From: Artemia franciscana
Lineage: Eukaryota > Arthropoda > Branchiopoda > Anostraca > Artemiidae
DNA length: 64,000 nucleotides
Assembly (NCBI RefSeq): GCF_032884065.1
Contig: NW_027062770.1
Location: forward strand, 1-64,000
Reading direction: 5' to 3'
In this document: positions 1 to 64,000 of the stretch, piece by piece
Numbering within the stretch: position 1 is the first letter of the stretch
Layout: the number at the start of each line of letters is the position of its first letter
Program-made: the position numbers and the translations under genes
The notes under the pieces: model-generated
Told to the model about the DNA's origin: nothing
The model's input: the letters and a program-made list of their open reading frames with translations, nothing else
Database searches by the model: none

Positions 1-341
1 TTCGTAATCGGATGCGGACATAGAGAGATTTTCGTAAGAAGGAGGACAATAAGCACAACTATAAAGGTCTTTTTACGAGTGTAAATAGATACAAAAGCGC
101 ATTAAGTTGTTGAGACACCAAAATGTAGACCTGCTGTCAGCGTATTTTAACAAAAATTGCTGCGCTATAAAATCATTTTATAGATTTTATAGAAAAAACA
201 AATATAGTTTGATGGTACAGAGGAGACTTTTAAATTTATATTTACATATGTAACTAGTATAACATATGGTTTAATCATCTTAATAGTTTTATATAATTCT
301 AATAAAGCTACATACGAGGGTTGTAAATTAATTTGAAGAAA
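1..341. other. AT-rich stretch with no gene recognised
   Basis: I see no long open frame and no repeat match to the rest of the window. The LINE on the minus strand at 342-2600 does not recognisably continue into its reverse transcriptase here, so it is probably truncated near 342. Confidence 0.5.
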
Positions 342-1045
342 TTATAAACTATTTACGTAGGATAGGGACGACTTAGAATAAGCCTCAAGACAATTAAATT
401 TTTCTGGTAAATTGACTTCTAGCTTTTTACATATATGGTTAACTTGAACTTGGTTAAATTTTCCGTTTCTGTAATAATACATTTTCTTTTCCGGTAGCTG
501 GTCAAGAGCAGTTGGTATTAACTTATGTGGACTTCCTATATCGAGATCTTTCCCTGTTATATATTCAGCTATTTGCAGGATCTGACAAGCTGAAAATGTT
601 AGGTCAATTGTGCTTAAGCAATTAATTTGAGGATTCATATATTTTAATGAACTAAATCTGGTTGCTGTTATAAATGTTTCTGCCTTATAAACTGCACCAT
701 CAATTCTAACACAATTTACTATAACGACTTCTAAGTTTATCATATCATTAGTCAAATGTAAAGTTTCTGTTATTTGGAAATAATCTTCGTTTATCGAAAT
801 TCCTCCTCCACTTTTTCAATGTTGACTTCCTGTTTTTCCCGGTTTATTCTGGCCATTTCATTTCGCTTGAAATTGGTAATAGTGGGGTCGGACCCCCATG
901 TCTTCTGTAAACATGCTATCGTAAGGTGTTCATCACTTAACATCATCTTGAATTCAATTAGTTTTGACTTATTCAAGGTGTTGCACTTTAAATGCCAAAA
1001 TTTCACGCTAATATCTTTGTTATTCCGACTAGTCCCTTGATCCAC
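342..1045 (-). pseudogene. LINE ORF2 endonuclease (EEP domain) fragment, broken
   Basis: The EEP endonuclease nicks target DNA for target-primed reverse transcription. At 1045-791 the frame begins with a typical EEP start: a Trp/His-Leu-Lys-Cys-Asn strand, then LIEFKMMLS and IACLQKTW, where Gln-Lys replaces the usual catalytic Gln-Glu. At 755-342 a second frame carries an apparent domain end, IDLTFS followed by DIGSPHKL, where the usual GSDH is changed to GSPH (loss of an active-site Asp). The middle of the domain is missing or rearranged. Both catalytic changes argue for an inactive copy. Confidence 0.55.
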
Positions 1046-1255
1046 TCCCTGTTGTTGGTAAAAAAATTTCTTCTATTTCAGATCCTGTTTCGTCAGGAAC
1101 AGTTTTTCTGCAGCTCTTTTTTATTTCTTTAATCTTCAACTTTTCATTTAATACAATTTTCATTGTACTTATAAGGGGTTCTAATTCTATCTAGATTTGT
1201 GTAGTTACATTTATTTCTGGATTTTCAACTGTTGTCGGTCTTTCTTGTTCTGTTA

Positions 1256-1430
1256 TTAAATAAAAAAAACAAGTTTTTCAACTGAAAGTAAGCAGTGACA
1301 TCAAAACTTAAAACGCACAGAAATTACTTCGTATATGAAAGAGGCTGCTTCCTCATCAACGCCCCGCTCTTTACGCTAAAGTTTGACTCTTTCTCTCAAT
1401 TCTTCTTTCTGAAACAGTAAAAAACATGAA
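1256..1430 (+). repeat. Foldback family: single hairpin arm plus loop
   Basis: It starts TAAATAAAAAAAACAAG and runs through the GCTCTTTACGCTAAAG motif into the loop. It is nearly identical to the left arm at 19909-20040. The matching right arm is absent, so this is a truncated hairpin module. Confidence 0.8.
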
Positions 1431-1841
1431 CTGTGTGAAGGCGATGCGACACAAATTTTTTATGGCATGAGAATTCTGCTCCAAAATACTTCAATGTTGG
1501 AAGACTCAATATCTGTCTTTTGTTTTACCTTTTGTTTCTATCTAATAACGTCCACATCAATAAATCTGAAGACCCTGAAGTACCGTAATCTAATATTTAC
1601 TTTGCAACTTTTTTTTACCCATGAAAAAATCGCAAGCAATGTCCCTTATTTGTTTTGAGCATTACATTGATACTATCCTTTCGGATAAATATGGAATATC
1701 TCCATTTAAAATCACAATATTAGAAATAGAAAAGATAAAATTTCCAAAACCACAGTGGGAGTGTGGAGTATTGAGTAATGAGTATTGAGTGGGAGTTTGG
1801 AGTTGTGGAGTATTTTTGAGAGCTCGTCAACCAAAAATAAG

Positions 1842-2221
1842 TTAGGTTTTAATAAGTTTTAGAAATAATAAATAGTTTCTGTGTTTAATTTGATTTTGGG
1901 TACTATTTTCTGCGGATTGGCCTCTGCTGGCACATTTTCCACAGGTCTTTGCGCTGTTACGGCACACATCTTTCGCGTGGCCACATAATTTGCATTTAGT
2001 ACACCTTTTAGGTTTAGTGGCCATGGCCTGACAGAATAACTTAGCGGCCCAATAGTAACTTTATCTGGTGTTGTAACAAATGAGAATAATATTAAAGATT
2101 TAGTGGGCCTCAAATCCTCCCCAATTTTATTTAGAAGCTTCTTAATTTTTGGAATTCCGTATTTATTTTTCAGTTCAATCTCTTTTTGTTCCCCTTCTTC
2201 TAAGTTAATATTTTCGTACAA
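1842..2221 (-). pseudogene. LINE ORF1 (gag-like) fragment with zinc knuckle, frameshifted
   Basis: ORF1 proteins of Jockey-type LINEs bind the element RNA. Here a CX2CX4HX4C zinc knuckle lies at 1962-2003 (C8, C11, H16, C21 of the 60-residue frame), followed by a second Cys-rich stretch. The segment just before it, ending PLSYSVRPWPL, is in a different frame (2221-1859) and resembles the residues that usually precede the knuckle in gag-like ORF1. The two frames overlap around 2020-2030, so a single frameshift separates them. No intact start or full-length ORF remains. Clade assignment is inference. Confidence 0.6.
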
Positions 2222-2616
2222 AGTACCAACTTTCTTAAGGTGGTTTATGCTTTATGGTCATGATATTTCAACAGGGTATTCGTAAATAACTGAAGGGTCT
2301 CAAAATCATCGAAGTCAATTTTACTTGTTTTGGAGAGCCAAAGGCATGCGGTAATTTTGTTAATCTTATGACCTTTTCCATTTTCTTTTAGTTTGATTAT
2401 TGTTGGTACAATTTCTAGGCTATTCTGTGAGTTATTTCTTCACTTATGAGAGATACAAACTTTTTGGTTTTTAGCCATCCCTCTTGAATCCTGTTTTCAG
2501 GCACCGGTGCACGTTTGAGGCATAAATTTTCAGGCACACGATCAAAGACATATTTTAAGCAGGTTCGGTAAATATTTGTCTTCAGGTTCTCTATGTTCAA
2601 CCCAGTGGGAATTTAA

Positions 2617-4222
2617 ACGTTTTCAAAAAGTTCGTGGTAACAAACTGTAGTAAGGAGCGACCCGGCTCAATAGTAACCAAAACTCGAAAAAATTGAATTT
2701 TGATATCAAAAGCTACATCAAAAGAATCGCATTTTAATGCTGATTTTAAATATATGAGTTTCATCAAGTTTAGTCTTACCCATCAAAAGTTACGAGCCTG
2801 AGAATATTTGCCTTATTTAAGAAAATAGGGAAAAACACCCCCTAAAAGTCGTAGGATCTTAACAAAAATGACACCATCAAATTCAGCGTATCAGAGAACC
2901 CTACTGTAGAAGCTTCAAGCTCTTATCTAGAAAAACGTGGAATTTTGTATTTTTTGCCAGAAGACAAATCAAGGGTGCGTGTTTATTTGTTTGTTTTTTT
3001 GTTTTTTTTTCTTTTTCCCAGGGGATATCGTATCGACCAAGTGGTCCTAGAATGTCGCAAGAGGGCTCATTCTAACGGAAATGAAAAGTTCTAGTGCCCT
3101 TTTTAAGTGACCAAAAAAATTGGAGGGCATCTAGGCCCCCTCCCACGCTTATTTTTTCCCAAAGTCAACGGATCAAAATTTTGAGATAGCCATTTTGTTC
3201 AGCATAGTCGAAAACCATAATAACTATGTCTTTGGGGATGACTTACTCCCCCACAACCCCTGGGGGAGGGGCTGCAAGTTACAAATTTTGACCAGTGTTT
3301 ACATATAATAATGGTTATTGAGAAGTGTACAGACGTTTTCGGGGGGATTTTATTTTGTTTGGGGGTGGGGCTGAGGAGAGGGGGCTATGTTGGAGGATCT
3401 TTTCTTGGAGGAATCTGTCATGGGGGAAGAAAAATTCAATGAAAAGGGCGCAGGATTTTCTAGCATTACTATAAGAAAACAATGAAAAATAAACATGAAA
3501 ACTTTTTTCAAATGAAAAGAAGGAGTAGCATTGAAACTTAAAACGAACAGATATTATTACGAATATGAGGGGTTCTAATAATACTTTAGCATAAAGAGCG
3601 AGGTATTTAGGAGGAGATAAATACCTCGCTCTTTATGCTAAAGTATTTTTAGTGATTTCAACTATTTATTCTACGGCCTTTCTGATTCAGGGGTCATTCT
3701 TAAAGAATTGGGACAAAACTTACGATATAGTGTAAAGAGCGAGGTATTAACGAGGGTACAAACCCCCTCGTATACATAATAAAAATATAAGGTTATGAAA
3801 GTTTGTTACGTAAGTTAATTCTTAAGTTACGTATATGTTTTACTAATAAAAACGTTCGTTAAAAATTTAAAGTTCTAGTTGCCTTTTTAAGTAACCGAAA
3901 AATTGGAGGGCAGCTAGGCCTCCTTCTCCTCCCCTTATTTCTCAAAATCGTCCGATCAAAACTAAGAGAAAGTCATTTAGCCAAAAAAGAATTAATATAC
4001 AAATTTCATTTTAATAATTTATGTGCGGAGAGCCGAAACCAAACATGCATTAATTCAAAAACGTTCAGAAATTCAATAAAAAAAACTAATTTTTTCAGCT
4101 GAAAGCAAGGAGCGACATTAAAACTTAAAATGAACAGAAATTACTCCGTATATGAAATGGGTTGTCCCCTCTGCAATCCCTCGCTCTTTGCGCTAAAGTT
4201 TGACTCTCATTTCTAAGATGAA
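2617..4222 (+). repeat. Foldback family A element, nearly full length, right hairpin arm missing
   Basis: It begins at a degenerate form of the family's small 5' hairpin (AGTTCGTGGTAACAAACTG). It then follows the family layout: CCCCTAAAAGTC block, T-rich variable tract with a CCCAGGGG motif, the GAGGGCTCATT to GGAGGGC core module, and a small hairpin at 3590-3650 built on GCGAGGTATTTA / TAAATACCTCGC. It ends in the left arm and loop of the terminal hairpin (4080-4222). No protein-coding frame longer than about 70 residues is conserved, so it is non-autonomous. Confidence 0.8.
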
Positions 4223-4589
4223 GAAAAATATACTAAATGGAGCGACAGCGCAGGTCATAATGCTCCCAAATTAATGAATCAAAGAAAATAATGTTATTCC
4301 AAAATCATGCCTCGTGTCCTGGACGGGAACTAGGACTTTTGTTTTTGGGATAATTTTGTTCGGGAGAAGGATTAAAAAAAAAAAATTCAAAACGGGACAA
4401 AGATTTTCTTTTACTTCTATGCTGTTACTTTTTTACGAGTCAAAGAAACATTTCTAGGGGGGAGGTCGAACCGGGTGAAAACTCATCCTGAATGCAGGCC
4501 TTCTTGTACAAAAAGATAATAATGAAAATCTTACTAAGCTACAGAGTAAGTGTTGTATGTCTTAGTATACGGGCCATATTTGTCAATCC

Positions 4590-5385
4590 TGTTGTTTATT
4601 GAACAAAAAAAGTTTTTTTTAATGAAAGTAAGGAGCGACATTAAAACTTAAAACGAGCAGAAATTACTCCGTAAATGAAAGGGGCTTTTCCTCCCCAACG
4701 CCCGGCTCTTTACGCTAAAGTTTGACTTTTTTTCTTAACTCTACATTTTAAAACAGTAAAAAAAATTAGCGTAAAGAGTGGGGCGTCGAGGAAGAAAAGC
4801 CTCCTCAGTGTCAATATAATCAACAAATATCGTCAAATATAAATCGCAGTCCTCGTGGGAGGGGCTGCAAGTTACAAACTTTGACCTGTGTTTACATATA
4901 GCAATGGTTACTGGGAAGTGTACAGACACTTTCAGGGGGATTTTTTTTTTGGTTCGGGGGGAGAGTAGGGGGAGGGGGTCGTACGTGGGAGGATCTTTCC
5001 TTGGAGGAACTTCTCATGGGGGAAGAGACTTTCAATGGAGGGGGAGCAGGATTCTCTAGCATTATTAAAAAAAACAATGAAAAAATAAATATGAAAAGTT
5101 TTTTCTACTGAAAGTGAGGAGCAGCATTAAAACTTAAAACGAAAAGAAATTATTACACATATGAGGGGTTTACCTCCTCGTAATACCTCGCTCTTTACTC
5201 TAGAGTATTTTTAGTAATTTCAAATATTTATTCTACGGTCTTTGTGATTCAGGGGTCATTCTTAAGGAATTGGGACAAAATTTAAGCTTTAGTGTAAAGA
5301 GCGAGGTATCGACGAGGGGTGAGCCCCCTCATATGCGCAATAAAAACATAAGAATAAAGAAGTTTGCAGATAAAAAGCAAAAAAC
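4590..5385 (+). repeat. Foldback family A copy, internally rearranged
   Basis: It starts with a terminal hairpin (left arm, loop, first part of right arm, 4600-4802), then jumps into the middle of the family sequence from 4850 (GGGAGGGGCTGCAAGTTAC) and runs to the GAGGTATCGACGAGG block at 5300. It is a rearranged partner of 2617-4222. Confidence 0.7.
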
Positions 5386-5400
5386 ACTGATTCTTTTCCA

Positions 5401-5424
5401 GATCAGGGATAGTTATCCCTGATC
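5401..5424. repeat. Perfect 11-bp-arm palindrome
   Basis: GATCAGGGATA-GT-TATCCCTGATC, with the first half repeated immediately after it. No function is assigned. Confidence 0.8.
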
Positions 5425-7029
5425 AGGGATAGTTATATATAGGTCCATCGGCTGCCGCAACCTACCGATCGAAACCGAGAAGTGTTACCTTAAAATTGCT
5501 GAGAACAAAGCTCCTGGTAGGACTCCCCCCCCCAGAGTCCCCAAAAAGTTTCTTGGCAAAGCTCAAATGCTCAGCCTCGCCTTTTCCGCCTCTGTGCTGG
5601 TAGGCATGTAAATTTAATATTTTATGCTACGCGTAAATAGATCATTGCAATAAGAGAGGTAATATTGTCTCCCCTCCCCGCCTTCAGTGCTAAAAATCAA
5701 GGCGTTGACCAAAAGTATTCCCGGGAATCAAGAGGGGCTAGAAATTAATTTCTGTCCCGCTTCCTCCTCCTTCTGTTGAAAGAAGCTTGAAGCTTCTGTT
5801 GAAAAATTCTTTTTTTATGCTTAGTGTTTTTCTTCCTTTTTGGGGGTATTTCCAAGTAGGGCTTTCTGGAAAAGAATTAAGTTTCTTTAATTTTCTGAAC
5901 TATATCTCTTTTTTTATTAAGTAATTGATATGAATTGAGTTTCTGCTATTAAGGCAGGACGGACTCTCAAGGAATCTTCCTCTACCTCACATGTTAAACA
6001 TTTGGAGTTTTTCTTACGTTCCTGAATCAGTGATTTCGGCAGTTTTTGTGTAAAAAAAATCAAAAAAAAATCTGGTGAATATTTTGATCCAATCAAATGT
6101 TAAAGCCGACAAATATTTTTTTTATAATTCCAAAATAATTATAAAACCTATTTCGAGTTTGCATTGTGGTATAATATATGCTTCCTGGCTGCAGTCCCAA
6201 ATACTTCACATATTTGTGTTCCGAAGCCTAAAATTCCCCTCAAGAGACTAGATCCAACTGTAATTGGAGTGTGTGAGAATGAATAAATTACACCAAGGGA
6301 CTAACCATCCTGATTGTTAAAGAGCGATTCAGTCTAGGATTAATTAGTTGTAACTTGCTTAAACAGAATCTAGAGAATAAGTAGCGTGCAGACATCAGAC
6401 TACCGGTTAATAAATACATGTAAAAAAATATATATTGTATAAATAATTACAAGAAGAATTGCCTAATCGTAATTTTGAGTGATAAACCCCTTCAGTTCAA
6501 CCTTCTTATGTTTGTTTAGTTGAAGCGACGAAGAAAACTAATACCGTTGTATTTGACCGAGTTGCCGCCTAAGAAAAAGAATTGACTAGGGAGTAAAATG
6601 CTTGGACTTAGGCTAGACCTTAAGTTTCTTGTATAGCTCAAGTAGTTTCGTTTATCTCTCCAAAAATACCAGCTGTTTTAGTTTCCATAACTAAGCTGTC
6701 AAGATTATAAAGCTGGCCACTGCAAGCTAAAGTTTTTTATGGTTAAAAGTTGTTTTCTTGTTGCTTGGAAAATCTTGTTTCCTTTTGTTTCCCAGAGATG
6801 GCTCTCTGCCCCTTAAGCTCTCCAATGACAAGAATTGAACAGTTCCCAAGGTCTCACTCTGCTCTTTTTCTCATTAAAACAGAAGAAGAAAAAACAAGAG
6901 CTAAGAGCTCATATGGCATTTGTGACGAGGTCGAAAGAGGTAAGAGCCAAAAGCTCATATGGTATGAGCTCTAGCAAAACTTTAAGAATCAATAGATTGC
7001 TTTAATAGGAAAATCAGAGGCTTAATGCA
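5425..7029. other. Non-repetitive AT-rich stretch; possible splice-bounded frame only
   Basis: No gene is recognised. One frame at 6796-6939 (+) has an acceptor-like TTTGTTTCCCAG before it and AAAGAG|GTAAGA after it. However, it contains direct repeats of an AGAGC..CTCATATGG motif (about 6898-6968) typical of interspersed repeats, so it is not called as an exon. Confidence 0.4.
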
Positions 7030-8005
7030 GGTTGGAATTTAAAATAATAGCTCTGAGTCACGAGGTCCTTCTAATTATCAGAATTCATTAAGATCGGATC
7101 ACCCACTCGTAAGTTAAAAATACCTCAATTTTTCTAATTTTTCCTGTCCCTTCAGCCCCCCAGATGGTAGAATTGGGGAAAACGACTTTATCAAGTCAAG
7201 TTGTGCAGCTCCCTGACACGCCTACCAATTTTCATCGTCCTAACACGTCCAGAAGCACCAAACTCGCCAAACCACTGAACTCCACCACCTAATTCCCTCA
7301 AAGAGAGCGGATCCAGTTCGGTTACGTCAATCACGTATCTACAACATTTATAAGCGTTTTCCAAGATTTTCGGTTTCCCTTCCATCTTCCCCCAATGTCA
7401 GCAGATCTGGTCGGGATTTGAAATAAGAGCTCTGAGACACGAGTTGCTTCTAAATGTCAAATTTCAGTAAGATGAGGTCACCCGTTCTTAAGTTAAAAAT
7501 ACCTCTATTTTCCCAATTTTTCCAAATTATCAACCTCCAGCTCCCCCAAATAGAACGGGTTCGTACCAATTATGTCACTCTCGTATCTATAACTTTTGCT
7601 TATTTATTCCCATCAAGTTTCATCCCGATCCCTCCACTCTAAGCGTTTTCCAAGATTTTAGGTTCCCCCCCTCAATTCCCCCCATTGTCACCAGATCCAG
7701 TCGGGATTTAAAATGAGAGATTTTAGACACGATATCCTTCCAAACTTCAAATTTCATTAGGATCCGATAACTCCTTCGTATATTAAAATTACCGCATTTT
7801 TTCAAATTTTTCAGAATTAACCCTCTCCCCCAACTCCCTCAAACAGAGCAGATCCGTTTAGGTTATGTCAGTCACGTATCTAGGACTCCTGCTTATTTTT
7901 CCCACCACGTTTCATCCCGATCCCTCCACTCTAAGCGTTTTTCAAGATTTTATGGTTTCCCCCTCCAACTCCCCCAATGTCACCAGTTCCGATCGGGAAT
8001 TAAAA
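7030..8005. repeat. Imperfect tandem repeat, about three units
   Basis: Three units of roughly 290-380 bp each carry the series GGGATTTGAAATAAGAGCTC, a block ending AAGTTAAAAATACCTC, and CGTATCTA...AAGCGTTTTCCAAGATTTT followed by CCCCCAATGTCA. Units begin near 7030, 7410 and 7695. A short inverted piece of the same family lies at 17420-17480, so the unit is also interspersed. Confidence 0.7.
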
Positions 8006-8679
8006 TATGATCTCTGAGACAAGATAAAATCACAAAAGTAAGTTGTTTTTCAAATGAGAGTAAACATTGAAATGAAACAGTTGAGATTCTCAGCTAATTC
8101 CTTGATATTTTGAATCCATCACGAGTTTAATTACGTAATAACTGCAAAGCCTTAATGATGATTCAGATGTAATACCCTTTTGATTATGGAACACGATAAA
8201 AATAATATCATTCCCGCTAAGTTAGCTAAATTCTATTCGGGTAAAAGCATACCAAATAAAAAAGAAAATTTTAAAACAGAAAATAATGAAAGAAGATCAC
8301 TTTATCAAAGCAAGAGTGAAGACCAGACTCGAAGAGGATAGCACGGTCAGAAAAAGTTGAATGAAATTTCGTAAGACCGCACCTTTTATAATATCCACGA
8401 TTTTCAATTACAAACCCATATACTGACGCCTTGCCATAATTATTAGTTAAATGTTCCTTTTTGTTCTTCCAGGCTTATTCTTCTTTTTTCGTAATAATTT
8501 TTCCGAAATTTTAATTTCGGACATAATATTAATTTGGTTCTCTATTCGAGGGTCGGTTTTTTGTTTTAGCCCTCTTTTTCTCTTCCTTTTTGATTTAGTC
8601 CTTTTCTTATTTTCTGTGTTTATTTTTTATTACTTCTTTACTTGTCTTTTATCTCTAATTGGTTAATGTCCTTTTTCTT
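8006..8679. other. AT-rich stretch, nothing recognised
   Basis: The T-rich 8451-8666 frame encodes only low-complexity Phe/Leu/Ile residues. I see no motif or splice-bounded exon. Confidence 0.4.
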
Positions 8680-9110
8680 TTCTAGGTTAAAATCAGAGAG
8701 CTGAGCAGTAAATTTCGAACTTAATTCTGTGTAGCCCGTATACTGTTGCCGTCTTTTCGTGTGATAGCATCCATTTTCACAGAAAAAGGCGCTGCAACTT
8801 TTTGGCGCTAAGAACCCTTTACTTTTTTTAATAAATTATATTTTTGGCTCATCCCTAGCTAAACTAATTTACTGCTCATTCAAGCTCTTCGGCTCCTTGT
8901 ACAGCCTCTGCTCCTCAGCCAAGAAATCGTATCCTAAGTCAACAAACAGTTAGACAAGAAAATAAGTTGGAGACATTTTATTTATTCTTTATCTAAAAAA
9001 CATTGAAATGTTTGTTTGAATAAAACTTTAGAATTCTGTATTCTTACAGCTAATCATATACTTACTACTTGCTGCTCCTAGAGTCAGGAATTGTTTAAGG
9101 AGCCCTGATA
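8680..9110. repeat. Diverged block, copy 1 (paired with 22600-23110)
   Basis: It shares a colinear set of segments with 22600-23110: GCAGTAAATTTCG, a middle block around GTCTTTTCGTGTG / GTCTTTTTGTGTA, TTTACTGCTCATT..AAGCT, GCCTCTGCTCCT, and TTGTATTCTTGCA/TCTGTATTCTTACA. Divergence is high, so the duplication is old. Minus-strand frames of the two copies also align loosely (TKRR..QQ.TG), but no protein family is recognised. Confidence 0.55.
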
Positions 9111-9479
9111 AAAAGATCGAGTTAGTTGGGAAGGTGATCTTGCTCAAAATAATAGTCCTGGAATCCTATAATTGTTTCTTACGTTAGAAAAAGAAGTACC
9201 GTATTTATTTATGCTAAGGGGAACGTCGATCAACGTCGAAAAACCGTTTCGACGTTTCATAAGAATCTTTGTGGAAAATTAAGAATGTCCTGCAACGTCT
9301 CCTATTACTGCAGGGAATTGTAACAGAGTTCATGGTTTATCTTTTAAATGTATGTAAACAGATAATGTTTATCTGTCAAAAATAGAAACATTTTAAACCT
9401 ATGGAAATCTGCAGAAGAAAGGTGTTAGTTTTGCTAAAATTATGCGATTAAAATGGATTTTGACATATTTAAAAAAGGG

Positions 9480-9715
9480 TTTTTCACAGGGCTGTTATAT
9501 GTAAACAGGGGCTGTTCTCTCCTCAATATCTCGCTCTTTACGCTAAAGTTTATTACTGTTTGAAAAAGTAGAGTTGAGAGAAAGAGTCAAACCTTAGCAT
9601 GAAGAGCGAGGCGTTGAGGAGAGAACAGCCCCTTTCATATACAGAGTCATTTCTGTTCGTTTTAAGTTTTAATGTCGCTTCTTACTTCAGTTGAAAAAAC
9701 TTTTTTTTTTTTGTT
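9480..9715. repeat. Solo hairpin module of the foldback family
   Basis: Left arm with GCTCTTTACGCTAAAG, a 30-40 bp loop, and a right arm through TTTCTGTTCGTTTTAAG to the terminal T-tract. It is not accompanied by the rest of family A, so the terminal hairpin also exists alone. Confidence 0.75.
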
Positions 9716-10199
9716 TTCCTTCAAAGTCTGCATCAACTGTCTTTTGAAGTAAGGAAAGTCATGCTTTTAAAAGATTCAAAGTTTCTCCTAAGTTTTATGT
9801 CCTAATCTTTTCCTGAGCTATAATCTACTTAATTACTTACTATCTACTAACTTTTTGCTGTATTTTTCGGAATCGGTTGCTGTTTCCCGAAGACAACTAT
9901 TTTCAAATATTTATAAAATTATTTGGATGTTCGTATTTTTTCATATATAAAAGATTTTGGTTTTCATTGATTTTACGCTACAGTCAACATACTAGGCAAG
10001 CAGGCATTTTTTCTGTTAACATTCCCTTCCAGCATCCAATAGTCAGGCAAAAACACTTATCTACCAACAAAACCGCAAGGTTAACAAAATGAAAAATTTG
10101 GATTCTTGATGTCGTGGAATCACAAGAAAGCCAAGCGCCCAGGATGAATTTTGTCAGTTGGAAAATGTTTAAGGAAAGAGCGATATGACCAGAATGTAT
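9716..10199. other. Unassigned AT-rich stretch
   Basis: The longest minus-strand frame (10352-9984) runs into family-B repeat and has no recognisable domain. No exon is called. Confidence 0.4.
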
Positions 10200-10960
10200 T
10201 ATTTTTAATTTCTGACGAGGGGTCTTCGCATTAAAGAAGTTATTGTAGAATCCTTGAAAGGAGTTCATACGAGAGGAAATATAAAGTTCTAGTACCCATT
10301 CTAAGAATAAATGATTGGAAATTAAACCCCAACCCATCTTTTCCTCAAACACATCTAATCAAAATTTTGTTTTTGTCATTTTATTCAACATAGGTGAAAG
10401 GTCCAGTAATCAAGTTTTTAAGGATAAACCCCTCCCCCATACACACACAAAGCGCTCAGGGCAAGGCCTATAAATTATAATAGCTGCCCATTGTTAGCAT
10501 ATAAGGTCTTATAAAAGGGGTTGGCCGTACAAACTTCAGAGAGGGCTCATTTAACTGGAAATTAGAAGTTCTAGTGTCCTTTTTAAGAGTCATAAATGAT
10601 TGGAAGGCAGTTAGCCACCCCTTCTTGTTTCTTTTCCCCAAATGTTTCCAATAGAAGTTTTTGTATAGTCATTTTGTTAAAAAAAAGTATAAAAAAAAAA
10701 CAGGTAACAAGGCTTTCGAGGTTGATACCAACTCAAAAAGGCTAGGGATAAGAGTTGCAAGTTATGTCTCAGGGGCATACAAAGCTTTTATGGAAAGGGT
10801 GGTCGTTAAAACTTTAGAAGAGGCTTTTTTGATTAGAAACTATAGTTTTGTTCTCTTTTAAAAATCAAAAGTAATAGGATGGGAGCTAGGCCCCTCCCGT
10901 AGCCCTCTTTTCTCCAAACGTATCTCATTGAAGTTGCGATATGCCAATGTAGTTTAAAAT
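10200..10960 (+). repeat. Family-B repeat, three diverged modules
   Basis: Modules near 10200-10490, 10490-10780 and 10780-10960 each have AGAGGGCTCATTT or a derivative, AAGTTCTAGT, GGCAGTTAGCC or a similar form, and a CTCCAAA..TATC tail. These match the modules at 28600-29580. Small frames inside are repeat-derived. Confidence 0.7.
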
Positions 10961-11832
10961 AGTTCAAGGAACATTCAGGTCACTATCAAAGTTCATAGAG
11001 TGCAGAGCTAAACAAGTTTTCAATTGAATCTGATATAATCCTTGCTGAAATTTCATAAACTTGTGTGAAAAGCCCAGCGCATATTACAAACATGTGTACG
11101 TTTAGGGTGGCAAATTTTACTATTGAATTTGATACCTGTAGTGTCCCCCTCGTGACTGCAGATCGTAAAAGGGTAAAATACAAACCTTTTGATCTTGTCC
11201 TAACTTCATTTTAGAGATGCCACTTATGGCCATCAGTAGTTATTAAAATTATAAGGCAGGGCATTAATCTGAATTAGAAGACAGAGTTGACCAACTTGAC
11301 CAGGATACCCAACTTGATACTTTATCTACGGTAGGAAACCAAACCCCAATATGGTATTGATGGAATCTTAATGGAGTGAAAACACAAATAAGGCACTCTC
11401 AACATTTTATAAAGAATGGACCTCTAAAAGGCTAATCGCTTCCATATGCCTGCTACTCAAACTGAGAATGTGAAAATCGCCACCGTTCTGGTCAAATTTT
11501 CAAACTTGGATATTCCTGGAAAAGTGTTTGCAGCAAAAAGTAAGCTCGCACTGTCAGGTGTATTTGTTTAGGAAAACCTAACTAAAAAGCGTCACGATCT
11601 ATTAAACGCGGCTTGTAGCACCTTTGGCCCAAGAAGTGTTTGGTCTGATCCTGGACAGGTTCTTGCCAATGTTCCGGGTGAAACTCTTATTCGTAAAATA
11701 AATTATTTGCATTAATGCATTAGTATGTGACTTGTTAATACTTTTCTTGATTTGCAAATACCTTCATCAGGTCATTATATTTCATTTATTCACAATTTCT
11801 TTTTCATTTCGTTTTATTATTTTTTTTCTTTA
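10961..11832. other. Unassigned stretch
   Basis: No repeat match elsewhere in the window and no recognised protein. The only notable feature is T-rich sequence at 11800-11832 adjoining the duplicated block. Confidence 0.35.
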
Positions 11833-12964
11833 TTTATTTAATAAAATACCGTAAAATACCACACAAAAAATACCGTACGCACCTGGAGAGACTAGTCCTC
11901 TAAAGAAATAGTACTTTGACTCATTCTTAGAGTACTTGTACCAACGTAATTTTACAATGAATCAAAGTTTTCAAAATTTGCTTACTGAGAAAGAAATTAC
12001 AAAATAACAGTGGCTTGCAGCCAAAATGAAATTAATGACACTTCGAATTCTAGTGCTGTAAATAGCACAACAATCTGAAGTGCCTGAGATCAATGTGGTG
12101 GCAAAGGCTAATTAAAAATGATTCAGCCTCACAAGAATAGAAACCACATAAAAAACGTTCTATCAGAGGTAACGCTATAGTGCTGCTTATAGAAAACACA
12201 ATAAGGCTCAAATGTTTTATTTTTTCCCCAGAGGCACTTAATATGGAAGGGGTTGTCGTATAAACTTCAAGAGTTCTAATGTCCTCTTTAAGAGTCAAAG
12301 TAATCGGAGAGCAACTAGCCCCTCCACGCCCTTTTCTCCTCAGATACATCCAATAAATTTTTAGGTAGACATTTTTTTTATTGCTCAAAAACCACACAAC
12401 AAAAACTCTAGGGTCGACACAACTCCCCAGGGTCCAGGGACGGCCGTTTTAAGTTATGCCCTGGGGGCAAATATGGTTCTTATAGAAGAGCTCGAATAAA
12501 TTTCAGAGAGGGCTCATTTGATTGGAAATTAAAAGTCAAAAGGTTGCCATTGATGGCAAAAATGGAATCACAAGACGAAAAAACTTCAGAAATGAAGTTT
12601 TATTGCAGTCAGAAAAAGGAAAAATAATTTCCAAAGGAGGAATTAGAGCCAGTCTGGGGATTATTCAGGTTCAGGAAGAGTTACCTGTTGCTGCAGAAAT
12701 TCTGAAGTGAGAGTGGATCAGGAAGACTTGCTGTTTGTTACCCCCTAGTGAAGAAAATCACTAAATCAACAAACACTAAACTACAGTGTTCTTCTATCAC
12801 CGGATGAGATCTCTGAGTCAGAGCAGCCGAGAGCTGGTTTTCAGGACCTTTATATATGTTTATATCTGATCCAAAAAATTATTTTTCCGTTCACTTTAAG
12901 GTTTGAATGAAAAAAAAATATCTATAAACAGTAATTTGTTTTTAGTACAGTAAAAGTGACAGTT
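11833..12964 (+). repeat. 1.1 kb duplicated block, copy 1
   Basis: It is nearly identical in direct orientation to 25336-26472. Both start TTTATTTAATAAAATACC and end GTAAAAGTGACAGT. It contains a family-B core module (12260-12540) and an open frame at 12522-12710. Sharp edges on both sides and unrelated flanks suggest a mobile unit or a segmental copy. I found no terminal inverted repeat or clear target duplication. Confidence 0.85.
12522..12710 (+). CDS. Unidentified small frame inside the duplicated block
   Basis: A 62-codon ATG frame with composition less repetitive than its surroundings (rich in Lys, Gly, Ile and Gln). The copy at 26031-26219 differs by a single residue (Arg to Pro at position 19), so the frame is kept open in both copies. 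With the whole block about as well conserved, that is weak evidence of selection. It starts within family-B repeat. No domain is recognised; it could be fortuitous. Confidence 0.2.
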   Translation: MEIKSQKVAIDGKNGITRRKNFRNEVLLQSEKGKIISKGGIRASLGIIQVQEELPVAAEILK

Positions 12965-13559
12965 GTCTTCAGGGGGTAGATTTACGAAAGAACCGTTCTT
13001 ATTTATGTTAATTAATTTGTTTTAAATTGGAATCTATTGACACCACATTTGTAACCCAAAATTTGAAAGAATGTTATATGCATGAATTCAACGAAGATCG
13101 TAAAACACTTCCAGAAATCTGATTCTTTTTTTAATTGTGTTAATTTTAATAAATTAAGAAAAATTAGCTATTAAATTTTCAATAAAAAAGATTCAATTTT
13201 AATAAATCAAGAGATCAGTTTAGTTCAGAGAAATGCAGATGTGACCCTAGATATGATCAACAAGGTTACTTCTAGATTGATTAATTCTTCTGACATTAAC
13301 TCTAGTAGAAATTTCTCACTCATAAAAAAACTGAAAAAGAGGATAAATTTTGGTCCCCCTCTCCCACAACAGATATTGAATATAATAGTTGTTTGAGTGG
13401 GAAGTTATCATCTGGTATTAATTGTTCAAATGAGTACCTAAGGCTGTATCCAGGGGGAGGGCTAGTAGTTTTCAACCCCCACTCCCAAATGTTGGTTCGA
13501 CTTGTAGAAACGTAACAAAAATGAATATTATATAATTTTGTATGCGTTTTTTAATTTTT
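12965..13559. other. Unassigned AT-rich stretch
   Basis: No long open frame, repeat match or motif is recognised. Confidence 0.35.
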
Positions 13560-13900
13560 TTTTCTTTAACAGTAAAAATAAACCGTCAAAAGAAATTGTT
13601 TTGTATCCCCCTCCCCCCGGTGGAGGTTTTTTGTCAACATATGGCACACACTCCGCAATCGTTTAAAGCCTCCATGTTTCACAGCCAACTTTATAGCTGT
13701 CATAATCCTGACTTCTAGCATTCTTATCTTGTTTTTAGGACTTTTATTCATTTTCTTTAAACTTTCTTCAACTGCGAGAAAACTCCCTGCGCCTTGAATA
13801 TTCCTCCTTCAAATCTTAACGGCATCAATTTTCTTTCTTAAATCTTCTAACTGGGTATGAACACCTGCTGAAACGGTTCACTACTGCCCCCAAAAGTCCC
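13560..13900 (-). pseudogene. LINE ORF2 C-terminal fragment (RTE-like or related)
   Basis: The minus strand reads a segment with KIRMLEVRIMTAIKLAVKHG, preceded by a Gln-Gly-Ala-Gly-Ser-Phe-type stretch. This is the layout seen after the reverse transcriptase domain of many arthropod LINEs, where a QGAFSQL-like helix leads into a thumb-region strand ending in a Tyr-Gly-Ser-Glu-type motif (here Lys-His-Gly-Gly). Frames change several times between 13900 and 13560. It may be the same family as the tail at 17505-17700. Clade is uncertain. Confidence 0.45.
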
Positions 13901-14239
13901 CTATGCCATCTAGCACTGGCAATTCTTGACATTTTCTTTCAACCTTTTGTAAATCTGTTTTCCCCTAAAACTGAGATCAGGCAGTTATTGATACAGTAAT
14001 ATTCCTACACTAATTTTGCTTTATTACACAAACAATTGGAGAAGGGGTATTGCGGCCAGTTAGGATAAAAACTCGAAAAGATGGCAACGATAACTCAGCA
14101 TTTTGAAAGTACAATTCAAGGAATATTTATAAGTTTATTAAATAACTCAAGCAAAAAAAAAATGTTTGGCAGATTTAGCGGTCAACCCTGGTGCTAAAAT
14201 GGGAAATAATGGAGCCATAGTATAATAAAAATACGATAA
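13901..14239. other. Unassigned stretch
   Basis: The upstream part may belong to the LINE fragment at 13560-13900, but no further motif is readable. Confidence 0.3.
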
Positions 14240-14420
14240 TAAAAAGTAATTAAAAAGAGCACTAGAACTTTCAATTTCCAATCAAATGAGCCCCTTACGA
14301 AGTTTGTGTAACCACCCCTTCCATAAAATCTTAAATGCCATAAGTATAATATTCAGCAGTATATTACTCTGAGAGTTTGAAAAAACTATAGCATTGTCTG
14401 TATCAAAAATTGGTACTCAG
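14240..14420 (-). repeat. Family-B fragment, inverted
   Basis: The minus strand carries CATTTGATTGGAAATTGAAAG and AAGTTCTAGTGC-like sequence, matching the family-B core module in reverse orientation. Confidence 0.65.
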
Positions 14421-15079
14421 GAGACAAGCATGATTTTTTTTTTTTGCGTTTTCAACGTGGCAGATGAGCAATACTATTGACCTTATTAATTTTTGATAAG
14501 GTCAACATTAATTTTAACCTTATTGCATACTTTTGGTCTATTAAGGTAAAGAGGAAGTCCCCCTCCGATGGGAACGCTTAGGCAGGAGCTATATCAAATG
14601 CTGGTTGTAAACTTTGAAAAAAGTGAAAGTAGGTTAGATTCATAATTAAATTCTTAATCATAATTAAGTTCTGTGAAATTCCCACTTCCTAGATGACAAC
14701 ATTAATATTATAAATTCTGAATATTTGCAGGAACTGACAGATTAAACTAGGTCAGTTCCGGTCACATGCTTCAATGTTTGTTTCCTTGTTTCAGTGTATA
14801 TAAGCCAACGTTTTAAATTATTTTGTTCAGTCCTTATTCTGTGTCTGTCCTTGTCGTACAAATATGGACTGTATGGCTGAAGGAGCTCCACAAAGATGGC
14901 TTGAATAGTCTTATGAATGTATGTATAGTCTGTTTAGGGCAAATTTTTCCATTTTTTGGGGTAATGTCGCTGCCAAGAAAAGGGGTAAATGCTTTATCCG
15001 AACTTATAATACGTCTTTTTAAATACGCCTATAATTTTGAAACTGGCACAGAATACAAACTGGTGTTAAATTAAATATA
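14421..15079. other. Unassigned stretch
   Basis: An 83-codon frame at 14823-15074 (+) has no recognisable motif and no splice context that favours coding. Confidence 0.3.
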
Positions 15080-15880
15080 AAAAAAAATAGTTTTTTCAAC
15101 TAAATGTAACGATTGGATATAAACAAACGGATTTTATTACATATGTGAGGGAATCCCTACTTCAAGACCTCACTCTGTATATTACAGTTAGCTTTAGAAC
15201 TTGTTGCTTTAGCTTTTTTCTGAATTTTGCTTTGGAAAAAGCTTATTATTTTAATTAAGCAACCCTTTTGCTTCAGGAGTCAAACTTAAGGAATTGGGAC
15301 AAAATAAAAAAAAAACTCAAACTCCTCGTGGTAACGAACTGTAAGTAAGGAGCGAACCGGCTAAATAGGAATAAAAAAAATGATACCAATAGAAATATCA
15401 AAAGAATCAGCTAACTATACTGATTTCTAATATATAAGTTTCATTTAAGTTTAGTTTTACTCATTAAAGGCTACAAGCCTGAGAAAATTTGCCTGATCTT
15501 CAAAAAAAGAGGGAAACACCCTTTAAAAAAGCATATAATCTTAATGAAATCCACGCCATCAGATTTGTTCTATCAGAAAATACAACTTTAGAGGTTCAAA
15601 AGTCCTATCTTCAATAATGTTGAATTTTGTATTTTTGCCAGAAGAAGACACGTGTTTATTTGTTTGTATTTTTCGTTGTTTTTTTTCCCATGAGTAATTA
15701 TATTGACCCAGTGACCCAAGAATATCATGTTCGAAAGAAAATGAAAAATTATAGTGCCGTTTTAAGTGAAAAAAAGAGATTAGAGTATGGCCAGGCCCCC
15801 TCCCCTTTTTATCCCACAGCCGCCCGATCAAAATTTTGAGATAGCAATTTTGTTCATCTTAGTTGAAAGGCTCTGTTGAT
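15080..15880 (+). repeat. Foldback family A, diverged and rearranged copy
   Basis: 15090-15305 matches the 3' part of the family (AATTGGGACAAAA block). 15325-15880 matches the 5' part (CGTGGTAACGAACTGTAAG... to AAAATTTTGAGATAGC). The order is permuted relative to full-length copies. Confidence 0.65.
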
Positions 15881-17105
15881 GCAGGGCTGCCAAAGACAGC
15901 CATATCTATCCCTCTTATGAGTTTGAATCTTATGCCGCCTGACTTAAATCAAACGCAAGTCCCTTCTCCATCATACCAGCCCCTCCTCTTGAAACCCTGG
16001 AGAAACTGGTAAGAAGCAACATTAGCCAGTCTTCTCAGTATTTCCACTGTTGGGATTTCCCCCTAAAATGAGAATTTTTTTAAGTATTTTAGGGGCGAGA
16101 GTTTTTTTTAGGGATTTGGGGATTTTCTAGGGATTTTTCCTCTCCCAGTAGGCTTTTAGAAAAAATTTTGAGGGTTTTCCTTTAATTTGTTCATCATCAT
16201 CTTCTTGATCAGTGAAGCTGGATATTTCGATTTAGGATCTGTTTCCTTGCCAATTGAACTTGCGAATAGAACTATAAGCCTTGATAGTTCTGTAAAACGC
16301 TGGGAATGCTAACGGAACGCCTGGAGTTAGTCAGCCTTTCCTATTCATCCTGTCTTGTTGTGCTGTGGCTATAATATATGCTATACTATAATATACTTAT
16401 GCTGGCATATCTTTGAATTCAAATTTATCACTCGTACCGTTATATCTCTAGGTCACTGCTCTCGAAGCATAATCACAACAGTTTTTTGTAATTCTTAATT
16501 ATTTTTATTTTGGTTGTAATTACTGACTGTAAGGGGTTATTTTTCCTCTTTTCTTCACACCTCATTGGTAAGCACAATCAAGATAGGGTTTTAATCTCTT
16601 TTAACTGTCCATATCATTGTAAGATCCTTCAGAATGTTATTCCTTTACGCTCAGCGTTTTCTATAAAGCAGCTTTCACATTACGAGGCTAACGTAAAAAT
16701 CCACACAACCATAATGATAAACTACAATCATCAAATTATCATAAGCAAAATACTCAAAAATTAAAAATGTGGAACGAGATACGAGCTCTGATCAAGAATG
16801 AAAGGCGTTCTAAAAAAATTAGTGAATTCACTTTCAAAATTAATTAATTGATCATCCGAAAGTCCGATTATGTTACAACTATGTTAACTTGTTCACAGCG
16901 TTGCATAAACTCGGTATAAACTACACAATAACTTGCATAATTGCATAAACTACAAAAAACTTGCTTCGTGATATTACATAACGCAAAGTCTTAAATTATG
17001 CTACTGTGAAGGGACCCATCCGGATGCTTAACCCTATTCATAATAATGACCATGCACCCAACAGGGCTGATCATTGCATGTGTGTAAATCTACCCTTTGT
17101 TACAG
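15881..17105. other. Presumed intron or intergenic stretch upstream of exon candidate
   Basis: No repeat match within the window. If the exon at 17106 is real, this is upstream intron. Only short frames without motifs are present. Confidence 0.3.
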
Positions 17106-17248
17106 CCTCTGTGTCTACTTGATGAAGAGACGAAAAAAATCCGTTCTCTTCGACAGCCAAAACTTCTCCAAGAAATAGACACAGCAAATTTATTTGAGTC
17201 ACAGTTCATTGCATATGAAGCAAAGATTAAGCCGGCCGGAAGTATAGC
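17106..17248 (+). CDS. Candidate internal exon of an unidentified host gene
   Basis: The 143-bp interval is bounded by an acceptor (ACCCTTTGTTACAG just upstream) and a strong donor (GTAAGT at 17249). Only one frame is open across it, starting PLCLLDEETKKIRSL and ending in KIKPAGSI plus two leftover bases. The composition (charged, Leu-rich, helix-like) is far from the repeat-derived frames nearby, and the interval matches no repeat in the window. I do not recognise the family. The phase-2 end would be compatible with the weaker candidate at 24534, which starts with one base. Confidence 0.45.
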
Positions 17249-17419
17249 GTAAGTATACAACTATTCGTATAGACAATTACGCCATAAGATATGAACATTC
17301 TTGTTCACACCTTTGTCTGGTCCTTTTCGCATAGGATTATAAACTAAACGATAAGACTTTAGTGGTAATTAGGATCAGCCGTAATTAGCATTTGATGTTT
17401 GGAATGATATTGTGTTTCA

Positions 17420-17480
17420 GAGCTCTTATTTTAAATCCCGACCGGATCTGATGACATTGGGGGAGTTGGAGGGGGAAACC
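17420..17480 (-). repeat. Inverted fragment of the 7030-8005 repeat unit
   Basis: The reverse complement reads GGTTTCCCCCTCCAACTCCC...AATAAGAGCTCTG, matching the unit edge near 7935-8005. Confidence 0.7.
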
Positions 17481-17504
17481 CCTCCACTATCTTTACTACT
17501 ATTA

Positions 17505-17700
17505 CTATGAAGAACTCACCGCAGCACCAAGCCACTGGAGTCCAAGACAGCTACGCACGCTCCTCTATCCCAATTTATTCAGAGCCTCCCTCTTTACACC
17601 CTCCCAGGAAGTTTCTATTCCCTTTAAATCTTTCTTTATGACATCCTCCCATCTCAACTGCGGACAACCTGCTTTTTCTTTAGCCCTAGACAGTTGGCTG
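17505..17700 (-). pseudogene. LINE ORF2 extreme C-terminus (tail fragment)
   Basis: Minus-strand frame with LRWEDVIKKDLKGIETSWEG, the Arg-Trp-x-Asp-x2-Lys-Asp-Leu plus Trp pattern that closes ORF2 in RTE-like and related LINEs. An in-frame TAG replaces the usual Trp of the following WR pair. The ORF then ends at TAG 17507-17505. 5' truncation of LINE copies explains why only the tail remains. Confidence 0.55.
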
Positions 17701-17709
17701 AAAAGGACA

Positions 17710-18473
17710 ATTTTTGGTAATCAAAGCGGTAATCAAAGCAGCCCTACAAAGCGGTATTTACCTACGATATTTGCACCACCTACTGTTTGAAATACGGTCT
17801 GTCAGAGGGTTTCATTACTTTATTTATAATGATTTATTTACGTTTTAAGCATGACTTTTTTTTTCGCTACTTCTGCTCCCCTTTGGTTTAAATTAGTTCT
17901 GTACTTTTGTTGAAACATCTTCTGTTTGTTAAGTTAAAAAAATTAATTTCTGTAAGTTTTGTTGATATTTTTTTTATTGATGAATAAAAGCAAAAACATT
18001 TTGGGTTGCTCTTCATATTCTGGACAAAATTTTGCTAGGAATTCTAACTTAACTATATTATAGAACTACAAGTGGTTGGATACGGGCACTAGTATTTAAA
18101 AAAATGTGAACAATTTTGGGAATTTTTGGGGGGTGAAGCTGTTCCGTCGTATCTACTGTTACAACCTTTGATATAGACGAATAATGATCAAACACTTCGT
18201 TGTAGGAATTTTTTTGTGTGTGCTATATTTTGCTTTAATAGCTTGTTTGTTTACATTTATGCATTTTGAGCTAGTATATTAGCTAATATAGTTCCAATTT
18301 GTTGTAAAAAAAAGAGGAGATGAAGAATCCCTGACAAGATTTGTTTCCAGTTGCGATTCCCTTGGTTCTGAAACTTTTATTGAGGTGTCTTCACGGCCTG
18401 AAATTTTAATGAGATCAAAAAAAGAGATCACACTAAGAATATAAAACACTAATAACACACACTATAACACACA
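17710..18473. other. Unassigned stretch
   Basis: AT-rich. No repeat match or recognised coding potential. Confidence 0.35.
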
Positions 18474-20207
18474 CTTTCAAACAGTTCGTGGTAACGAACT
18501 GTAGTAAGGAGCGACCCGGCTCAATAGTAACCAAAACTCTAAAAAATGGAATTTTGATACCAATAGCTACATCAAAAGAATCGCATTTTAATGCTGGTTT
18601 TAAATATATAAGTTTCATCAAGTTTAGTCTTACCCATCAAAAGTTACGAGCCTGAGAAAATTTGCGTTATTTTAGAAAATAGGGGGAAACGCCCCCTAAA
18701 AGTCATAGAATCTTAACGAAAATCACACCATCTGATTCAGCGTATCAGAGAACCCTACTGTAGAAGTTTCGAGCTCCTATCTACAAAAATGTGGAATTTT
18801 GCATTTTTTGCCAGAAGGCAGATCACGGATGCGTGTTTATTTGTTTTTTTGTTTTTTTGTTTTTTTGTTTTTTTTTTCTTTTCCCCAGGGGTGATCGTAT
18901 CGACCCAGTTGTCCTAGAATGTTGCAAGAGGGCTCATTCTAACGGAAATGAAAAGTTCTAGTGCCCTTTTTAAGTGACCAAAAAAATTGGAGGGCACCTA
19001 GGCCCCCTCCCACGCTAATTATTTTCCCAAAGTCAACGGATCAAAATTCTGAGATAGCCATTTTATTCAGCGGAGTCAAAAAACCTTATAACTATGTCTT
19101 TGGGGACGACTTACTCCCCCACAGTCCCCGTGGGAGGGGCAACAAGTTACAAACTTTGACCTGTGCTTACATATAGTAATGGTTATTGGGAAGTATACAG
19201 GCGTTGTCAGGAGGATTTTTTTGGTTTGGGGGAGGGGTTGAGAAGAGGGGGATATGCTGGGGGAACTTTCCTTCGAGAATTTGTAATGGAAGAAGAAAAT
19301 TTCCATGAAGGGAGAGCAGGATTTACTAGCATTATTAAAAAAAAAAACAATTAAAAAATAAAAGTGAAAAAGCTTTTTCAGCTGGAAGTAAGGAACAGCA
19401 ATAAAACTTAAAACAAACAGAAATTATTACCCATATGAGGGGCTCACCTCCTTCTAATACCTCGCTCTTTACGCTAAAGTATTTTCGGTAATTTCAACTA
19501 CTTATTCTACGGCTTTTGTGATTCAGGGGGTCATTCTTAATGAATTGGGATAAAATTTAAGCTTTCGTGTAAAGAGCGAGGTACTGACGATGGGGCGAAT
19601 CCCCTCATATATGTAATAAAAACATGAGAATACAAAAGTTCTTTACGTAAGCTAATTTATAAGTTACGTAAATCTTTTACCAATAAAAAGATTCGTAAAA
19701 AATTAAAAGTTCTAGTTGCCTTTTTAATTAACCAAAAAATCGGGGGGCAACTAGGCTTCGTCCCCCGCTCTTTTTTTCTCAAAATCATTCGATCAAAATT
19801 ATGAGAAAGCCATTGAGCCAAAAAAAAAATATGCAAATTTCGTTTTGATCATTCCTCTGCGGAGAGCCAAAATCAAAACATGCATTGATTCAAAAACGTT
19901 CAGAAATTAAATAAAAAAAACAAGTTTTTTCAACTGAAAGTAAGGAGTGACATCAAAACTTAAAACGCACAGAAATTACTTCGTATATGAAAGAGGCTGC
20001 TTCCTCATCAACGCTTCGCTCTTTACGCTAAAGTTTTTTACTGTTTTAGAAAGAAGAATTGAGAGAAAGAGTCAAACTTTAGCGTAAAGAGCGGGGCGTT
20101 GATGAGGAAGCAGCCTCTTTCATATACGAAGTAATTTCTGTGCGTTTTAAGTTTTGATGTCACTCCTTACTTTCAGTTGAAAAAACTTGTTTTTTTTATT
20201 TAATCAA
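18474..20207 (+). mobile_element. Full-length foldback family A element
   Basis: It begins TCAAACAGTTCGTGG, where CAGTTCGT-GGTA-ACGAACTG is a perfect 8-bp-arm hairpin. It ends TTTTTTTTATTTAAT after a large terminal hairpin (arms about 19909-20037 and 20073-20207). It contains the T-rich variable tract (18838-18890), the GAGGGCTCATT core module (18926-19015) and the GAGCGAGGTA blocks. It encodes no recognisable protein, so it is non-autonomous. I compared the flanks with other copies: the base before CAAACAG is always T. Confidence 0.8.
19909..20207. repeat. Terminal hairpin module (about 130-bp arms)
   Basis: The left arm runs from TTAAATAAAAAAAACAAG to CTCTTTACGCTAAAG. The right arm is its near-perfect reverse complement, separated by about 35 bp. 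The same module occurs at 9480, 35452, 38391 and 60150. As RNA it would fold into a long hairpin. Confidence 0.85.
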
Positions 20208-20399
20208 ACTAAGAATCAATACAACCATTTTTTTTCAAACATTCTTTGTCGCTGATGAGCTCCCTTCGGCCAACAAATCAAAATTTGTTATCTACTTGTC
20301 CTTTCCGTCCAATATTCCCTCACAGTTTCAGCTAGGTCACTTAAGGCGTTAATCTATACCATTAACCGTATATGAACTATTGAAGACGTCTCATTCTGA
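20208..20399. other. Short spacer, nothing recognised
   Basis: It separates the foldback element from the satellite array; its last part may be a degenerate satellite unit. Confidence 0.3.
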
Positions 20400-21990
20400 T
20401 ATCCTGGATGGAGATAGTGTCATTTGATTTAGCTCAACATCACCTTCAATTTTTACAGAAAGTTTCAAATATCTTAGCCATTCCTGCCGTATTGCAGATG
20501 AACCATTTTGACACCCTGGATGCATACAGTTCACCGATTTAGTTCAATATCCCCATCGGCATTCCCTCAAGACAGAGTGTTTTTTGATTTAGTTTAAAAT
20601 TTCTCTCAACTTTCGGTGAAAGTTCCCACTTAATACTCTTAAATGTTCCCGAGTTATTGCATATATGCCATATTGACATTCATAATGCACTTAATGTCTC
20701 CTGAATTAGTTCAATATACCTCTCGATATTCACTCGAAATTTTTACTTAATACTGTTAATTGTTCCTGAAATATTATAAATGCGCCCTTTTTTTACCTTT
20801 ATGTTCATAGTTGCTTTTGACTTTGTTGTACAATGTTTGTTTATTCCCTGAAAGTTTCTACTGTGGTCCATGGAACTTCCTGAGATACTGTCAATATGTC
20901 TTTTTGGCACCCTTGATGCACATAGTGCGTTTTGATTTTGATCAGTACCATCTGTACAACTATTTGAAAGTCGCCTTAACACCCTAAGAAGTTGCTGAGA
21001 TATTTTTGATATGCCCTTTTTTCAACCTGAATGCAGGTAGTATCTTATCGTTGAATTCAATTTGCTCTCTGATCATTCCTTGAAAGTTAAACTTGATATC
21101 AAAAGCTGTCGGTGACATGTTGCGGATACTGTCTTTTGACAATTTGTTCGGGATTTATCTCAACATGCACCGAAGGTTTCAGCTTTATACTTTAAGCAAT
21201 TCTTGTTATATTATAGGTTCATCATTTTGACGAAATGGATGCACATAGTGTCTTTCGATTTAGTTTGGAATCATCCCCCAGCATCCTCTGAAAGCGTCTA
21301 CTAAATACTCTTAGCCGCTCTTGATATTTTGCAGACGCACCCTTTCGACTACTTAGGTGTATATAGTATACTTTGATTTTGTTCGACACCCTCCTCACCA
21401 ATGATTGAAGGTTTCAACTTAATACCCTTAGAAATTACTAAGATATTGGAGATGTGCTCTTTTGACTACCTGGATGCACATATATTCTTATGATTCAGTT
21501 CGATTTTCTTCTCAACCTTCTCCTAAACTTAAAACCCCTAGCTGCTCAGTTATTGTATACTAGCCATTTTGACAATCATGATATTAGTCTACTTTTATGT
21601 TAAATTCCTGGTCTGGCATGTTGAGAGCCAAAATAATTGGACAATATCAACGCGGTAGCTCCCGAAAATGTCTGGGACAGCACTGCAACGCAACTGTGAC
21701 CATGACTGGGGTCTCATTCGGAACCGGTTTTAGACTGATTGGAAACCAATAACATCTGGATTGCCTCGTGGGTTGGACCTCACTTCCTCAAGGCCATGGT
21801 CACACAACAGTTGCATGCGCAATCAGTTAGCAATTCTAGTCTCAAAACAGTTGCCCCGTAGCCGCTGGACCTTAGTCGCTCCTGAGCCGTTCTTGATAGT
21901 GCAAATGCGTCTTTCTTACGACCTTGTTACACGTAGTACACCTTCCTGACTCTCATACAGTTCACCACCCTTCTCACCATCCCCCAAGAC
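20400..21990. repeat. Degenerate satellite array, about 115-bp monomer
   Basis: Diverged monomers recur with the order GAAAGTTTCNACTTAATAC, CTTAANTGTTCCTGAGATAT, ATGCGCCNTTTTGACNNCC, TGGATGCACATAGT, and TTGATTTAGTTCAATAT. Unit starts are near 20460, 20620, 20735, 20846, 20967, 21084, 21170, 21290, 21406 and 21520, with another at about 21870. A stretch at 21600-21860 interrupts the pattern. The monomers differ strongly from one another, so the array is old. Confidence 0.65.
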
Positions 21991-22063
21991 CTGACTCAAT
22001 TGGATTTCAAAGGATTTCAATAAAAGGGGTACCAGAATTGATAATAAGTAAAATACGCTTAGC

Positions 22064-22065
<2 letters not shown>

Positions 22066-22157
<92 letters not shown>
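22066..22157. repeat. (AT)n microsatellite, about 92 bp
   Basis: Uninterrupted AT dinucleotides. Confidence 0.95.
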
Positions 22158-22160
<3 letters not shown>

Positions 22161-22599
22161 TGCATAATATGTTAGTTCTTCATCACTTTTTCGATGGTTT
22201 TATCTCCGTGGGGCTCTTAGAAAATGTAAATTTTTAAATCACACCTTATCTACCCATGAAAGTTTTTGCCCAGAAAATTTCTTTTCCGCCAAAAACTAAT
22301 CCATGTTACCCCCGCCCCTCCTTAGGTAGTGCTCATTTTCACATTTAGCATTTATCTTGTATTGACTAATTCAATTTTAAGGAACACGTTTGTATCTGTG
22401 CTTTTCCTTTATCACAAAATGTTCCAGGAAAGTCTAAAAGGATTTGTTAATAGCAAGCATAATTACATGTGAAGAAAAAAGGTCTTGACCAGACATCGCA
22501 ACAATCTTGAGGTTTTCGCTCTTGTAATGTATTTAGCCAGTCTTCAAAATTTAGCCTTCTATCCGTCTATTGTCTGCAAATGATTTACTTTTCTTTTCT
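22158..22599. other. Unassigned stretch
   Basis: No recognised coding sequence or repeat. Confidence 0.35.
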
Positions 22600-23110
22600 T
22601 TTCTAGATAATGAAGTAGCTGGGCAGTAAATTTCGGAACTCTCTCTGTATAAGCCTGTTCTCTGTTGCATTCGTCTTTTTGTGTATAGACGCTTATTTTT
22701 ACATAAAAAGACAGTGCAGCAGAACTGGTTTCTTATAATTTTAAAGTTTAAATAAAAAAAAACGCGGGTTCTAAACCTCAAGTTAAATAGAATCTCAGTA
22801 AAATTTGTGTATATTTTTTTGCTCCTCTTTTTATATTTTACTAAAAAAATAGAACCCTCAAAAATTTTTTAATCAATTTTGCTTCAATTTTTTGCTCATC
22901 CTTCACCTAACGAATTTACTGCTCATTGAAGCTGTTCAATTATGTGGCCTCTGCTCCTGCCAAAGAACCTCTTCCTGACTCAACATACAACAACATTTTT
23001 TTATTTTATATTTTAATATAAATTTAATCAATAAAATATTGTTTCTTTGTATTCTTGCAAACTGCTTGTTGTTCTTAGAGCTAGGGATAGTTCATAGGGA
23101 CGGAGTACAA
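22600..23110. repeat. Diverged block, copy 2 (paired with 8680-9110)
   Basis: Colinear with the first copy in the same orientation, sharing TTTACTGCTCATT, GCCTCTGCTCCT and neighbouring segments. A minus-strand frame at 22781-22551 is open here but broken in copy 1. Confidence 0.55.
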
Positions 23111-24533
23111 GATAGAGAAAATTAAAATAAATACATAACTATGTTTATAAAAACAATTTATGAAGAGCACTTACTATACACGAACAACTATTGTATACTT
23201 TCAACTTTAAGCATCCCCTTTTAAGAAGGGGATGCCATGAAGGAAAAGTGATATTGTGGTTATGTTTCAAAAACAGTTTCGACAGACCTATTTTGGGCCC
23301 GCCATTTTATATTTGCGGATTAATGCTAAACTTAAAAAATGTAGCTAGGACTTTTTTATATATAGAGTGAACCTGATAAAAGTAGGAAAGGGGTTCTTGC
23401 TTGTCCAAAAAACCCAATGCCAGGGTTTACTGTATCTATATGCTTACTAATGGCGAAGTAATAATAATCATAAAATGACTAAAATAATTCATTCTTTCAA
23501 ATATATTGACCATCGGGTAAAGAATAATTTCAATTGAAAATATATTGCGTATTCATTGAAGAGGCAATGCTACTAATTGTTTTGGGGAGTTAAGTGAGGG
23601 TTGCACAACTCATATTAATGGCCTTTTCCGTTTCTTTTTGTACTGGATTTCTTCATTCAATTTAGTCTGTTTGGTTTAAGATTGTTAACTTAGAGGATTC
23701 GACTTATGGCCGCTCTGATCTCTAAAATTGTGTCTTTTCTTTCGCGAAAATGCATCATTTTCATGCATTGAATTTTTAAATCAAATAACAGTATATACAG
23801 TACTTTTGCGTTGACGATAGCTTCTGGTCTATGGATGAGCATCCTAACCCCAAAAAACCTTTGGGCGTTTTCATGAGTATCTAGGCTTGTCTGAGAAGCC
23901 TAGAGGAAACTTTTAAGAACCTAATAAAATTATTGAAGAAGAATTTTTATCGTCCTTCAAAAGAACTATGCAGTAAGGTCGTGGAAATATAGCATATATT
24001 TTATGACATTTTACAAAATGTTGAAGATTAGCAAAAAAATATATGAAACGCCTTTTAAACCGTCGATTGTTGAAAAGACGTTATACTTTTGACTGTGGGG
24101 GAGACCTGTACTTAACGCTTTCGGTCTCTGAAACTCATGAAAATTTGGTTATAATAGATTTTGAGTTGATTGTAAATCGAAAGTAACTCTAGAACAAAAG
24201 AGGTTTTAGCATTAAGCGTTAATTATTTATAGCAGAAGTGCAACAGCATTTTTCATAAGCCTGCTCTTTGGGAAACAAGTTCTTTCTGCTGTTGTAATTG
24301 ATAACAATTTTTTTGCCGGTTCGAGATATAAGGCTCAACCAATTTTCATAGATTGTTGGCAACAGTAGTATTTTTGTAGTAATGACTGTAGTGCAATCAG
24401 GCTGTCTAACATAGGAATTGACTATCCCTTGTGAGGTGTTTCTTTACCTACCGTAACGGTGATACTAGTATATAGCTAGTAAGAATGGTGGGTACTCAGA
24501 AGAATATCCATTGACACCCTGTTATATCTCTAG
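23111..24533. other. Unassigned AT-rich stretch
   Basis: Contains a small hairpin CCCCTTTTAAGAAGGGG at 23215-23231. No gene is recognised; it could be intron if the flanking exon candidates belong to one gene. Confidence 0.3.
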
Positions 24534-24676
24534 AAGCCGTATTATTAACCCTTTGGAGGAGTATAAACAGCTTTCTATGAGCTCTGCAGAACACGGGCAT
24601 TCATTTTTGGGAACAAGCTTTGTGTCAAATTTGCAGAGAAGTATAATTGAGATGGATGGCATTGTGTCCATAGAAG
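24534..24676 (+). CDS. Weak candidate exon, unidentified
   Basis: A 143-bp open interval lies between TTATATCTCTAG and GTATAA. It reads RIINPLEEYKQLSMSSAEHG and onward in the only open frame, with one leading and one trailing base. The start phase matches the end phase of 17106-17248, so both could sit in one gene with an intron of about 7.3 kb. The acceptor lacks a long pyrimidine tract and the donor is not optimal. No family is recognised. Confidence 0.2.
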
Positions 24677-25335
24677 GTATAATTTCACCATGCTTTCTTG
24701 CCCAGAAGGAACAAACCCATTCGAGAATATCTACCGCGTGAATGGATGGTGAAAATATGTTTTTGAGATGGGATTAATCAATATTCTAGATTATACTAAT
24801 ATTTAGAAAATCAGTTGCATTGACATGGTGTGCCTTGTTCCGTTAGAGAAATTTTTGCCGAATTTTTCTTTCCGCCATCAAACGTTTAAGGTGTTGTTTT
24901 CCACATCTTCTTCATAAATTTCGATCAACTTCAAAAATGGCTCTTTCATCTCTTTACTTTCTTCACTATTCTGTGGATAAGTGTGAAGAAAACAGTGAAA
25001 CACTTTTGAAATATTCTTGTGCTTTAAGAGACGTTCTTCTATAAAGTTTTATACTTTCAATCCAGAAGATGAATAAGTTAATTCTTTAAAATTGTTCTGT
25101 GCTTTCGGCTGAGACATTTCTTCTGTGTATCTGCCTGTCTACAATCCTTGTAACACTAATTGTAGTTCCATTCAATTTGGCCTTTTTTGGCCAAATTTCC
25201 ATTCAATTTGGCCAAAGAAATAAAATCAGTGAAAAATAGAATGTTAAACTTTATTTTGCCGTGGGGGGAGGGAAGGTGTAAGCACGCCATAAGTTGAACA
25301 CCTTACGAATCGTGCATGTTGTTTCAATATCTCTG
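24677..25335. other. Unassigned stretch
   Basis: Contains a local direct repeat of CCATTCAATTTGGCC (25166 and 25199). No gene is recognised. Confidence 0.35.
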
Positions 25336-26472
25336 TTTATTTAATAAAATACCGTAAAATACCACACAAAAAATACCGTACGCACCTGGAGAGACTAGTC
25401 CTCTAAAGGAATAGTACTTTGACTCATTCTTAGAGTACTTGTACCAACGTAATTTTACAATGAATCGAAGTTTTCAAAATTTGCTTACTGAGAAAGAAAT
25501 TACAAAATAACAGTGGCTTGCAGCCAAAATGTAATAAATGACACTTCGAATTCTAGTGCTGTAAATAGCACAACAATCTGACAAGTGTCTGAGATCAGTT
25601 TAGTGGCAAAGACTAATTAAAAATGATTCAGCCTCACAAGAATAGAAACCTCATAAAAAACGTTCTATCAGAGGTAACGCTATAGTGCTGCTTATAGAAA
25701 ACACAATAAGGCTCAAATGTTTTATTTTTTTCCCCAGAGGCACTTCATATGGAAGGGGTTGTCGTATAAACTTCAAGAGTTCTAATGTCCTCTTTAAGAG
25801 TCAAAGTAATCGGAGAGCAACTAGCCCCTCCACGCCCTTTTCTCCTCAGATACATCCAATAAAATTTTTAGGTTGGTATTTTTTTTTTATTGCTCAAAAA
25901 CCACACAACATAAACTCCAGGGTCGACACAACTCCCCAGGGTCCAGGGACGGCCGTTTTAAGTTATGCCTTGGGGGCTAATATGGTTCTTATAGAAGAGC
26001 TCGAATAAATTTCAGAGAGGGTTCATTTGATTGGAAATTAAAAGTCAAAAGGTTGCCATTGATGGCAAAAATGGAATCACAAGACCAAAAAACTTCAGAA
26101 ATGAAGTTTTATTGCAGTCAGAAAAAGGAAAAATAATTTCCAAAGGAGGAATTAGAGCCAGTCTGGGGATTATTCAGGTTCAGGAAGAGTTACCTGTTGC
26201 TGCAGAAATTCTGAAGTGAGGATGGATCAGGAAGACTTGCTGTTTGTTACCCCCTAGTGAAGAAAATCACTAAATCAACAAACACTAAACTACAGTGTTT
26301 TTCTATCACCGGATGAGAACTCTGAGTCAGAGCAGCCGAGAGCTGTTTTTCAGGACCTTTATATATGTTTATATCTGATCCAAAAAATTATTTTTCCGTT
26401 CACTTTAAGGTTTGAATGAAAAGAAAATATCTATAAACAGTAATTTGTTTTTAGTACAGTAAAAGTGACAGT
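25336..26472 (+). repeat. 1.1 kb duplicated block, copy 2
   Basis: Direct-orientation near-identical copy of 11833-12964, with the same sharp edges and different flanks. Differences are scattered substitutions and 1-3 bp indels. Confidence 0.85.
26031..26219 (+). CDS. Unidentified small frame, copy in second duplicated block
   Basis: A 62-codon counterpart of the frame at 12522-12710 with one substitution (Arg19 to Pro). The same caveats apply. Confidence 0.2.
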   Translation: MEIKSQKVAIDGKNGITRPKNFRNEVLLQSEKGKIISKGGIRASLGIIQVQEELPVAAEILK

Positions 26473-26899
26473 ATAGATTTTAGTCCATCTTCAATTTGAA
26501 AGTGGTGCCTGCCTGCTTGCCTGCTAGAACGGAGCTTTCCACTCGAAAGCAGAAACATGGTTTGATGAAACAATAGCTTGGCTACACAACTTCAGATACT
26601 CCTCTCTGACATAGGCTACATAATTCCACTTCGCACACCGTAGGCTCTGGCTCGTGGGCAAGCAAAAACCATCCTTTTTGGCTCCGGGCAAGAGTTCTGT
26701 GGAGTTTTCCAAAATGTAATACATTATTCATCAATCCGGCCTGAGGTCCACACTTCCCGTAAAAACCGCACAGGTTAGGCCCTTACCAGTTTCCAGAAAT
26801 AAGCCGCCATCGGCGGCATAGGAAAAAAAAAAAATCGGGATGAAACCAAAGTGTTGCTCTCGCAACACAATGAATTTAAAAAAAAAAAAATCCAAAATA
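26473..26899. other. Unclassified segment with two perfect small hairpins
   Basis: The minus frame 26724-26524 (66 codons) has a varied, protein-like composition but no recognised motif. Next to it are GCCGCC-ATC-GGCGGC (26801-26815) and TGTTGC-TCT-CGCAACA (26853-26868), followed by A-rich tracts. This could be the end of a small interspersed element. Confidence 0.35.
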
Positions 26900-26929
26900 G
26901 AAGTTTTTTAAAAGAAAAGTAAAGGCCAT

Positions 26930-27760
26930 TTTAAACTTAAGATCAGAAGAAATAGAAACCAGCAATAACTCTAACTCAAAACGACCAGATTACTATTGAA
27001 GTAATTATTATTAATTATTATTAAGCAATTACTATTAAGTAATTATTCAATTACTATTGAAGAATAAATGAAACCAAAACAAACAGAAATTAAATAAATA
27101 ATATTTGCAAAAAAACATACAACAGGTAGGTTACTAATATAAATGGATAAATAAATCTTAAAACAAGTGAAACTTAGATTGAATATGCAAATCAAGCTTG
27201 AAACGAACAAAAATCACTACAAATAAGAGTTTGGGGTTTGCCCCCTTCTCACACTGTAAAAGTTCAAAACCTACTATGTCATTGGCACTTTACTGAAAAC
27301 AAATTATATTACCAATATTTTCTTTTGTGCTTATTACAAAATCGAAAATAAACATAAAAATTGTGGTAAAATTAAATTTTGAACTGATGAGCTTCCAACA
27401 ATTAATATCATTATCTATCAAATCTTCAGTTTAATTTTATTACTTATATCCAAGAATGTTCAAGGCAAATATATTTCCACTAAAAGCAAGAGTTTGGATG
27501 CTGCCCCCTTCCCTAACTTTAAAAGTTTAAAGCCTAGTGCGTCTTTGGTGCTTCACTGAAAACAAATCATATTACAAATATTTTTTTTTTCAGTTATTAC
27601 AGCATTGAAAATGAAAATAAAAATTACAGTGAAATAAAATCTTCAATTGATGATCTTTCAACAATTAATACCGTTATGTATCAAATATTCAGTTTTGATT
27701 TCATTTGTATTTTCCAAGGGCGTTCAAGACACACATATTTACTATTAAAACATAATATAT
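26930..27760 (+). repeat. Family G repeat, including a tandem pair of about 265 bp
   Basis: It shares AACGAACAGAAATTAAATAAA, ATGAATAAATAAAT-like and AATATGCAAATCAAGCTTGAAA motifs with the palindrome arms at 29690-30068 and 32140-32634. Two tandem units lie at about 27225-27480 and 27486-27745, each running from AAGAGTTTGG to CAAAT..TTC. Confidence 0.7.
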
Positions 27761-27887
27761 CCACTTAAAGAAGGCAACAGCCATTTCCAATGACAAAGAT
27801 TTCACTCACTAGGCTCTTGAACCATTAAAAAAACTAATTTTTGCTGATTTATAAAGATACTGGTAATATAATTATAGGTTTTATTTA

Positions 27888-27888
<1 letters not shown>

Positions 27889-27965
<77 letters not shown>
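27889..27965. repeat. (AT)n microsatellite
   Basis: About 77 bp of AT dinucleotides. Confidence 0.95.
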
Positions 27966-28510
<545 letters not shown>

Positions 28511-28599
28511 TTAGAAAAATTGGGATATTCTAGCCTAAAAAACGATTTAGATAGGTTAGAAGTATAAAAAATTTGCTAAGAGCCTTTATTTTAGGAGAA

Positions 28600-29580
28600 A
28601 ACTGATGGCGTTGTAAGTTATGCCCAGGCAGCATATATGGTTCTTATGGAAGGGATGCTCTATAAACTTCAGAGTGGGCTCATTTGATTGGATAATAAAA
28701 GTTCTAGTTCACTTTTTAAGAATCAAAAGTGATCAGAGGGCAGTTAGCCTTTTCCCACCACGTCCTTTTTTCCAAATTTACCAGATAAAACTTTTGAGAT
28801 AACCGTTCTGTCAAACATAGTTCAAAGGTCAGATAACATAAAATCCAGTGTCAACACCCCCCCCCCCTCCCAGGGCCCGTAGGCAGGCCTTATAAGTTAT
28901 ACCCTGGGGCATATATGGTTCTTATGGAAGGGATGCTCGTATATGCTTCATTGAGGGCTCATTCAATTGGAAATTGAAAGCTATTGTTCACATTTTAAGT
29001 GTCTAGGGAGATTGTAGAGCAACTAGGCCCCTCGAGCCCTTTTCCCCAATTGTATCAGATAAAAATTTGGAGATACATATTTTTTTAAAAATTGCTCAAA
29101 CATCAGATAAAAAAAACTCCGGTGTCAACGCAGGGACCGGGGACAGGCGTTGTAAGTTATGCCCAGGCAGCCTGAAGGGATGCTCTATAAGCTTCAGGAT
29201 GGGCTCATTTGATTGGCAAATGAAAGTTCTAGTTCACTTTTTAAGAGTAAAAAGTGATCAGAGGGCATTTAGCTTTCTCCCACCACGTCCTTTTCCCCCA
29301 AATTTACCAGATAAAATTTTTGAGATAGTCATTTTGTCAAACATAGTTCAAAGGTCAGATAGCAAAAAATCCGGTGTCAACACCCCCTCCCCCCCAGGGC
29401 GCGGAGGCAGGCGTTGTAAGTTATGCCCTGGGGGTAAATATGGTTCTTATAGAAGAGATGCACGTAAAAACTTTAGAGAGGGTTAATTTGATTGGAAATT
29501 AAAAGTTCTAGTTCACTTGTTTGAGTCAAAACATATCGGAGGGCAACTAGCCCCTCCCCCTACACAAAAATTGTAAAAAG
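28600..29580 (+). repeat. Family-B tandem array, four modules
   Basis: Modules start near 28610, 28880, 29130 and 29410. Each runs GTAAGTTATGCCC, TATGGTTCTTATGGAAG, GGGCTCATTTGATTGG, AGTTCTAGTTCACTTTTTAAG, a GGAGGGC-type motif, CCAGATAAAA.TTTTGAGATA and a GTGTCAACACCCC tail. Small frames here are repeat-derived. Confidence 0.75.
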
Positions 29581-32500
29581 GTTAGATGGCAAAAATCCTG
29601 GTGTCCATACGACCCCCAGGACTCAGGGGCAGGCGTAATAAGTTGTGCCCTGGGGTGTATATGGCTCTTGATGTGCAAATCAAGCTTAAAACGAAAAAAA
29701 ATATTTTGCTACTGAAGTATAAACAAAACCCTAAACGAGCAAAAATTAAATAGGTAATCAATGCGAGCAAACATACAACAGATACTAACATAAATGAATA
29801 AATAAATTTTAAGAGGAGTGACACTTAAATTGAATATGCAGATCAAGCTTGAAACGAACAAAAATCACTGCAAAGAAGAGCTTGGGTTTTGCCTGTTTCT
29901 CTCACTATAAAAGATTAAAATATTTAGTTTTGAGTTTTCCGCCAATAACGCAGAAGGTTTAGACTTTACAGTGTGAGGAGGAAGCGATACCCAAATTCTT
30001 GTTTGTAGTAATCTTTGTCCGTTTTAAGCTTGAATCGCATATTCAATTTAAGCTTCACTCGTTTAACGATTTATTTATTCATTTACATTATTGTCTATTG
30101 TATGTTTGTTTGCATTGATTGTTTATTTAATTTCTGTTCGTTTTGGGTTTCGTTTATGCTTCAATAGCAATTTTCTTTTTCGTTTAAATCTTAATTTGCA
30201 TATTCAATTTAAGAATTATTCGCTTCAAGGTTTATTCAATCATTTATATTATTACTTGTTGTATGTTTTTTTGCTTTGATGGTTTATTTTATTTCTGTTC
30301 GTTTTGGGTTTTCAGTATACTTCAAAGGCAAAATATCTTTTTCGTTTTACACTTGATCACCATATTCAATTGAAGTATTCCTCGTTTTTAGATTTATTAA
30401 TCATTTATTGCATTACTTATTGAATGTTTTTTTGCCATAATTGTTTATTTAATTTCTGTTCGTTTGGGTTTCATCTATTCTTTAATAGTATTCTTTGGTG
30501 AATTTGAGTTTGAATTTTAACTGGTATTTGTATCTGCTTATCTTAAGTTTAAAATGGCATATACTTTCTTTGAAAAACTTCTTTTTCTTAATTTTTTTTA
30601 AAAGCATTAATGACAAAAGATAAGCTGAGGCATAAGAAGAACTTTTGTCCAACCACCTGAACAATTAAAAGAAACGAAGGTTCGGGAATGTGTCTTTCAT
30701 CAAACAGTTCGTGGTAACCAACTGTAGTAAGGAGCGACCCTGCTCAATAGTAAACGAAACTCTAAAAAACGAAATTTTGATGCTAAAAGATAATCAAAAG
30801 AATCGGATTTTTATGCTGATTTTAATATAAGTTTTATCAAATTTAGTCTTTGTCATCAAAAGTTACGAGCCTGAGAAAATTTGCCTTATTTTGGAAAATA
30901 GGGGGAAACACCCCATAAAAGTCATAGAACCTTAACGAAAATCACACCATCGCATTCAGTGTAACAGAGAACCATATAGCAAAAATTTCAAGCTCCTATC
31001 TACAAAAATATGGAATTTCGTATTTTTTGCCAGAAGACAGACCACGAGTGCGTGTTTATTTTTTTTCCCAGGGGTCATCGTATCGACCAAGTGGTCCTAC
31101 AATGTGGGAAGAGGGCTCATTCTAACGGAAATGAAAAGTTCTAGTGCCCTTTTTAAGTGACCGAAAAAATTGGAGGGTACCTAGGCCCCCTCCCACACTC
31201 ATTTTTCCCAAAGTCAACGGATCAAAATTTTGAGATGGCCATTTTTTCCCGCACAGTCGAAAACCATAATAACTATATCTTTGTGGATGACTTACTCCCC
31301 CACAGTTCCTGGGGGAGGGGCTGCAGGTTACAAACTTTGATCAGTGTTTACATACAGTAATGATTATTGGGAAGTGTACAGACGTTTTCAGGGTGATTTT
31401 TTTGGTTTGGGGGTGGGGTTGAGGGGAGGGGGCTATGTGGGAGGATCTTGCCTTTGAGAAATATGTCATAGGGGAAGAGAAATTCAATTAAAAGGGCGCG
31501 GGATTTTCTAGGATTACTATATAAGAAATGAAAAAAATAAACATGACAAGTTTTTTCAATTGAAAGTAAGGAGTAGCATTAAAAATTAAAACGAACAGAG
31601 ATTATTACGCATATGAAGGGTTCTAAAAATTATTTAGCATAAAGAGCGAGGTATTTAGGAGGGGATAAATACCTCGCTCTTTATGCTAAATAATTTTTAG
31701 AACCCTTTTTATGCTTAATAATCTCTGTTCGTTTTAATTTTTAATGCTACTCCTTGCTTTCAATTGAAAAAACTTGTCATGTTTATTTAATATTTTCCCC
31801 CTATTTTCCAAAATAAGGCAAATTTTCTCAGGCTCGTAACTTTTGATGACAAAGACTAAATTTGATAAAACTTATATTAAAATCAGCATAAAAATACGAT
31901 TCTTTTGATTATCTTTTAGCATCAAAATTTCGTTTTTTAGAGTTTCGTTTACTATTGAGTAGGGTCGCTCTTTACTACAGTTGGTTACCACGAACTGTTT
32001 GATGAAAGACACATTCCCGAACCTTCGTTTCTTTTAATTGTTCAGGTGGTTGGACAAAAGTTCTTCTTATGCCTCGGCTTATCTTTTGTCATTAATTCTT
32101 ATAAAAAAAATTAAGAAAAAGAAGTTTTTCAAAGAACAGTATATGCCATTTTAAACTTAAGATAAGCAGATACAAATACCAGTTAAAATTCAAATTCAAA
32201 TTCACCAAAGATTACTATTAAAGAATAGACGAAACCCAAACGAACAGAAATTAAATAAACAATTATGGCAAAAAAACATTCAATAAGTAATGCAATAAAT
32301 GATTAATAAATCTAAAAACGAGGAATACTTCAATTGAATATGGTGATCAAGCGTAAAACGAAAAAGATATTTTGCCTTTGAAGTATACTTAAAACCCAAA
32401 ACGAACAGAAATAAAATAAACCATCAAAGCAAAAAAACATACAACAAGTAATAATATAAATGACTGAATAAACCTTGAAGAGAATAATTCTTAAACTGAA

Positions 32501-32633
32501 TATGCAAATTAAGATTTAAACGAAAAAGAAAATTGCTATTGAAGCATAAACGAAACCCAAAACGAACAGAAATTAAATAAACAATCAATGCAAACAAACA
32601 TACAATAGACAATAATGTAAATGAATAAATAAA

Positions 32634-35600
32634 TCAAACAGTTCGTGGTAACGAACTGTAGTAAGGAGCGATCCGGCTTAATAGTAACCAAAACTCTAAA
32701 AAATTGAATTTTGATATCAATAGCTACATCAAAAGAATCCCATTTTAATGCTGATTTTAAATATATAAGTTTCATCAAGTTTAGTCTTAGCCATCAAAAG
32801 TTACGAGCCTGAGAAAATTTGCCTTATTTAGGAAAATAGGGGGAAACACCCCCTAAAAGTCGTAGGATCTTAACGAAAATGACACCATCATATTCAGCGT
32901 ATCAGAGAACCCTACTTTAGAAGTTTCAAGCTCCTATCTACAAAAATGTGGAATTTTGCATTTTTTGCCAGAAGACAAATCACGGGTGCGTGTTTATTTG
33001 TTTGTTTTTTTTTGTTTTTTTTTTCCCCCCAGGGGTCATCGTATCGACCAAGTGGTCCTAGAATGTCGCAAGAGGGCTCATTCTAACGGAAATGAAAAGT
33101 TCTAGTGCCCTTTTTAAGTGACCAAAAAAATTGGAGGGCATCTAGGCCCCCTCCCACGCTCATTTTTTTCCCAAAGTCAACGGATCAAAATTTTGAGATA
33201 GCCATTTTATTTAGCATAGTCGAAAATCATAATAACTATGTTTTTGGGGATGACTTACTCCCCCACAGTCCCTGGGGGAGGGGTTGCAAGTTACAAACTT
33301 CAACCAGTGTTTACATATAATAATGGTTATTGGGAAGTGTACAAACGTTTTCAGGGGGGATTTTTTTGGTTTTGGGGGTAGGGTTGAGGGAGGGGGCTAT
33401 GTGGGAGGATATTTCCTTGGAGAAATATGCCATGGGGGGAAAAATTCAATGAAAAGGGCGCAGGACGAATCTGGTCACGTTAGAAAAAAACGTCAAATTA
33501 AGAGTTTAATATACAATGCTGGGTGTTCGGAGCCTCTCTATTATGGAGTATAATTCGAAAATAACACAACTATACGAGCGATAAAACATATATACCACAA
33601 CCATAACTCAACTAACGAAAGAACTGCTAAGAGATAACACAACTATAAAGCGAAAACAGGTGAAAACTAACGGGAAAATAAACGAACTAAGAGGTGGAAG
33701 GGGCCCAGAGAAAAAATATAATCCTTTTTCAATTTTGAGCCTAACTTCCGCAAAGGAGTAATAATGTCAGAAGCCCCGAAATACCGAATTATTTTCTTTT
33801 CAAACAGTTCGTGGTAAGGAACTGTAGTAAGGGGCGACCCGGCTCAAAAGTAAACGGAACTCCAAAAAACGGAATTTTGATGCTAAAAGATACATCAAAA
33901 GAATTGAATTTTTACGCTGATTCTAAATATATAAGTTTACCCTACTATAGAAGTTTCAAGCTCCTATCTACAAATACCGAATTATTTTCTTTTCAAACAG
34001 TTCGTGGTAAGGAACTGTAGTAAGGGGCGACCCGGCTCAATAGTAAACGGAACTCCAAAAAACGGAATTTTGATGCTAAAAGATACATCAAAAGAATTGA
34101 ATTTTTACGCTGATTCTAAATATATAACTTAACCCTACTATAGAAGTTTCAAGCACCTATCTACAAGCCTGAGAAAATTTGCCCTATTTTGGAAAAAAGG
34201 GGGAAACATCCCCTAAAAGTCATAGAATCTTAACGAAAATCACACTATCGCATTTGGTATATCAGAGGACTCTATAGCAAAAATTTCAAGCTCTTATCAT
34301 AAAAATGTGGAATTTTGTATTTTTTGCCAGAAGACAAATCACGGGTGCGTGTTTATTTGTTTGTTTGTTTTTTTTTTGTTTTTTTTTTCCCAGGGGTCAC
34401 CTTATCGACCAAGTGGTCCTTGAATGTCGCGAGAGGGCTCATTCTAACGGAAATGAAAAGTTCTAGTGCCCTTTTTAAGTGACCAAAAAAATTGGAGGGC
34501 AAATAGGCCCCCTCCCATGCTCATTTTTTCCAAAAGTCAACAGATTAAAGTTTTAAGATAGCCATTTTGTTCAACATAGTCGAAAACCATAATAACTATG
34601 TCTTTGGGAATGACTTACTCCTCCACGATCCCTGAGGGAGGGGCTGCAAGTTACAAACTTTGACCAGTGTTTACATATAGTAATGGTTATTGGGAAGTGT
34701 ACAGACGTTTTCATGGGGATTTTTTGGTTTGGGGGGTGGGGTTGATGGGAGAGGGCTTTGTGGGAGGATCTTTCCTTTGAGGAATATGTCATGGGGGAAG
34801 AAAAATTCAATGAAAAGGGCGCAGGATTTTCTAGCATTACTATAAAAAAAACAATGAAAAAATAAACATGAAAACGTTTTTTCAAATGAAAGTAAGGAAT
34901 AGCATTGAAATTTAAAACGAACAGAGATTATTACGCATATGAGGGGTTCTAAAAATACTTTAGCGTAAAGAGCGAGTTATTTAGGAGGAGATAAATACCT
35001 CGCTCTTTATGCTAAAATATTTTTAGTGATTTCAACTATTTATTCTACGGCCTTTTTGATTCAGGGGTCATTCTTAAAGAATTGGGACAAAACTTACGAT
35101 TTAGTGTAAAGAGCGAGGTATTAACGAGGGTACAAACCCCCTCGTACACATAATAAAAATATAAGAATATAAAAGTTTGTTACGTAAGTTAATTCTTAAG
35201 GTACGTATATTTTTTACTAATAAAAACGTTCGTTGAATATTAAAAGTTCTAGTAGCCTTTTTAAGTAACCGAAAAATTGGAGGGCAGCTAGGCCTCCTTC
35301 CCCACCCCTTATTTATCAAAATCGTCTGATCAAAACTAAGAGAAAGCCATTTAGCCAAAAAAAAATTAATATACTAATTTCATTTCAATAATTTATGTGC
35401 GGAGAGCCAAAATCAAACATGCATTAATTCAAAAACGTTCAGAAATTAAATAAAAAAAACTAGTTTTTTGTACTGAAAGTAAGGAGCGACATTAAAACTT
35501 AAAACGAACAGAAATTACTCCGTATATGAAATGGGTTGTCCCCTCCGCAGTCCCTCGCTCTTTACGCTAAAGTTTTTAATTGTTTTAAAAAGTAGAATTG

Positions 35601-35744
35601 TGGCAAAGAGTCAAACTTTAGCGTAAAGAGCGAGGGACTGCGGAGGGGACAACCCATTTCATATACGGAGTAATTTCTGTTCGTTTTAAGTTTTAATGTC
35701 GCTCCTTACTTTCAGTACAAAAAACTAGTTTTTTTTTATTTAAT
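32634..35744 (+). mobile_element. 3.1-kb foldback composite, copy C (inserted in palindrome arm)
   Basis: It starts TCAAACAGTTCGTGG and ends in a large hairpin (35452-35744) followed by TTTATTTAA. The body is a family-A 5' part (32634-33470), an otherwise unique tract (33471-33782) and a second family-A element. That second element starts with a 187-bp tandem duplication (about 33783 and 33970, both with CAGTTCGTGGTAAGGAACTG). The empty site in the opposite palindrome arm (around 30068) shows that the target was AATAAA|TCGTTAAACG. It encodes no recognisable protein. Confidence 0.8.
35452..35744. repeat. Terminal hairpin of composite C
   Basis: Arms of about 120-130 bp are perfect to the eye (GTACTGAAAGTAAGGAGCG ... 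CGCTCCTTACTTTCAGTAC), with a loop of about 35 bp containing TTGTGGCAAAGAG. Confidence 0.85.
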
Positions 35745-36394
35745 CGTTAAACGAGTGAAGCTTAAATTGAATATGCGATTCAAGCTTAAAATGGACAAAG
35801 ATCACTACAAACAAGAATTTGGGTATCGCTTCCTCCTCACACTGTAAAGTCTAAACCTTCTGCGTTATTGGCGGAAAACTGAAAACTAAATATTTTAATC
35901 TTTTATAGTGAGAGAAATAGGCAAAACCCAAGCTCTTCTTTGCAGTGATTTTTGTTCGTTTCAAGCTTGATCTGCATATTCAATTTAAGTGTCACTCCTC
36001 TTAAAATTTATTTATTCATTTATGTTAGTATCTGTTTTATGTTTGCTCGCATTGATTACCTATTTAATTTTTGCTCGTTTAGGGTTTTGTTTATACTTCA
36101 GTAGCAAAATATTTTTTTTTCGTTTTAAGCTTGATTTGCACATCAAGAGCCATATACACCCCAGGGCACAACTTATTACGCCTGCCCCTGAGTCCTGGGG
36201 GTCGTGTGGACACCAGGATTTTTGCCATCTAGCCTTTTTACAATTTTTGTGTAGGGGGAGGGGCTAGTTGCCCTCCGATATGTTTTGACTCAAACAAGTG
36301 AACTAGAACTTTTAATTTCCAATCAAATGAACCCTCTCTAAAGTTTTTACGTGCATATCTTCTATAAGAACCATATTTACCCCGTAAAAGAACC

Positions 36395-36825
36395 ATATTA
36401 TTACGCATATGAAGGGTTCTAAAAATTATTTAGCATAAAGAGTGAGGCTCTTTATGCTAAACTATTTTAGTAATTTCAACTATTTATTCTACGGCCTTTC
36501 TGATTCAGAGGTCATTCTTAAAGAATTGGGACAAAACTTAAGATTTAGCGTAAAGAGCGAGGTATTAACGAGGGGAAAAACCCCCTCATATACATAATAA
36601 AATATAAGAATATAAAAGTTTTTTACGTAAATTAATTCTTAAGTTACGCTAAAGCTTTTTACTGTTTAAAAAGTAGAGTTAAGAGAAAGAGTCAAACTTT
36701 AACGTAAAGAGCGGGGCGTTGATGAGGAAGCAGCCCCTTTCACATACTAAGTAATTTCTGTTCGTTTTCAAGTTTAATGTTGCTCCTTACTTTCCGTTAA
36801 AAAACTTGTTTTTTATATTTAATAA
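36395..36825 (+). repeat. Foldback family A 3' fragment
   Basis: Small hairpin block, GATTCAGAGGTCATTC, the GAGCGAGGTATTAACGAGG block and a single right hairpin arm ending ACTTGTTTTTTATATTTAAT. Confidence 0.75.
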
Positions 36826-37345
36826 TAACAAAAGACAAGCTGAGGCAAAAGATAAAGGTACAATAAAAAACGTAATTTTACAAAGGCACGGCTTCTAATG
36901 TAAGGTCCATTGGAACATCATGACATCAAGAAAAACCTCAAGTTGTCTGCGTTTAGAAGACATCTTGAAGTGAATAGTGGTCTGGATAGGAGTGGCAAAA
37001 AAACTTACTTCCAGCTTCTTTTGCTGCAAAGGGTAAGAATAGGAAACTCAATTTTTTCCGCGAGATGAACTGTAGCTGATCGTGCCAGAGGTGTTGAAAT
37101 GAAATATGAAATTCTTTCAATAATCTAGAAAATATTAATGATGCTGTCAAACTAACTAAGTCTATATCCATTGGATACCTAAAAGCTATATTAAACACAA
37201 TGCTTAGTACAGACCCATAAAGGCTATGCACCTACAATATTACCTTTTATTTCTCTTTTTTCGTGGAGCTCTAGATGTAGGAAAACAATCACCTCCAGGA
37301 ATTATGTGTTCTCAATTCACTTTATTGGAATATTAATAATAACAA
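36826..37345. other. Flank between palindrome and Polinton
   Basis: 36830-36860 resembles the palindrome sequence near 30610. The minus-strand frame 37231-36953 (92 codons) has no recognised domain. Confidence 0.35.
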
Positions 37346-37600
37346 AGTAGTATCCTATCAACAAATCTGACAAAAACGCTATTCCGCCATTCCGAAAATG
37401 GCCCTAACCGCCATTCCAACAACAGTCCTGTCCCGTAATTTAGACAACAATCCGACCCCTGGATTCAAGAAATGCCCGTCATTCTGACGACAGCCAGCAG
37501 GTGAATCTTGCGTAATAGAGAATGTTTACTTTTACATCTTACGTAATTGGAGTTGAGGGTGACAGAATCTTGCGTGACTTTGCTTCAATTTTTCCATATT
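37346..37600 (+). repeat. Polinton left terminal inverted repeat
   Basis: Pairs with 51980-52224 reversed. Shared segments include AGTAGTATC, ATTCNGCCATTC-type subrepeats (about 25 bp, two or three copies of a CCATTCCAACAACAGNCCT-like unit), CCTTGGATTCAAG-like, ACGACAGCCAGCAGGTG, AATGTTTACTTTT and TCTTGCGTGNCTTTGCTTCA. Confidence 0.7.
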
Positions 37601-37749
37601 GTTATACTTAAAAAAAACTAAAGGTGTAGGAAAAACCTTTAAGGACGCTGTTAAAGATTTCCTTGGGTTTTGCCTAATAGTTTCTTAAAAAAAAAACTAT
37701 GCTAAATTAAATTTCCTTGGGTGTTATGTTTGAAAACCTACAAGGGTCA

Positions 37750-38110
37750 TAACTTCTTTAGCCCCTGGATTTCCTTTAAAAAATTCTCAAACGGCTTGTT
37801 TTCTTCAAGATTTCTACATCTGTTATGTTAAATGTTTAAAAACCCTGCCTGGACCAGGGTTTTTTACCCCGAGATTTCCTTTTCAATCAGGGATGGACTC
37901 ATCCCTGTTGGTGTAGTCCATTCGAGAGATAAATTGCATACCATTTTCCAAATCATCAAATAAATGATCTGTTTTATAGAAAATGAATCGGTGTCCCCAT
38001 AATATACTTTGGACCTGTCCCTCTTTCGGCCGATAGAGCTTACACACATTTTAATAAAATTACAACATGAGATTTTTTTAAAAGTATATAATACCACTGC
38101 CAGCGGTACT
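37750..38110 (-). pseudogene. Polinton pPolB fragment: palm motif C region
   Basis: B-family DNA polymerases end the catalytic palm with a Tyr-x-Asp-Thr-Asp-Ser motif. Here YGDTDS is encoded at 38001-37984 on the minus strand, intact, in the frame 38097-37864. After it the reading shifts frame and continues with an acidic YKTDHLFDDLENG-like stretch, which fits the segment after motif C. The position just inside the left terminal repeat, transcribed outward, agrees with Polinton layout. Frameshifts make it non-functional. Confidence 0.75.
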
Positions 38111-38229
38111 ACTTTTACTTAATTATATCCTTCTTTTTTCTATTTAGAAGGACTATTTTGGAGTCTATGATCTTTAATCATGTGAAATTCAGATTTGCAA
38201 TTATTAAGGCACATTCTCATTAGTCGATC

Positions 38230-38390
38230 ACAACGCCACAACAGCTCCTATTGCGCATACTCTCACACATTTTAACAAAGGCTAAATTTAAAATAAGCTA
38301 AAAGATCTCTTTTTCGACCTTTGTTTTTGCCTCAGATCGTTTACTGAAAAATGTTTCAATAAACAGCTTAATATATGGCTTCTGATTCAA
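38230..38390 (-). pseudogene. Polinton pPolB fragment: palm motif B region
   Basis: The minus strand reads a KRSEAKTKVEKEIF stretch, an in-frame TAG, then LILNLAFVKMCESMRNR (to about 38247). Polinton polymerases have at this place the motif-B helix with Asn-Ser-x-Phe-Gly-Lys and a Met-x-Asn-x-Arg-x-Arg-like continuation. Several residues are changed and the stop falls on a conserved position. The gene is cut at 38390/38391 by composite C'; it resumes at 41504. Confidence 0.7.
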
Positions 38391-38690
38391 TTAAATAAAA
38401 AAAACTAGTTTTTTGTACTGAAAGTAAGGAGCGACATTAAAACTTAAAACGACAGAAATTACTCCGTATATGAAATGGGTTGTCCCCTCCGCAGTCCCTC
38501 GCTCTTTACGCTAAAGTTTGACTCTTTGCCACAATTCTACTTTTTAAAACAATTAAAAACTTTAGCGTAAAGAGCGAGGGACTGCGGAGGGGACAACCCA
38601 TTTCATATACGGAGTAATTTCTGTTCGTTTTAAGTTTTAATGTCGCTCCTTACTTTCAGTACAAAAAACTAGTTTTTTTTTATTTAATTT
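38391..38690. repeat. Terminal hairpin of composite C'
   Basis: Same hairpin as 35452-35744 in reverse position, with one arm base missing (ACGACAG versus ACGAACAG). Confidence 0.85.
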
Positions 38691-41105
38691 CTGAACGTTT
38701 TTGAATTAATGCATGTTTGATTTTGGCTCTCCGCACATAAATTATTGAAATGAAATTAGTATATTAATTTTTTTTTGGCTAAATGGCTTTCTCTTAGTTT
38801 TGATCAGACGATTTTGAGAAATAAGGGGTGGGGAAGGAGGCCTAGCTGCCCTCCAATTTTTCGGTTACTTAAAAAGGCTACTAGAACTTTTAATATTCAA
38901 CGAACGTTTTTATTAGTAAAAAATATACGTACCTTAAGAATTAACTTACGTAACAAACTTTTATATTCTTATATTTTTATTATGTGTACGAGGGGGTTTG
39001 TACCCTCGTTAATACCTCGCTCTTTACACTAAATCGTAAGTTTTGTCCCAATTCTTTAAGAATGACCCCTGAATCAAAAAGGCCGTAGAATAAATAGTTG
39101 AAATCACTAAAAATATTTTAGCATAAAGAGCGAGGTATTTATCTCCTCCTAAATAACTCGCTCTTTACGCTAAAGTATTTTTAGAACCCCTCATATGCGT
39201 AATAATCTCTGTTCGTTTTAAATTTCAATGCTATTCCTTACTTTCATTTGAAAAAACGTTTTCATGTTTATTTTTTCATTGTTTTTTTTTATAGTAATGC
39301 TAGAAAATCCTGCGCCCTTTTCATTGAATTTTTCTTCCCCCATGACATATTCCTCAAAGGAAAGATCCTCCCACAAAGCCCTCTCCCATCAACCCCACCC
39401 CCCAAACCAAAAAATCCCCATGAAAACGTCTGTACACTTCCCAATAACCATTACTATATGTAAACACTGGTCAAAGTTTGTAACTTGCAGCCCCTCCCTC
39501 AGGGATCGTGGAGGAGTAAGTCATTCCCAAAGACATAGTTATTATGGTTTTCGACTATGTTGAACAAAATGGCTATCTTAAAACTTTAATCTGTTGACTT
39601 TTGGAAGAAATGAGCATGGGAGGGGGCCTATTTGCCCTCCAATTTTTTTGGTCACTTAAAAAGGGCACTAGAACTTTTCATTTCCGTTAGAATGAGCCCT
39701 CTCGCGACATTCAAGGACCACTTGGTCGATAAGGTGACCCCTGGAAAAAAAAACAAAAAAAAAAACAAACAAACAAATAAACACGCACCCGTGATTTGTC
39801 TTCTGGCAAAAAATACAAAATTCCACATTTTTATGATAGGAGCTTGAAATTTTTGCTATAGAGTCCTCTGATATACCAAATGCGATAGTGTGATTTTCGT
39901 TAAGATTCTATGACTTTTAGGGGATGTTTCCCCCTTTTTTCCAAAATAGTGCAAATTTTCTCAGGCTTGTAGATAGGAGCTTGAAACTTCCTTAGTAGGG
40001 TTAAGTTATATATTTAGAATCAGCGTAAAAATTCAATTCTTTTGATGTATCTTTTAGCATCAAAATTCCGTTTTTTGGAGTTCCGTTTACTATTGAGCCG
40101 GGTCGCCCCTTACTACAGTTCCTTACCACGAACTGTTTGAAAAGAAAATAATTCGGTATTTGTAGATAGGAGCTTGAAACTTCTATAGTAGGGTAAACTT
40201 ATATATTTAGAATCAGCGTAAAAATTCAATTCTTTTGATGTATCTTTTAGCATCAAAATTTCGTTTTTTGGAGTTCCGTTTACTATTGAGCCGGGTCGCC
40301 CCTTACTACAGTTCCTTACCACGAACTGTTTGAAAAGAAAATAATTCGGTATTTCGGGGCTTCTGACATTATTACTCCTTTGCGGAAGTTAGGCTCAAAA
40401 TTGAAAAAGGATTATATTTTTTCTCTGGGCCCCTTCCACCTCTTAGTTCGTTTATTTTCCCGTTAGTTTTCACCTGTTTTCGCTTTATAGTTGTGTTATC
40501 TCTTAGCAGTTCTTTCGTTAGTTGAGTTATGGTTGTGGTATATATGTTTTATCGCTCGTATAGTTGTGTTATTTTCGAATTATACTCCATAATAGAGAGG
40601 TTCCGAACACCCAGCATTGTATATTAAACTCTTAATTTGACGTTTTTTTCTAACGTGACCAGATTCGTCCTGCGCCCTTTTCATTGAATTTTTCCCCCCA
40701 TGGCATATTTCTCCAAGGAAATATCCTCCCACATAGCCCCCTCCCTCAACCCTACCCCCAAAACCAAAAAAATCCCCCCTGAAAACGTCTGTACACTTCC
40801 CAATAACCATTATTATATGTAAACACTGGTTGAAGTTTGTAACTTGCAACCCCTCCCCCAGGGACTGTGGGGGAGTAAGTCATCCCCAAAAACATAGTTA
40901 TTATGATTTTCGACTATGCTAAATAAAATGGCTATCTCAAAATTTTGATCCGTTGACTTTGGGAAAAAAATGAGCGTGGGAGGGGGCCTAGATGCCCTCC
41001 AATTTTTTTGGTCACTTAAAAAGGGCACTAGAACTTTTCATTTCCGTTAAAATGAGCCCTCTTGCGACATTCTAGGACCACTTGGTCGATACGATGACCC
41101 CTGTG

Positions 41106-41147
<42 letters not shown>

Positions 41148-41503
41148 ACGCACCCGTGATTTGTCTTCTGGCAAAAAATGCAAAATTCCACATTTTTGTA
41201 GATAGGAGCTTGAAACTTCTATAGTAGGGTTCTCTGATACGCTGAATCTGATGGTGTCATTTTCGTTAAGATCCTACGACTTTTAGGGGGTGTTTCCCCC
41301 TATTTTCCTAAATAAGGCAAATTCTCAGGCTCGTAACTTTTGATGGCTAAGACTAAACTTGATGAAACTTATATATTTAAAATCAGCATTAAAATGCGAT
41401 TCTTTTGATGTAGCTATTGATATCAAAATTCAATTTTTTAGAGTTTTGGTTACTATTAAGCCGGATCGCTCCTTACTACAGTTCGTTACCACGAACTGTT
41501 TGA
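38391..41503 (-). mobile_element. 3.1-kb foldback composite, copy C' (inside pPolB)
   Basis: Inverted copy of 32634-35744. Small frames shared by both copies are identical or differ by single residues, suggesting about 99% identity. Ends are the same (hairpin side at 38391, CTGTTTGA side at 41503). Flanking sequence on the two sides is pPolB, which continues in order. The joined target would be TTCAA|TTGAA, again an A|T point without visible duplication. A pure A tract of 41 bases at 41106-41146 replaces the mixed T/G tract of copy C. Confidence 0.85.
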
Positions 41504-41797
41504 TTGAAGGGCTAATGAATGTTTGTGACATCGAAACCCGGTGCCCAGCATCCCCCGCAAAAGAAAGTGATGTACAACAATATTCTGTTTCGGCTGAAGG
41601 TCGGCAATTCGCTTTTGCTTTAAAGGTTTCCAGTGCATACCTCCATCCTCTACCAAAGATAAGCTATAGGGACTCAATGAATACCTCGGCACAAGTCTAA
41701 TATATGGGAAAACAAAGACCTTTACCGACTCATGAAGCTCCCCTGGCATTTCACCATTAATTTGGAAAAACCATTCTTTTGGTCCATTCTCCTCAAC
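41504..41797 (-). pseudogene. Polinton pPolB fragment: between motifs A and B
   Basis: The minus-strand frame reads SPYSLSLVEDGGMHWKP, then IADLQPKQNIVVHHFLLRGM, then LGTGFRCHKH. In Polinton/Maverick polymerases the stretch between motifs A and B has Leu-Ser-Pro-Tyr, a Lys-x-x-Tyr-Val-Val-His-Tyr strand and a Leu-Gly-Met...Ile-His element in this order. The match in order and spacing supports the call. The frame is open for 149 codons (41935-41486), the best-preserved part of the gene. Upstream it is cut by the LINE tail at 41808. Confidence 0.7.
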
Positions 41798-41807
41798 AGT
41801 TGTAATA

Positions 41808-42736
41808 GATAGATAGATAGATAGATAGTGTATTTCAAAAACCCGTGGGCCATATACACACAAAAATATAAATAAATAACAAACAACCAAGGAAATTAAC
41901 AACAGTACGAACACGCACAAAAAAACAGAATTCAACGCAAAAAGTACCTAATCTAACTACAAAAGAAATTAATCATATAAAACTTTTTCTTCTTATTAAA
42001 GATTTATCTATATATACTCCCACTCGAAATATTGTGGTCGGATTACTATTTTGTAGAATACCCGGAAGCATCAAATTAATTCCATGCAAATAAATTTCCC
42101 GTAAATCCAAGAGCACCGGGCATTTCCGGAGAAAATGATCCAAGTCTTCATCATCAACTTTACAAAGGGGACAAAGATACCGCCTATCAGGACCAACTAT
42201 CATTTTATTTTTGTCGAACGTTTTTTGCCTGTTCTGGATTGGAAGACAATTTGCCCTAAGCTGGATCCAACGACGTGGAATCATAGCCGGTAAATTAAAT
42301 TTAAAATAAACTTCCTCCCCAAAACTAGGTTTTGCCTGATTATAATATTGTAGGGTTGTAGAATTAAAAACCAGCCCTTGCCAATGCTGAATTTCCTGAC
42401 TTTCTAATATAAATCGTACATGGCTTTCTAAATTTGTTGGTACATCATGAGAGCAAAGACCATTATTCCATAAATAAGGCATTCCTACTTTTTCTAGTAA
42501 TGATTTAATTTGGGATGGCCACGAGGTTTTTAAACCACATTTCAACATCTCTTCATATGCCACTCTTACTAGTCTATCTTCATTACTCTTAGTTAACTTC
42601 AACCAGAATCTAAGCATTAAAATATACCTACGTAGCTTTAAAGAAAACAGGCCCATATCGCCTTTCAGAATCTGTGAATGAGTTGTCTGATGTAGACTAA
42701 ACTTATAATGTTGTAATATTGTTGTAAACTTGTAAA
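41808..42736 (-). mobile_element. 5'-truncated LINE copy with 10-bp target duplication
   Basis: The 3' end is on the left: the minus strand ends in a (CTAT)n microsatellite (about 41806-41828) preceded by GGCCCACGGGTTTTTGAAAT. AGTTGTAATA flanks it at 41798-41807 and 42737-42746, a clean target-site duplication. It carries the ORF2 C-terminus (42656-41973). It sits inside pPolB, so it inserted after the Polinton. Confidence 0.8.
41973..42656 (-). pseudogene. LINE ORF2 C-terminal domain with CCHC zinc finger
   Basis: A 227-codon frame downstream of the reverse transcriptase domain of a LINE. Near residue 165 it has CPLCKVDDEDLDHFLRKC, a CX2C..HX4C finger of the zf-RVT type common at LINE ORF2 ends. 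Before it is an IPRRWIQLRANCLPIQ stretch. The start (Met at 42656) is not a real initiation site; similar sequence continues a few codons upstream before 5' truncation. No RT motif is included, so it is inactive. Confidence 0.7.
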
Positions 42737-42746
42737 AGTTGTAATA

Positions 42747-43340
42747 TTGGTTAAATTTGAAGCAAAAGGATTATCCAGCCATTTGTAATTGCAACACTGC
42801 AAATAGAAGTGAGACATTGCCAATGGATGAAGGGATTCATATCCAAGAAAATCGTATTCGAATTTTCACGGGTACGATGTCCATTCCCATTGTTTTCCAG
42901 GATACGATCCCTGTGAAAAACGTACCCTCCCTGAATGGATCTCTCTACAAATAAGTGCTGACACACGTCGGTTATAAGACCTATTTTGCATCACTGATTT
43001 TAAGAATTAACTTCATCCCCTGTAGAGGAGTTGAAAAATAATAAGCAAAATGCAACCAAAATTCCACGCAAACTTTATCCGTGTTTTAACGTCAATGCTT
43101 CGCTTGCAAGGTACATTTTACAATAGTCTTCCCCATTTGTACACCCTCCCTTAGTCAAAATTTTTTAGTAAACTCATAATCGGCAGTGGTGCATTGACGA
43201 TCGTGAAGTGAATCCTAAAATTCCTTGATGGATGGGAATTTTTTCTCACGTAGACTCGAGATTAAGCTGTAGTACTCATTTGGCTTTGGACACTTATTCC
43301 CCTTGCAATTCCAGTCGACTTGTTGGTCAACCAACAATAA
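42747..43340 (-). pseudogene. Polinton pPolB fragment: upstream region and palm motif A
   Basis: The minus strand reads, with frame changes, FPSIKEF..SLHDRQ, then DYEFTKKF, a GEDYCKMYLASEAL segment, YFSTPLQGMKL, then HLFVERSIQGG and LDMN. In Polinton polymerases an acidic Asp-Tyr-Glu-containing linker is followed by a Tyr-x-Asp-Leu-Tyr-Leu strand, a Tyr-Phe-x-x-Pro-Gly strand, a Glu-x-x-x-x-Gly-Gly segment and motif A (Asp-x-Asn-x-x-Tyr-Gly). The Asp of motif A is at 42843-42841. At least three frameshifts and several stops are present. Upstream exonuclease motifs could not be read. Confidence 0.65.
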
Positions 43341-43559
43341 ATTAACTTTTATTTAGTGCAATTGTCTAAGTTTACCAACTGAATTAATCGCCTTGCCTGA
43401 CACTCATTGCAGAATGGCCCAATTTTGACTTTAGGCACTTGTTTGCCGGTCATTCCCCGATTTTAGGATAGATGACGAATTTTTGAGAGAACTCAATAAG
43501 GACTATAATCGTAAGGGACTCTATTTTGAAATCGCTTGTTTTTAATTCGACAATTACCA
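43341..43559. other. Polinton interior, unassigned
   Basis: Possibly more of the pPolB N-terminal part on the minus strand. No motif is clear enough to call. Confidence 0.3.
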
Positions 43560-44039
43560 ATATTTAAAAGACGCAATAAATGGATCAGGAACACTTAATC
43601 AAAGATATGGAGGAAAGATGAAAGGTGTGGGATCTGGTGAATTAGAAAAATATCAGTTCGTAAAACTCTAGAGAAGAAGGTAAAAAATTATTAAAGATAA
43701 TTTTTATTATCTTAATTATAATGATAATTACTATAATTATTTATTATCTTAATTATCTTAATTATAATAATTACATATTTTTTATATTTTGATTATAATG
43801 TTATTAAAGATAATTTTGATGTTATACAACCTCAGCAAGGAACTGGCATTTACATGAATGCAAATGATATGATTGAAAAATTATATGGTTTGCTAGGTAG
43901 TAGAGCTGATGAAAATACATCTGATGAAGTGAGAAATGAAGTTATTGACCTGCTCGATTCATTACTCAAGAATAAAATTATTAAGAAAATGACTATAGTA
44001 CTAATTACAACAACTATTTCAGAATTTCAAATTTTATGA
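43560..44039 (+). pseudogene. Polinton interior ORF remnant, unidentified
   Basis: The plus strand carries a Gly-rich GKMKGVGSGELEKYQFVKL stretch (about 43613-43668), an AT-rich local expansion with a duplicated ATTAAAGATAATTTT (43692 and 43804), then an open frame 43854-44039. That frame has EKLYGLLGSRADENTSDEVR, followed by a Leu/Lys-rich helix. From memory, small helical proteins of this type sit next to capsid genes in Polinton-like clusters, but I cannot name it. Confidence 0.4.
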
Positions 44040-44714
44040 AGATAACTACTTTTCTCGTAAATGGTTTTGACTTTTATTAGTGGTAACAAAATTGAAATCA
44101 AATAGTCTTATACAAGTAATCCGATCAAGTTAGATAGAAACGCTGATTATGAAATAGCTTTAAATCAACGCACACTATGATATTCAGGGTTTAATATTAG
44201 TGATGAATTAAAAAAAAAAAAAAAAAATTGAATGCAGAAAAAAAACAAGGATGAATGGGTTAACTTTGTTATACCCAATGGATTGTATGATGAAGAGCGT
44301 TTAAATTATTTCTTAACTCTTTATTTTAATTCATCTCTAGCTGGATGCCCAATCAGTATATCATCCAATCTAGCAACAAAAAAATCTGTTATTATTTTGA
44401 AAGAGAGTTATAAATTTTGGTTTAATGGTGATTTATGTTTTATTTTAGGATTTGAAAATGAATCTGAACTAAGTAGTAAATAAAATGAAGGCACTGAAGT
44501 TCCCAATATTGCAAAAAATGCTGATAAATACATACTCACTGCTCATTAGTGGAGAGTTAAATTATTAATGGGAATACAACCTCTAATGTGACCTAAAGTT
44601 TTGCTCCAAAAGCAGAGCCTGACACGGTATTCTGTGATATTCCTATAGAAAGGCAATATATTCTTATAAAATTCCTATAGAATTAGAATTCCAATTCCTA
44701 TAGAATTGGCAGTA

Positions 44715-45760
44715 AGCCACGCGTCTTAGTAGTCAAACTGAAGGAGTCAATCGAAACAATCAAGAAGCGACAGAGGATTCTCAGCGCAACCCCGAATCTA
44801 AGAAAATCGACCAACGAACTTGTAAGAAACCAGGTCTACATAAACCCTGATCGAACACCAATGCAAAGGGCACAATTGGCACAACAGTGTCAAGCAAAGT
44901 CGAGCCAAGGTCAGCAAGCACAGCAAAACTCTAACGTTACTAGAAGCACCAATCCCAGATCCAACGGGAACCAAAGAATGAGACGACAAGCGAGACCATC
45001 AAATTGTCCCAGCCAAGGACAGCCCCAAAATGACGAGGAAAAGACCCAAGCCATACAAATGAATCCGAAAAATATAAAATGCCTCTTTTTCAACGCTGAC
45101 TCTCTCTTAAACAAAATGGAGGAAGCAAAGCAGGTTATCAAACTGGAAAATCAGGATATTGTGGCAATAGTAGAAGTTAAACCAAAAAACTACAGACACT
45201 TACCTACCGTCGCAGAGCTCAGTATCGAAGATTATTATCTGTATGAACCAAATCTGGAAGAGAATAAAGGTGGAGGGATAGTCTGCTATTGTCGAAAAGG
45301 CATCAACGTGAATTCCAATATCGATATTAACCGACACGATTGAGCCCAAAGAAAGGCTGTGGATCTTCATTAAGTCTAAAATGACCAGCGACACTGTTCT
45401 TGGTATCTGTTATCGTAGCCCCAACAACACTAACACATCCGACGAAGCTCTGTTCTCGCAAATAGCAGCATTCGCTAAGAATACCAATCAAAAGCTTGCT
45501 ATAATAGGAGATTTCAATCTCCTGAGATAGACCAGAATAGGCAATACACCACATAATCTACCGCAAGCTTGACGAGTAAATTCCTGGACGTTATTAACGA
45601 ACACTTTCTAGAGCAGCTAATATCTGAGCCAACAAGGATGCGGGGATCTGATACACCAAGTATCCTCGGTTTGCAACTGGTAAGCGATGGAGACCTGGTA
45701 TCAGATATTAAGCCGTTGTCACCAATCGGTAAGTCGGATCACTCGGTAATTGTGTTTAGC
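44715..45760 (+). pseudogene. LINE ORF1 tail and EEP endonuclease, frameshifted
   Basis: The frame from 44715 reads VLVVKLKESIETIKKRQRIL, then VYINPDRTPMQR, which resembles the end of the RRM/C-terminal domain of LINE ORF1. It continues without a stop through a Gln-rich linker into the endonuclease start (KCLFFNADSLLNK at about 45076; VAIVEVKP has Val-Glu for the catalytic Glu region). GDFN is at 45507-45518, followed by a one-base loss that shifts frame. The domain ends in SDHS at about 45734-45745. An ORF1 tail in frame with the endonuclease is noteworthy. Confidence 0.7.
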
Positions 45761-47936
45761 CTGGAAACGGAGGTTTTGAGGACACGTGTGGCACCGAAAC
45801 GTAACTACTACAAGGGAGATTACTTTGCTATGAGAAGAGAGCTTTCGGATGTCAACTGGATTGAAGAATTCAGTGGGTTGGAGTCCTTAGACACCATTTA
45901 CACAAGGTTCACAACGATTGTAGCCTCAATGGAAGAACAATTTATTCCTATGCACAAGAAATACACCCGTGTTGCATTACCTAAGGCCCATATTGAACTG
46001 ATTAAAGCAAAACAAAAAGCATAGAGAGAATACAAAAGCAATCGACAAAGTAACGACCGAGAGAAAACATTCAAGAGGCTCCGCAACAGGGATCGGAAAA
46101 CAACAAGAACAGAAGGGAAGCTTAGAGAACGTGAATTAGCTTTCTCCTTGAAAGAAAACCCAAAAAGTTTCTGGAAACACATGAACAGCAAAAGGAAAAA
46201 CAAAAGTGGAGTCTCATTTCTTTACGATCCCGTGAAACAAAAGCTGGTACACGACCCCACAGACCAGGGAAATACTCTCAACAGCCAGTTCTCTTCTGTT
46301 TTTACTCAGGAACCTGAGAACGAAGACCACTTTAGCCGCGAGGAACCAAATTATGGTCTAAGCGACTCGATAAGACCAATAGCGATCAACCATAGCGCTA
46401 TTCTAAAGAGACTCAGAGAACTCAACCCAAGCAAGTCCACAGGCCCAGACAATCTACATCCAAAACTGCTCAAAGAACTTGCAACGGTAATAACAGAACC
46501 ACTAGTCTACATTTACAGAAAGTCTCTTGAACTCAGTAAGCTTCATGCTATTTGGAAAAAATCTATTGTCGTCCCAATATCCAAAGGTCGGAAACGAGAA
46601 GATCCATCAAACTACAGACTGATAAGCCTCACTTGTATCACGTATAAAGTATTTGAGTCTCTTATTGTAGACCACACCCTAGAACACTTAAAACGAGAAA
46701 AAATGCTTTCCGAAAAGCGGTTTGGTTTTCTTAAGGAACGATCTGCAGAAATCCAACTGCTTTGTGCCACAGATGATTGGAAGAAAAACATCGACAAGGG
46801 GTTCCAGATTGATCTCATATACTTGGATCTCAAGAAAGCCTTTGACAAAGTTCCCCATAAGCGTCTCGTCCAGAAGCTCAGGAAATACGATCTCTCCTCA
46901 TCCGGGTCCTCATCCAGTGTTCTTCAATGGATTACGGACTTCTTAACTGGTAGAAAGCAAGTTGCGTAGTAGATAGTCTGAGCAATACCAAAGAGGAAGT
47001 TCTTAGCGGAGTACCCCAGGGGTCAATCCTCGGCCCCCTTCTGTTTAATCTCTAGATCAACGACCTAGTTGAGGACATCGAATCTGACATCCTTATCTAC
47101 GCGGACGACACAAAGCTCTATCTTGTCATCTTGTCAAGTGAAGACATTCACTACCTGCAGGCGGATCTCCAACGAATCGATGACTGGATGAAGAAGTGGA
47201 TCATGGAAATCAATACCCAGAAAAGTCATATCCTCACTCTGGGTCCACAAACTTTTCGTCCTCATACTCTCTTGGTTCTGCTGTGCTCACTCTTAGTAAA
47301 GAAGAAAGAGACCTAGGCATCTTAGTGGATTCTGACCTGAACTTCAGTAGCCACTATGAAGCTGTCGTCAAGAAGGCTTCCAAAATTGCTGGTATGATCA
47401 GAAGAAACTTCTCGTGCGAGGACGACAAAATGCTTGCTACGCTCTATAAGTCCCTTGTCCGCCCGATTCTTGAGTAGTATGGACATTGTTCTACAAGACC
47501 ATACTACAACAAGGACATGGATGCTCTCGAAAATGTTCAGAGGAGGATAACTAAATTCTCTCCCAGGTTACGCTTCCTTCCCTACGAAGAGCGGCTTAGA
47601 AAGCTTGAAATCCCAACCCTCGCCTATAGATTCCATCGTGGTGATCTTATTGAAATGTACAAGCTCTGCAATGGAGCCTATGATAATGTACCAGTCCAGA
47701 GAATCGTGCAGTTCAATAAAAATCATGTCTGAGGACATCAGTACAATGTGAGTACGGAACGCTTTTACAAGGACATGGACCGATGGAGTTTCTGCAACCG
47801 AGTGGTTCAGCATTGGAACAACTTACCAGAAAGAGTAATATGCTCCACAAACCTACTGACATTCAAGAAGGAAGTTGATGAATATTATTCAAGTGACATT
47901 TTCTCCTTGTGCAAATTTAGAAGAAATACAAATTAA
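45760..47936 (+). pseudogene. LINE reverse transcriptase and C-terminal domain, inactivated
   Basis: The RT copies element RNA at the nicked target. The readable parts are GPDNLHPKLLKE and NYRLISLT (46443-46630), motif A LDLKKAFDKVPHKRL (about 46825-46870), motif B GVPQGSILGPLLFN (47009-47050), and motif C YADD (47098-47109). It is interrupted by TAG TAG near 46966-46971, a TAG just after motif B at 47053-47055, frame changes near 47230-47280 and stops at 47475 and 47730. The C-terminal part has RDLGILVDSDLNFS, VQRRITKF, LPYEERLRKLEIPTL and WNNLPERV, typical of CR1/L2/Rex1 elements. All catalytic Asp residues survive. Confidence 0.8.
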
Positions 47937-48133
47937 GATTTTTGTTTTGTAGAGGCTTAACGGCCTGCCATCAAATTTGCGAATATATTTATTTATATCT
48001 TCCAATAAATCGAAAAGAATATATCAACACATTCAAAATTGCTGTAACTGATCAATTGTGTAGATTAATTGATCTGAATGGAGAGAACATTGAATATGTT
48101 TTCGATTTGAAAAAGTTTAATAAGGTTATTTAA

Positions 48134-48640
48134 TAAAATTTGTCTATAATAAATGTTGATCAATAAGAAATATTTATTGTATACAAGACAGTATGGTAGC
48201 GGGATTGGTATTTTCATTAAAATATCGTCAATTCTCAATTATTCAAGACGTCCATAAAAAAAACATAAAAGTCGAATTTCGTGCAATGTATAAACATATG
48301 ATTCAACCTCGGCTGAAATTATTTCAAAAATAGAGCGTCTAAATCTGGAAAAGATTCGATAGATTACAATCAAAGAGAATTAAATGATGTGAGATTTCTA
48401 AAAAATATAGTTTCAAATAACAAGAGATGTTTCAAAAAACATCTTGATGAACAGAAGAAAGGCTTATTAGATGCAACGATTTTGGTGAAGGGACTAAAAC
48501 TACATCACCAGTGTTGCTCTTGCTGACACGCTCAGTGACATTCGAAGCTTCATCTCTACTGTTTGAAAATCTTTTAAAGTGTATTTAAAACAATTAAAAC
48601 AATTTTTTCTGTATATAAATTGCAGTGAATCAAATTGTTC
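48134..48640 (+). pseudogene. Polinton interior remnant, possible small virion protein
   Basis: At 48175-48215 the plus strand reads YTRQYGSGIGIFI. This Gly-rich Tyr-Gly-Ser-Gly-Ile-Gly start is one I recall from small basic proteins beside capsid genes in Polinton-like elements. Basic, Lys-rich stretches follow in other frames (48360-48480). It is too decayed to define ends. Confidence 0.3.
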
Positions 48641-49110
48641 CTCCTTATTGGAAGATATTTGAAAAGATATTTGAAAAATTTTCGATCATTCTACAACCAA
48701 ATATGAATATACATAAATTAATGAAAAAACAATGTGAATGAAAAAACTAAATTATAATTTTATATTGAGAGATGTGGAATCTTGGATTCTTCCAAGTGAT
48801 ATTTACCTTTATGCAAAAGTGAGAATAACATGATTGGATGGAAGAATCATGTAAAATAATGATGGAGCTACTTTAACAAATAATGGATGTAATTTGTTTA
48901 GAAATAATGAACTATATTATCAATGGAACACATTGAAAGGATTGATTATGTAGGTATAACGACTACTGTTAAAAATTTATTATAATTTTCAGATGACTAT
49001 AGTCGAAGTGCTCCTACTAATATGTTTTGGTATGAAAATAAAACCCATACCGTCGATTCACAGTGGAACTAATTTGTTTAATGAAATTATTTACTAATAA
49101 AAGAAGAAGC
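48640..49110 (+). pseudogene. Capsid-like protein remnant (possible major capsid N-terminal region)
   Basis: Readable segments are RDVESWILPSDIYLYAKVRI (about 48767-48826), GATLTNNGCNLFRNNELYY (48861-48918), and FSDDYSRSAPTNMFWYENK (48988-49044), separated by stops and one frame change. An acidic-Ser-Trp-Ile start, a Thr-Leu-x-Asn-Asn-Gly strand and an Asp-Asp-Tyr-Ser-Arg-Ser-Ala...Trp-Tyr segment, in this order and spacing, are features I recall from capsid-like proteins of invertebrate virus-like elements. The later part of the protein is not readable. Confidence 0.5.
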
Positions 49111-49800
49111 TTTTAAGCGAAATTGAAAAGGAAAATAAATATAATCGAACTATTAGTTAAGAAGATTTAGACATTTGAATTGAATACACGATTACATGAA
49201 TGAAATAGGCTAAAAATGATTATTTTTTTAAAGGTTAAATAGTTGATTTATTTGCACCTAAGCGTTTTGATTCCAAAGCAGCTGACCTGGAAAAGAAATT
49301 AAAAAAATTAGATAAAGGTATGGTTTTATAAATATTTTGTCCTTCCGCCATTCTGCAATGTCTGAAGCTTGTAAAAAAGTAAGATTTGATACTCTAAGAT
49401 TGTGTCAAACCGGTCTAAGTATAATTGAAAGGATCTGGTTTCTTTGTTTCCAGTTTTTGTGATCACTCTGTACTTTATCTTTCTGGGACCTTTATTCTAC
49501 TGAAAAAGAGTGACTTATGTAAACTACATAGATGTTACTATAAATACTGTAAAAACCTGCTTTATCTTCTATCGTATAGAAATTGGAGAAAATCCGAAAA
49601 TAAAACTTCCCGAAATAACTGCAAAACTACAGGAGCTTCATGATAAGTTATCGACAAAAGCATATCGACGGCTTACCTCATATCACGGGCTCATCCGTTT
49701 GTTCTGTTTATCTTTTTCCTTGTTGATGTTGTTGTACTTATGTGTTGCTTTCTTTTCTTGTGTTATTTCCTTTTTTTGATGTTTATGACGGTTTGGTTAA
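49111..49800 (+). other. Polinton interior, decayed, unassigned
   Basis: A short helical stretch APKRFDSKAADLEKKLKKLD at about 49255-49315 and overlapping frames at 49425-49779 are visible. Neither gives a recognisable family. Confidence 0.3.
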
Positions 49801-50251
49801 AACAAGCGATTTTTGGACAAAACTCTCCCCAACCATTAAATTCGAGGGAAGGTATGAAGTTACTCTTGTTGATTGAATTCTTACAAATGCATTTGTTATC
49901 CTGAGAAAAGATCTTACATATAAGATTAAAGTTAGACCCTTTGACCTCTCTGACGATGGCTTGGTAGCAAATTTTGACTCCGATGATTACACATTTGCTA
50001 CTATACCCTACGAGGAATACAACAATATATATGAGCTATGTCGAGTTTTAAAACAGAAAATTGTGAGTGGAATAAAGGATGGCTTCACTTTCAGCTCTTC
50101 AAGAGAAAAGAAGAGAATTTACATTACCAATCCATTTGAGAATGAAATTATTGTCCCCAATGAGGATTCAAGTGAGGTTCTCAGTTTTAAAGATCGTATT
50201 ATTAAAGCAAGAAATTTAAGTGGCAAGGATAATGTTATCTATCCAGACTAA
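49801..50251 (+). pseudogene. Second minor-capsid-like/virion protein remnant
   Basis: The plus strand reads TSDFWTKLSPTIKFEGRYEV, then TLVD and a TGA, then from 49961 an open 96-codon frame with EEYNNIYELCRVLKQKI, a strand-rich middle and an acidic end. A Ser-Asp-Phe...Lys-Leu...Ile start leading to Glu-Val-x-Leu-Val is the N-terminal layout I recall for virion proteins of Polinton relatives, followed by a Tyr-Asn-Ser-like helix. The ATG at 49961 is therefore probably internal. Function is inferred. Confidence 0.45.
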
Positions 50252-51023
50252 GCATCCGGCTTCTCATACTTTGAAGTTTTTGTGCAATCATACCTGGGCA
50301 AGTATTTTTTCATTGACCAAGTTTATAATAGTGACAATTGGAGCATAGTAAACCTATAATCTTAGAGTCACAAATCTCTTAAAGACAGGAATTACATTCT
50401 TTAATTTGCACTGCGTATCCTCTATGCAATTTACATGGATTGCATAATCTTCACTTTTCATTATAGTCATCAACAAAAGTACAATTTTCACAGGATGACC
50501 AGCTGCCTATCAAAATGAACATGTATAAGAAATTTTCGATGTTGACCCTCTTACTTCCAAAAAGAAACTAACTGAATGGGGAAAATGAAAGTCTTCTAGG
50601 AGGAAAAAGAGTGACGTCACGAAATATGCTTAGACAGGATTTTTCGAGTTATATCTTGTTGTTTTGAAAAATAGCCGTCTAGTTAGTGGTTAAGAGCAAA
50701 ACCACAATATTATTTTGTATTGTTTCAATTAATGTATCAATAAATTGAGTAAGTGCATCTTGGCCGCGACGTAATGCAATAGCGCAAAGCTGGAGACTCA
50801 TTTCTCATTAAATCGTTAAGCATTTTTTGGGAAAATATTTCCCTTTGAAGAGATACTCTAGAAATCATCATTTAGAATCAAACATTTTTCAAATTTACTA
50901 GACTCTGTATGATTTTTTGTTCCTCAAATCCACTCATTTTTAATCCTAACACTCTCACCACCAATTATAGACTAACAATAGATACTTACTAGTAACAAAC
51001 TTACTCCTTTTGTATAGATTGAA
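50252..51023. other. Polinton interior, unassigned
   Basis: No integrase, ATPase or protease motif could be read on either strand. Confidence 0.3.
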
Positions 51024-51420
51024 CCATGGTTCAATGAATGTGCGGTCAATGTTGGTATTACCAGAACAATTTTTTTGGGTCATGAAACTATTGCTAATAG
51101 ATGCATCTTGAGTTTTTTTGCAAAATTACCGCAAACTCAACCTAACCTAACAAAAAATTGTCTCTAAAAGCCACAGAGCATTTTCGGTCTTAAAACGTTA
51201 GCGATTTCAAATTTCCGATCAACGAAAACGGAAATGATTGCAATTCTATATGCATAAATACAATAATATGTTGGCGAGAATAACTGCATAACGGTGAGTT
51301 TGTGGTAGTTTCGCAAGAGAGTAAAGATTTTCAAAAAGTCAAAATGCATCTATCAACAATAGTTTAATGACCCAAAAAAATTGTTCCAGTAAAACCAGCA
51401 TTGACCGAATGTGTCCATGG
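51024..51420. mobile_element. MITE-like inverted-repeat element
   Basis: Ends start CCATGG and share GGTCAATG(T/C)TGGT, CAGAACAATTTTTTTGGGTCAT-like sequence and ATAGATGCAT in opposite orientation. Arms are about 51024-51142 and 51290-51420 around a 150-bp centre. No coding capacity. It lies inside the Polinton, so it may be a later insertion. Confidence 0.6.
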
Positions 51421-51979
51421 GTATACTATCGTTGGTGCTTGCATGGGGGTTGTTTTTCATCAATTCACTTTTAATTTACATGCAGATAATGTCTGGTAGT
51501 ATTATTTTTGTTTTACTTGAGATTTCTCTGTCTATAACCACGTTATTTTTACCATAGATAACACTTTCGGCATCTAGACAGAATATGTTGCAAGACGTTG
51601 CACGGGTACGTTTGTCTTCTTTTTACCTTTCTTTGAATGGCAATAATAGGAAGATGGTGATAAGATTTATCAACGGGTAACGTTTTACCATCAGCAAGAA
51701 GTTGATCTTCTTCATCAACTAAAGGTTTTAGCGTTTATACTAAAGGTTTATACTCTCAAATATCCACCTCTATAGTACTTGAATTTTCTCGTTACTTCAA
51801 AGAAATTCAACTGCTTACTGTCATAACAATGCACGCATTCATATCCAATAGTGTTACCATTAGCACTTTTTCTCAGCATCTAATGCTACTACAATTTTTA
51901 TTATGAACACACACCTTCTTGGAATATTTCATCTCCATTTTTTTTAAATAATATGTAGATGTCTTTCATTCTAGTGCAA
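51421..51979. other. Polinton right interior, unassigned
   Basis: The minus strand has a short GYECVHCYDSKQLNFFEVTR frame (near 51840-51780) with a Cys-x2-Cys pair. No family is recognised. Confidence 0.3.
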
Positions 51980-52224
51980 ATATAATACTGAAGCAAAGCC
52001 ACGCAAGATTATGTCGCCCTCAACTACAATTATGCAAAAGTAAACATTTTCTAACACTTAACATGCACCTGCTGGCTGTCGTTGCAACGACCTGCACTGC
52101 TTGAATCCAAGGGTAGGGCCGTTGTCAGAATGGCAGGATATGGCTGTTGTCAAAGTGGCAGGATTAGGCTGTTGTTGGAATGGCGAGATAGGGCTTTTGT
52201 CACATTTTTAGATACGATACTACT
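51980..52224 (-). repeat. Polinton right terminal inverted repeat
   Basis: Reverse complement of the left end with about 75% similarity by eye, ending GATACTACT. It contains three CAGAATGGCAGGATA-like subrepeats of about 25 bp. Confidence 0.7.
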
Positions 52225-52837
52225 AATAGAACGGTTAAATTAATTAAGCCATGTTTCACGGATGATTTCGTTTCATGGATTTTCCAGATGAATTATACTT
52301 TTTGGCAATCTATCTAGCGTTAAACAATCTCTCTCTCTATATCGTCTTCAAATGCATTAGGATGAATTATAACAAAGGAATTAAAGCAAATTAAACCCTT
52401 GCGAGGGGAAATAAAAACAAAGCTTTGAACAGATTTGGGTAGTTGACAAGTGGGTCAAGCTTAGTTGGCTTGGAGCTGTGATGACAAATATTAGTAGAGA
52501 TATTTACAAATATGATTATTTCTTATTGTTTTGATGAATTTCTCTTCCCCGTAATGCAGTCCCCCCACCCAAGAAATACAATCTGCCTGTGTCTTTGTCC
52601 CACACGTTTTCTTGAGACATCAAAGAAGCAATTATAAGACTAATTAAAATTATGATATTGGACAAGACATAACTGTGAGGTGGTCAGATCTATGAGGAGT
52701 ATAAGGAGGTGTCTGTGGTCTAATGTCATTTTCAGCCCTTTTGGTGTTTTGTTGGTAAAAGAAGACTGAAACTAGATCAGAAAAATACAACTAGATGTTA
52801 AGAATAAAAAAAGACATAGATTGAGGTATATAGTGGG
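52225..52837. other. Unassigned stretch right of the Polinton
   Basis: AT-rich. No gene or repeat match is recognised. Confidence 0.35.
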
Positions 52838-52961
<124 letters not shown>

Positions 52962-53060
52962 GAGATGGAAAGGAGAAAGTAAGAAAGAGAGAGACGGAAG
53001 AGAGGTAGAGGAGAGTAGAGAGTGGGAAAGAAAAAGAGAAAATAAGACTGGGAGAGAGAA

Positions 53061-54379
53061 TTATAGAAAATAAACCTTAATATAGCTGGAGGAAATGGGG
53101 AATATAAAAGCAGTAACGAATTTAACAAACAATGAACAGGGAGACAACTCTCCTCCCCAGGGACTGGACAATAGGTCTAGACTGGAAAGGCCGAGTTAGT
53201 CTATGAAAACCTTGCTAAAAATAATGTACTTGAAAGACGTATGCCCACAAAAAAGGGCTCTTGCACCAGAAACTGGATTTTTTTAGACTGCAAAGTCAGA
53301 GATATTTTTGTTTTACATTAAAAAAAACATTTAAACGGAAGCTTAAATGGGACACAAATGCACAAAGGTTTCTTTTTTAATATACTGGATCCCCCACTTT
53401 ACTGAATAAAATACAATAAAGACTTGAGATGCAGTTTTAGCTAGCTGGTAATTTTGAACCATTTCTTAAGGATGTATGATTTCTCCATTCAGAAAAACGT
53501 TAATGGATTCTTTGATATTTACGTAATGTAGAAAAAAACTCAAAAACATCAAGAGGGATGCAAGCGTTTGCATTGACCAATACGATGTAGCCTTTCTTAA
53601 GTTTGGTCACTATTTTAATGAAATTACCATTTTTAATTTTTAATTTCATGTTTTTGCTATTTGTATTGAAACTATAAAGATCTTTGCAAATGTAAAAGTT
53701 GTTACTACGTGTATACAAGTTAGATATCAGTGTATTTTTTGTATTTAGTGTTTTATTACTTTATTAAATGTAACGTTCTTGCGCCTATTTCTACCATCCT
53801 TTCTCTTCAAGGTATAAATTGACCATGACCAAAACCTGCCTGCCAATGAGAGGCTACTTTGTGGTTCATGGAACCGGAATGCCTATACTTGGGACCTGTA
53901 AGAGACAGGCGGCAAAAGACACAACTTATGGACAGTTTGAGTAACATCCACCTTTTTATCATATACGGTGAGCTGAGAAGGCTTAACAACAACCTCCACA
54001 TCAACTGCCGTCGGAGCGTTCCAGTAATCCCACTAATAAACTATAGAAAGCGAGGTTGGAGCGTGTAGAAGCCACATCCAAATCAACTGGGCCAGCCGTT
54101 GCACATTGACTATAGCTCGGATTCTCTTTGGAGCGTCAAGAAGACTGTTCACGAATGTGTACTAGTATTGTATATTGTTTATTTGTTTCATTAAAGTAGT
54201 TTTAGTAGCATCTTGGAAAGATACAAACTCTACCGACCACGATACCCAAGATCTTGTCCTCATGGAGGCTTGATCACCCCCCCCCCCATTGAGGACAGAG
54301 AAGACGGTATTTCCCGAGAGAAATACCCCGCATTAAAAAAAAACTACTAAGCTATGATTTAGTGGGACGAATTACATAC
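53061..54379. other. Unassigned stretch; presumed intron/intergenic
   Basis: The minus frame 53718-53500 and plus frame 53859-54068 have no recognised motif. If the exon at 54380-54483 is real, this is downstream intron of a minus-strand gene. Confidence 0.3.
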
Positions 54380-54483
54380 CTGAGCTGTCGACAAAAAACC
54401 AGCACACAAGATTAACGCGATCCAGAAAAGTTTTCTCCATCGGTTCACTTCACTGCTAAATATGCATGCACTGCCAGGAAGTG
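54380..54483 (-). CDS. Candidate exon of a DEG/ENaC-type sodium channel (N-terminal/TM1 region)
   Basis: The 104-bp interval is flanked on the minus strand by a strong acceptor (TTTATCTTTTTTATTTTTCATAG) trimmed at 54484 and a donor (GTATGT at 54379-54374). It encodes two leading bases plus 34 codons, LPGSACIFSSEVNRWRKLFW then a hydrophobic IALILCAGFLSTAQ. In DEG/ENaC (pickpocket-like) channels a His-Gly-x-Pro turn precedes an Arg-Arg-x-Phe-Trp segment entering transmembrane helix 1, which matches LPGS...RWRKLFW plus helix. The preceding His-Gly would be in the upstream exon, not seen. The exon ends in phase 0. Assignment is by motif memory only. Confidence 0.5.
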
Positions 54484-54869
54484 CTATGAAAAATAAAAAA
54501 GATAAAAGCAACCATGTGTAAACAATATTTATGAAATGTTTAGACTGTTTTACCATGATCTATACAGAGAAGAAATTATATTTTAAAGCATTTGTTTTAT
54601 CCTTTTAAGGCCCTTAGAGTTCCAAAACCTAAATCTTGGCTCTTTTTAAGGATAGGCCTATAGCACTGAAGGATTAGCCAACATTTTGGTAACGATTTTC
54701 TAAACTTAAATAAAAAATTTTAAAATAATTATTTGTAATAATATAATCACTAATCATTCTTAACTAATACACTTGGAGTCTGAAGAGAAAAACTACGATT
54801 CCAATGGTTAACCTCAAGACTTATTCAAAGGTATCAACCAAAGGTAACGCTCTAGCGTTGCCTATTATA
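54484..54869. other. Presumed intron upstream of the channel-like exon
   Basis: AT-rich; no coding signal is recognised. Confidence 0.35.
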
Positions 54870-55060
54870 TAGAGCCATTAGCCTTCACTGTAGTCCCCCT
54901 CCAAAAGCAGCTTAATATGGAAGGGATCGTGATATAAAAAGTTCTAATGCTTTTTTTAGGGCACCAGTCCACCATCCTTCCACTTTTCTGCTAAACTCCA
55001 AAGATATTCGGTGAAAATTGTGAGATAGAATTTTTTTTCAAAATAGTTGAAAGGTTTAAC
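54870..55060 (+). repeat. Family-B fragment, strongly diverged
   Basis: TATGGAAGGGATCGTGATATAAA, AAGTTCTAATGC and CTCCAAAGATATTCGGTG-like segments align with the duplicated block around 12230-12360. Confidence 0.5.
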
Positions 55061-55343
55061 AGACATGCCTCCATGGATTGTAACACCTTTCTGGCCTGGG
55101 ACAAGCTCCATGTACTATGTAAATTGGCAACTATTTAACCATACGTTTTTTAATGGAAAGGCGGGGAGGTACAATAGCTCAGAAACGGTTAAGGACATTA
55201 TGTTAAAATTGTTAGGACCCATTGAGAGAGTAACTGAACTAAATTAAACACAGTTTGTGTGTAAACGGTATCAAAAGGGTGCATATGCAAAATCTAAGGA
55301 ACGAATTAGGAACAGAAGTAAATCAAAACACATTATTTGCGTA
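55061..55343. other. Short unassigned flank left of the Helitron
   Basis: The frame 55047-55247 (+) has no recognised domain. Confidence 0.3.
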
Positions 55344-55439
55344 TCTATATATATATAAAAATATGTTGTCTGTGTCTGTGTGGGTCTGTCTGTAGGGTGA
55401 CGTCATGTTTGTGTGTTTACTGACGTCATGTTTTCGACT

Positions 55440-56460
55440 GACGAAATTACAGACCGGGACATCGGGACACAAATGACGACCGGGACGCCGGCACATAGGG
55501 AATATAAATGACGAACGGGACACTCAAAGAGAAAGCGACCGGGACGCAAGGAATGTTCGATTAGCAATCACCATCAACAAAGCACCAGGACACATGTGAC
55601 GACCGGGACACAGGGAGTATAAATGACGACCAGAACATAAGTAAAAAAAAAACTAACAAAAAAGGTAAAAACTACAAAAAAACTAAAAATAAAAAAACTA
55701 AAAACTAATAAAACAACTAAAAAAGCTAAAAAAACTAAAAAAACTAAAAAAAAAAAAAAAAAAAAAAAGGAAAAAAAAATGAAAAATAAAGGAGAAAAAC
55801 AAAACTAAAAAAATAAAATAAAAAAAATAAAAAGAAAAAACTAAAAAAACTAAAAAAAGTAAAAACCAAAAAAAAAAAAACTAAAAAGAAAAAAGGGGGA
55901 AAATACAAAATTTATTTCATCATATACCATTTCAAAAACGAATGTATATACAGACCGGGACACCGGGATACAAATGACGACCGGGACACAGGGAATATAA
56001 ATGACGACCGGGACACAGGGACACAACTGCAACGGGGACGCCGGGGGGCACAAGGGGATATATAAATGACGACGGGGACACAGGGAATGTTTGATTAGCA
56101 ATCACCATCAACAAAGCTCAAGGGCAATCATTAGAATCATGAGGTATAACTAAAAAAACTAAAAAAAGGTAAAAAACTAAAAACTAAAAAAAGACCAATT
56201 CAAAAACGAATGTATATACAGACCGGGACACCGGGACACAAATGACGACCGGGACACCGGGAGACAAGGAATATAAATGATGCCCGGGACACTCAAAGAG
56301 AAATCACAGACTGGGACACCGGGACACAAATGACGACCGGGACACAGGGACACAACTACAACGGGGATGCCGGGGGGCACAGGGAGATGTATAAATGACG
56401 ACAGCAACAAAGGGAATGGTCGATTAGCAATCACCATCAACAAAGCTCAAGGGCAATCAT
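55440..56460. repeat. Minisatellite-like GACCGGGACA repeats within the Helitron
   Basis: Many ATGACGACCGGGACACAGGG-type units lie in two long direct copies plus a shorter first block at 55450-55640. Each copy ends ATTAGCAATCACCATCAACA. Confidence 0.8.
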
Positions 56461-56467
56461 TAGAATC

Positions 56468-56610
56468 ATGAGGTATAGATCTGAATACGAATTGTTTTCC
56501 CATGGACCATTATATGTTGCATGTTCAAGAGTTCAAGGTTCAAACCTGACAATCTATTTATATGCACAGACAATGGAACAGCAAAGAATGTTGTATATTC
56601 GCAAGTTTTA
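56468..56610 (+). pseudogene. Helitron Rep/helicase C-terminal remnant
   Basis: The frame reads FSHGPLYVACSRVQGSNLTI and onward. The Pif1-like helicase of Helitrons ends with motif VI in a Ser-His-Gly-x-Leu-Tyr-Val-Ala-Cys-Ser-Arg-Val stretch, matched here over 12 residues. Rep and most helicase motifs are deleted. The reading frame continues into the (AT)n tract, so the end is degenerate. Confidence 0.8.
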
Positions 56611-56620
56611 CGTAGTTAAA

Positions 56621-56621
<1 letters not shown>

Positions 56622-56707
<86 letters not shown>
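56622..56707. repeat. (AT)n microsatellite inside the Helitron
   Basis: About 86 bp of AT dinucleotides between the helicase remnant and the 3' hairpin. Confidence 0.95.
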
Positions 56708-56710
<3 letters not shown>

Positions 56711-56819
56711 AGGTGGGACATAGGGAAACAACTACAATGGCGCGTAACTAATATGGCACGTAACGACTTACGCGCGCGGTGGGGCTTGGGGGGGCGCGAA
56801 GCGCCACCCCAACAGCTAG

Positions 56820-58301
56820 TAGATTATAAAAATAACATATTTTTACTATCCAAGGAAACTTCAAGTGTACTATGCTTAATTGTTCAGGGAATTATGAGAA
56901 GGATGTTGACTAAGATCCAAAGACACTAAGTGCATTATGGTTGTCAAAATGGTGTACCAACAATATCCCAGGAACAACTATGTATATTAAGTTGAAACTT
57001 AATAAATCAAAAGGCTAAGACGTGGGCTGTCAAAAGGTTGTATCTGTATCTCAAGAGTAGGCAATAGTATCAAGTCTAAAATTCAAAGGAATTTTTGGGA
57101 TTATTCTACACTTAATCAAAAGACACTTTGTGCAAAACGTGTTAATCAGCGGTTGGGGATCAAATTGAATCTTTCAGGGACTCTTAGGATAGGGTTAAGT
57201 AGAAATCAAATTTCGAGGTACGGACAGAGGTAAATGTAAAGACAATGTGTGCATGCAGATAGTCAAAATGCATATCTGCAATATTTCGAAAGTAGCTTGC
57301 AGCTTGAAATTGAAACCTTTAGGAAGGAAAGGGTGAGGATGGGCAAGAAATTTTGCGTTGTAAGAAGGGAAGAGAGTTGACAATTTGTTTCACTGATTCA
57401 AAGAATATTTTTGGAACTACAAGCTCAGACGAGACTTGTAATTTCTGTACAGTCAACTAACGAGGTATATCAAAGACACTATGTCGTTCCAGGTAATCAA
57501 GACAATCAAGACGATGTATTTACAATATAACGTCTTGCAAACGAACTTGAATATCAAGTGAAAATTTTCAGGGAGGTTTAAAATGTTTGGGTTCTTAGAA
57601 CATTTAGGAGACGGCGGCCAAACTCCTGTCTCCTAAATTTGTCCTGTCCCCTGCAAACTCCTGTTTGCAGTAATTTTCATTTCAACTTTGACTGGATTAT
57701 TCATGCGAATTTCTATTTGTTTTAGGATTCGTTTATGCACCTATAGAAGTATTTGCTATGATTATGTTGGTGTGGTTATCTATTTCAGTTTTTGTTCATT
57801 TTGGGTTTCTCTTTATTTATGCAAAGCAATTTCTATTCATTTTTGGTGTGAATTATTATAGAACTTCTTTTCTGCTCTTCTTAGGTTCTAATATTTCTCT
57901 TTACTGTTCTTCGACAAACTTCGTTTTATAAGCGAGAGCGGGGGGTAAGTTAAAAAAATCTTGTCAACATTTTGAGGTTTCTATTAAAGACGTCAGAATT
58001 TTGTTTATGACAATTTTCCTTTAGACAGAATAAAATATTTGCTTTGTTTTATTTTTAGTAGACACAGGCCTGATTAAGTGAAACTATAATGCATAACCAT
58101 GGTTCCACATTGAAAAATTATAGTCCTTTTTACATTTCTTGGATTTTTTTTTTCTAGAGCCAGATAAGGCTACTAACTGTTTCCAGGACGGGGCGATTAG
58201 GTTGATACCAAATATCATGTTCTATCAAAATAGTGCAAATGCTGGTACTTTTCATTTACTTTTAGCTTTACAGGTGGAGGGATAGCTGCTTAGTTTGACC
58301 T
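56820..58301. other. Unassigned stretch
   Basis: 57640-57880 has weak similarity to family G (TTCTATTTGTTTTAGGATTCG, GTTCATTTTGGGTTT). No gene is recognised. Confidence 0.3.
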
Positions 58302-58344
58302 TTAATGTGAGGCTTTTGTACCACCCATAAGCCCTTCTATGAAG

Positions 58345-58523
58345 ATAAACTTACAGAAATAAAACTCTGGCTCCTTTTTAACTCCATTTTTTGCTTCTCG
58401 AACAACATCGACTTTACATTTAACTCTTTTCCAACCTTTCAAAGACGAATTATTCTTATTGTTCATTCTTTGCTTAATAACTGTGTCAATTTTACTATCC
58501 AATTTTGTTCTTGGACCTTTTCA
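58345..58523 (-). CDS. Weak candidate exon, unidentified
   Basis: On the minus strand a Lys-rich open stretch (SKIDTVIKQRMNNKNNSSLK, then VKCKVDVVREAKNGVKKEPE) ends at a good donor (TTATTTCT|GTAAGT). The possible acceptor (GATGAAAAG) is poor. No family is recognised; it could be fortuitous. Confidence 0.2.
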
Positions 58524-58733
58524 TCACATGGTTTTTATAAAGTAACATAGACCAATGGAAAGTCTTGCTTAGGGCGACTTATCAAAGGCACGCAAATATA
58601 CTGTCAACGTTCCCACAGAGAGCCATTATTAGATAAATAAGTATGGGAACGAAAAATTTGAATAGCAGGTGCTAGGAATTTTTTTTTTATCTTGCAACAC
58701 GAAAAAGAGAAAGAGACACACCTATTTATAATC

Positions 58734-60431
58734 AAACAGTTCGTGGTAACGAACTTTAGTAAGGAGCGACCCGGCTCAATAGTAAACGAAACTCTAAAAA
58801 ACAGAATTTTGATACTAATAGATACATCAAAAGAATCGTATTTTTATGATGATTTTAAATATTTAAGTTTCATCAAATTTAGTCTTACCTATCAAAAGTT
58901 AAGAGCCTGAGAAAATTTGCCGTATTTTAGAGAACAGGGGGAAACACCCCCTAAAAGTCATAGAATCTTAACGAAGATTACACCATTACATTCAGCGTAT
59001 CAGAGGACCCTAATGTAGAAGTTTCAAGCGGCTATCTACAAAAATGTGGAATTTCGTATATTTTGCCAGAAGACCAATCACTGGTGCGTGTTTATTTGCT
59101 TTCTTTATTTCCCCAGGGGTGATCGTGTCGACCCAGTGGTGCTAGAATGTTGTGAGAGGGCTCATTTTAACGGAAATTAAAAGTTCTAGTGCCCTTTTTG
59201 AGTGACCGAACAAATTGGAGGGCACCTAAGCCGCCTCCCACGCTCATTTTTCCCCCAAAGTCAACAGATCAAAATTTTGAGATAGCCATTTTGTTCAGTA
59301 TAGTAAAAAAACCTAATAACAATGCGTTTAGGGACCACTTACTCCCTCACATTTCAAGGGGAGGGACTCCAAGTTACAAAATTTGACCAGTGCTTAGGTA
59401 TAGTAATGGTTATTGGGAAGTGTACAGACGTTTTCAGGGGGACTTTTTTGTTTGGGACGCGGGTAGGGGTTGAGGACAGGGGGGTTACGCGGGAGGATCT
59501 TTCCATGGAGGAATTTGTCATGGGAGAAGATAATTTCCATGAAGGGGCGCAGGATATCCTACCACTATTTAAAACAAAAACAAAACAATTAAATACTAAA
59601 TATAGAAAAGATTTTTCAACTGGAAGTAAGGAGTAGCATTAAAACTTAAAACGAACAGAAATTATTAATCATATGTGGGATTCATCTCTTCCTAAATACC
59701 TTGCTCTCTACGCTAAAGTACTTTTAGTAATTTCAACCATTTATTCTACGGCCATTGTGATTCAGGGGTCATTCTTAAAGAATTGGGACAAAATTTAAGC
59801 TTTAGTGTAAAGAGTGAGGCATTAACGAGAAGCAAAACACCTCATATACGTAATGAAAATATACAAACATAGAAGTTCGTTACGTAAGCTATTTCGTAAG
59901 TTACGTATATTTTCTATTAATATAAACGTTCGTATAATATTAAAAGTTGTAGTTGCCTTTTAAGTAACCAAAAGATTTGAGGGCAACTAGGCCTCCTCCC
60001 CACCCCTTTTTTCTCAAAATCTTCCGATTAAAACTATAAGAAAGCCATTTAGCCAAAAAAATTAATATGCAAATTTCGTTTTAATTATTCATGTGCGGAC
60101 AGCCTAAATAAAAAAAATGTAATGATTAAAAAACGTTCAGAAATTAAACGAAAAAACGAGTTTTTTTAACTAAAAGTAAGGAGCGACATTAAAACTTAAA
60201 ACGAACAGAAATTACTCTGTATATTAAAGGGGATTTCCCCTCCTCAATGCCCCGCTCTTTACGCTAAAGTTTTTTACCGTTTTAAAATTAAAGTTGAGAG
60301 AAAGGGTCAAACTTTAGCGTAAAGAGCGGGTCATCGAGGAGGGAAAAGCCCCTTTAATATACGGAGTAATTTCTGTTCGTTTTAAGTTTTAATGTCGCTT
60401 TCGGTTAAAAAATTTGTTTTTTTCATTTAAT
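58734..60431 (+). mobile_element. Full-length foldback family A element
   Basis: It begins TCAAACAGTTCGTGGTAACG and ends with the large terminal hairpin (about 60150-60431) and TTTCATTTAATT. It has the same module order as 18474-20207, with a shortened T-rich tract at 59095-59112. It encodes no conserved protein. Confidence 0.8.
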
Positions 60432-61400
60432 TCTATGATAAAAAACGTGTTTTAATTCCATTGTTTCACACCTTTGGCATATTTTGTAAGCAGTAACATT
60501 GTCTCTTATTTCTGGATAGACAAATAATCTTTTTAAAGTAAGTCGACTTTGGAAACTACTGTGTAAAATGTTAAAAAAAAAGATGCTTTCTACCTGATTG
60601 GTTCTGCTCTGTGAAATTCTAACCTAGTAAAAAGCATGAAACGTTTTTTTCTTTTTTTACCGCAAGCTTCCTGGCAAGGAGATCCTTTGTTTCTCTGTGC
60701 CTATACTTTATAGCTGTTACGTTAGTTTGTTAATTCAAAATCTGAGCTGAGTATATATAGGTGAGGACCAAGTGAGGATAGGTAAATTCAACTTTTTGTA
60801 AGTTATTTTGAGATAGTCGAATTCTAAGATAGTCGTTTTGCTCCAAATAATAGAAAAGGTACAATTAATTGGCCTCTTAGGGTCGCATGATCCCACAGCC
60901 CTTGGGGATAGGGCCGTAAATGATACTAAATGCCAATTGTTTTGTCATAAGCTGCACAATTAAAAAAAATTGATTATCTGGTTTTGGGTTTAAGATTGGC
61001 CCGGAAGTTTCAGGGCTGTTATCTTTCTAAAAGGGATCAAACCTTTCGTTGTGGTAGGGGAAAAGGGCTAGAAGGCCCAAGAACAAGCCAAAAACTTTTG
61101 TTACTGATCAGTTTGGATCTTCGAATCAGTGCGATCCAACCCTAACATGGCATAAAAAACTTTTTTGCTGATCCATAAATCCTTTAGCTAAGGAGAACCC
61201 ACTCTAGAAGGAAAATAGCAAGCATTGTCAGCCTCCTTCCCTAGGTGAGAAGAGACAAGGGAATAGAAAAGTGACATGATTTTTACTTCTCCTCCCCCAC
61301 TTCGTGCGAAAGGAATGGTTTTACCAACTTGGGACTGTTTTAAACGCACCCGTATCCACTACTCCTATCTTCATTTAATGATACAGCGACCCCTCAAGAC
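60432..61400. other. Unassigned stretch
   Basis: 60810-60960 has weak family-B-like features (GAGATAGTCG, CCCCTTGGGGATAGGG-type). No gene is recognised. Confidence 0.3.
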
Positions 61401-61800
61401 GCAGGTGCTATTAAACTTCTTTGAGACGCAGGTGCATATTACGTCATAGGGAATGCTTTTTAAGAGATACAGGCATCTCTTTCTTAAATAACCTAAGGGT
61501 GCAGTGGCAAAATTTCATGGAGCCCGTCAAATCAAGATTTCTTTGGGTGATACAACATAGGGTTTGGGTGTTACCTAATAGAGAGTGTTTTCTTCAGGAT
61601 TCAAATGTTACTTAATAGTTTCTTTTTAAAAAATTCTATGCCAAATCAGGATTTCCTTGGCGGTTATGCTTAAGACATCTAAGGGTTTAGGAAAAACGTT
61701 CAGGGGCCTCTATACACCAGGATTTCTTTGAATGTTTTGTAATAGGGTTTAGATGCTACATAATATGATGTGACTACTGGAGGAGTCTAGTAGTCAAGCG
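61401..61800. repeat. Diverged repeat related to 37615-37760
   Basis: Shares GATTTCCTTGG, CTAATAGTTTCTT..AAAAA..TATGC and GGGTNTAGGAAAAACNTT segments with 37615-37760. The boundaries are unclear. Confidence 0.4.
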
Positions 61801-61819
61801 GGTGAGTTTAACTTGGAAA

Positions 61820-62010
61820 TCTTTCTTCAAAATGGTTTTCAAGATGTTTCAAGACATTCCAAGTCCTTTTCAAAGATATATTTCTTCAAAAGGGTTTTCA
61901 AGAGGTCACAAGACATTTCAAGACATTTTTAGGACATTTTTCTTCAAGAAGCTTTTCAAGATGCTACAGAACATTTTAAGATCTTTTAAAGACATTTTCC
62001 TTCAAGACGT
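61820..62010. repeat. Tandem repeat of about 58 bp, three units
   Basis: Units contain TTCTTCAAnANGNTTTTCAAG, then CAAGACATTnnAAG and GACATTTT. The open frame over it (61802-62056) reflects the repeat. Confidence 0.65.
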
Positions 62011-62129
62011 TATTCTTCATGATTTCTTTAGCTCCTCTGTAATAGGGAATGTTTAACCAGTGTTAAGAATGACACATTCTAACGTGAAATGTTTCTTCAA
62101 GGCCCCATGAGGAAGTCCCGGTTGTAACT

Positions 62130-62500
62130 GAGAGAGGCACACATGTGGGTGTTACATAGTAACAGTACTTGCGTGCCTTGCTAGACTTATTGGGGGTGAA
62201 ATAATCTTACTTAACTTAGTAGATTTATTGGGAATGACGGAATCTCGGGTTAAATGCTAGACTTCAGGGCCCCATGGGGAAATCCCCGCTTGTAACTGAG
62301 GAGGGTACACAACTGGGTATTACTATGACGGTTCACATATGGGTGTTACGTAATGACAGTGCACACGTTAGATGTTACGTAATGGCTGCACACACGTGGG
62401 GTGTTACGCAATGGTAACGTACACGTGAGATGTCACGCAATGGCAGCGCACACGTGGGTTATACGTAATAACAATGTAAACGTGGGAAGTTACATAATAC
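62130..62500. repeat. Degenerate 28-30-bp minisatellite with CACGTG
   Basis: Six adjacent units (62333-62495) of the type CACACGTGGGTGTTACGTAA-TG-CAGTG, plus earlier ones at 62140 and 62308. Many units keep an E-box-like CACGTG. Confidence 0.65.
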
Positions 62501-62504
62501 TTGA

Positions 62505-64000
62505 AGAGATTACAAACACCAAAAACAAGAAGAACAATAGGGAATTTCTCAAGGCAGTGGGAAACAAATTAGAATGAATATTTTGGCCCTATGTCCAAGG
62601 GCCTTCCTCAGCAATACAAATAAGAAAAAACAACTTACAAGAGGATAAAATCAATAAAACTAAAATGAACAGTTTTTCAAAACAGTCCCAGCATCCTTAC
62701 CTCAGCGAAGTTCAATCAGGACTGATAAATAAATTATGATGAAACAAGGCAATTCATTGAAATGAAAGAAAATGATTTAAAAACATGTTTTTAGGGCCAG
62801 CCTAGCTTTTTTCCCTGCTTATCTCATAGGTCTATTTGTGACAGGTTCTGTGTTAATATCTCTTGGTTTTTATAATATTTCGTAAGGTCATGTTTAATTA
62901 AAATTTGTGTATAGAGCATTCAGTGAATATTCCCCTAAATCCATATTTAAGGAAATATTATTATTAATCTTTAATCTGATTTGAATTGCTTCTCGAACTA
63001 CTTGCTTTATGCCTAGATCATTGCTAATAATGGTGGATTCTTCAAAAAGTACTTTCTGGCTAGGATTTTTGAAAACATGGCTGCTTAAAGCAGAATCAAA
63101 AGAAACAGAAGTAATATTAGAATTCAAAGCTTTGATGATATCATCTTTATGTTATTGTAGGCGTTTCTAGAAATTCTGGTGGGTTCTCCCTACATAGAAT
63201 TTGCCACAGTCGCATGGTATTTGATAGACTCCTCTTTGGCGAGTAACTGGAGTCTAATCTTTACCAGAATTTAGGAGATTTATGATTTTCAAATTATTGG
63301 TAAATACAACATACAGGTTATTTTATGTACATACTTTTTTAAGATTTCTAGTGATTTTTGGGATATATGGGAGGTAAATTATGTTTTGGAGCTTATCGGG
63401 ATTCTCACATGGTAAATTGTCGTTGAGTTTATGGGAGTGTCTTTTTACTCTACGGTTAATTGTATTATTAATAAATAAAAGAATATACCCATTTCCAAGA
63501 AGGTCCCTGATAAAGTCTTGTTCAGCTGTGATGTAGGAATCAGAACAAATATTTAGAGCACGATCGACGAGAGATATTATGACACCTCTTTTAACTTGTG
63601 GGGGGTGGTTTGATTCAAAATGCAAATATCTATTGTTTTGTGTTGGTTTTCTGTAAATAGTAAAATTGAGTTCATCTAAGTTACGAATAATTAGAACATC
63701 TAGGAATGAGATTTTATTCGCAATTTCAATCTCTAAGGTAAACTGTAAATTCCTATCATATGTATTAAGGTGATATAAAAAACCCTAAGCTCATTTTCCC
63801 CATAATTCCAAAATGAGATTACGTCATCTATTTAACGTCCCCGAAAGATAGGTTTAAAAAAATACAAATTTAATGCCCAATTTTCAATATGCTCTACATA
63901 AATATTCGCCAGTAACCCGGAGGGAGGTGCACCCATGGGTAAGCCCTTCATTTTGTTGGTAGAAAGAATTATAGAATTGGAAATACATTGAATACATGTT
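62505..64000 (-). mobile_element. Penelope-like element, 3' part, running off the window
   Basis: The minus strand reads a Penelope-type reverse transcriptase followed by a GIY-YIG endonuclease, an order specific to endonuclease-bearing Penelope-like elements. The 3' UTR has a GAAGGCCCTTGGACATAGGG signature with a short GGCCCT/AGGGCC hairpin (62585-62603). The 3' end is approximate. The 5' part lies beyond 64000. Confidence 0.8.
62894..64000 (-). pseudogene. Penelope-like RT plus GIY-YIG endonuclease, inactivated
   Basis: The RT part has MKGLPMGAPPSGLLANIYVE (about 63952-63893). The catalytic Asp-Asp lies at 63828-63823, but a TAA replaces the aromatic residue two codons upstream (63834-63832). 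Next come RYLHFESNHPPQVKRG-type sequence (from about 63635) and a linker. GIY-YIG follows as GVYQIPCDCGKFYVG (63232-63188). In-frame TAG and TAA follow soon after within the endonuclease helix. The C-terminal Leu/Asn-rich part extends to 62894. Three stops and one frame change show that the copy is dead. Confidence 0.8.

Follow-up and report, generated by a model that had tools for sequence, protein, structure and literature searches.

The locus lies between positions 37346 and 52224 of the window, the 64,000-nucleotide stretch of Artemia franciscana DNA that was analysed. It is bounded by a left terminal inverted repeat (37346..37600, plus strand), which starts AGTAGT, and a right terminal inverted repeat (51979..52224, minus strand), which ends ACTACT. 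Aligning 37346-37600 with the reverse of 52224-51979 gave 193 identical positions of 244 aligned (79%), with a score of 192, where the best of 200 single-base shuffles scored 33. The aligned region begins exactly at the AG at 37346 and the CT at 52224, confirming the inverted ends of about 250 bp (AG...CT) described in an earlier note made from the sequence alone. Mavericks are described in PMC8097293 as having 6-bp duplications and ends of the form (AGT)2//(ACT)2. The AGTAGT...ACTACT ends carry this motif of vertebrate Mavericks, and their length falls within the published 46-1447 bp of Polintons/Mavericks. The target duplication is unreadable in the window itself, with TAACAA on the left (37340..37345) and AATAGA on the right (52225..52230). 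Haplotypes C1 and C4196 have AACAAA as the left hexamer, and the C1 allele has AACAGA on the right, which gives that allele a duplication of five positions in six, with one mismatch.

Four colinear minus-strand pieces match the pPolB of a host Polinton, which itself matches PF03175 at 95.5 bits. Residues 516-566 and 573-662 are represented at 42895..43313 (joint E 6e-7), residues 709-806 at 41513..41803 (E 2e-11) and residues 816-892 at 38139..38381 (E 4e-8). The best pPolB match of the reversed-segment control had an E of 0.45, and the claim of a minus-strand pPolB with its parts in order holds. DNA identity to the paralogue L062 (C1:35.5 Mb) is 71.2% for 42743-43064, 76.5% for 41513-41803 and 71.6% for 38231-38385, and in this paralogue the pPolB DNA is continuous across the sites of both young inserts (1 and 2). 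A further stretch, 37867..38118 on the minus strand, is a probable pPolB remnant by its motif, which we take to be YGDTDS-like; alone it had no Pfam or PDB match, and its PHROG matches were no better than E 0.04. None of the 44 PF03175 matches falls in the window.

On the plus strand, 49781..50268 preserves part of the penton-like gene that belongs to the Polinton itself, with a 124-aa open piece at 49877-50248. Within it, 49781-50209 matches the host Polinton penton-like gene (E 4e-9), and the fragment shows 78% DNA identity to a closer relative that lies beside integrase-, p148-, MCP- and protease-like genes. It matches the gene adjoining the integrase in relatives. When 49877-50248 was used as a protein query, it retrieved two unnamed public proteins, with identities of 61% and 53%. 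The capsid labels of the Polinton family come from gene order, not from profiles: its capsid-like proteins had no credible Pfam match, the MCP-like protein of the relatives had no PDB match better than E 0.38, and a fold model of that protein was useless (mean pLDDT 31). The MCP of the Polinton lineage was not found in the window.

The 41513-41803 piece and the penton piece each have at least 150 scored genome matches, from 817 and 744 first-look candidates respectively, the locus and its haplotypes included. Among the best 150 matches of each, pPolB and penton-like matches fall within 20 kb of each other in 16 pairs (0.69 expected), some of which are possibly copies of one another. The two are on the same strand in 14 of the 16. 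In the window they are opposed, which requires assuming either that the locus was rearranged or that two related elements contributed pieces. The opposite-strand pairs elsewhere are two, on C1041 and at C1:35.5 Mb; the latter was rejected as a precedent, as it consists of parts of two oppositely oriented Polintons. The locus could combine two insertions fused by deletion or inversion, one supplying the left end and pPolB and the other the right end and the penton-like fragment, a reading that accounts for the opposed genes and has a parallel in L062, where pieces of two Polintons lie side by side in opposite orientation. We regard this as unlikely: the left end, used as a query, scores the right end at 167 bits and everything outside the locus at 107 bits or less, with the outer 77 bases or more unaligned, and the flanking hexamers agree at five of six positions in the C1 allele.

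Three insertions had been recognised previously and all three stand, at 38396..41503, 41808..42733 and 44663..47994; a fourth, at 51043..51406, had been missed. Insert 1 is a dispersed repeat and insert 2 the tail of a non-LTR retrotransposon on the minus strand (zf-RVT below cut-off), and both are absent from the C1 allele. Insert 3 is a plus-strand non-LTR retrotransposon (RVT_1, E 1.7e-11), presumably CR1-like, which is present in the C1 allele and absent from the paralogues L057 and L058. Insert 4 is a short element with 75-bp inverted arms and has an empty site in L027.

Insert 3 splits a left-truncated second virus-like element, block B (43458..49340, plus strand), stretches of which (within 43458-49328) show 73-88% DNA identity to a second virus-like family. 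It lies inside a gene, PX-B (43949..44662 for the first part, 47995..48127 for the last, both plus strand), that we take to be penton-like from its appearance; PX-B has no Pfam match, and a protein search with 44232-44480 found none. The plus-strand stretch 48441..49059 corresponds in the paralogue L058 to sequence just before and into a double-jelly-roll MCP-like gene. A right inverted end of element B follows at 49071..49340 (plus strand), and its partner end is seen in the C7 copy. Paralogues of this double-jelly-roll element family, family B (Pfam PF21738), lie at C7:61.48 Mb (PF21738 match above the cut-off at C7:61484380-61485144), C11:40.48 Mb and C14:23.55 Mb. Compared with these, the copy in the window has neither a left half nor a left end, and its MCP-like gene is without the part that PF21738 recognises in L058.

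The family B penton and the double-jelly-roll capsid gene (PF21738) form 11 pairs against 0.13 expected; the two are close neighbours, for example, near C4:47.13 Mb, C5:60.06 Mb and C8:36.22 Mb. When the 150 best matches of each kind are compared, block B forms one pair with pPolB and none with the Polinton penton-like gene (0.68 expected in each case). PF21738 and PF03175 form no pair (0.04 expected), and in L060 and L061, which surround the C7 copy, Polinton-family queries had no match with an E of 0.1 or below. On these sequence comparisons, block B belongs to a family separate from the Polinton. The earlier note had placed all capsid-like pieces in one element, but block B pairs with a capsid gene elsewhere and not with pPolB; the plus-strand remnant at 49781-50268 is the Polinton's own, and most of the capsid-like sequence (43458-49340) is that of the second family. 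The estimate of about 7.5 kb of original content after subtraction of three insertions is thus an overcount, because about 2.5 kb more, namely block B minus its CR1-like insert, is not Polinton sequence.

Block B might instead be a capsid module exchanged with another double-jelly-roll lineage before the Polinton integrated, making the locus a recombinant element. The penton- and MCP-like block does lie inside the Polinton ends, no MCP, p148 or protease of the Polinton itself was found there, and the window holds a single end of B. Against such an exchange stand the pair counts of B with the Polinton penton and pPolB, the absence of pairs between the inner part of the Polinton end and B (0.16 expected, best 150 matches of each), the relatives with the Polinton's own capsid-like genes, the pPolB of the window's kind without B in L062, and the inverted ends that B itself bears in C7; we consider it quite improbable. 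Taking block B as a separate family, we suggest only tentatively, and as an unlikely reading, that family B, with its own inverted ends, is a second, comparably numerous double-jelly-roll capsid element that exists beside Polintons without the Polinton polymerase and is interlocked with one here. It may be an undescribed element or a satellite dependent on Polintons or another virus. From its appearance we assume that it is adintovirus-like; adintoviruses have pPolB and an integrase.

To the right of the penton-like fragment, a subterminal non-coding region (50276..51042) is common, wholly or in part, to ten other loci with the inner end, at 73-79% DNA identity. It continues beyond insert 4 at 51407..51970, which is common to L027 and L029 (68-76% DNA identity). 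The sequence beside this region in relatives is missing from the window at a junction that falls between 50268 and 50276. The earlier note had named further copies sharing these ends as support, but the full 255-bp end was found only in what look like redundant haplotypes of the locus itself; the apparent haplotypes of this site are C184, C1:41.65 Mb, C4196 and C17:30.33 Mb. The inner part of the end has 35 other scored genome matches, one of which was read beside capsid-like genes. Of 25 loci that carry the inner end, 16 have AGTAGT near the expected end, or 14 of 21 if near-identical loci are treated as one; it is mostly offset 13-84 bases inside the expected point. In control stretches the motif occurs in 1 of 25. 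A pair at C7:41.78 Mb was rejected as a same-ended relative, being a palindromic element without Polinton-gene matches.

It is very unlikely that the ends belong to a repeat of foldback or satellite-rich type that has nothing to do with Polintons and trapped the virus-like pieces by chance. The inner end also flanks the palindromic element (C7:41.779-41.790 Mb), but inner end and subterminal DNA adjoin Polinton-family genes at C13:1.297 Mb, the inner end forms two pairs with the penton and two with pPolB (0.16 expected for each), and the AGTAGT motif recurs at inner-end loci. That the host has retained the penton-like ORF at 49877-50248 for a function is scarcely credible: the frame is open in all three haplotypes holding it and has a dN/dS of about 0.58 against the C13 relative, which past selection on an active element would also give, but the window differs from the C1 allele by 2 synonymous and 7 non-synonymous changes (dN/dS about 0.9) and from C17 by 0 and 2, as expected for drift, and the gene is cut at about half its length.

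No piece is obvious as a long ORF, as had been claimed: the longest frame wholly inside the element is the 124-aa one, and a 153-aa frame spans one pPolB piece and the edges of inserts 1 and 2. Of the profile searches that had been proposed, those of ten window pieces against Pfam and PHROG found nothing credible (best PHROG E 0.0037, to a family of unknown function), nor did a PDB search with one piece. The pieces are short, and the matches were obtained instead with the host's own Polinton relatives. Viral-contig scans gave no usable relative, a degenerate motif giving one locus whose ORF had no Pfam match, and phage records gave weak matches only (best E 0.2). There was no credible match in the window to a Polinton integrase, a packaging ATPase (best E 0.041) or a cysteine protease (best E 0.18), and the 148-aa gene (p148) and the major capsid gene are no longer recognisable. 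The integrase is present in the relatives L050 (PF00665) and L054, and its absence here is read as loss because the ends and pPolB remain. The ATPase was found in the relative L007 (PF04665); the protease-like gene of the relatives has no Pfam match.

The locus at 37346-52224 is very probably an ancient, dead Polinton (Maverick) fossil with nested insertions and part of a second virus-like element. The core of the earlier observation (ends, pPolB, capsid-like frames, inserts and the lack of a long ORF) is upheld with these corrections, as is the reading of a Polinton/Maverick under nested insertions, without its single source for the capsid-like pieces. With the Polintons/Mavericks described in PMC8097293 and, for capsid genes, PMC4028283, the locus has in common pPolB and a penton-like gene. 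It differs in being heavily deleted, with integrase, ATPase, MCP and protease not recognisable, and in having pPolB and penton on opposite strands. Other Polintons in the host genome have Pfam matches for integrase (PF00665), ATPase (PF04665) and pPolB (PF03175). The fossil is mosaic and apparently dead, and our analysis revealed nothing to suggest that it has a function now.

What is established for Polintons suggests that the element was copied from its inverted ends by its protein-primed polymerase and inserted by its integrase, leaving the AGTAGT...ACTACT ends and a 6-bp duplication. The ends, presumably alike at insertion, would then have drifted to 79% identity. Part of the second virus-like element probably came to lie within the locus, and the non-LTR retrotransposon split it afterwards; the short inverted-repeat element and the two insertions without a counterpart in the other haplotype would also have arrived. 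Comparison of haplotypes and paralogues suggests a probable order of events at this one site: the Polinton and block B came first, the non-LTR insert followed, the haplotypes then diverged, and the insertions found in a single haplotype came last.

The fossil adds a member to a known kind of element, one for which we found no prior description in Artemia in the limited collection of literature searched, in line with the earlier suggestion that it was undescribed in this host; in PMC11492255 neither name, Polinton or Maverick, occurs. Since pPolB and penton pieces each reach at least 150 scored genome matches, the sequences suggest that Polintons have colonised Artemia franciscana long and often. 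Because haplotypes and paralogues order events at one site, the brine shrimp is well suited to the dating and comparison of arthropod transposons that carry capsid genes.

Related host Polintons, at C13:3.538 Mb, C13:1.297-1.307 Mb and C1:35.5 Mb, have penton-like DNA 78-83% identical to that of the window (83% over 147 bp only), keep some of the capsid-like genes lost here and have no block B in the stretches read. At C1:35.5 Mb the pPolB DNA is 71-76% identical to that of the window. The subterminal region and inner end are shared with C13:1.297-1.307 Mb, of which all but about 1.6 kb was read and where they lie beside penton-, MCP- and protease-like genes in matching order. The host Polintons of C583, C991, C4942 and C8:26.44 Mb are of another lineage: at the protein level the window's pPolB pieces are 27-34% and its penton-like gene 31-33% identical to theirs, and the 255-bp end has no match in their fetched stretches. 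The MCP-like proteins of this family are in GenBank as hypothetical proteins QYM36_...

The earlier note's proposal for 37346-52224, a fossil Polinton (Maverick) or adintovirus-like element, largely holds: what it observed is right, and so for the most part is the Polinton reading, but the locus is a mosaic. The inverted ends of about 250 bp are real. In a gapped local alignment the left and right flanks align from exactly 37346 and 52224, with 193/244 identical positions and a score of 192, against a top score of 33 in 200 single-base shuffles. The termini read AGTAGT...ACTACT. This is the (AGT)2//(ACT)2 motif, one of the two that PMC8097293 describes at the ends of vertebrate Mavericks; the paper also gives 6-bp duplications and, in intact elements, inverted ends of 46-1447 bp.

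The genome searched, 1.27 Gb in 6468 contigs, agrees with the female A. franciscana assembly of PMC11492255, which has 1.27 Gb, 6486 scaffolds and 21 chromosomes. The 255-bp left end gave 40 scored matches among 197 candidates. The full-length matches were the window site, contig C4196 (98%) and C1:41.668 Mb (96%), and the mirror ends matched at 75% (window) and 77% (C1). Window 58.5-28 kb, flanks included, runs colinear with C1:41.650-41.672 Mb, insertions aside, with about 2-4% mismatch in pieces outside repeats. C17:30.331-30.336 Mb corresponds to window 46262-51266 with 98.3% identity. A scaffold gap of 100 N, at C17:30336007 (L055 5008-5107), ends this near-identical stretch, which suggests that the assembly has put a redundant haplotype contig into the scaffold of a different chromosome. 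A recent segmental duplication could also have produced the C1, C4196 and C17 copies, but the best reading is that they are redundant haplotypes of a single locus. The earlier note named other copies with the same ends as support; the genome search with the left end found no independent copy with the full 255 bp.

The hexamers flanking the ends differ from each other in the window; in the C1 allele they are AACAAA and AACAGA, agreeing at 5/6 positions. 

The insertions said to interrupt the locus were borne out by their absence elsewhere. Inserts 1 (38396-41503) and 2 (41808-42733) are missing from the C1 allele. Insert 3 (44663-47994; RVT_1, E 1.7e-11) is shared by both haplotypes but lacking in two paralogs of block B, a copy of a second virus-like family at 43458-49340 (+). 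Insert 4 (51043-51406), with 75-bp inverted arms, is additional, and is absent from the relative L027. The C1 allele has its own insert of about 2.0 kb at window 49785, absent from the window, and lacks window 55345-56855 (1.5 kb). Matches of L057, a block B paralog, place further window copies of the dispersed repeat of insert 1 at 2623-4207, 18474-20140, 33993-35679 and 58731-60375. The open frame at 63323-63784 (-) resembles a Penelope-type reverse transcriptase.

A PF03175 profile search of the genome gave 44 matches, none of them in the window. The minus-strand protein-primed DNA polymerase B (pPolB) was nevertheless recovered, with its parts in order, when the query was the 1024-aa ORF of one matching host locus (95.5 bits to PF03175). 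Residues 516-566 and 573-662 match window 43313-42895 (-), residues 709-806 match 41803-41513 (-) and residues 816-892 match 38381-38139 (-). These four colinear pieces had E values of 6e-7 to 2e-11 with four residual segments as the database; the same segments reversed gave a best E of 0.45 with this query. With the whole window as database, two stretches were found (E 1.6e-9 to 5e-4; one partial query 0.049). Homologous pPolB DNA at C1:35.5 Mb (L062), 71-76% identical, runs unbroken across the positions of inserts 1 and 2. The 3' part of the window pPolB faces the left end, adjoining subterminal DNA that resembles parts of loci L024, L030 and L039.

The plus-strand capsid-like remnants are also present, but they come from two sources and not from one element. 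The first, at 49781-50209, matches the gene after integrase in host Polintons (E 4e-9). It is 78% identical in DNA to a relative at C13:3.538 Mb (L054), where integrase-, penton-, p148-, MCP- and protease-like genes follow one another. The match to this relative ends at 50268 and the right subterminal DNA begins at 50276, a junction at which other loci continue differently. At C13:1.297-1.307 Mb, read except for about 1.6 kb between L027 and L056, L027 carries the inner end together with the shared subterminal DNA, and beyond it L056 has protease-, MCP- and penton-like genes in mirror-image order. By the look of the ORFs, a non-LTR element seems to be present among these genes. The penton and MCP names in this lineage were assigned by gene order in comparison with PMC4028283. 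Pfam, PDB and a fold model gave them no support, and the MCP-like protein of other host Polintons had 10 public matches, all 'hypothetical protein' of Artemia franciscana. A further host Polinton family (L046-L052 with L003 and L005-L007; C583, C991, C4942 and C8:26.44 Mb) retains pPolB, ATPase, chromodomain-bearing integrase and capsid-like genes as long open frames, and in its C4942 and C8 copies the PF03175 match has no stop codon.

Three haplotypes keep the 124-aa penton-like frame open. Within it, window and C1 are separated by 2 synonymous and 7 non-synonymous changes (dN/dS about 0.9), window and C17 by none and 2, as would be expected under drift. The dN/dS of about 0.58 against the C13 relative would fit past selection on an active element. 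The locus itself is best described as dead.

Block B is the second source. Stretches of its parts at 43458-44662 and 47995-49328 (+) match C7:61.4819-61.4855 Mb at 73-88% DNA identity, with shorter parts matching C11:40.479 Mb and C14:23.555 Mb. The non-LTR insert is absent from the C7 and C11 paralogs, and the C14 match ends before the insertion point. The C7 copy has its own inverted ends (79% over 337 positions); the window retains the right one only, at 49071-49340. The MCP-like gene of the C7 copy, stops included, scored 30.8 bits against PF21738 (double jelly roll), above the cut-off of 27 bits, and a piece of it alone scored 22.5 bits, below. The matching part is missing from the window. 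Frames left of the C7 B-penton gene (L060 3103-3660 (-)), which resemble an adenovirus-type protease gene region, had no match in a Pfam search.

Gene pairing separates the two sources. The 28 PF21738 matches and 149 B-penton matches formed 11 pairs within 20 kb (0.13 expected), 10 of them on the same strand, and PF21738 formed none with the 44 PF03175 matches (0.04 expected). Among the best 150 matches of each kind, this locus left out, pPolB and the Polinton penton paired 16 times (0.69 expected), pPolB and block B once (0.68 expected) and the Polinton penton and block B never (0.68 expected); the lists are capped, which makes each count a minimum, and some of the pairs may have arisen as copies of others. 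The best reading is therefore that block B comes from a separate element family and ended up within this Polinton. One feature fits less well: 14 of the 16 pPolB-penton pairs elsewhere are on the same strand, whereas in the window the two are on opposite strands, so an inversion, or two related elements fused together, has to be assumed.

The pPolB, Polinton penton and B-penton pieces each had at least 150 scored genome matches, many with stop codons in the matched stretch, and the Artemia franciscana genome apparently holds many heavily decayed capsid-bearing elements. The remaining 35 of the 40 left-end matches are confined to the inner part of the end, for the most part positions 130-242. 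Of the 25 of these loci that were available, 16 had AGTAGT in a 250-base stretch about the point where the terminus is expected, compared with 1/25 control stretches (14/21 with near-identical loci counted once). The right subterminal DNA (50276-51970, in part) is common to the window and 10/25 inner-end loci at 68-79% identity, or 8 with three near-identical C411 loci counted once. A large palindromic element of nested tandem repeats at C7:41.779-41.790 Mb (L044, L045) had no Polinton-gene matches. Its ends include the inner Polinton end as well as sequence resembling window 61719-62462, and it is possibly a non-autonomous derivative.
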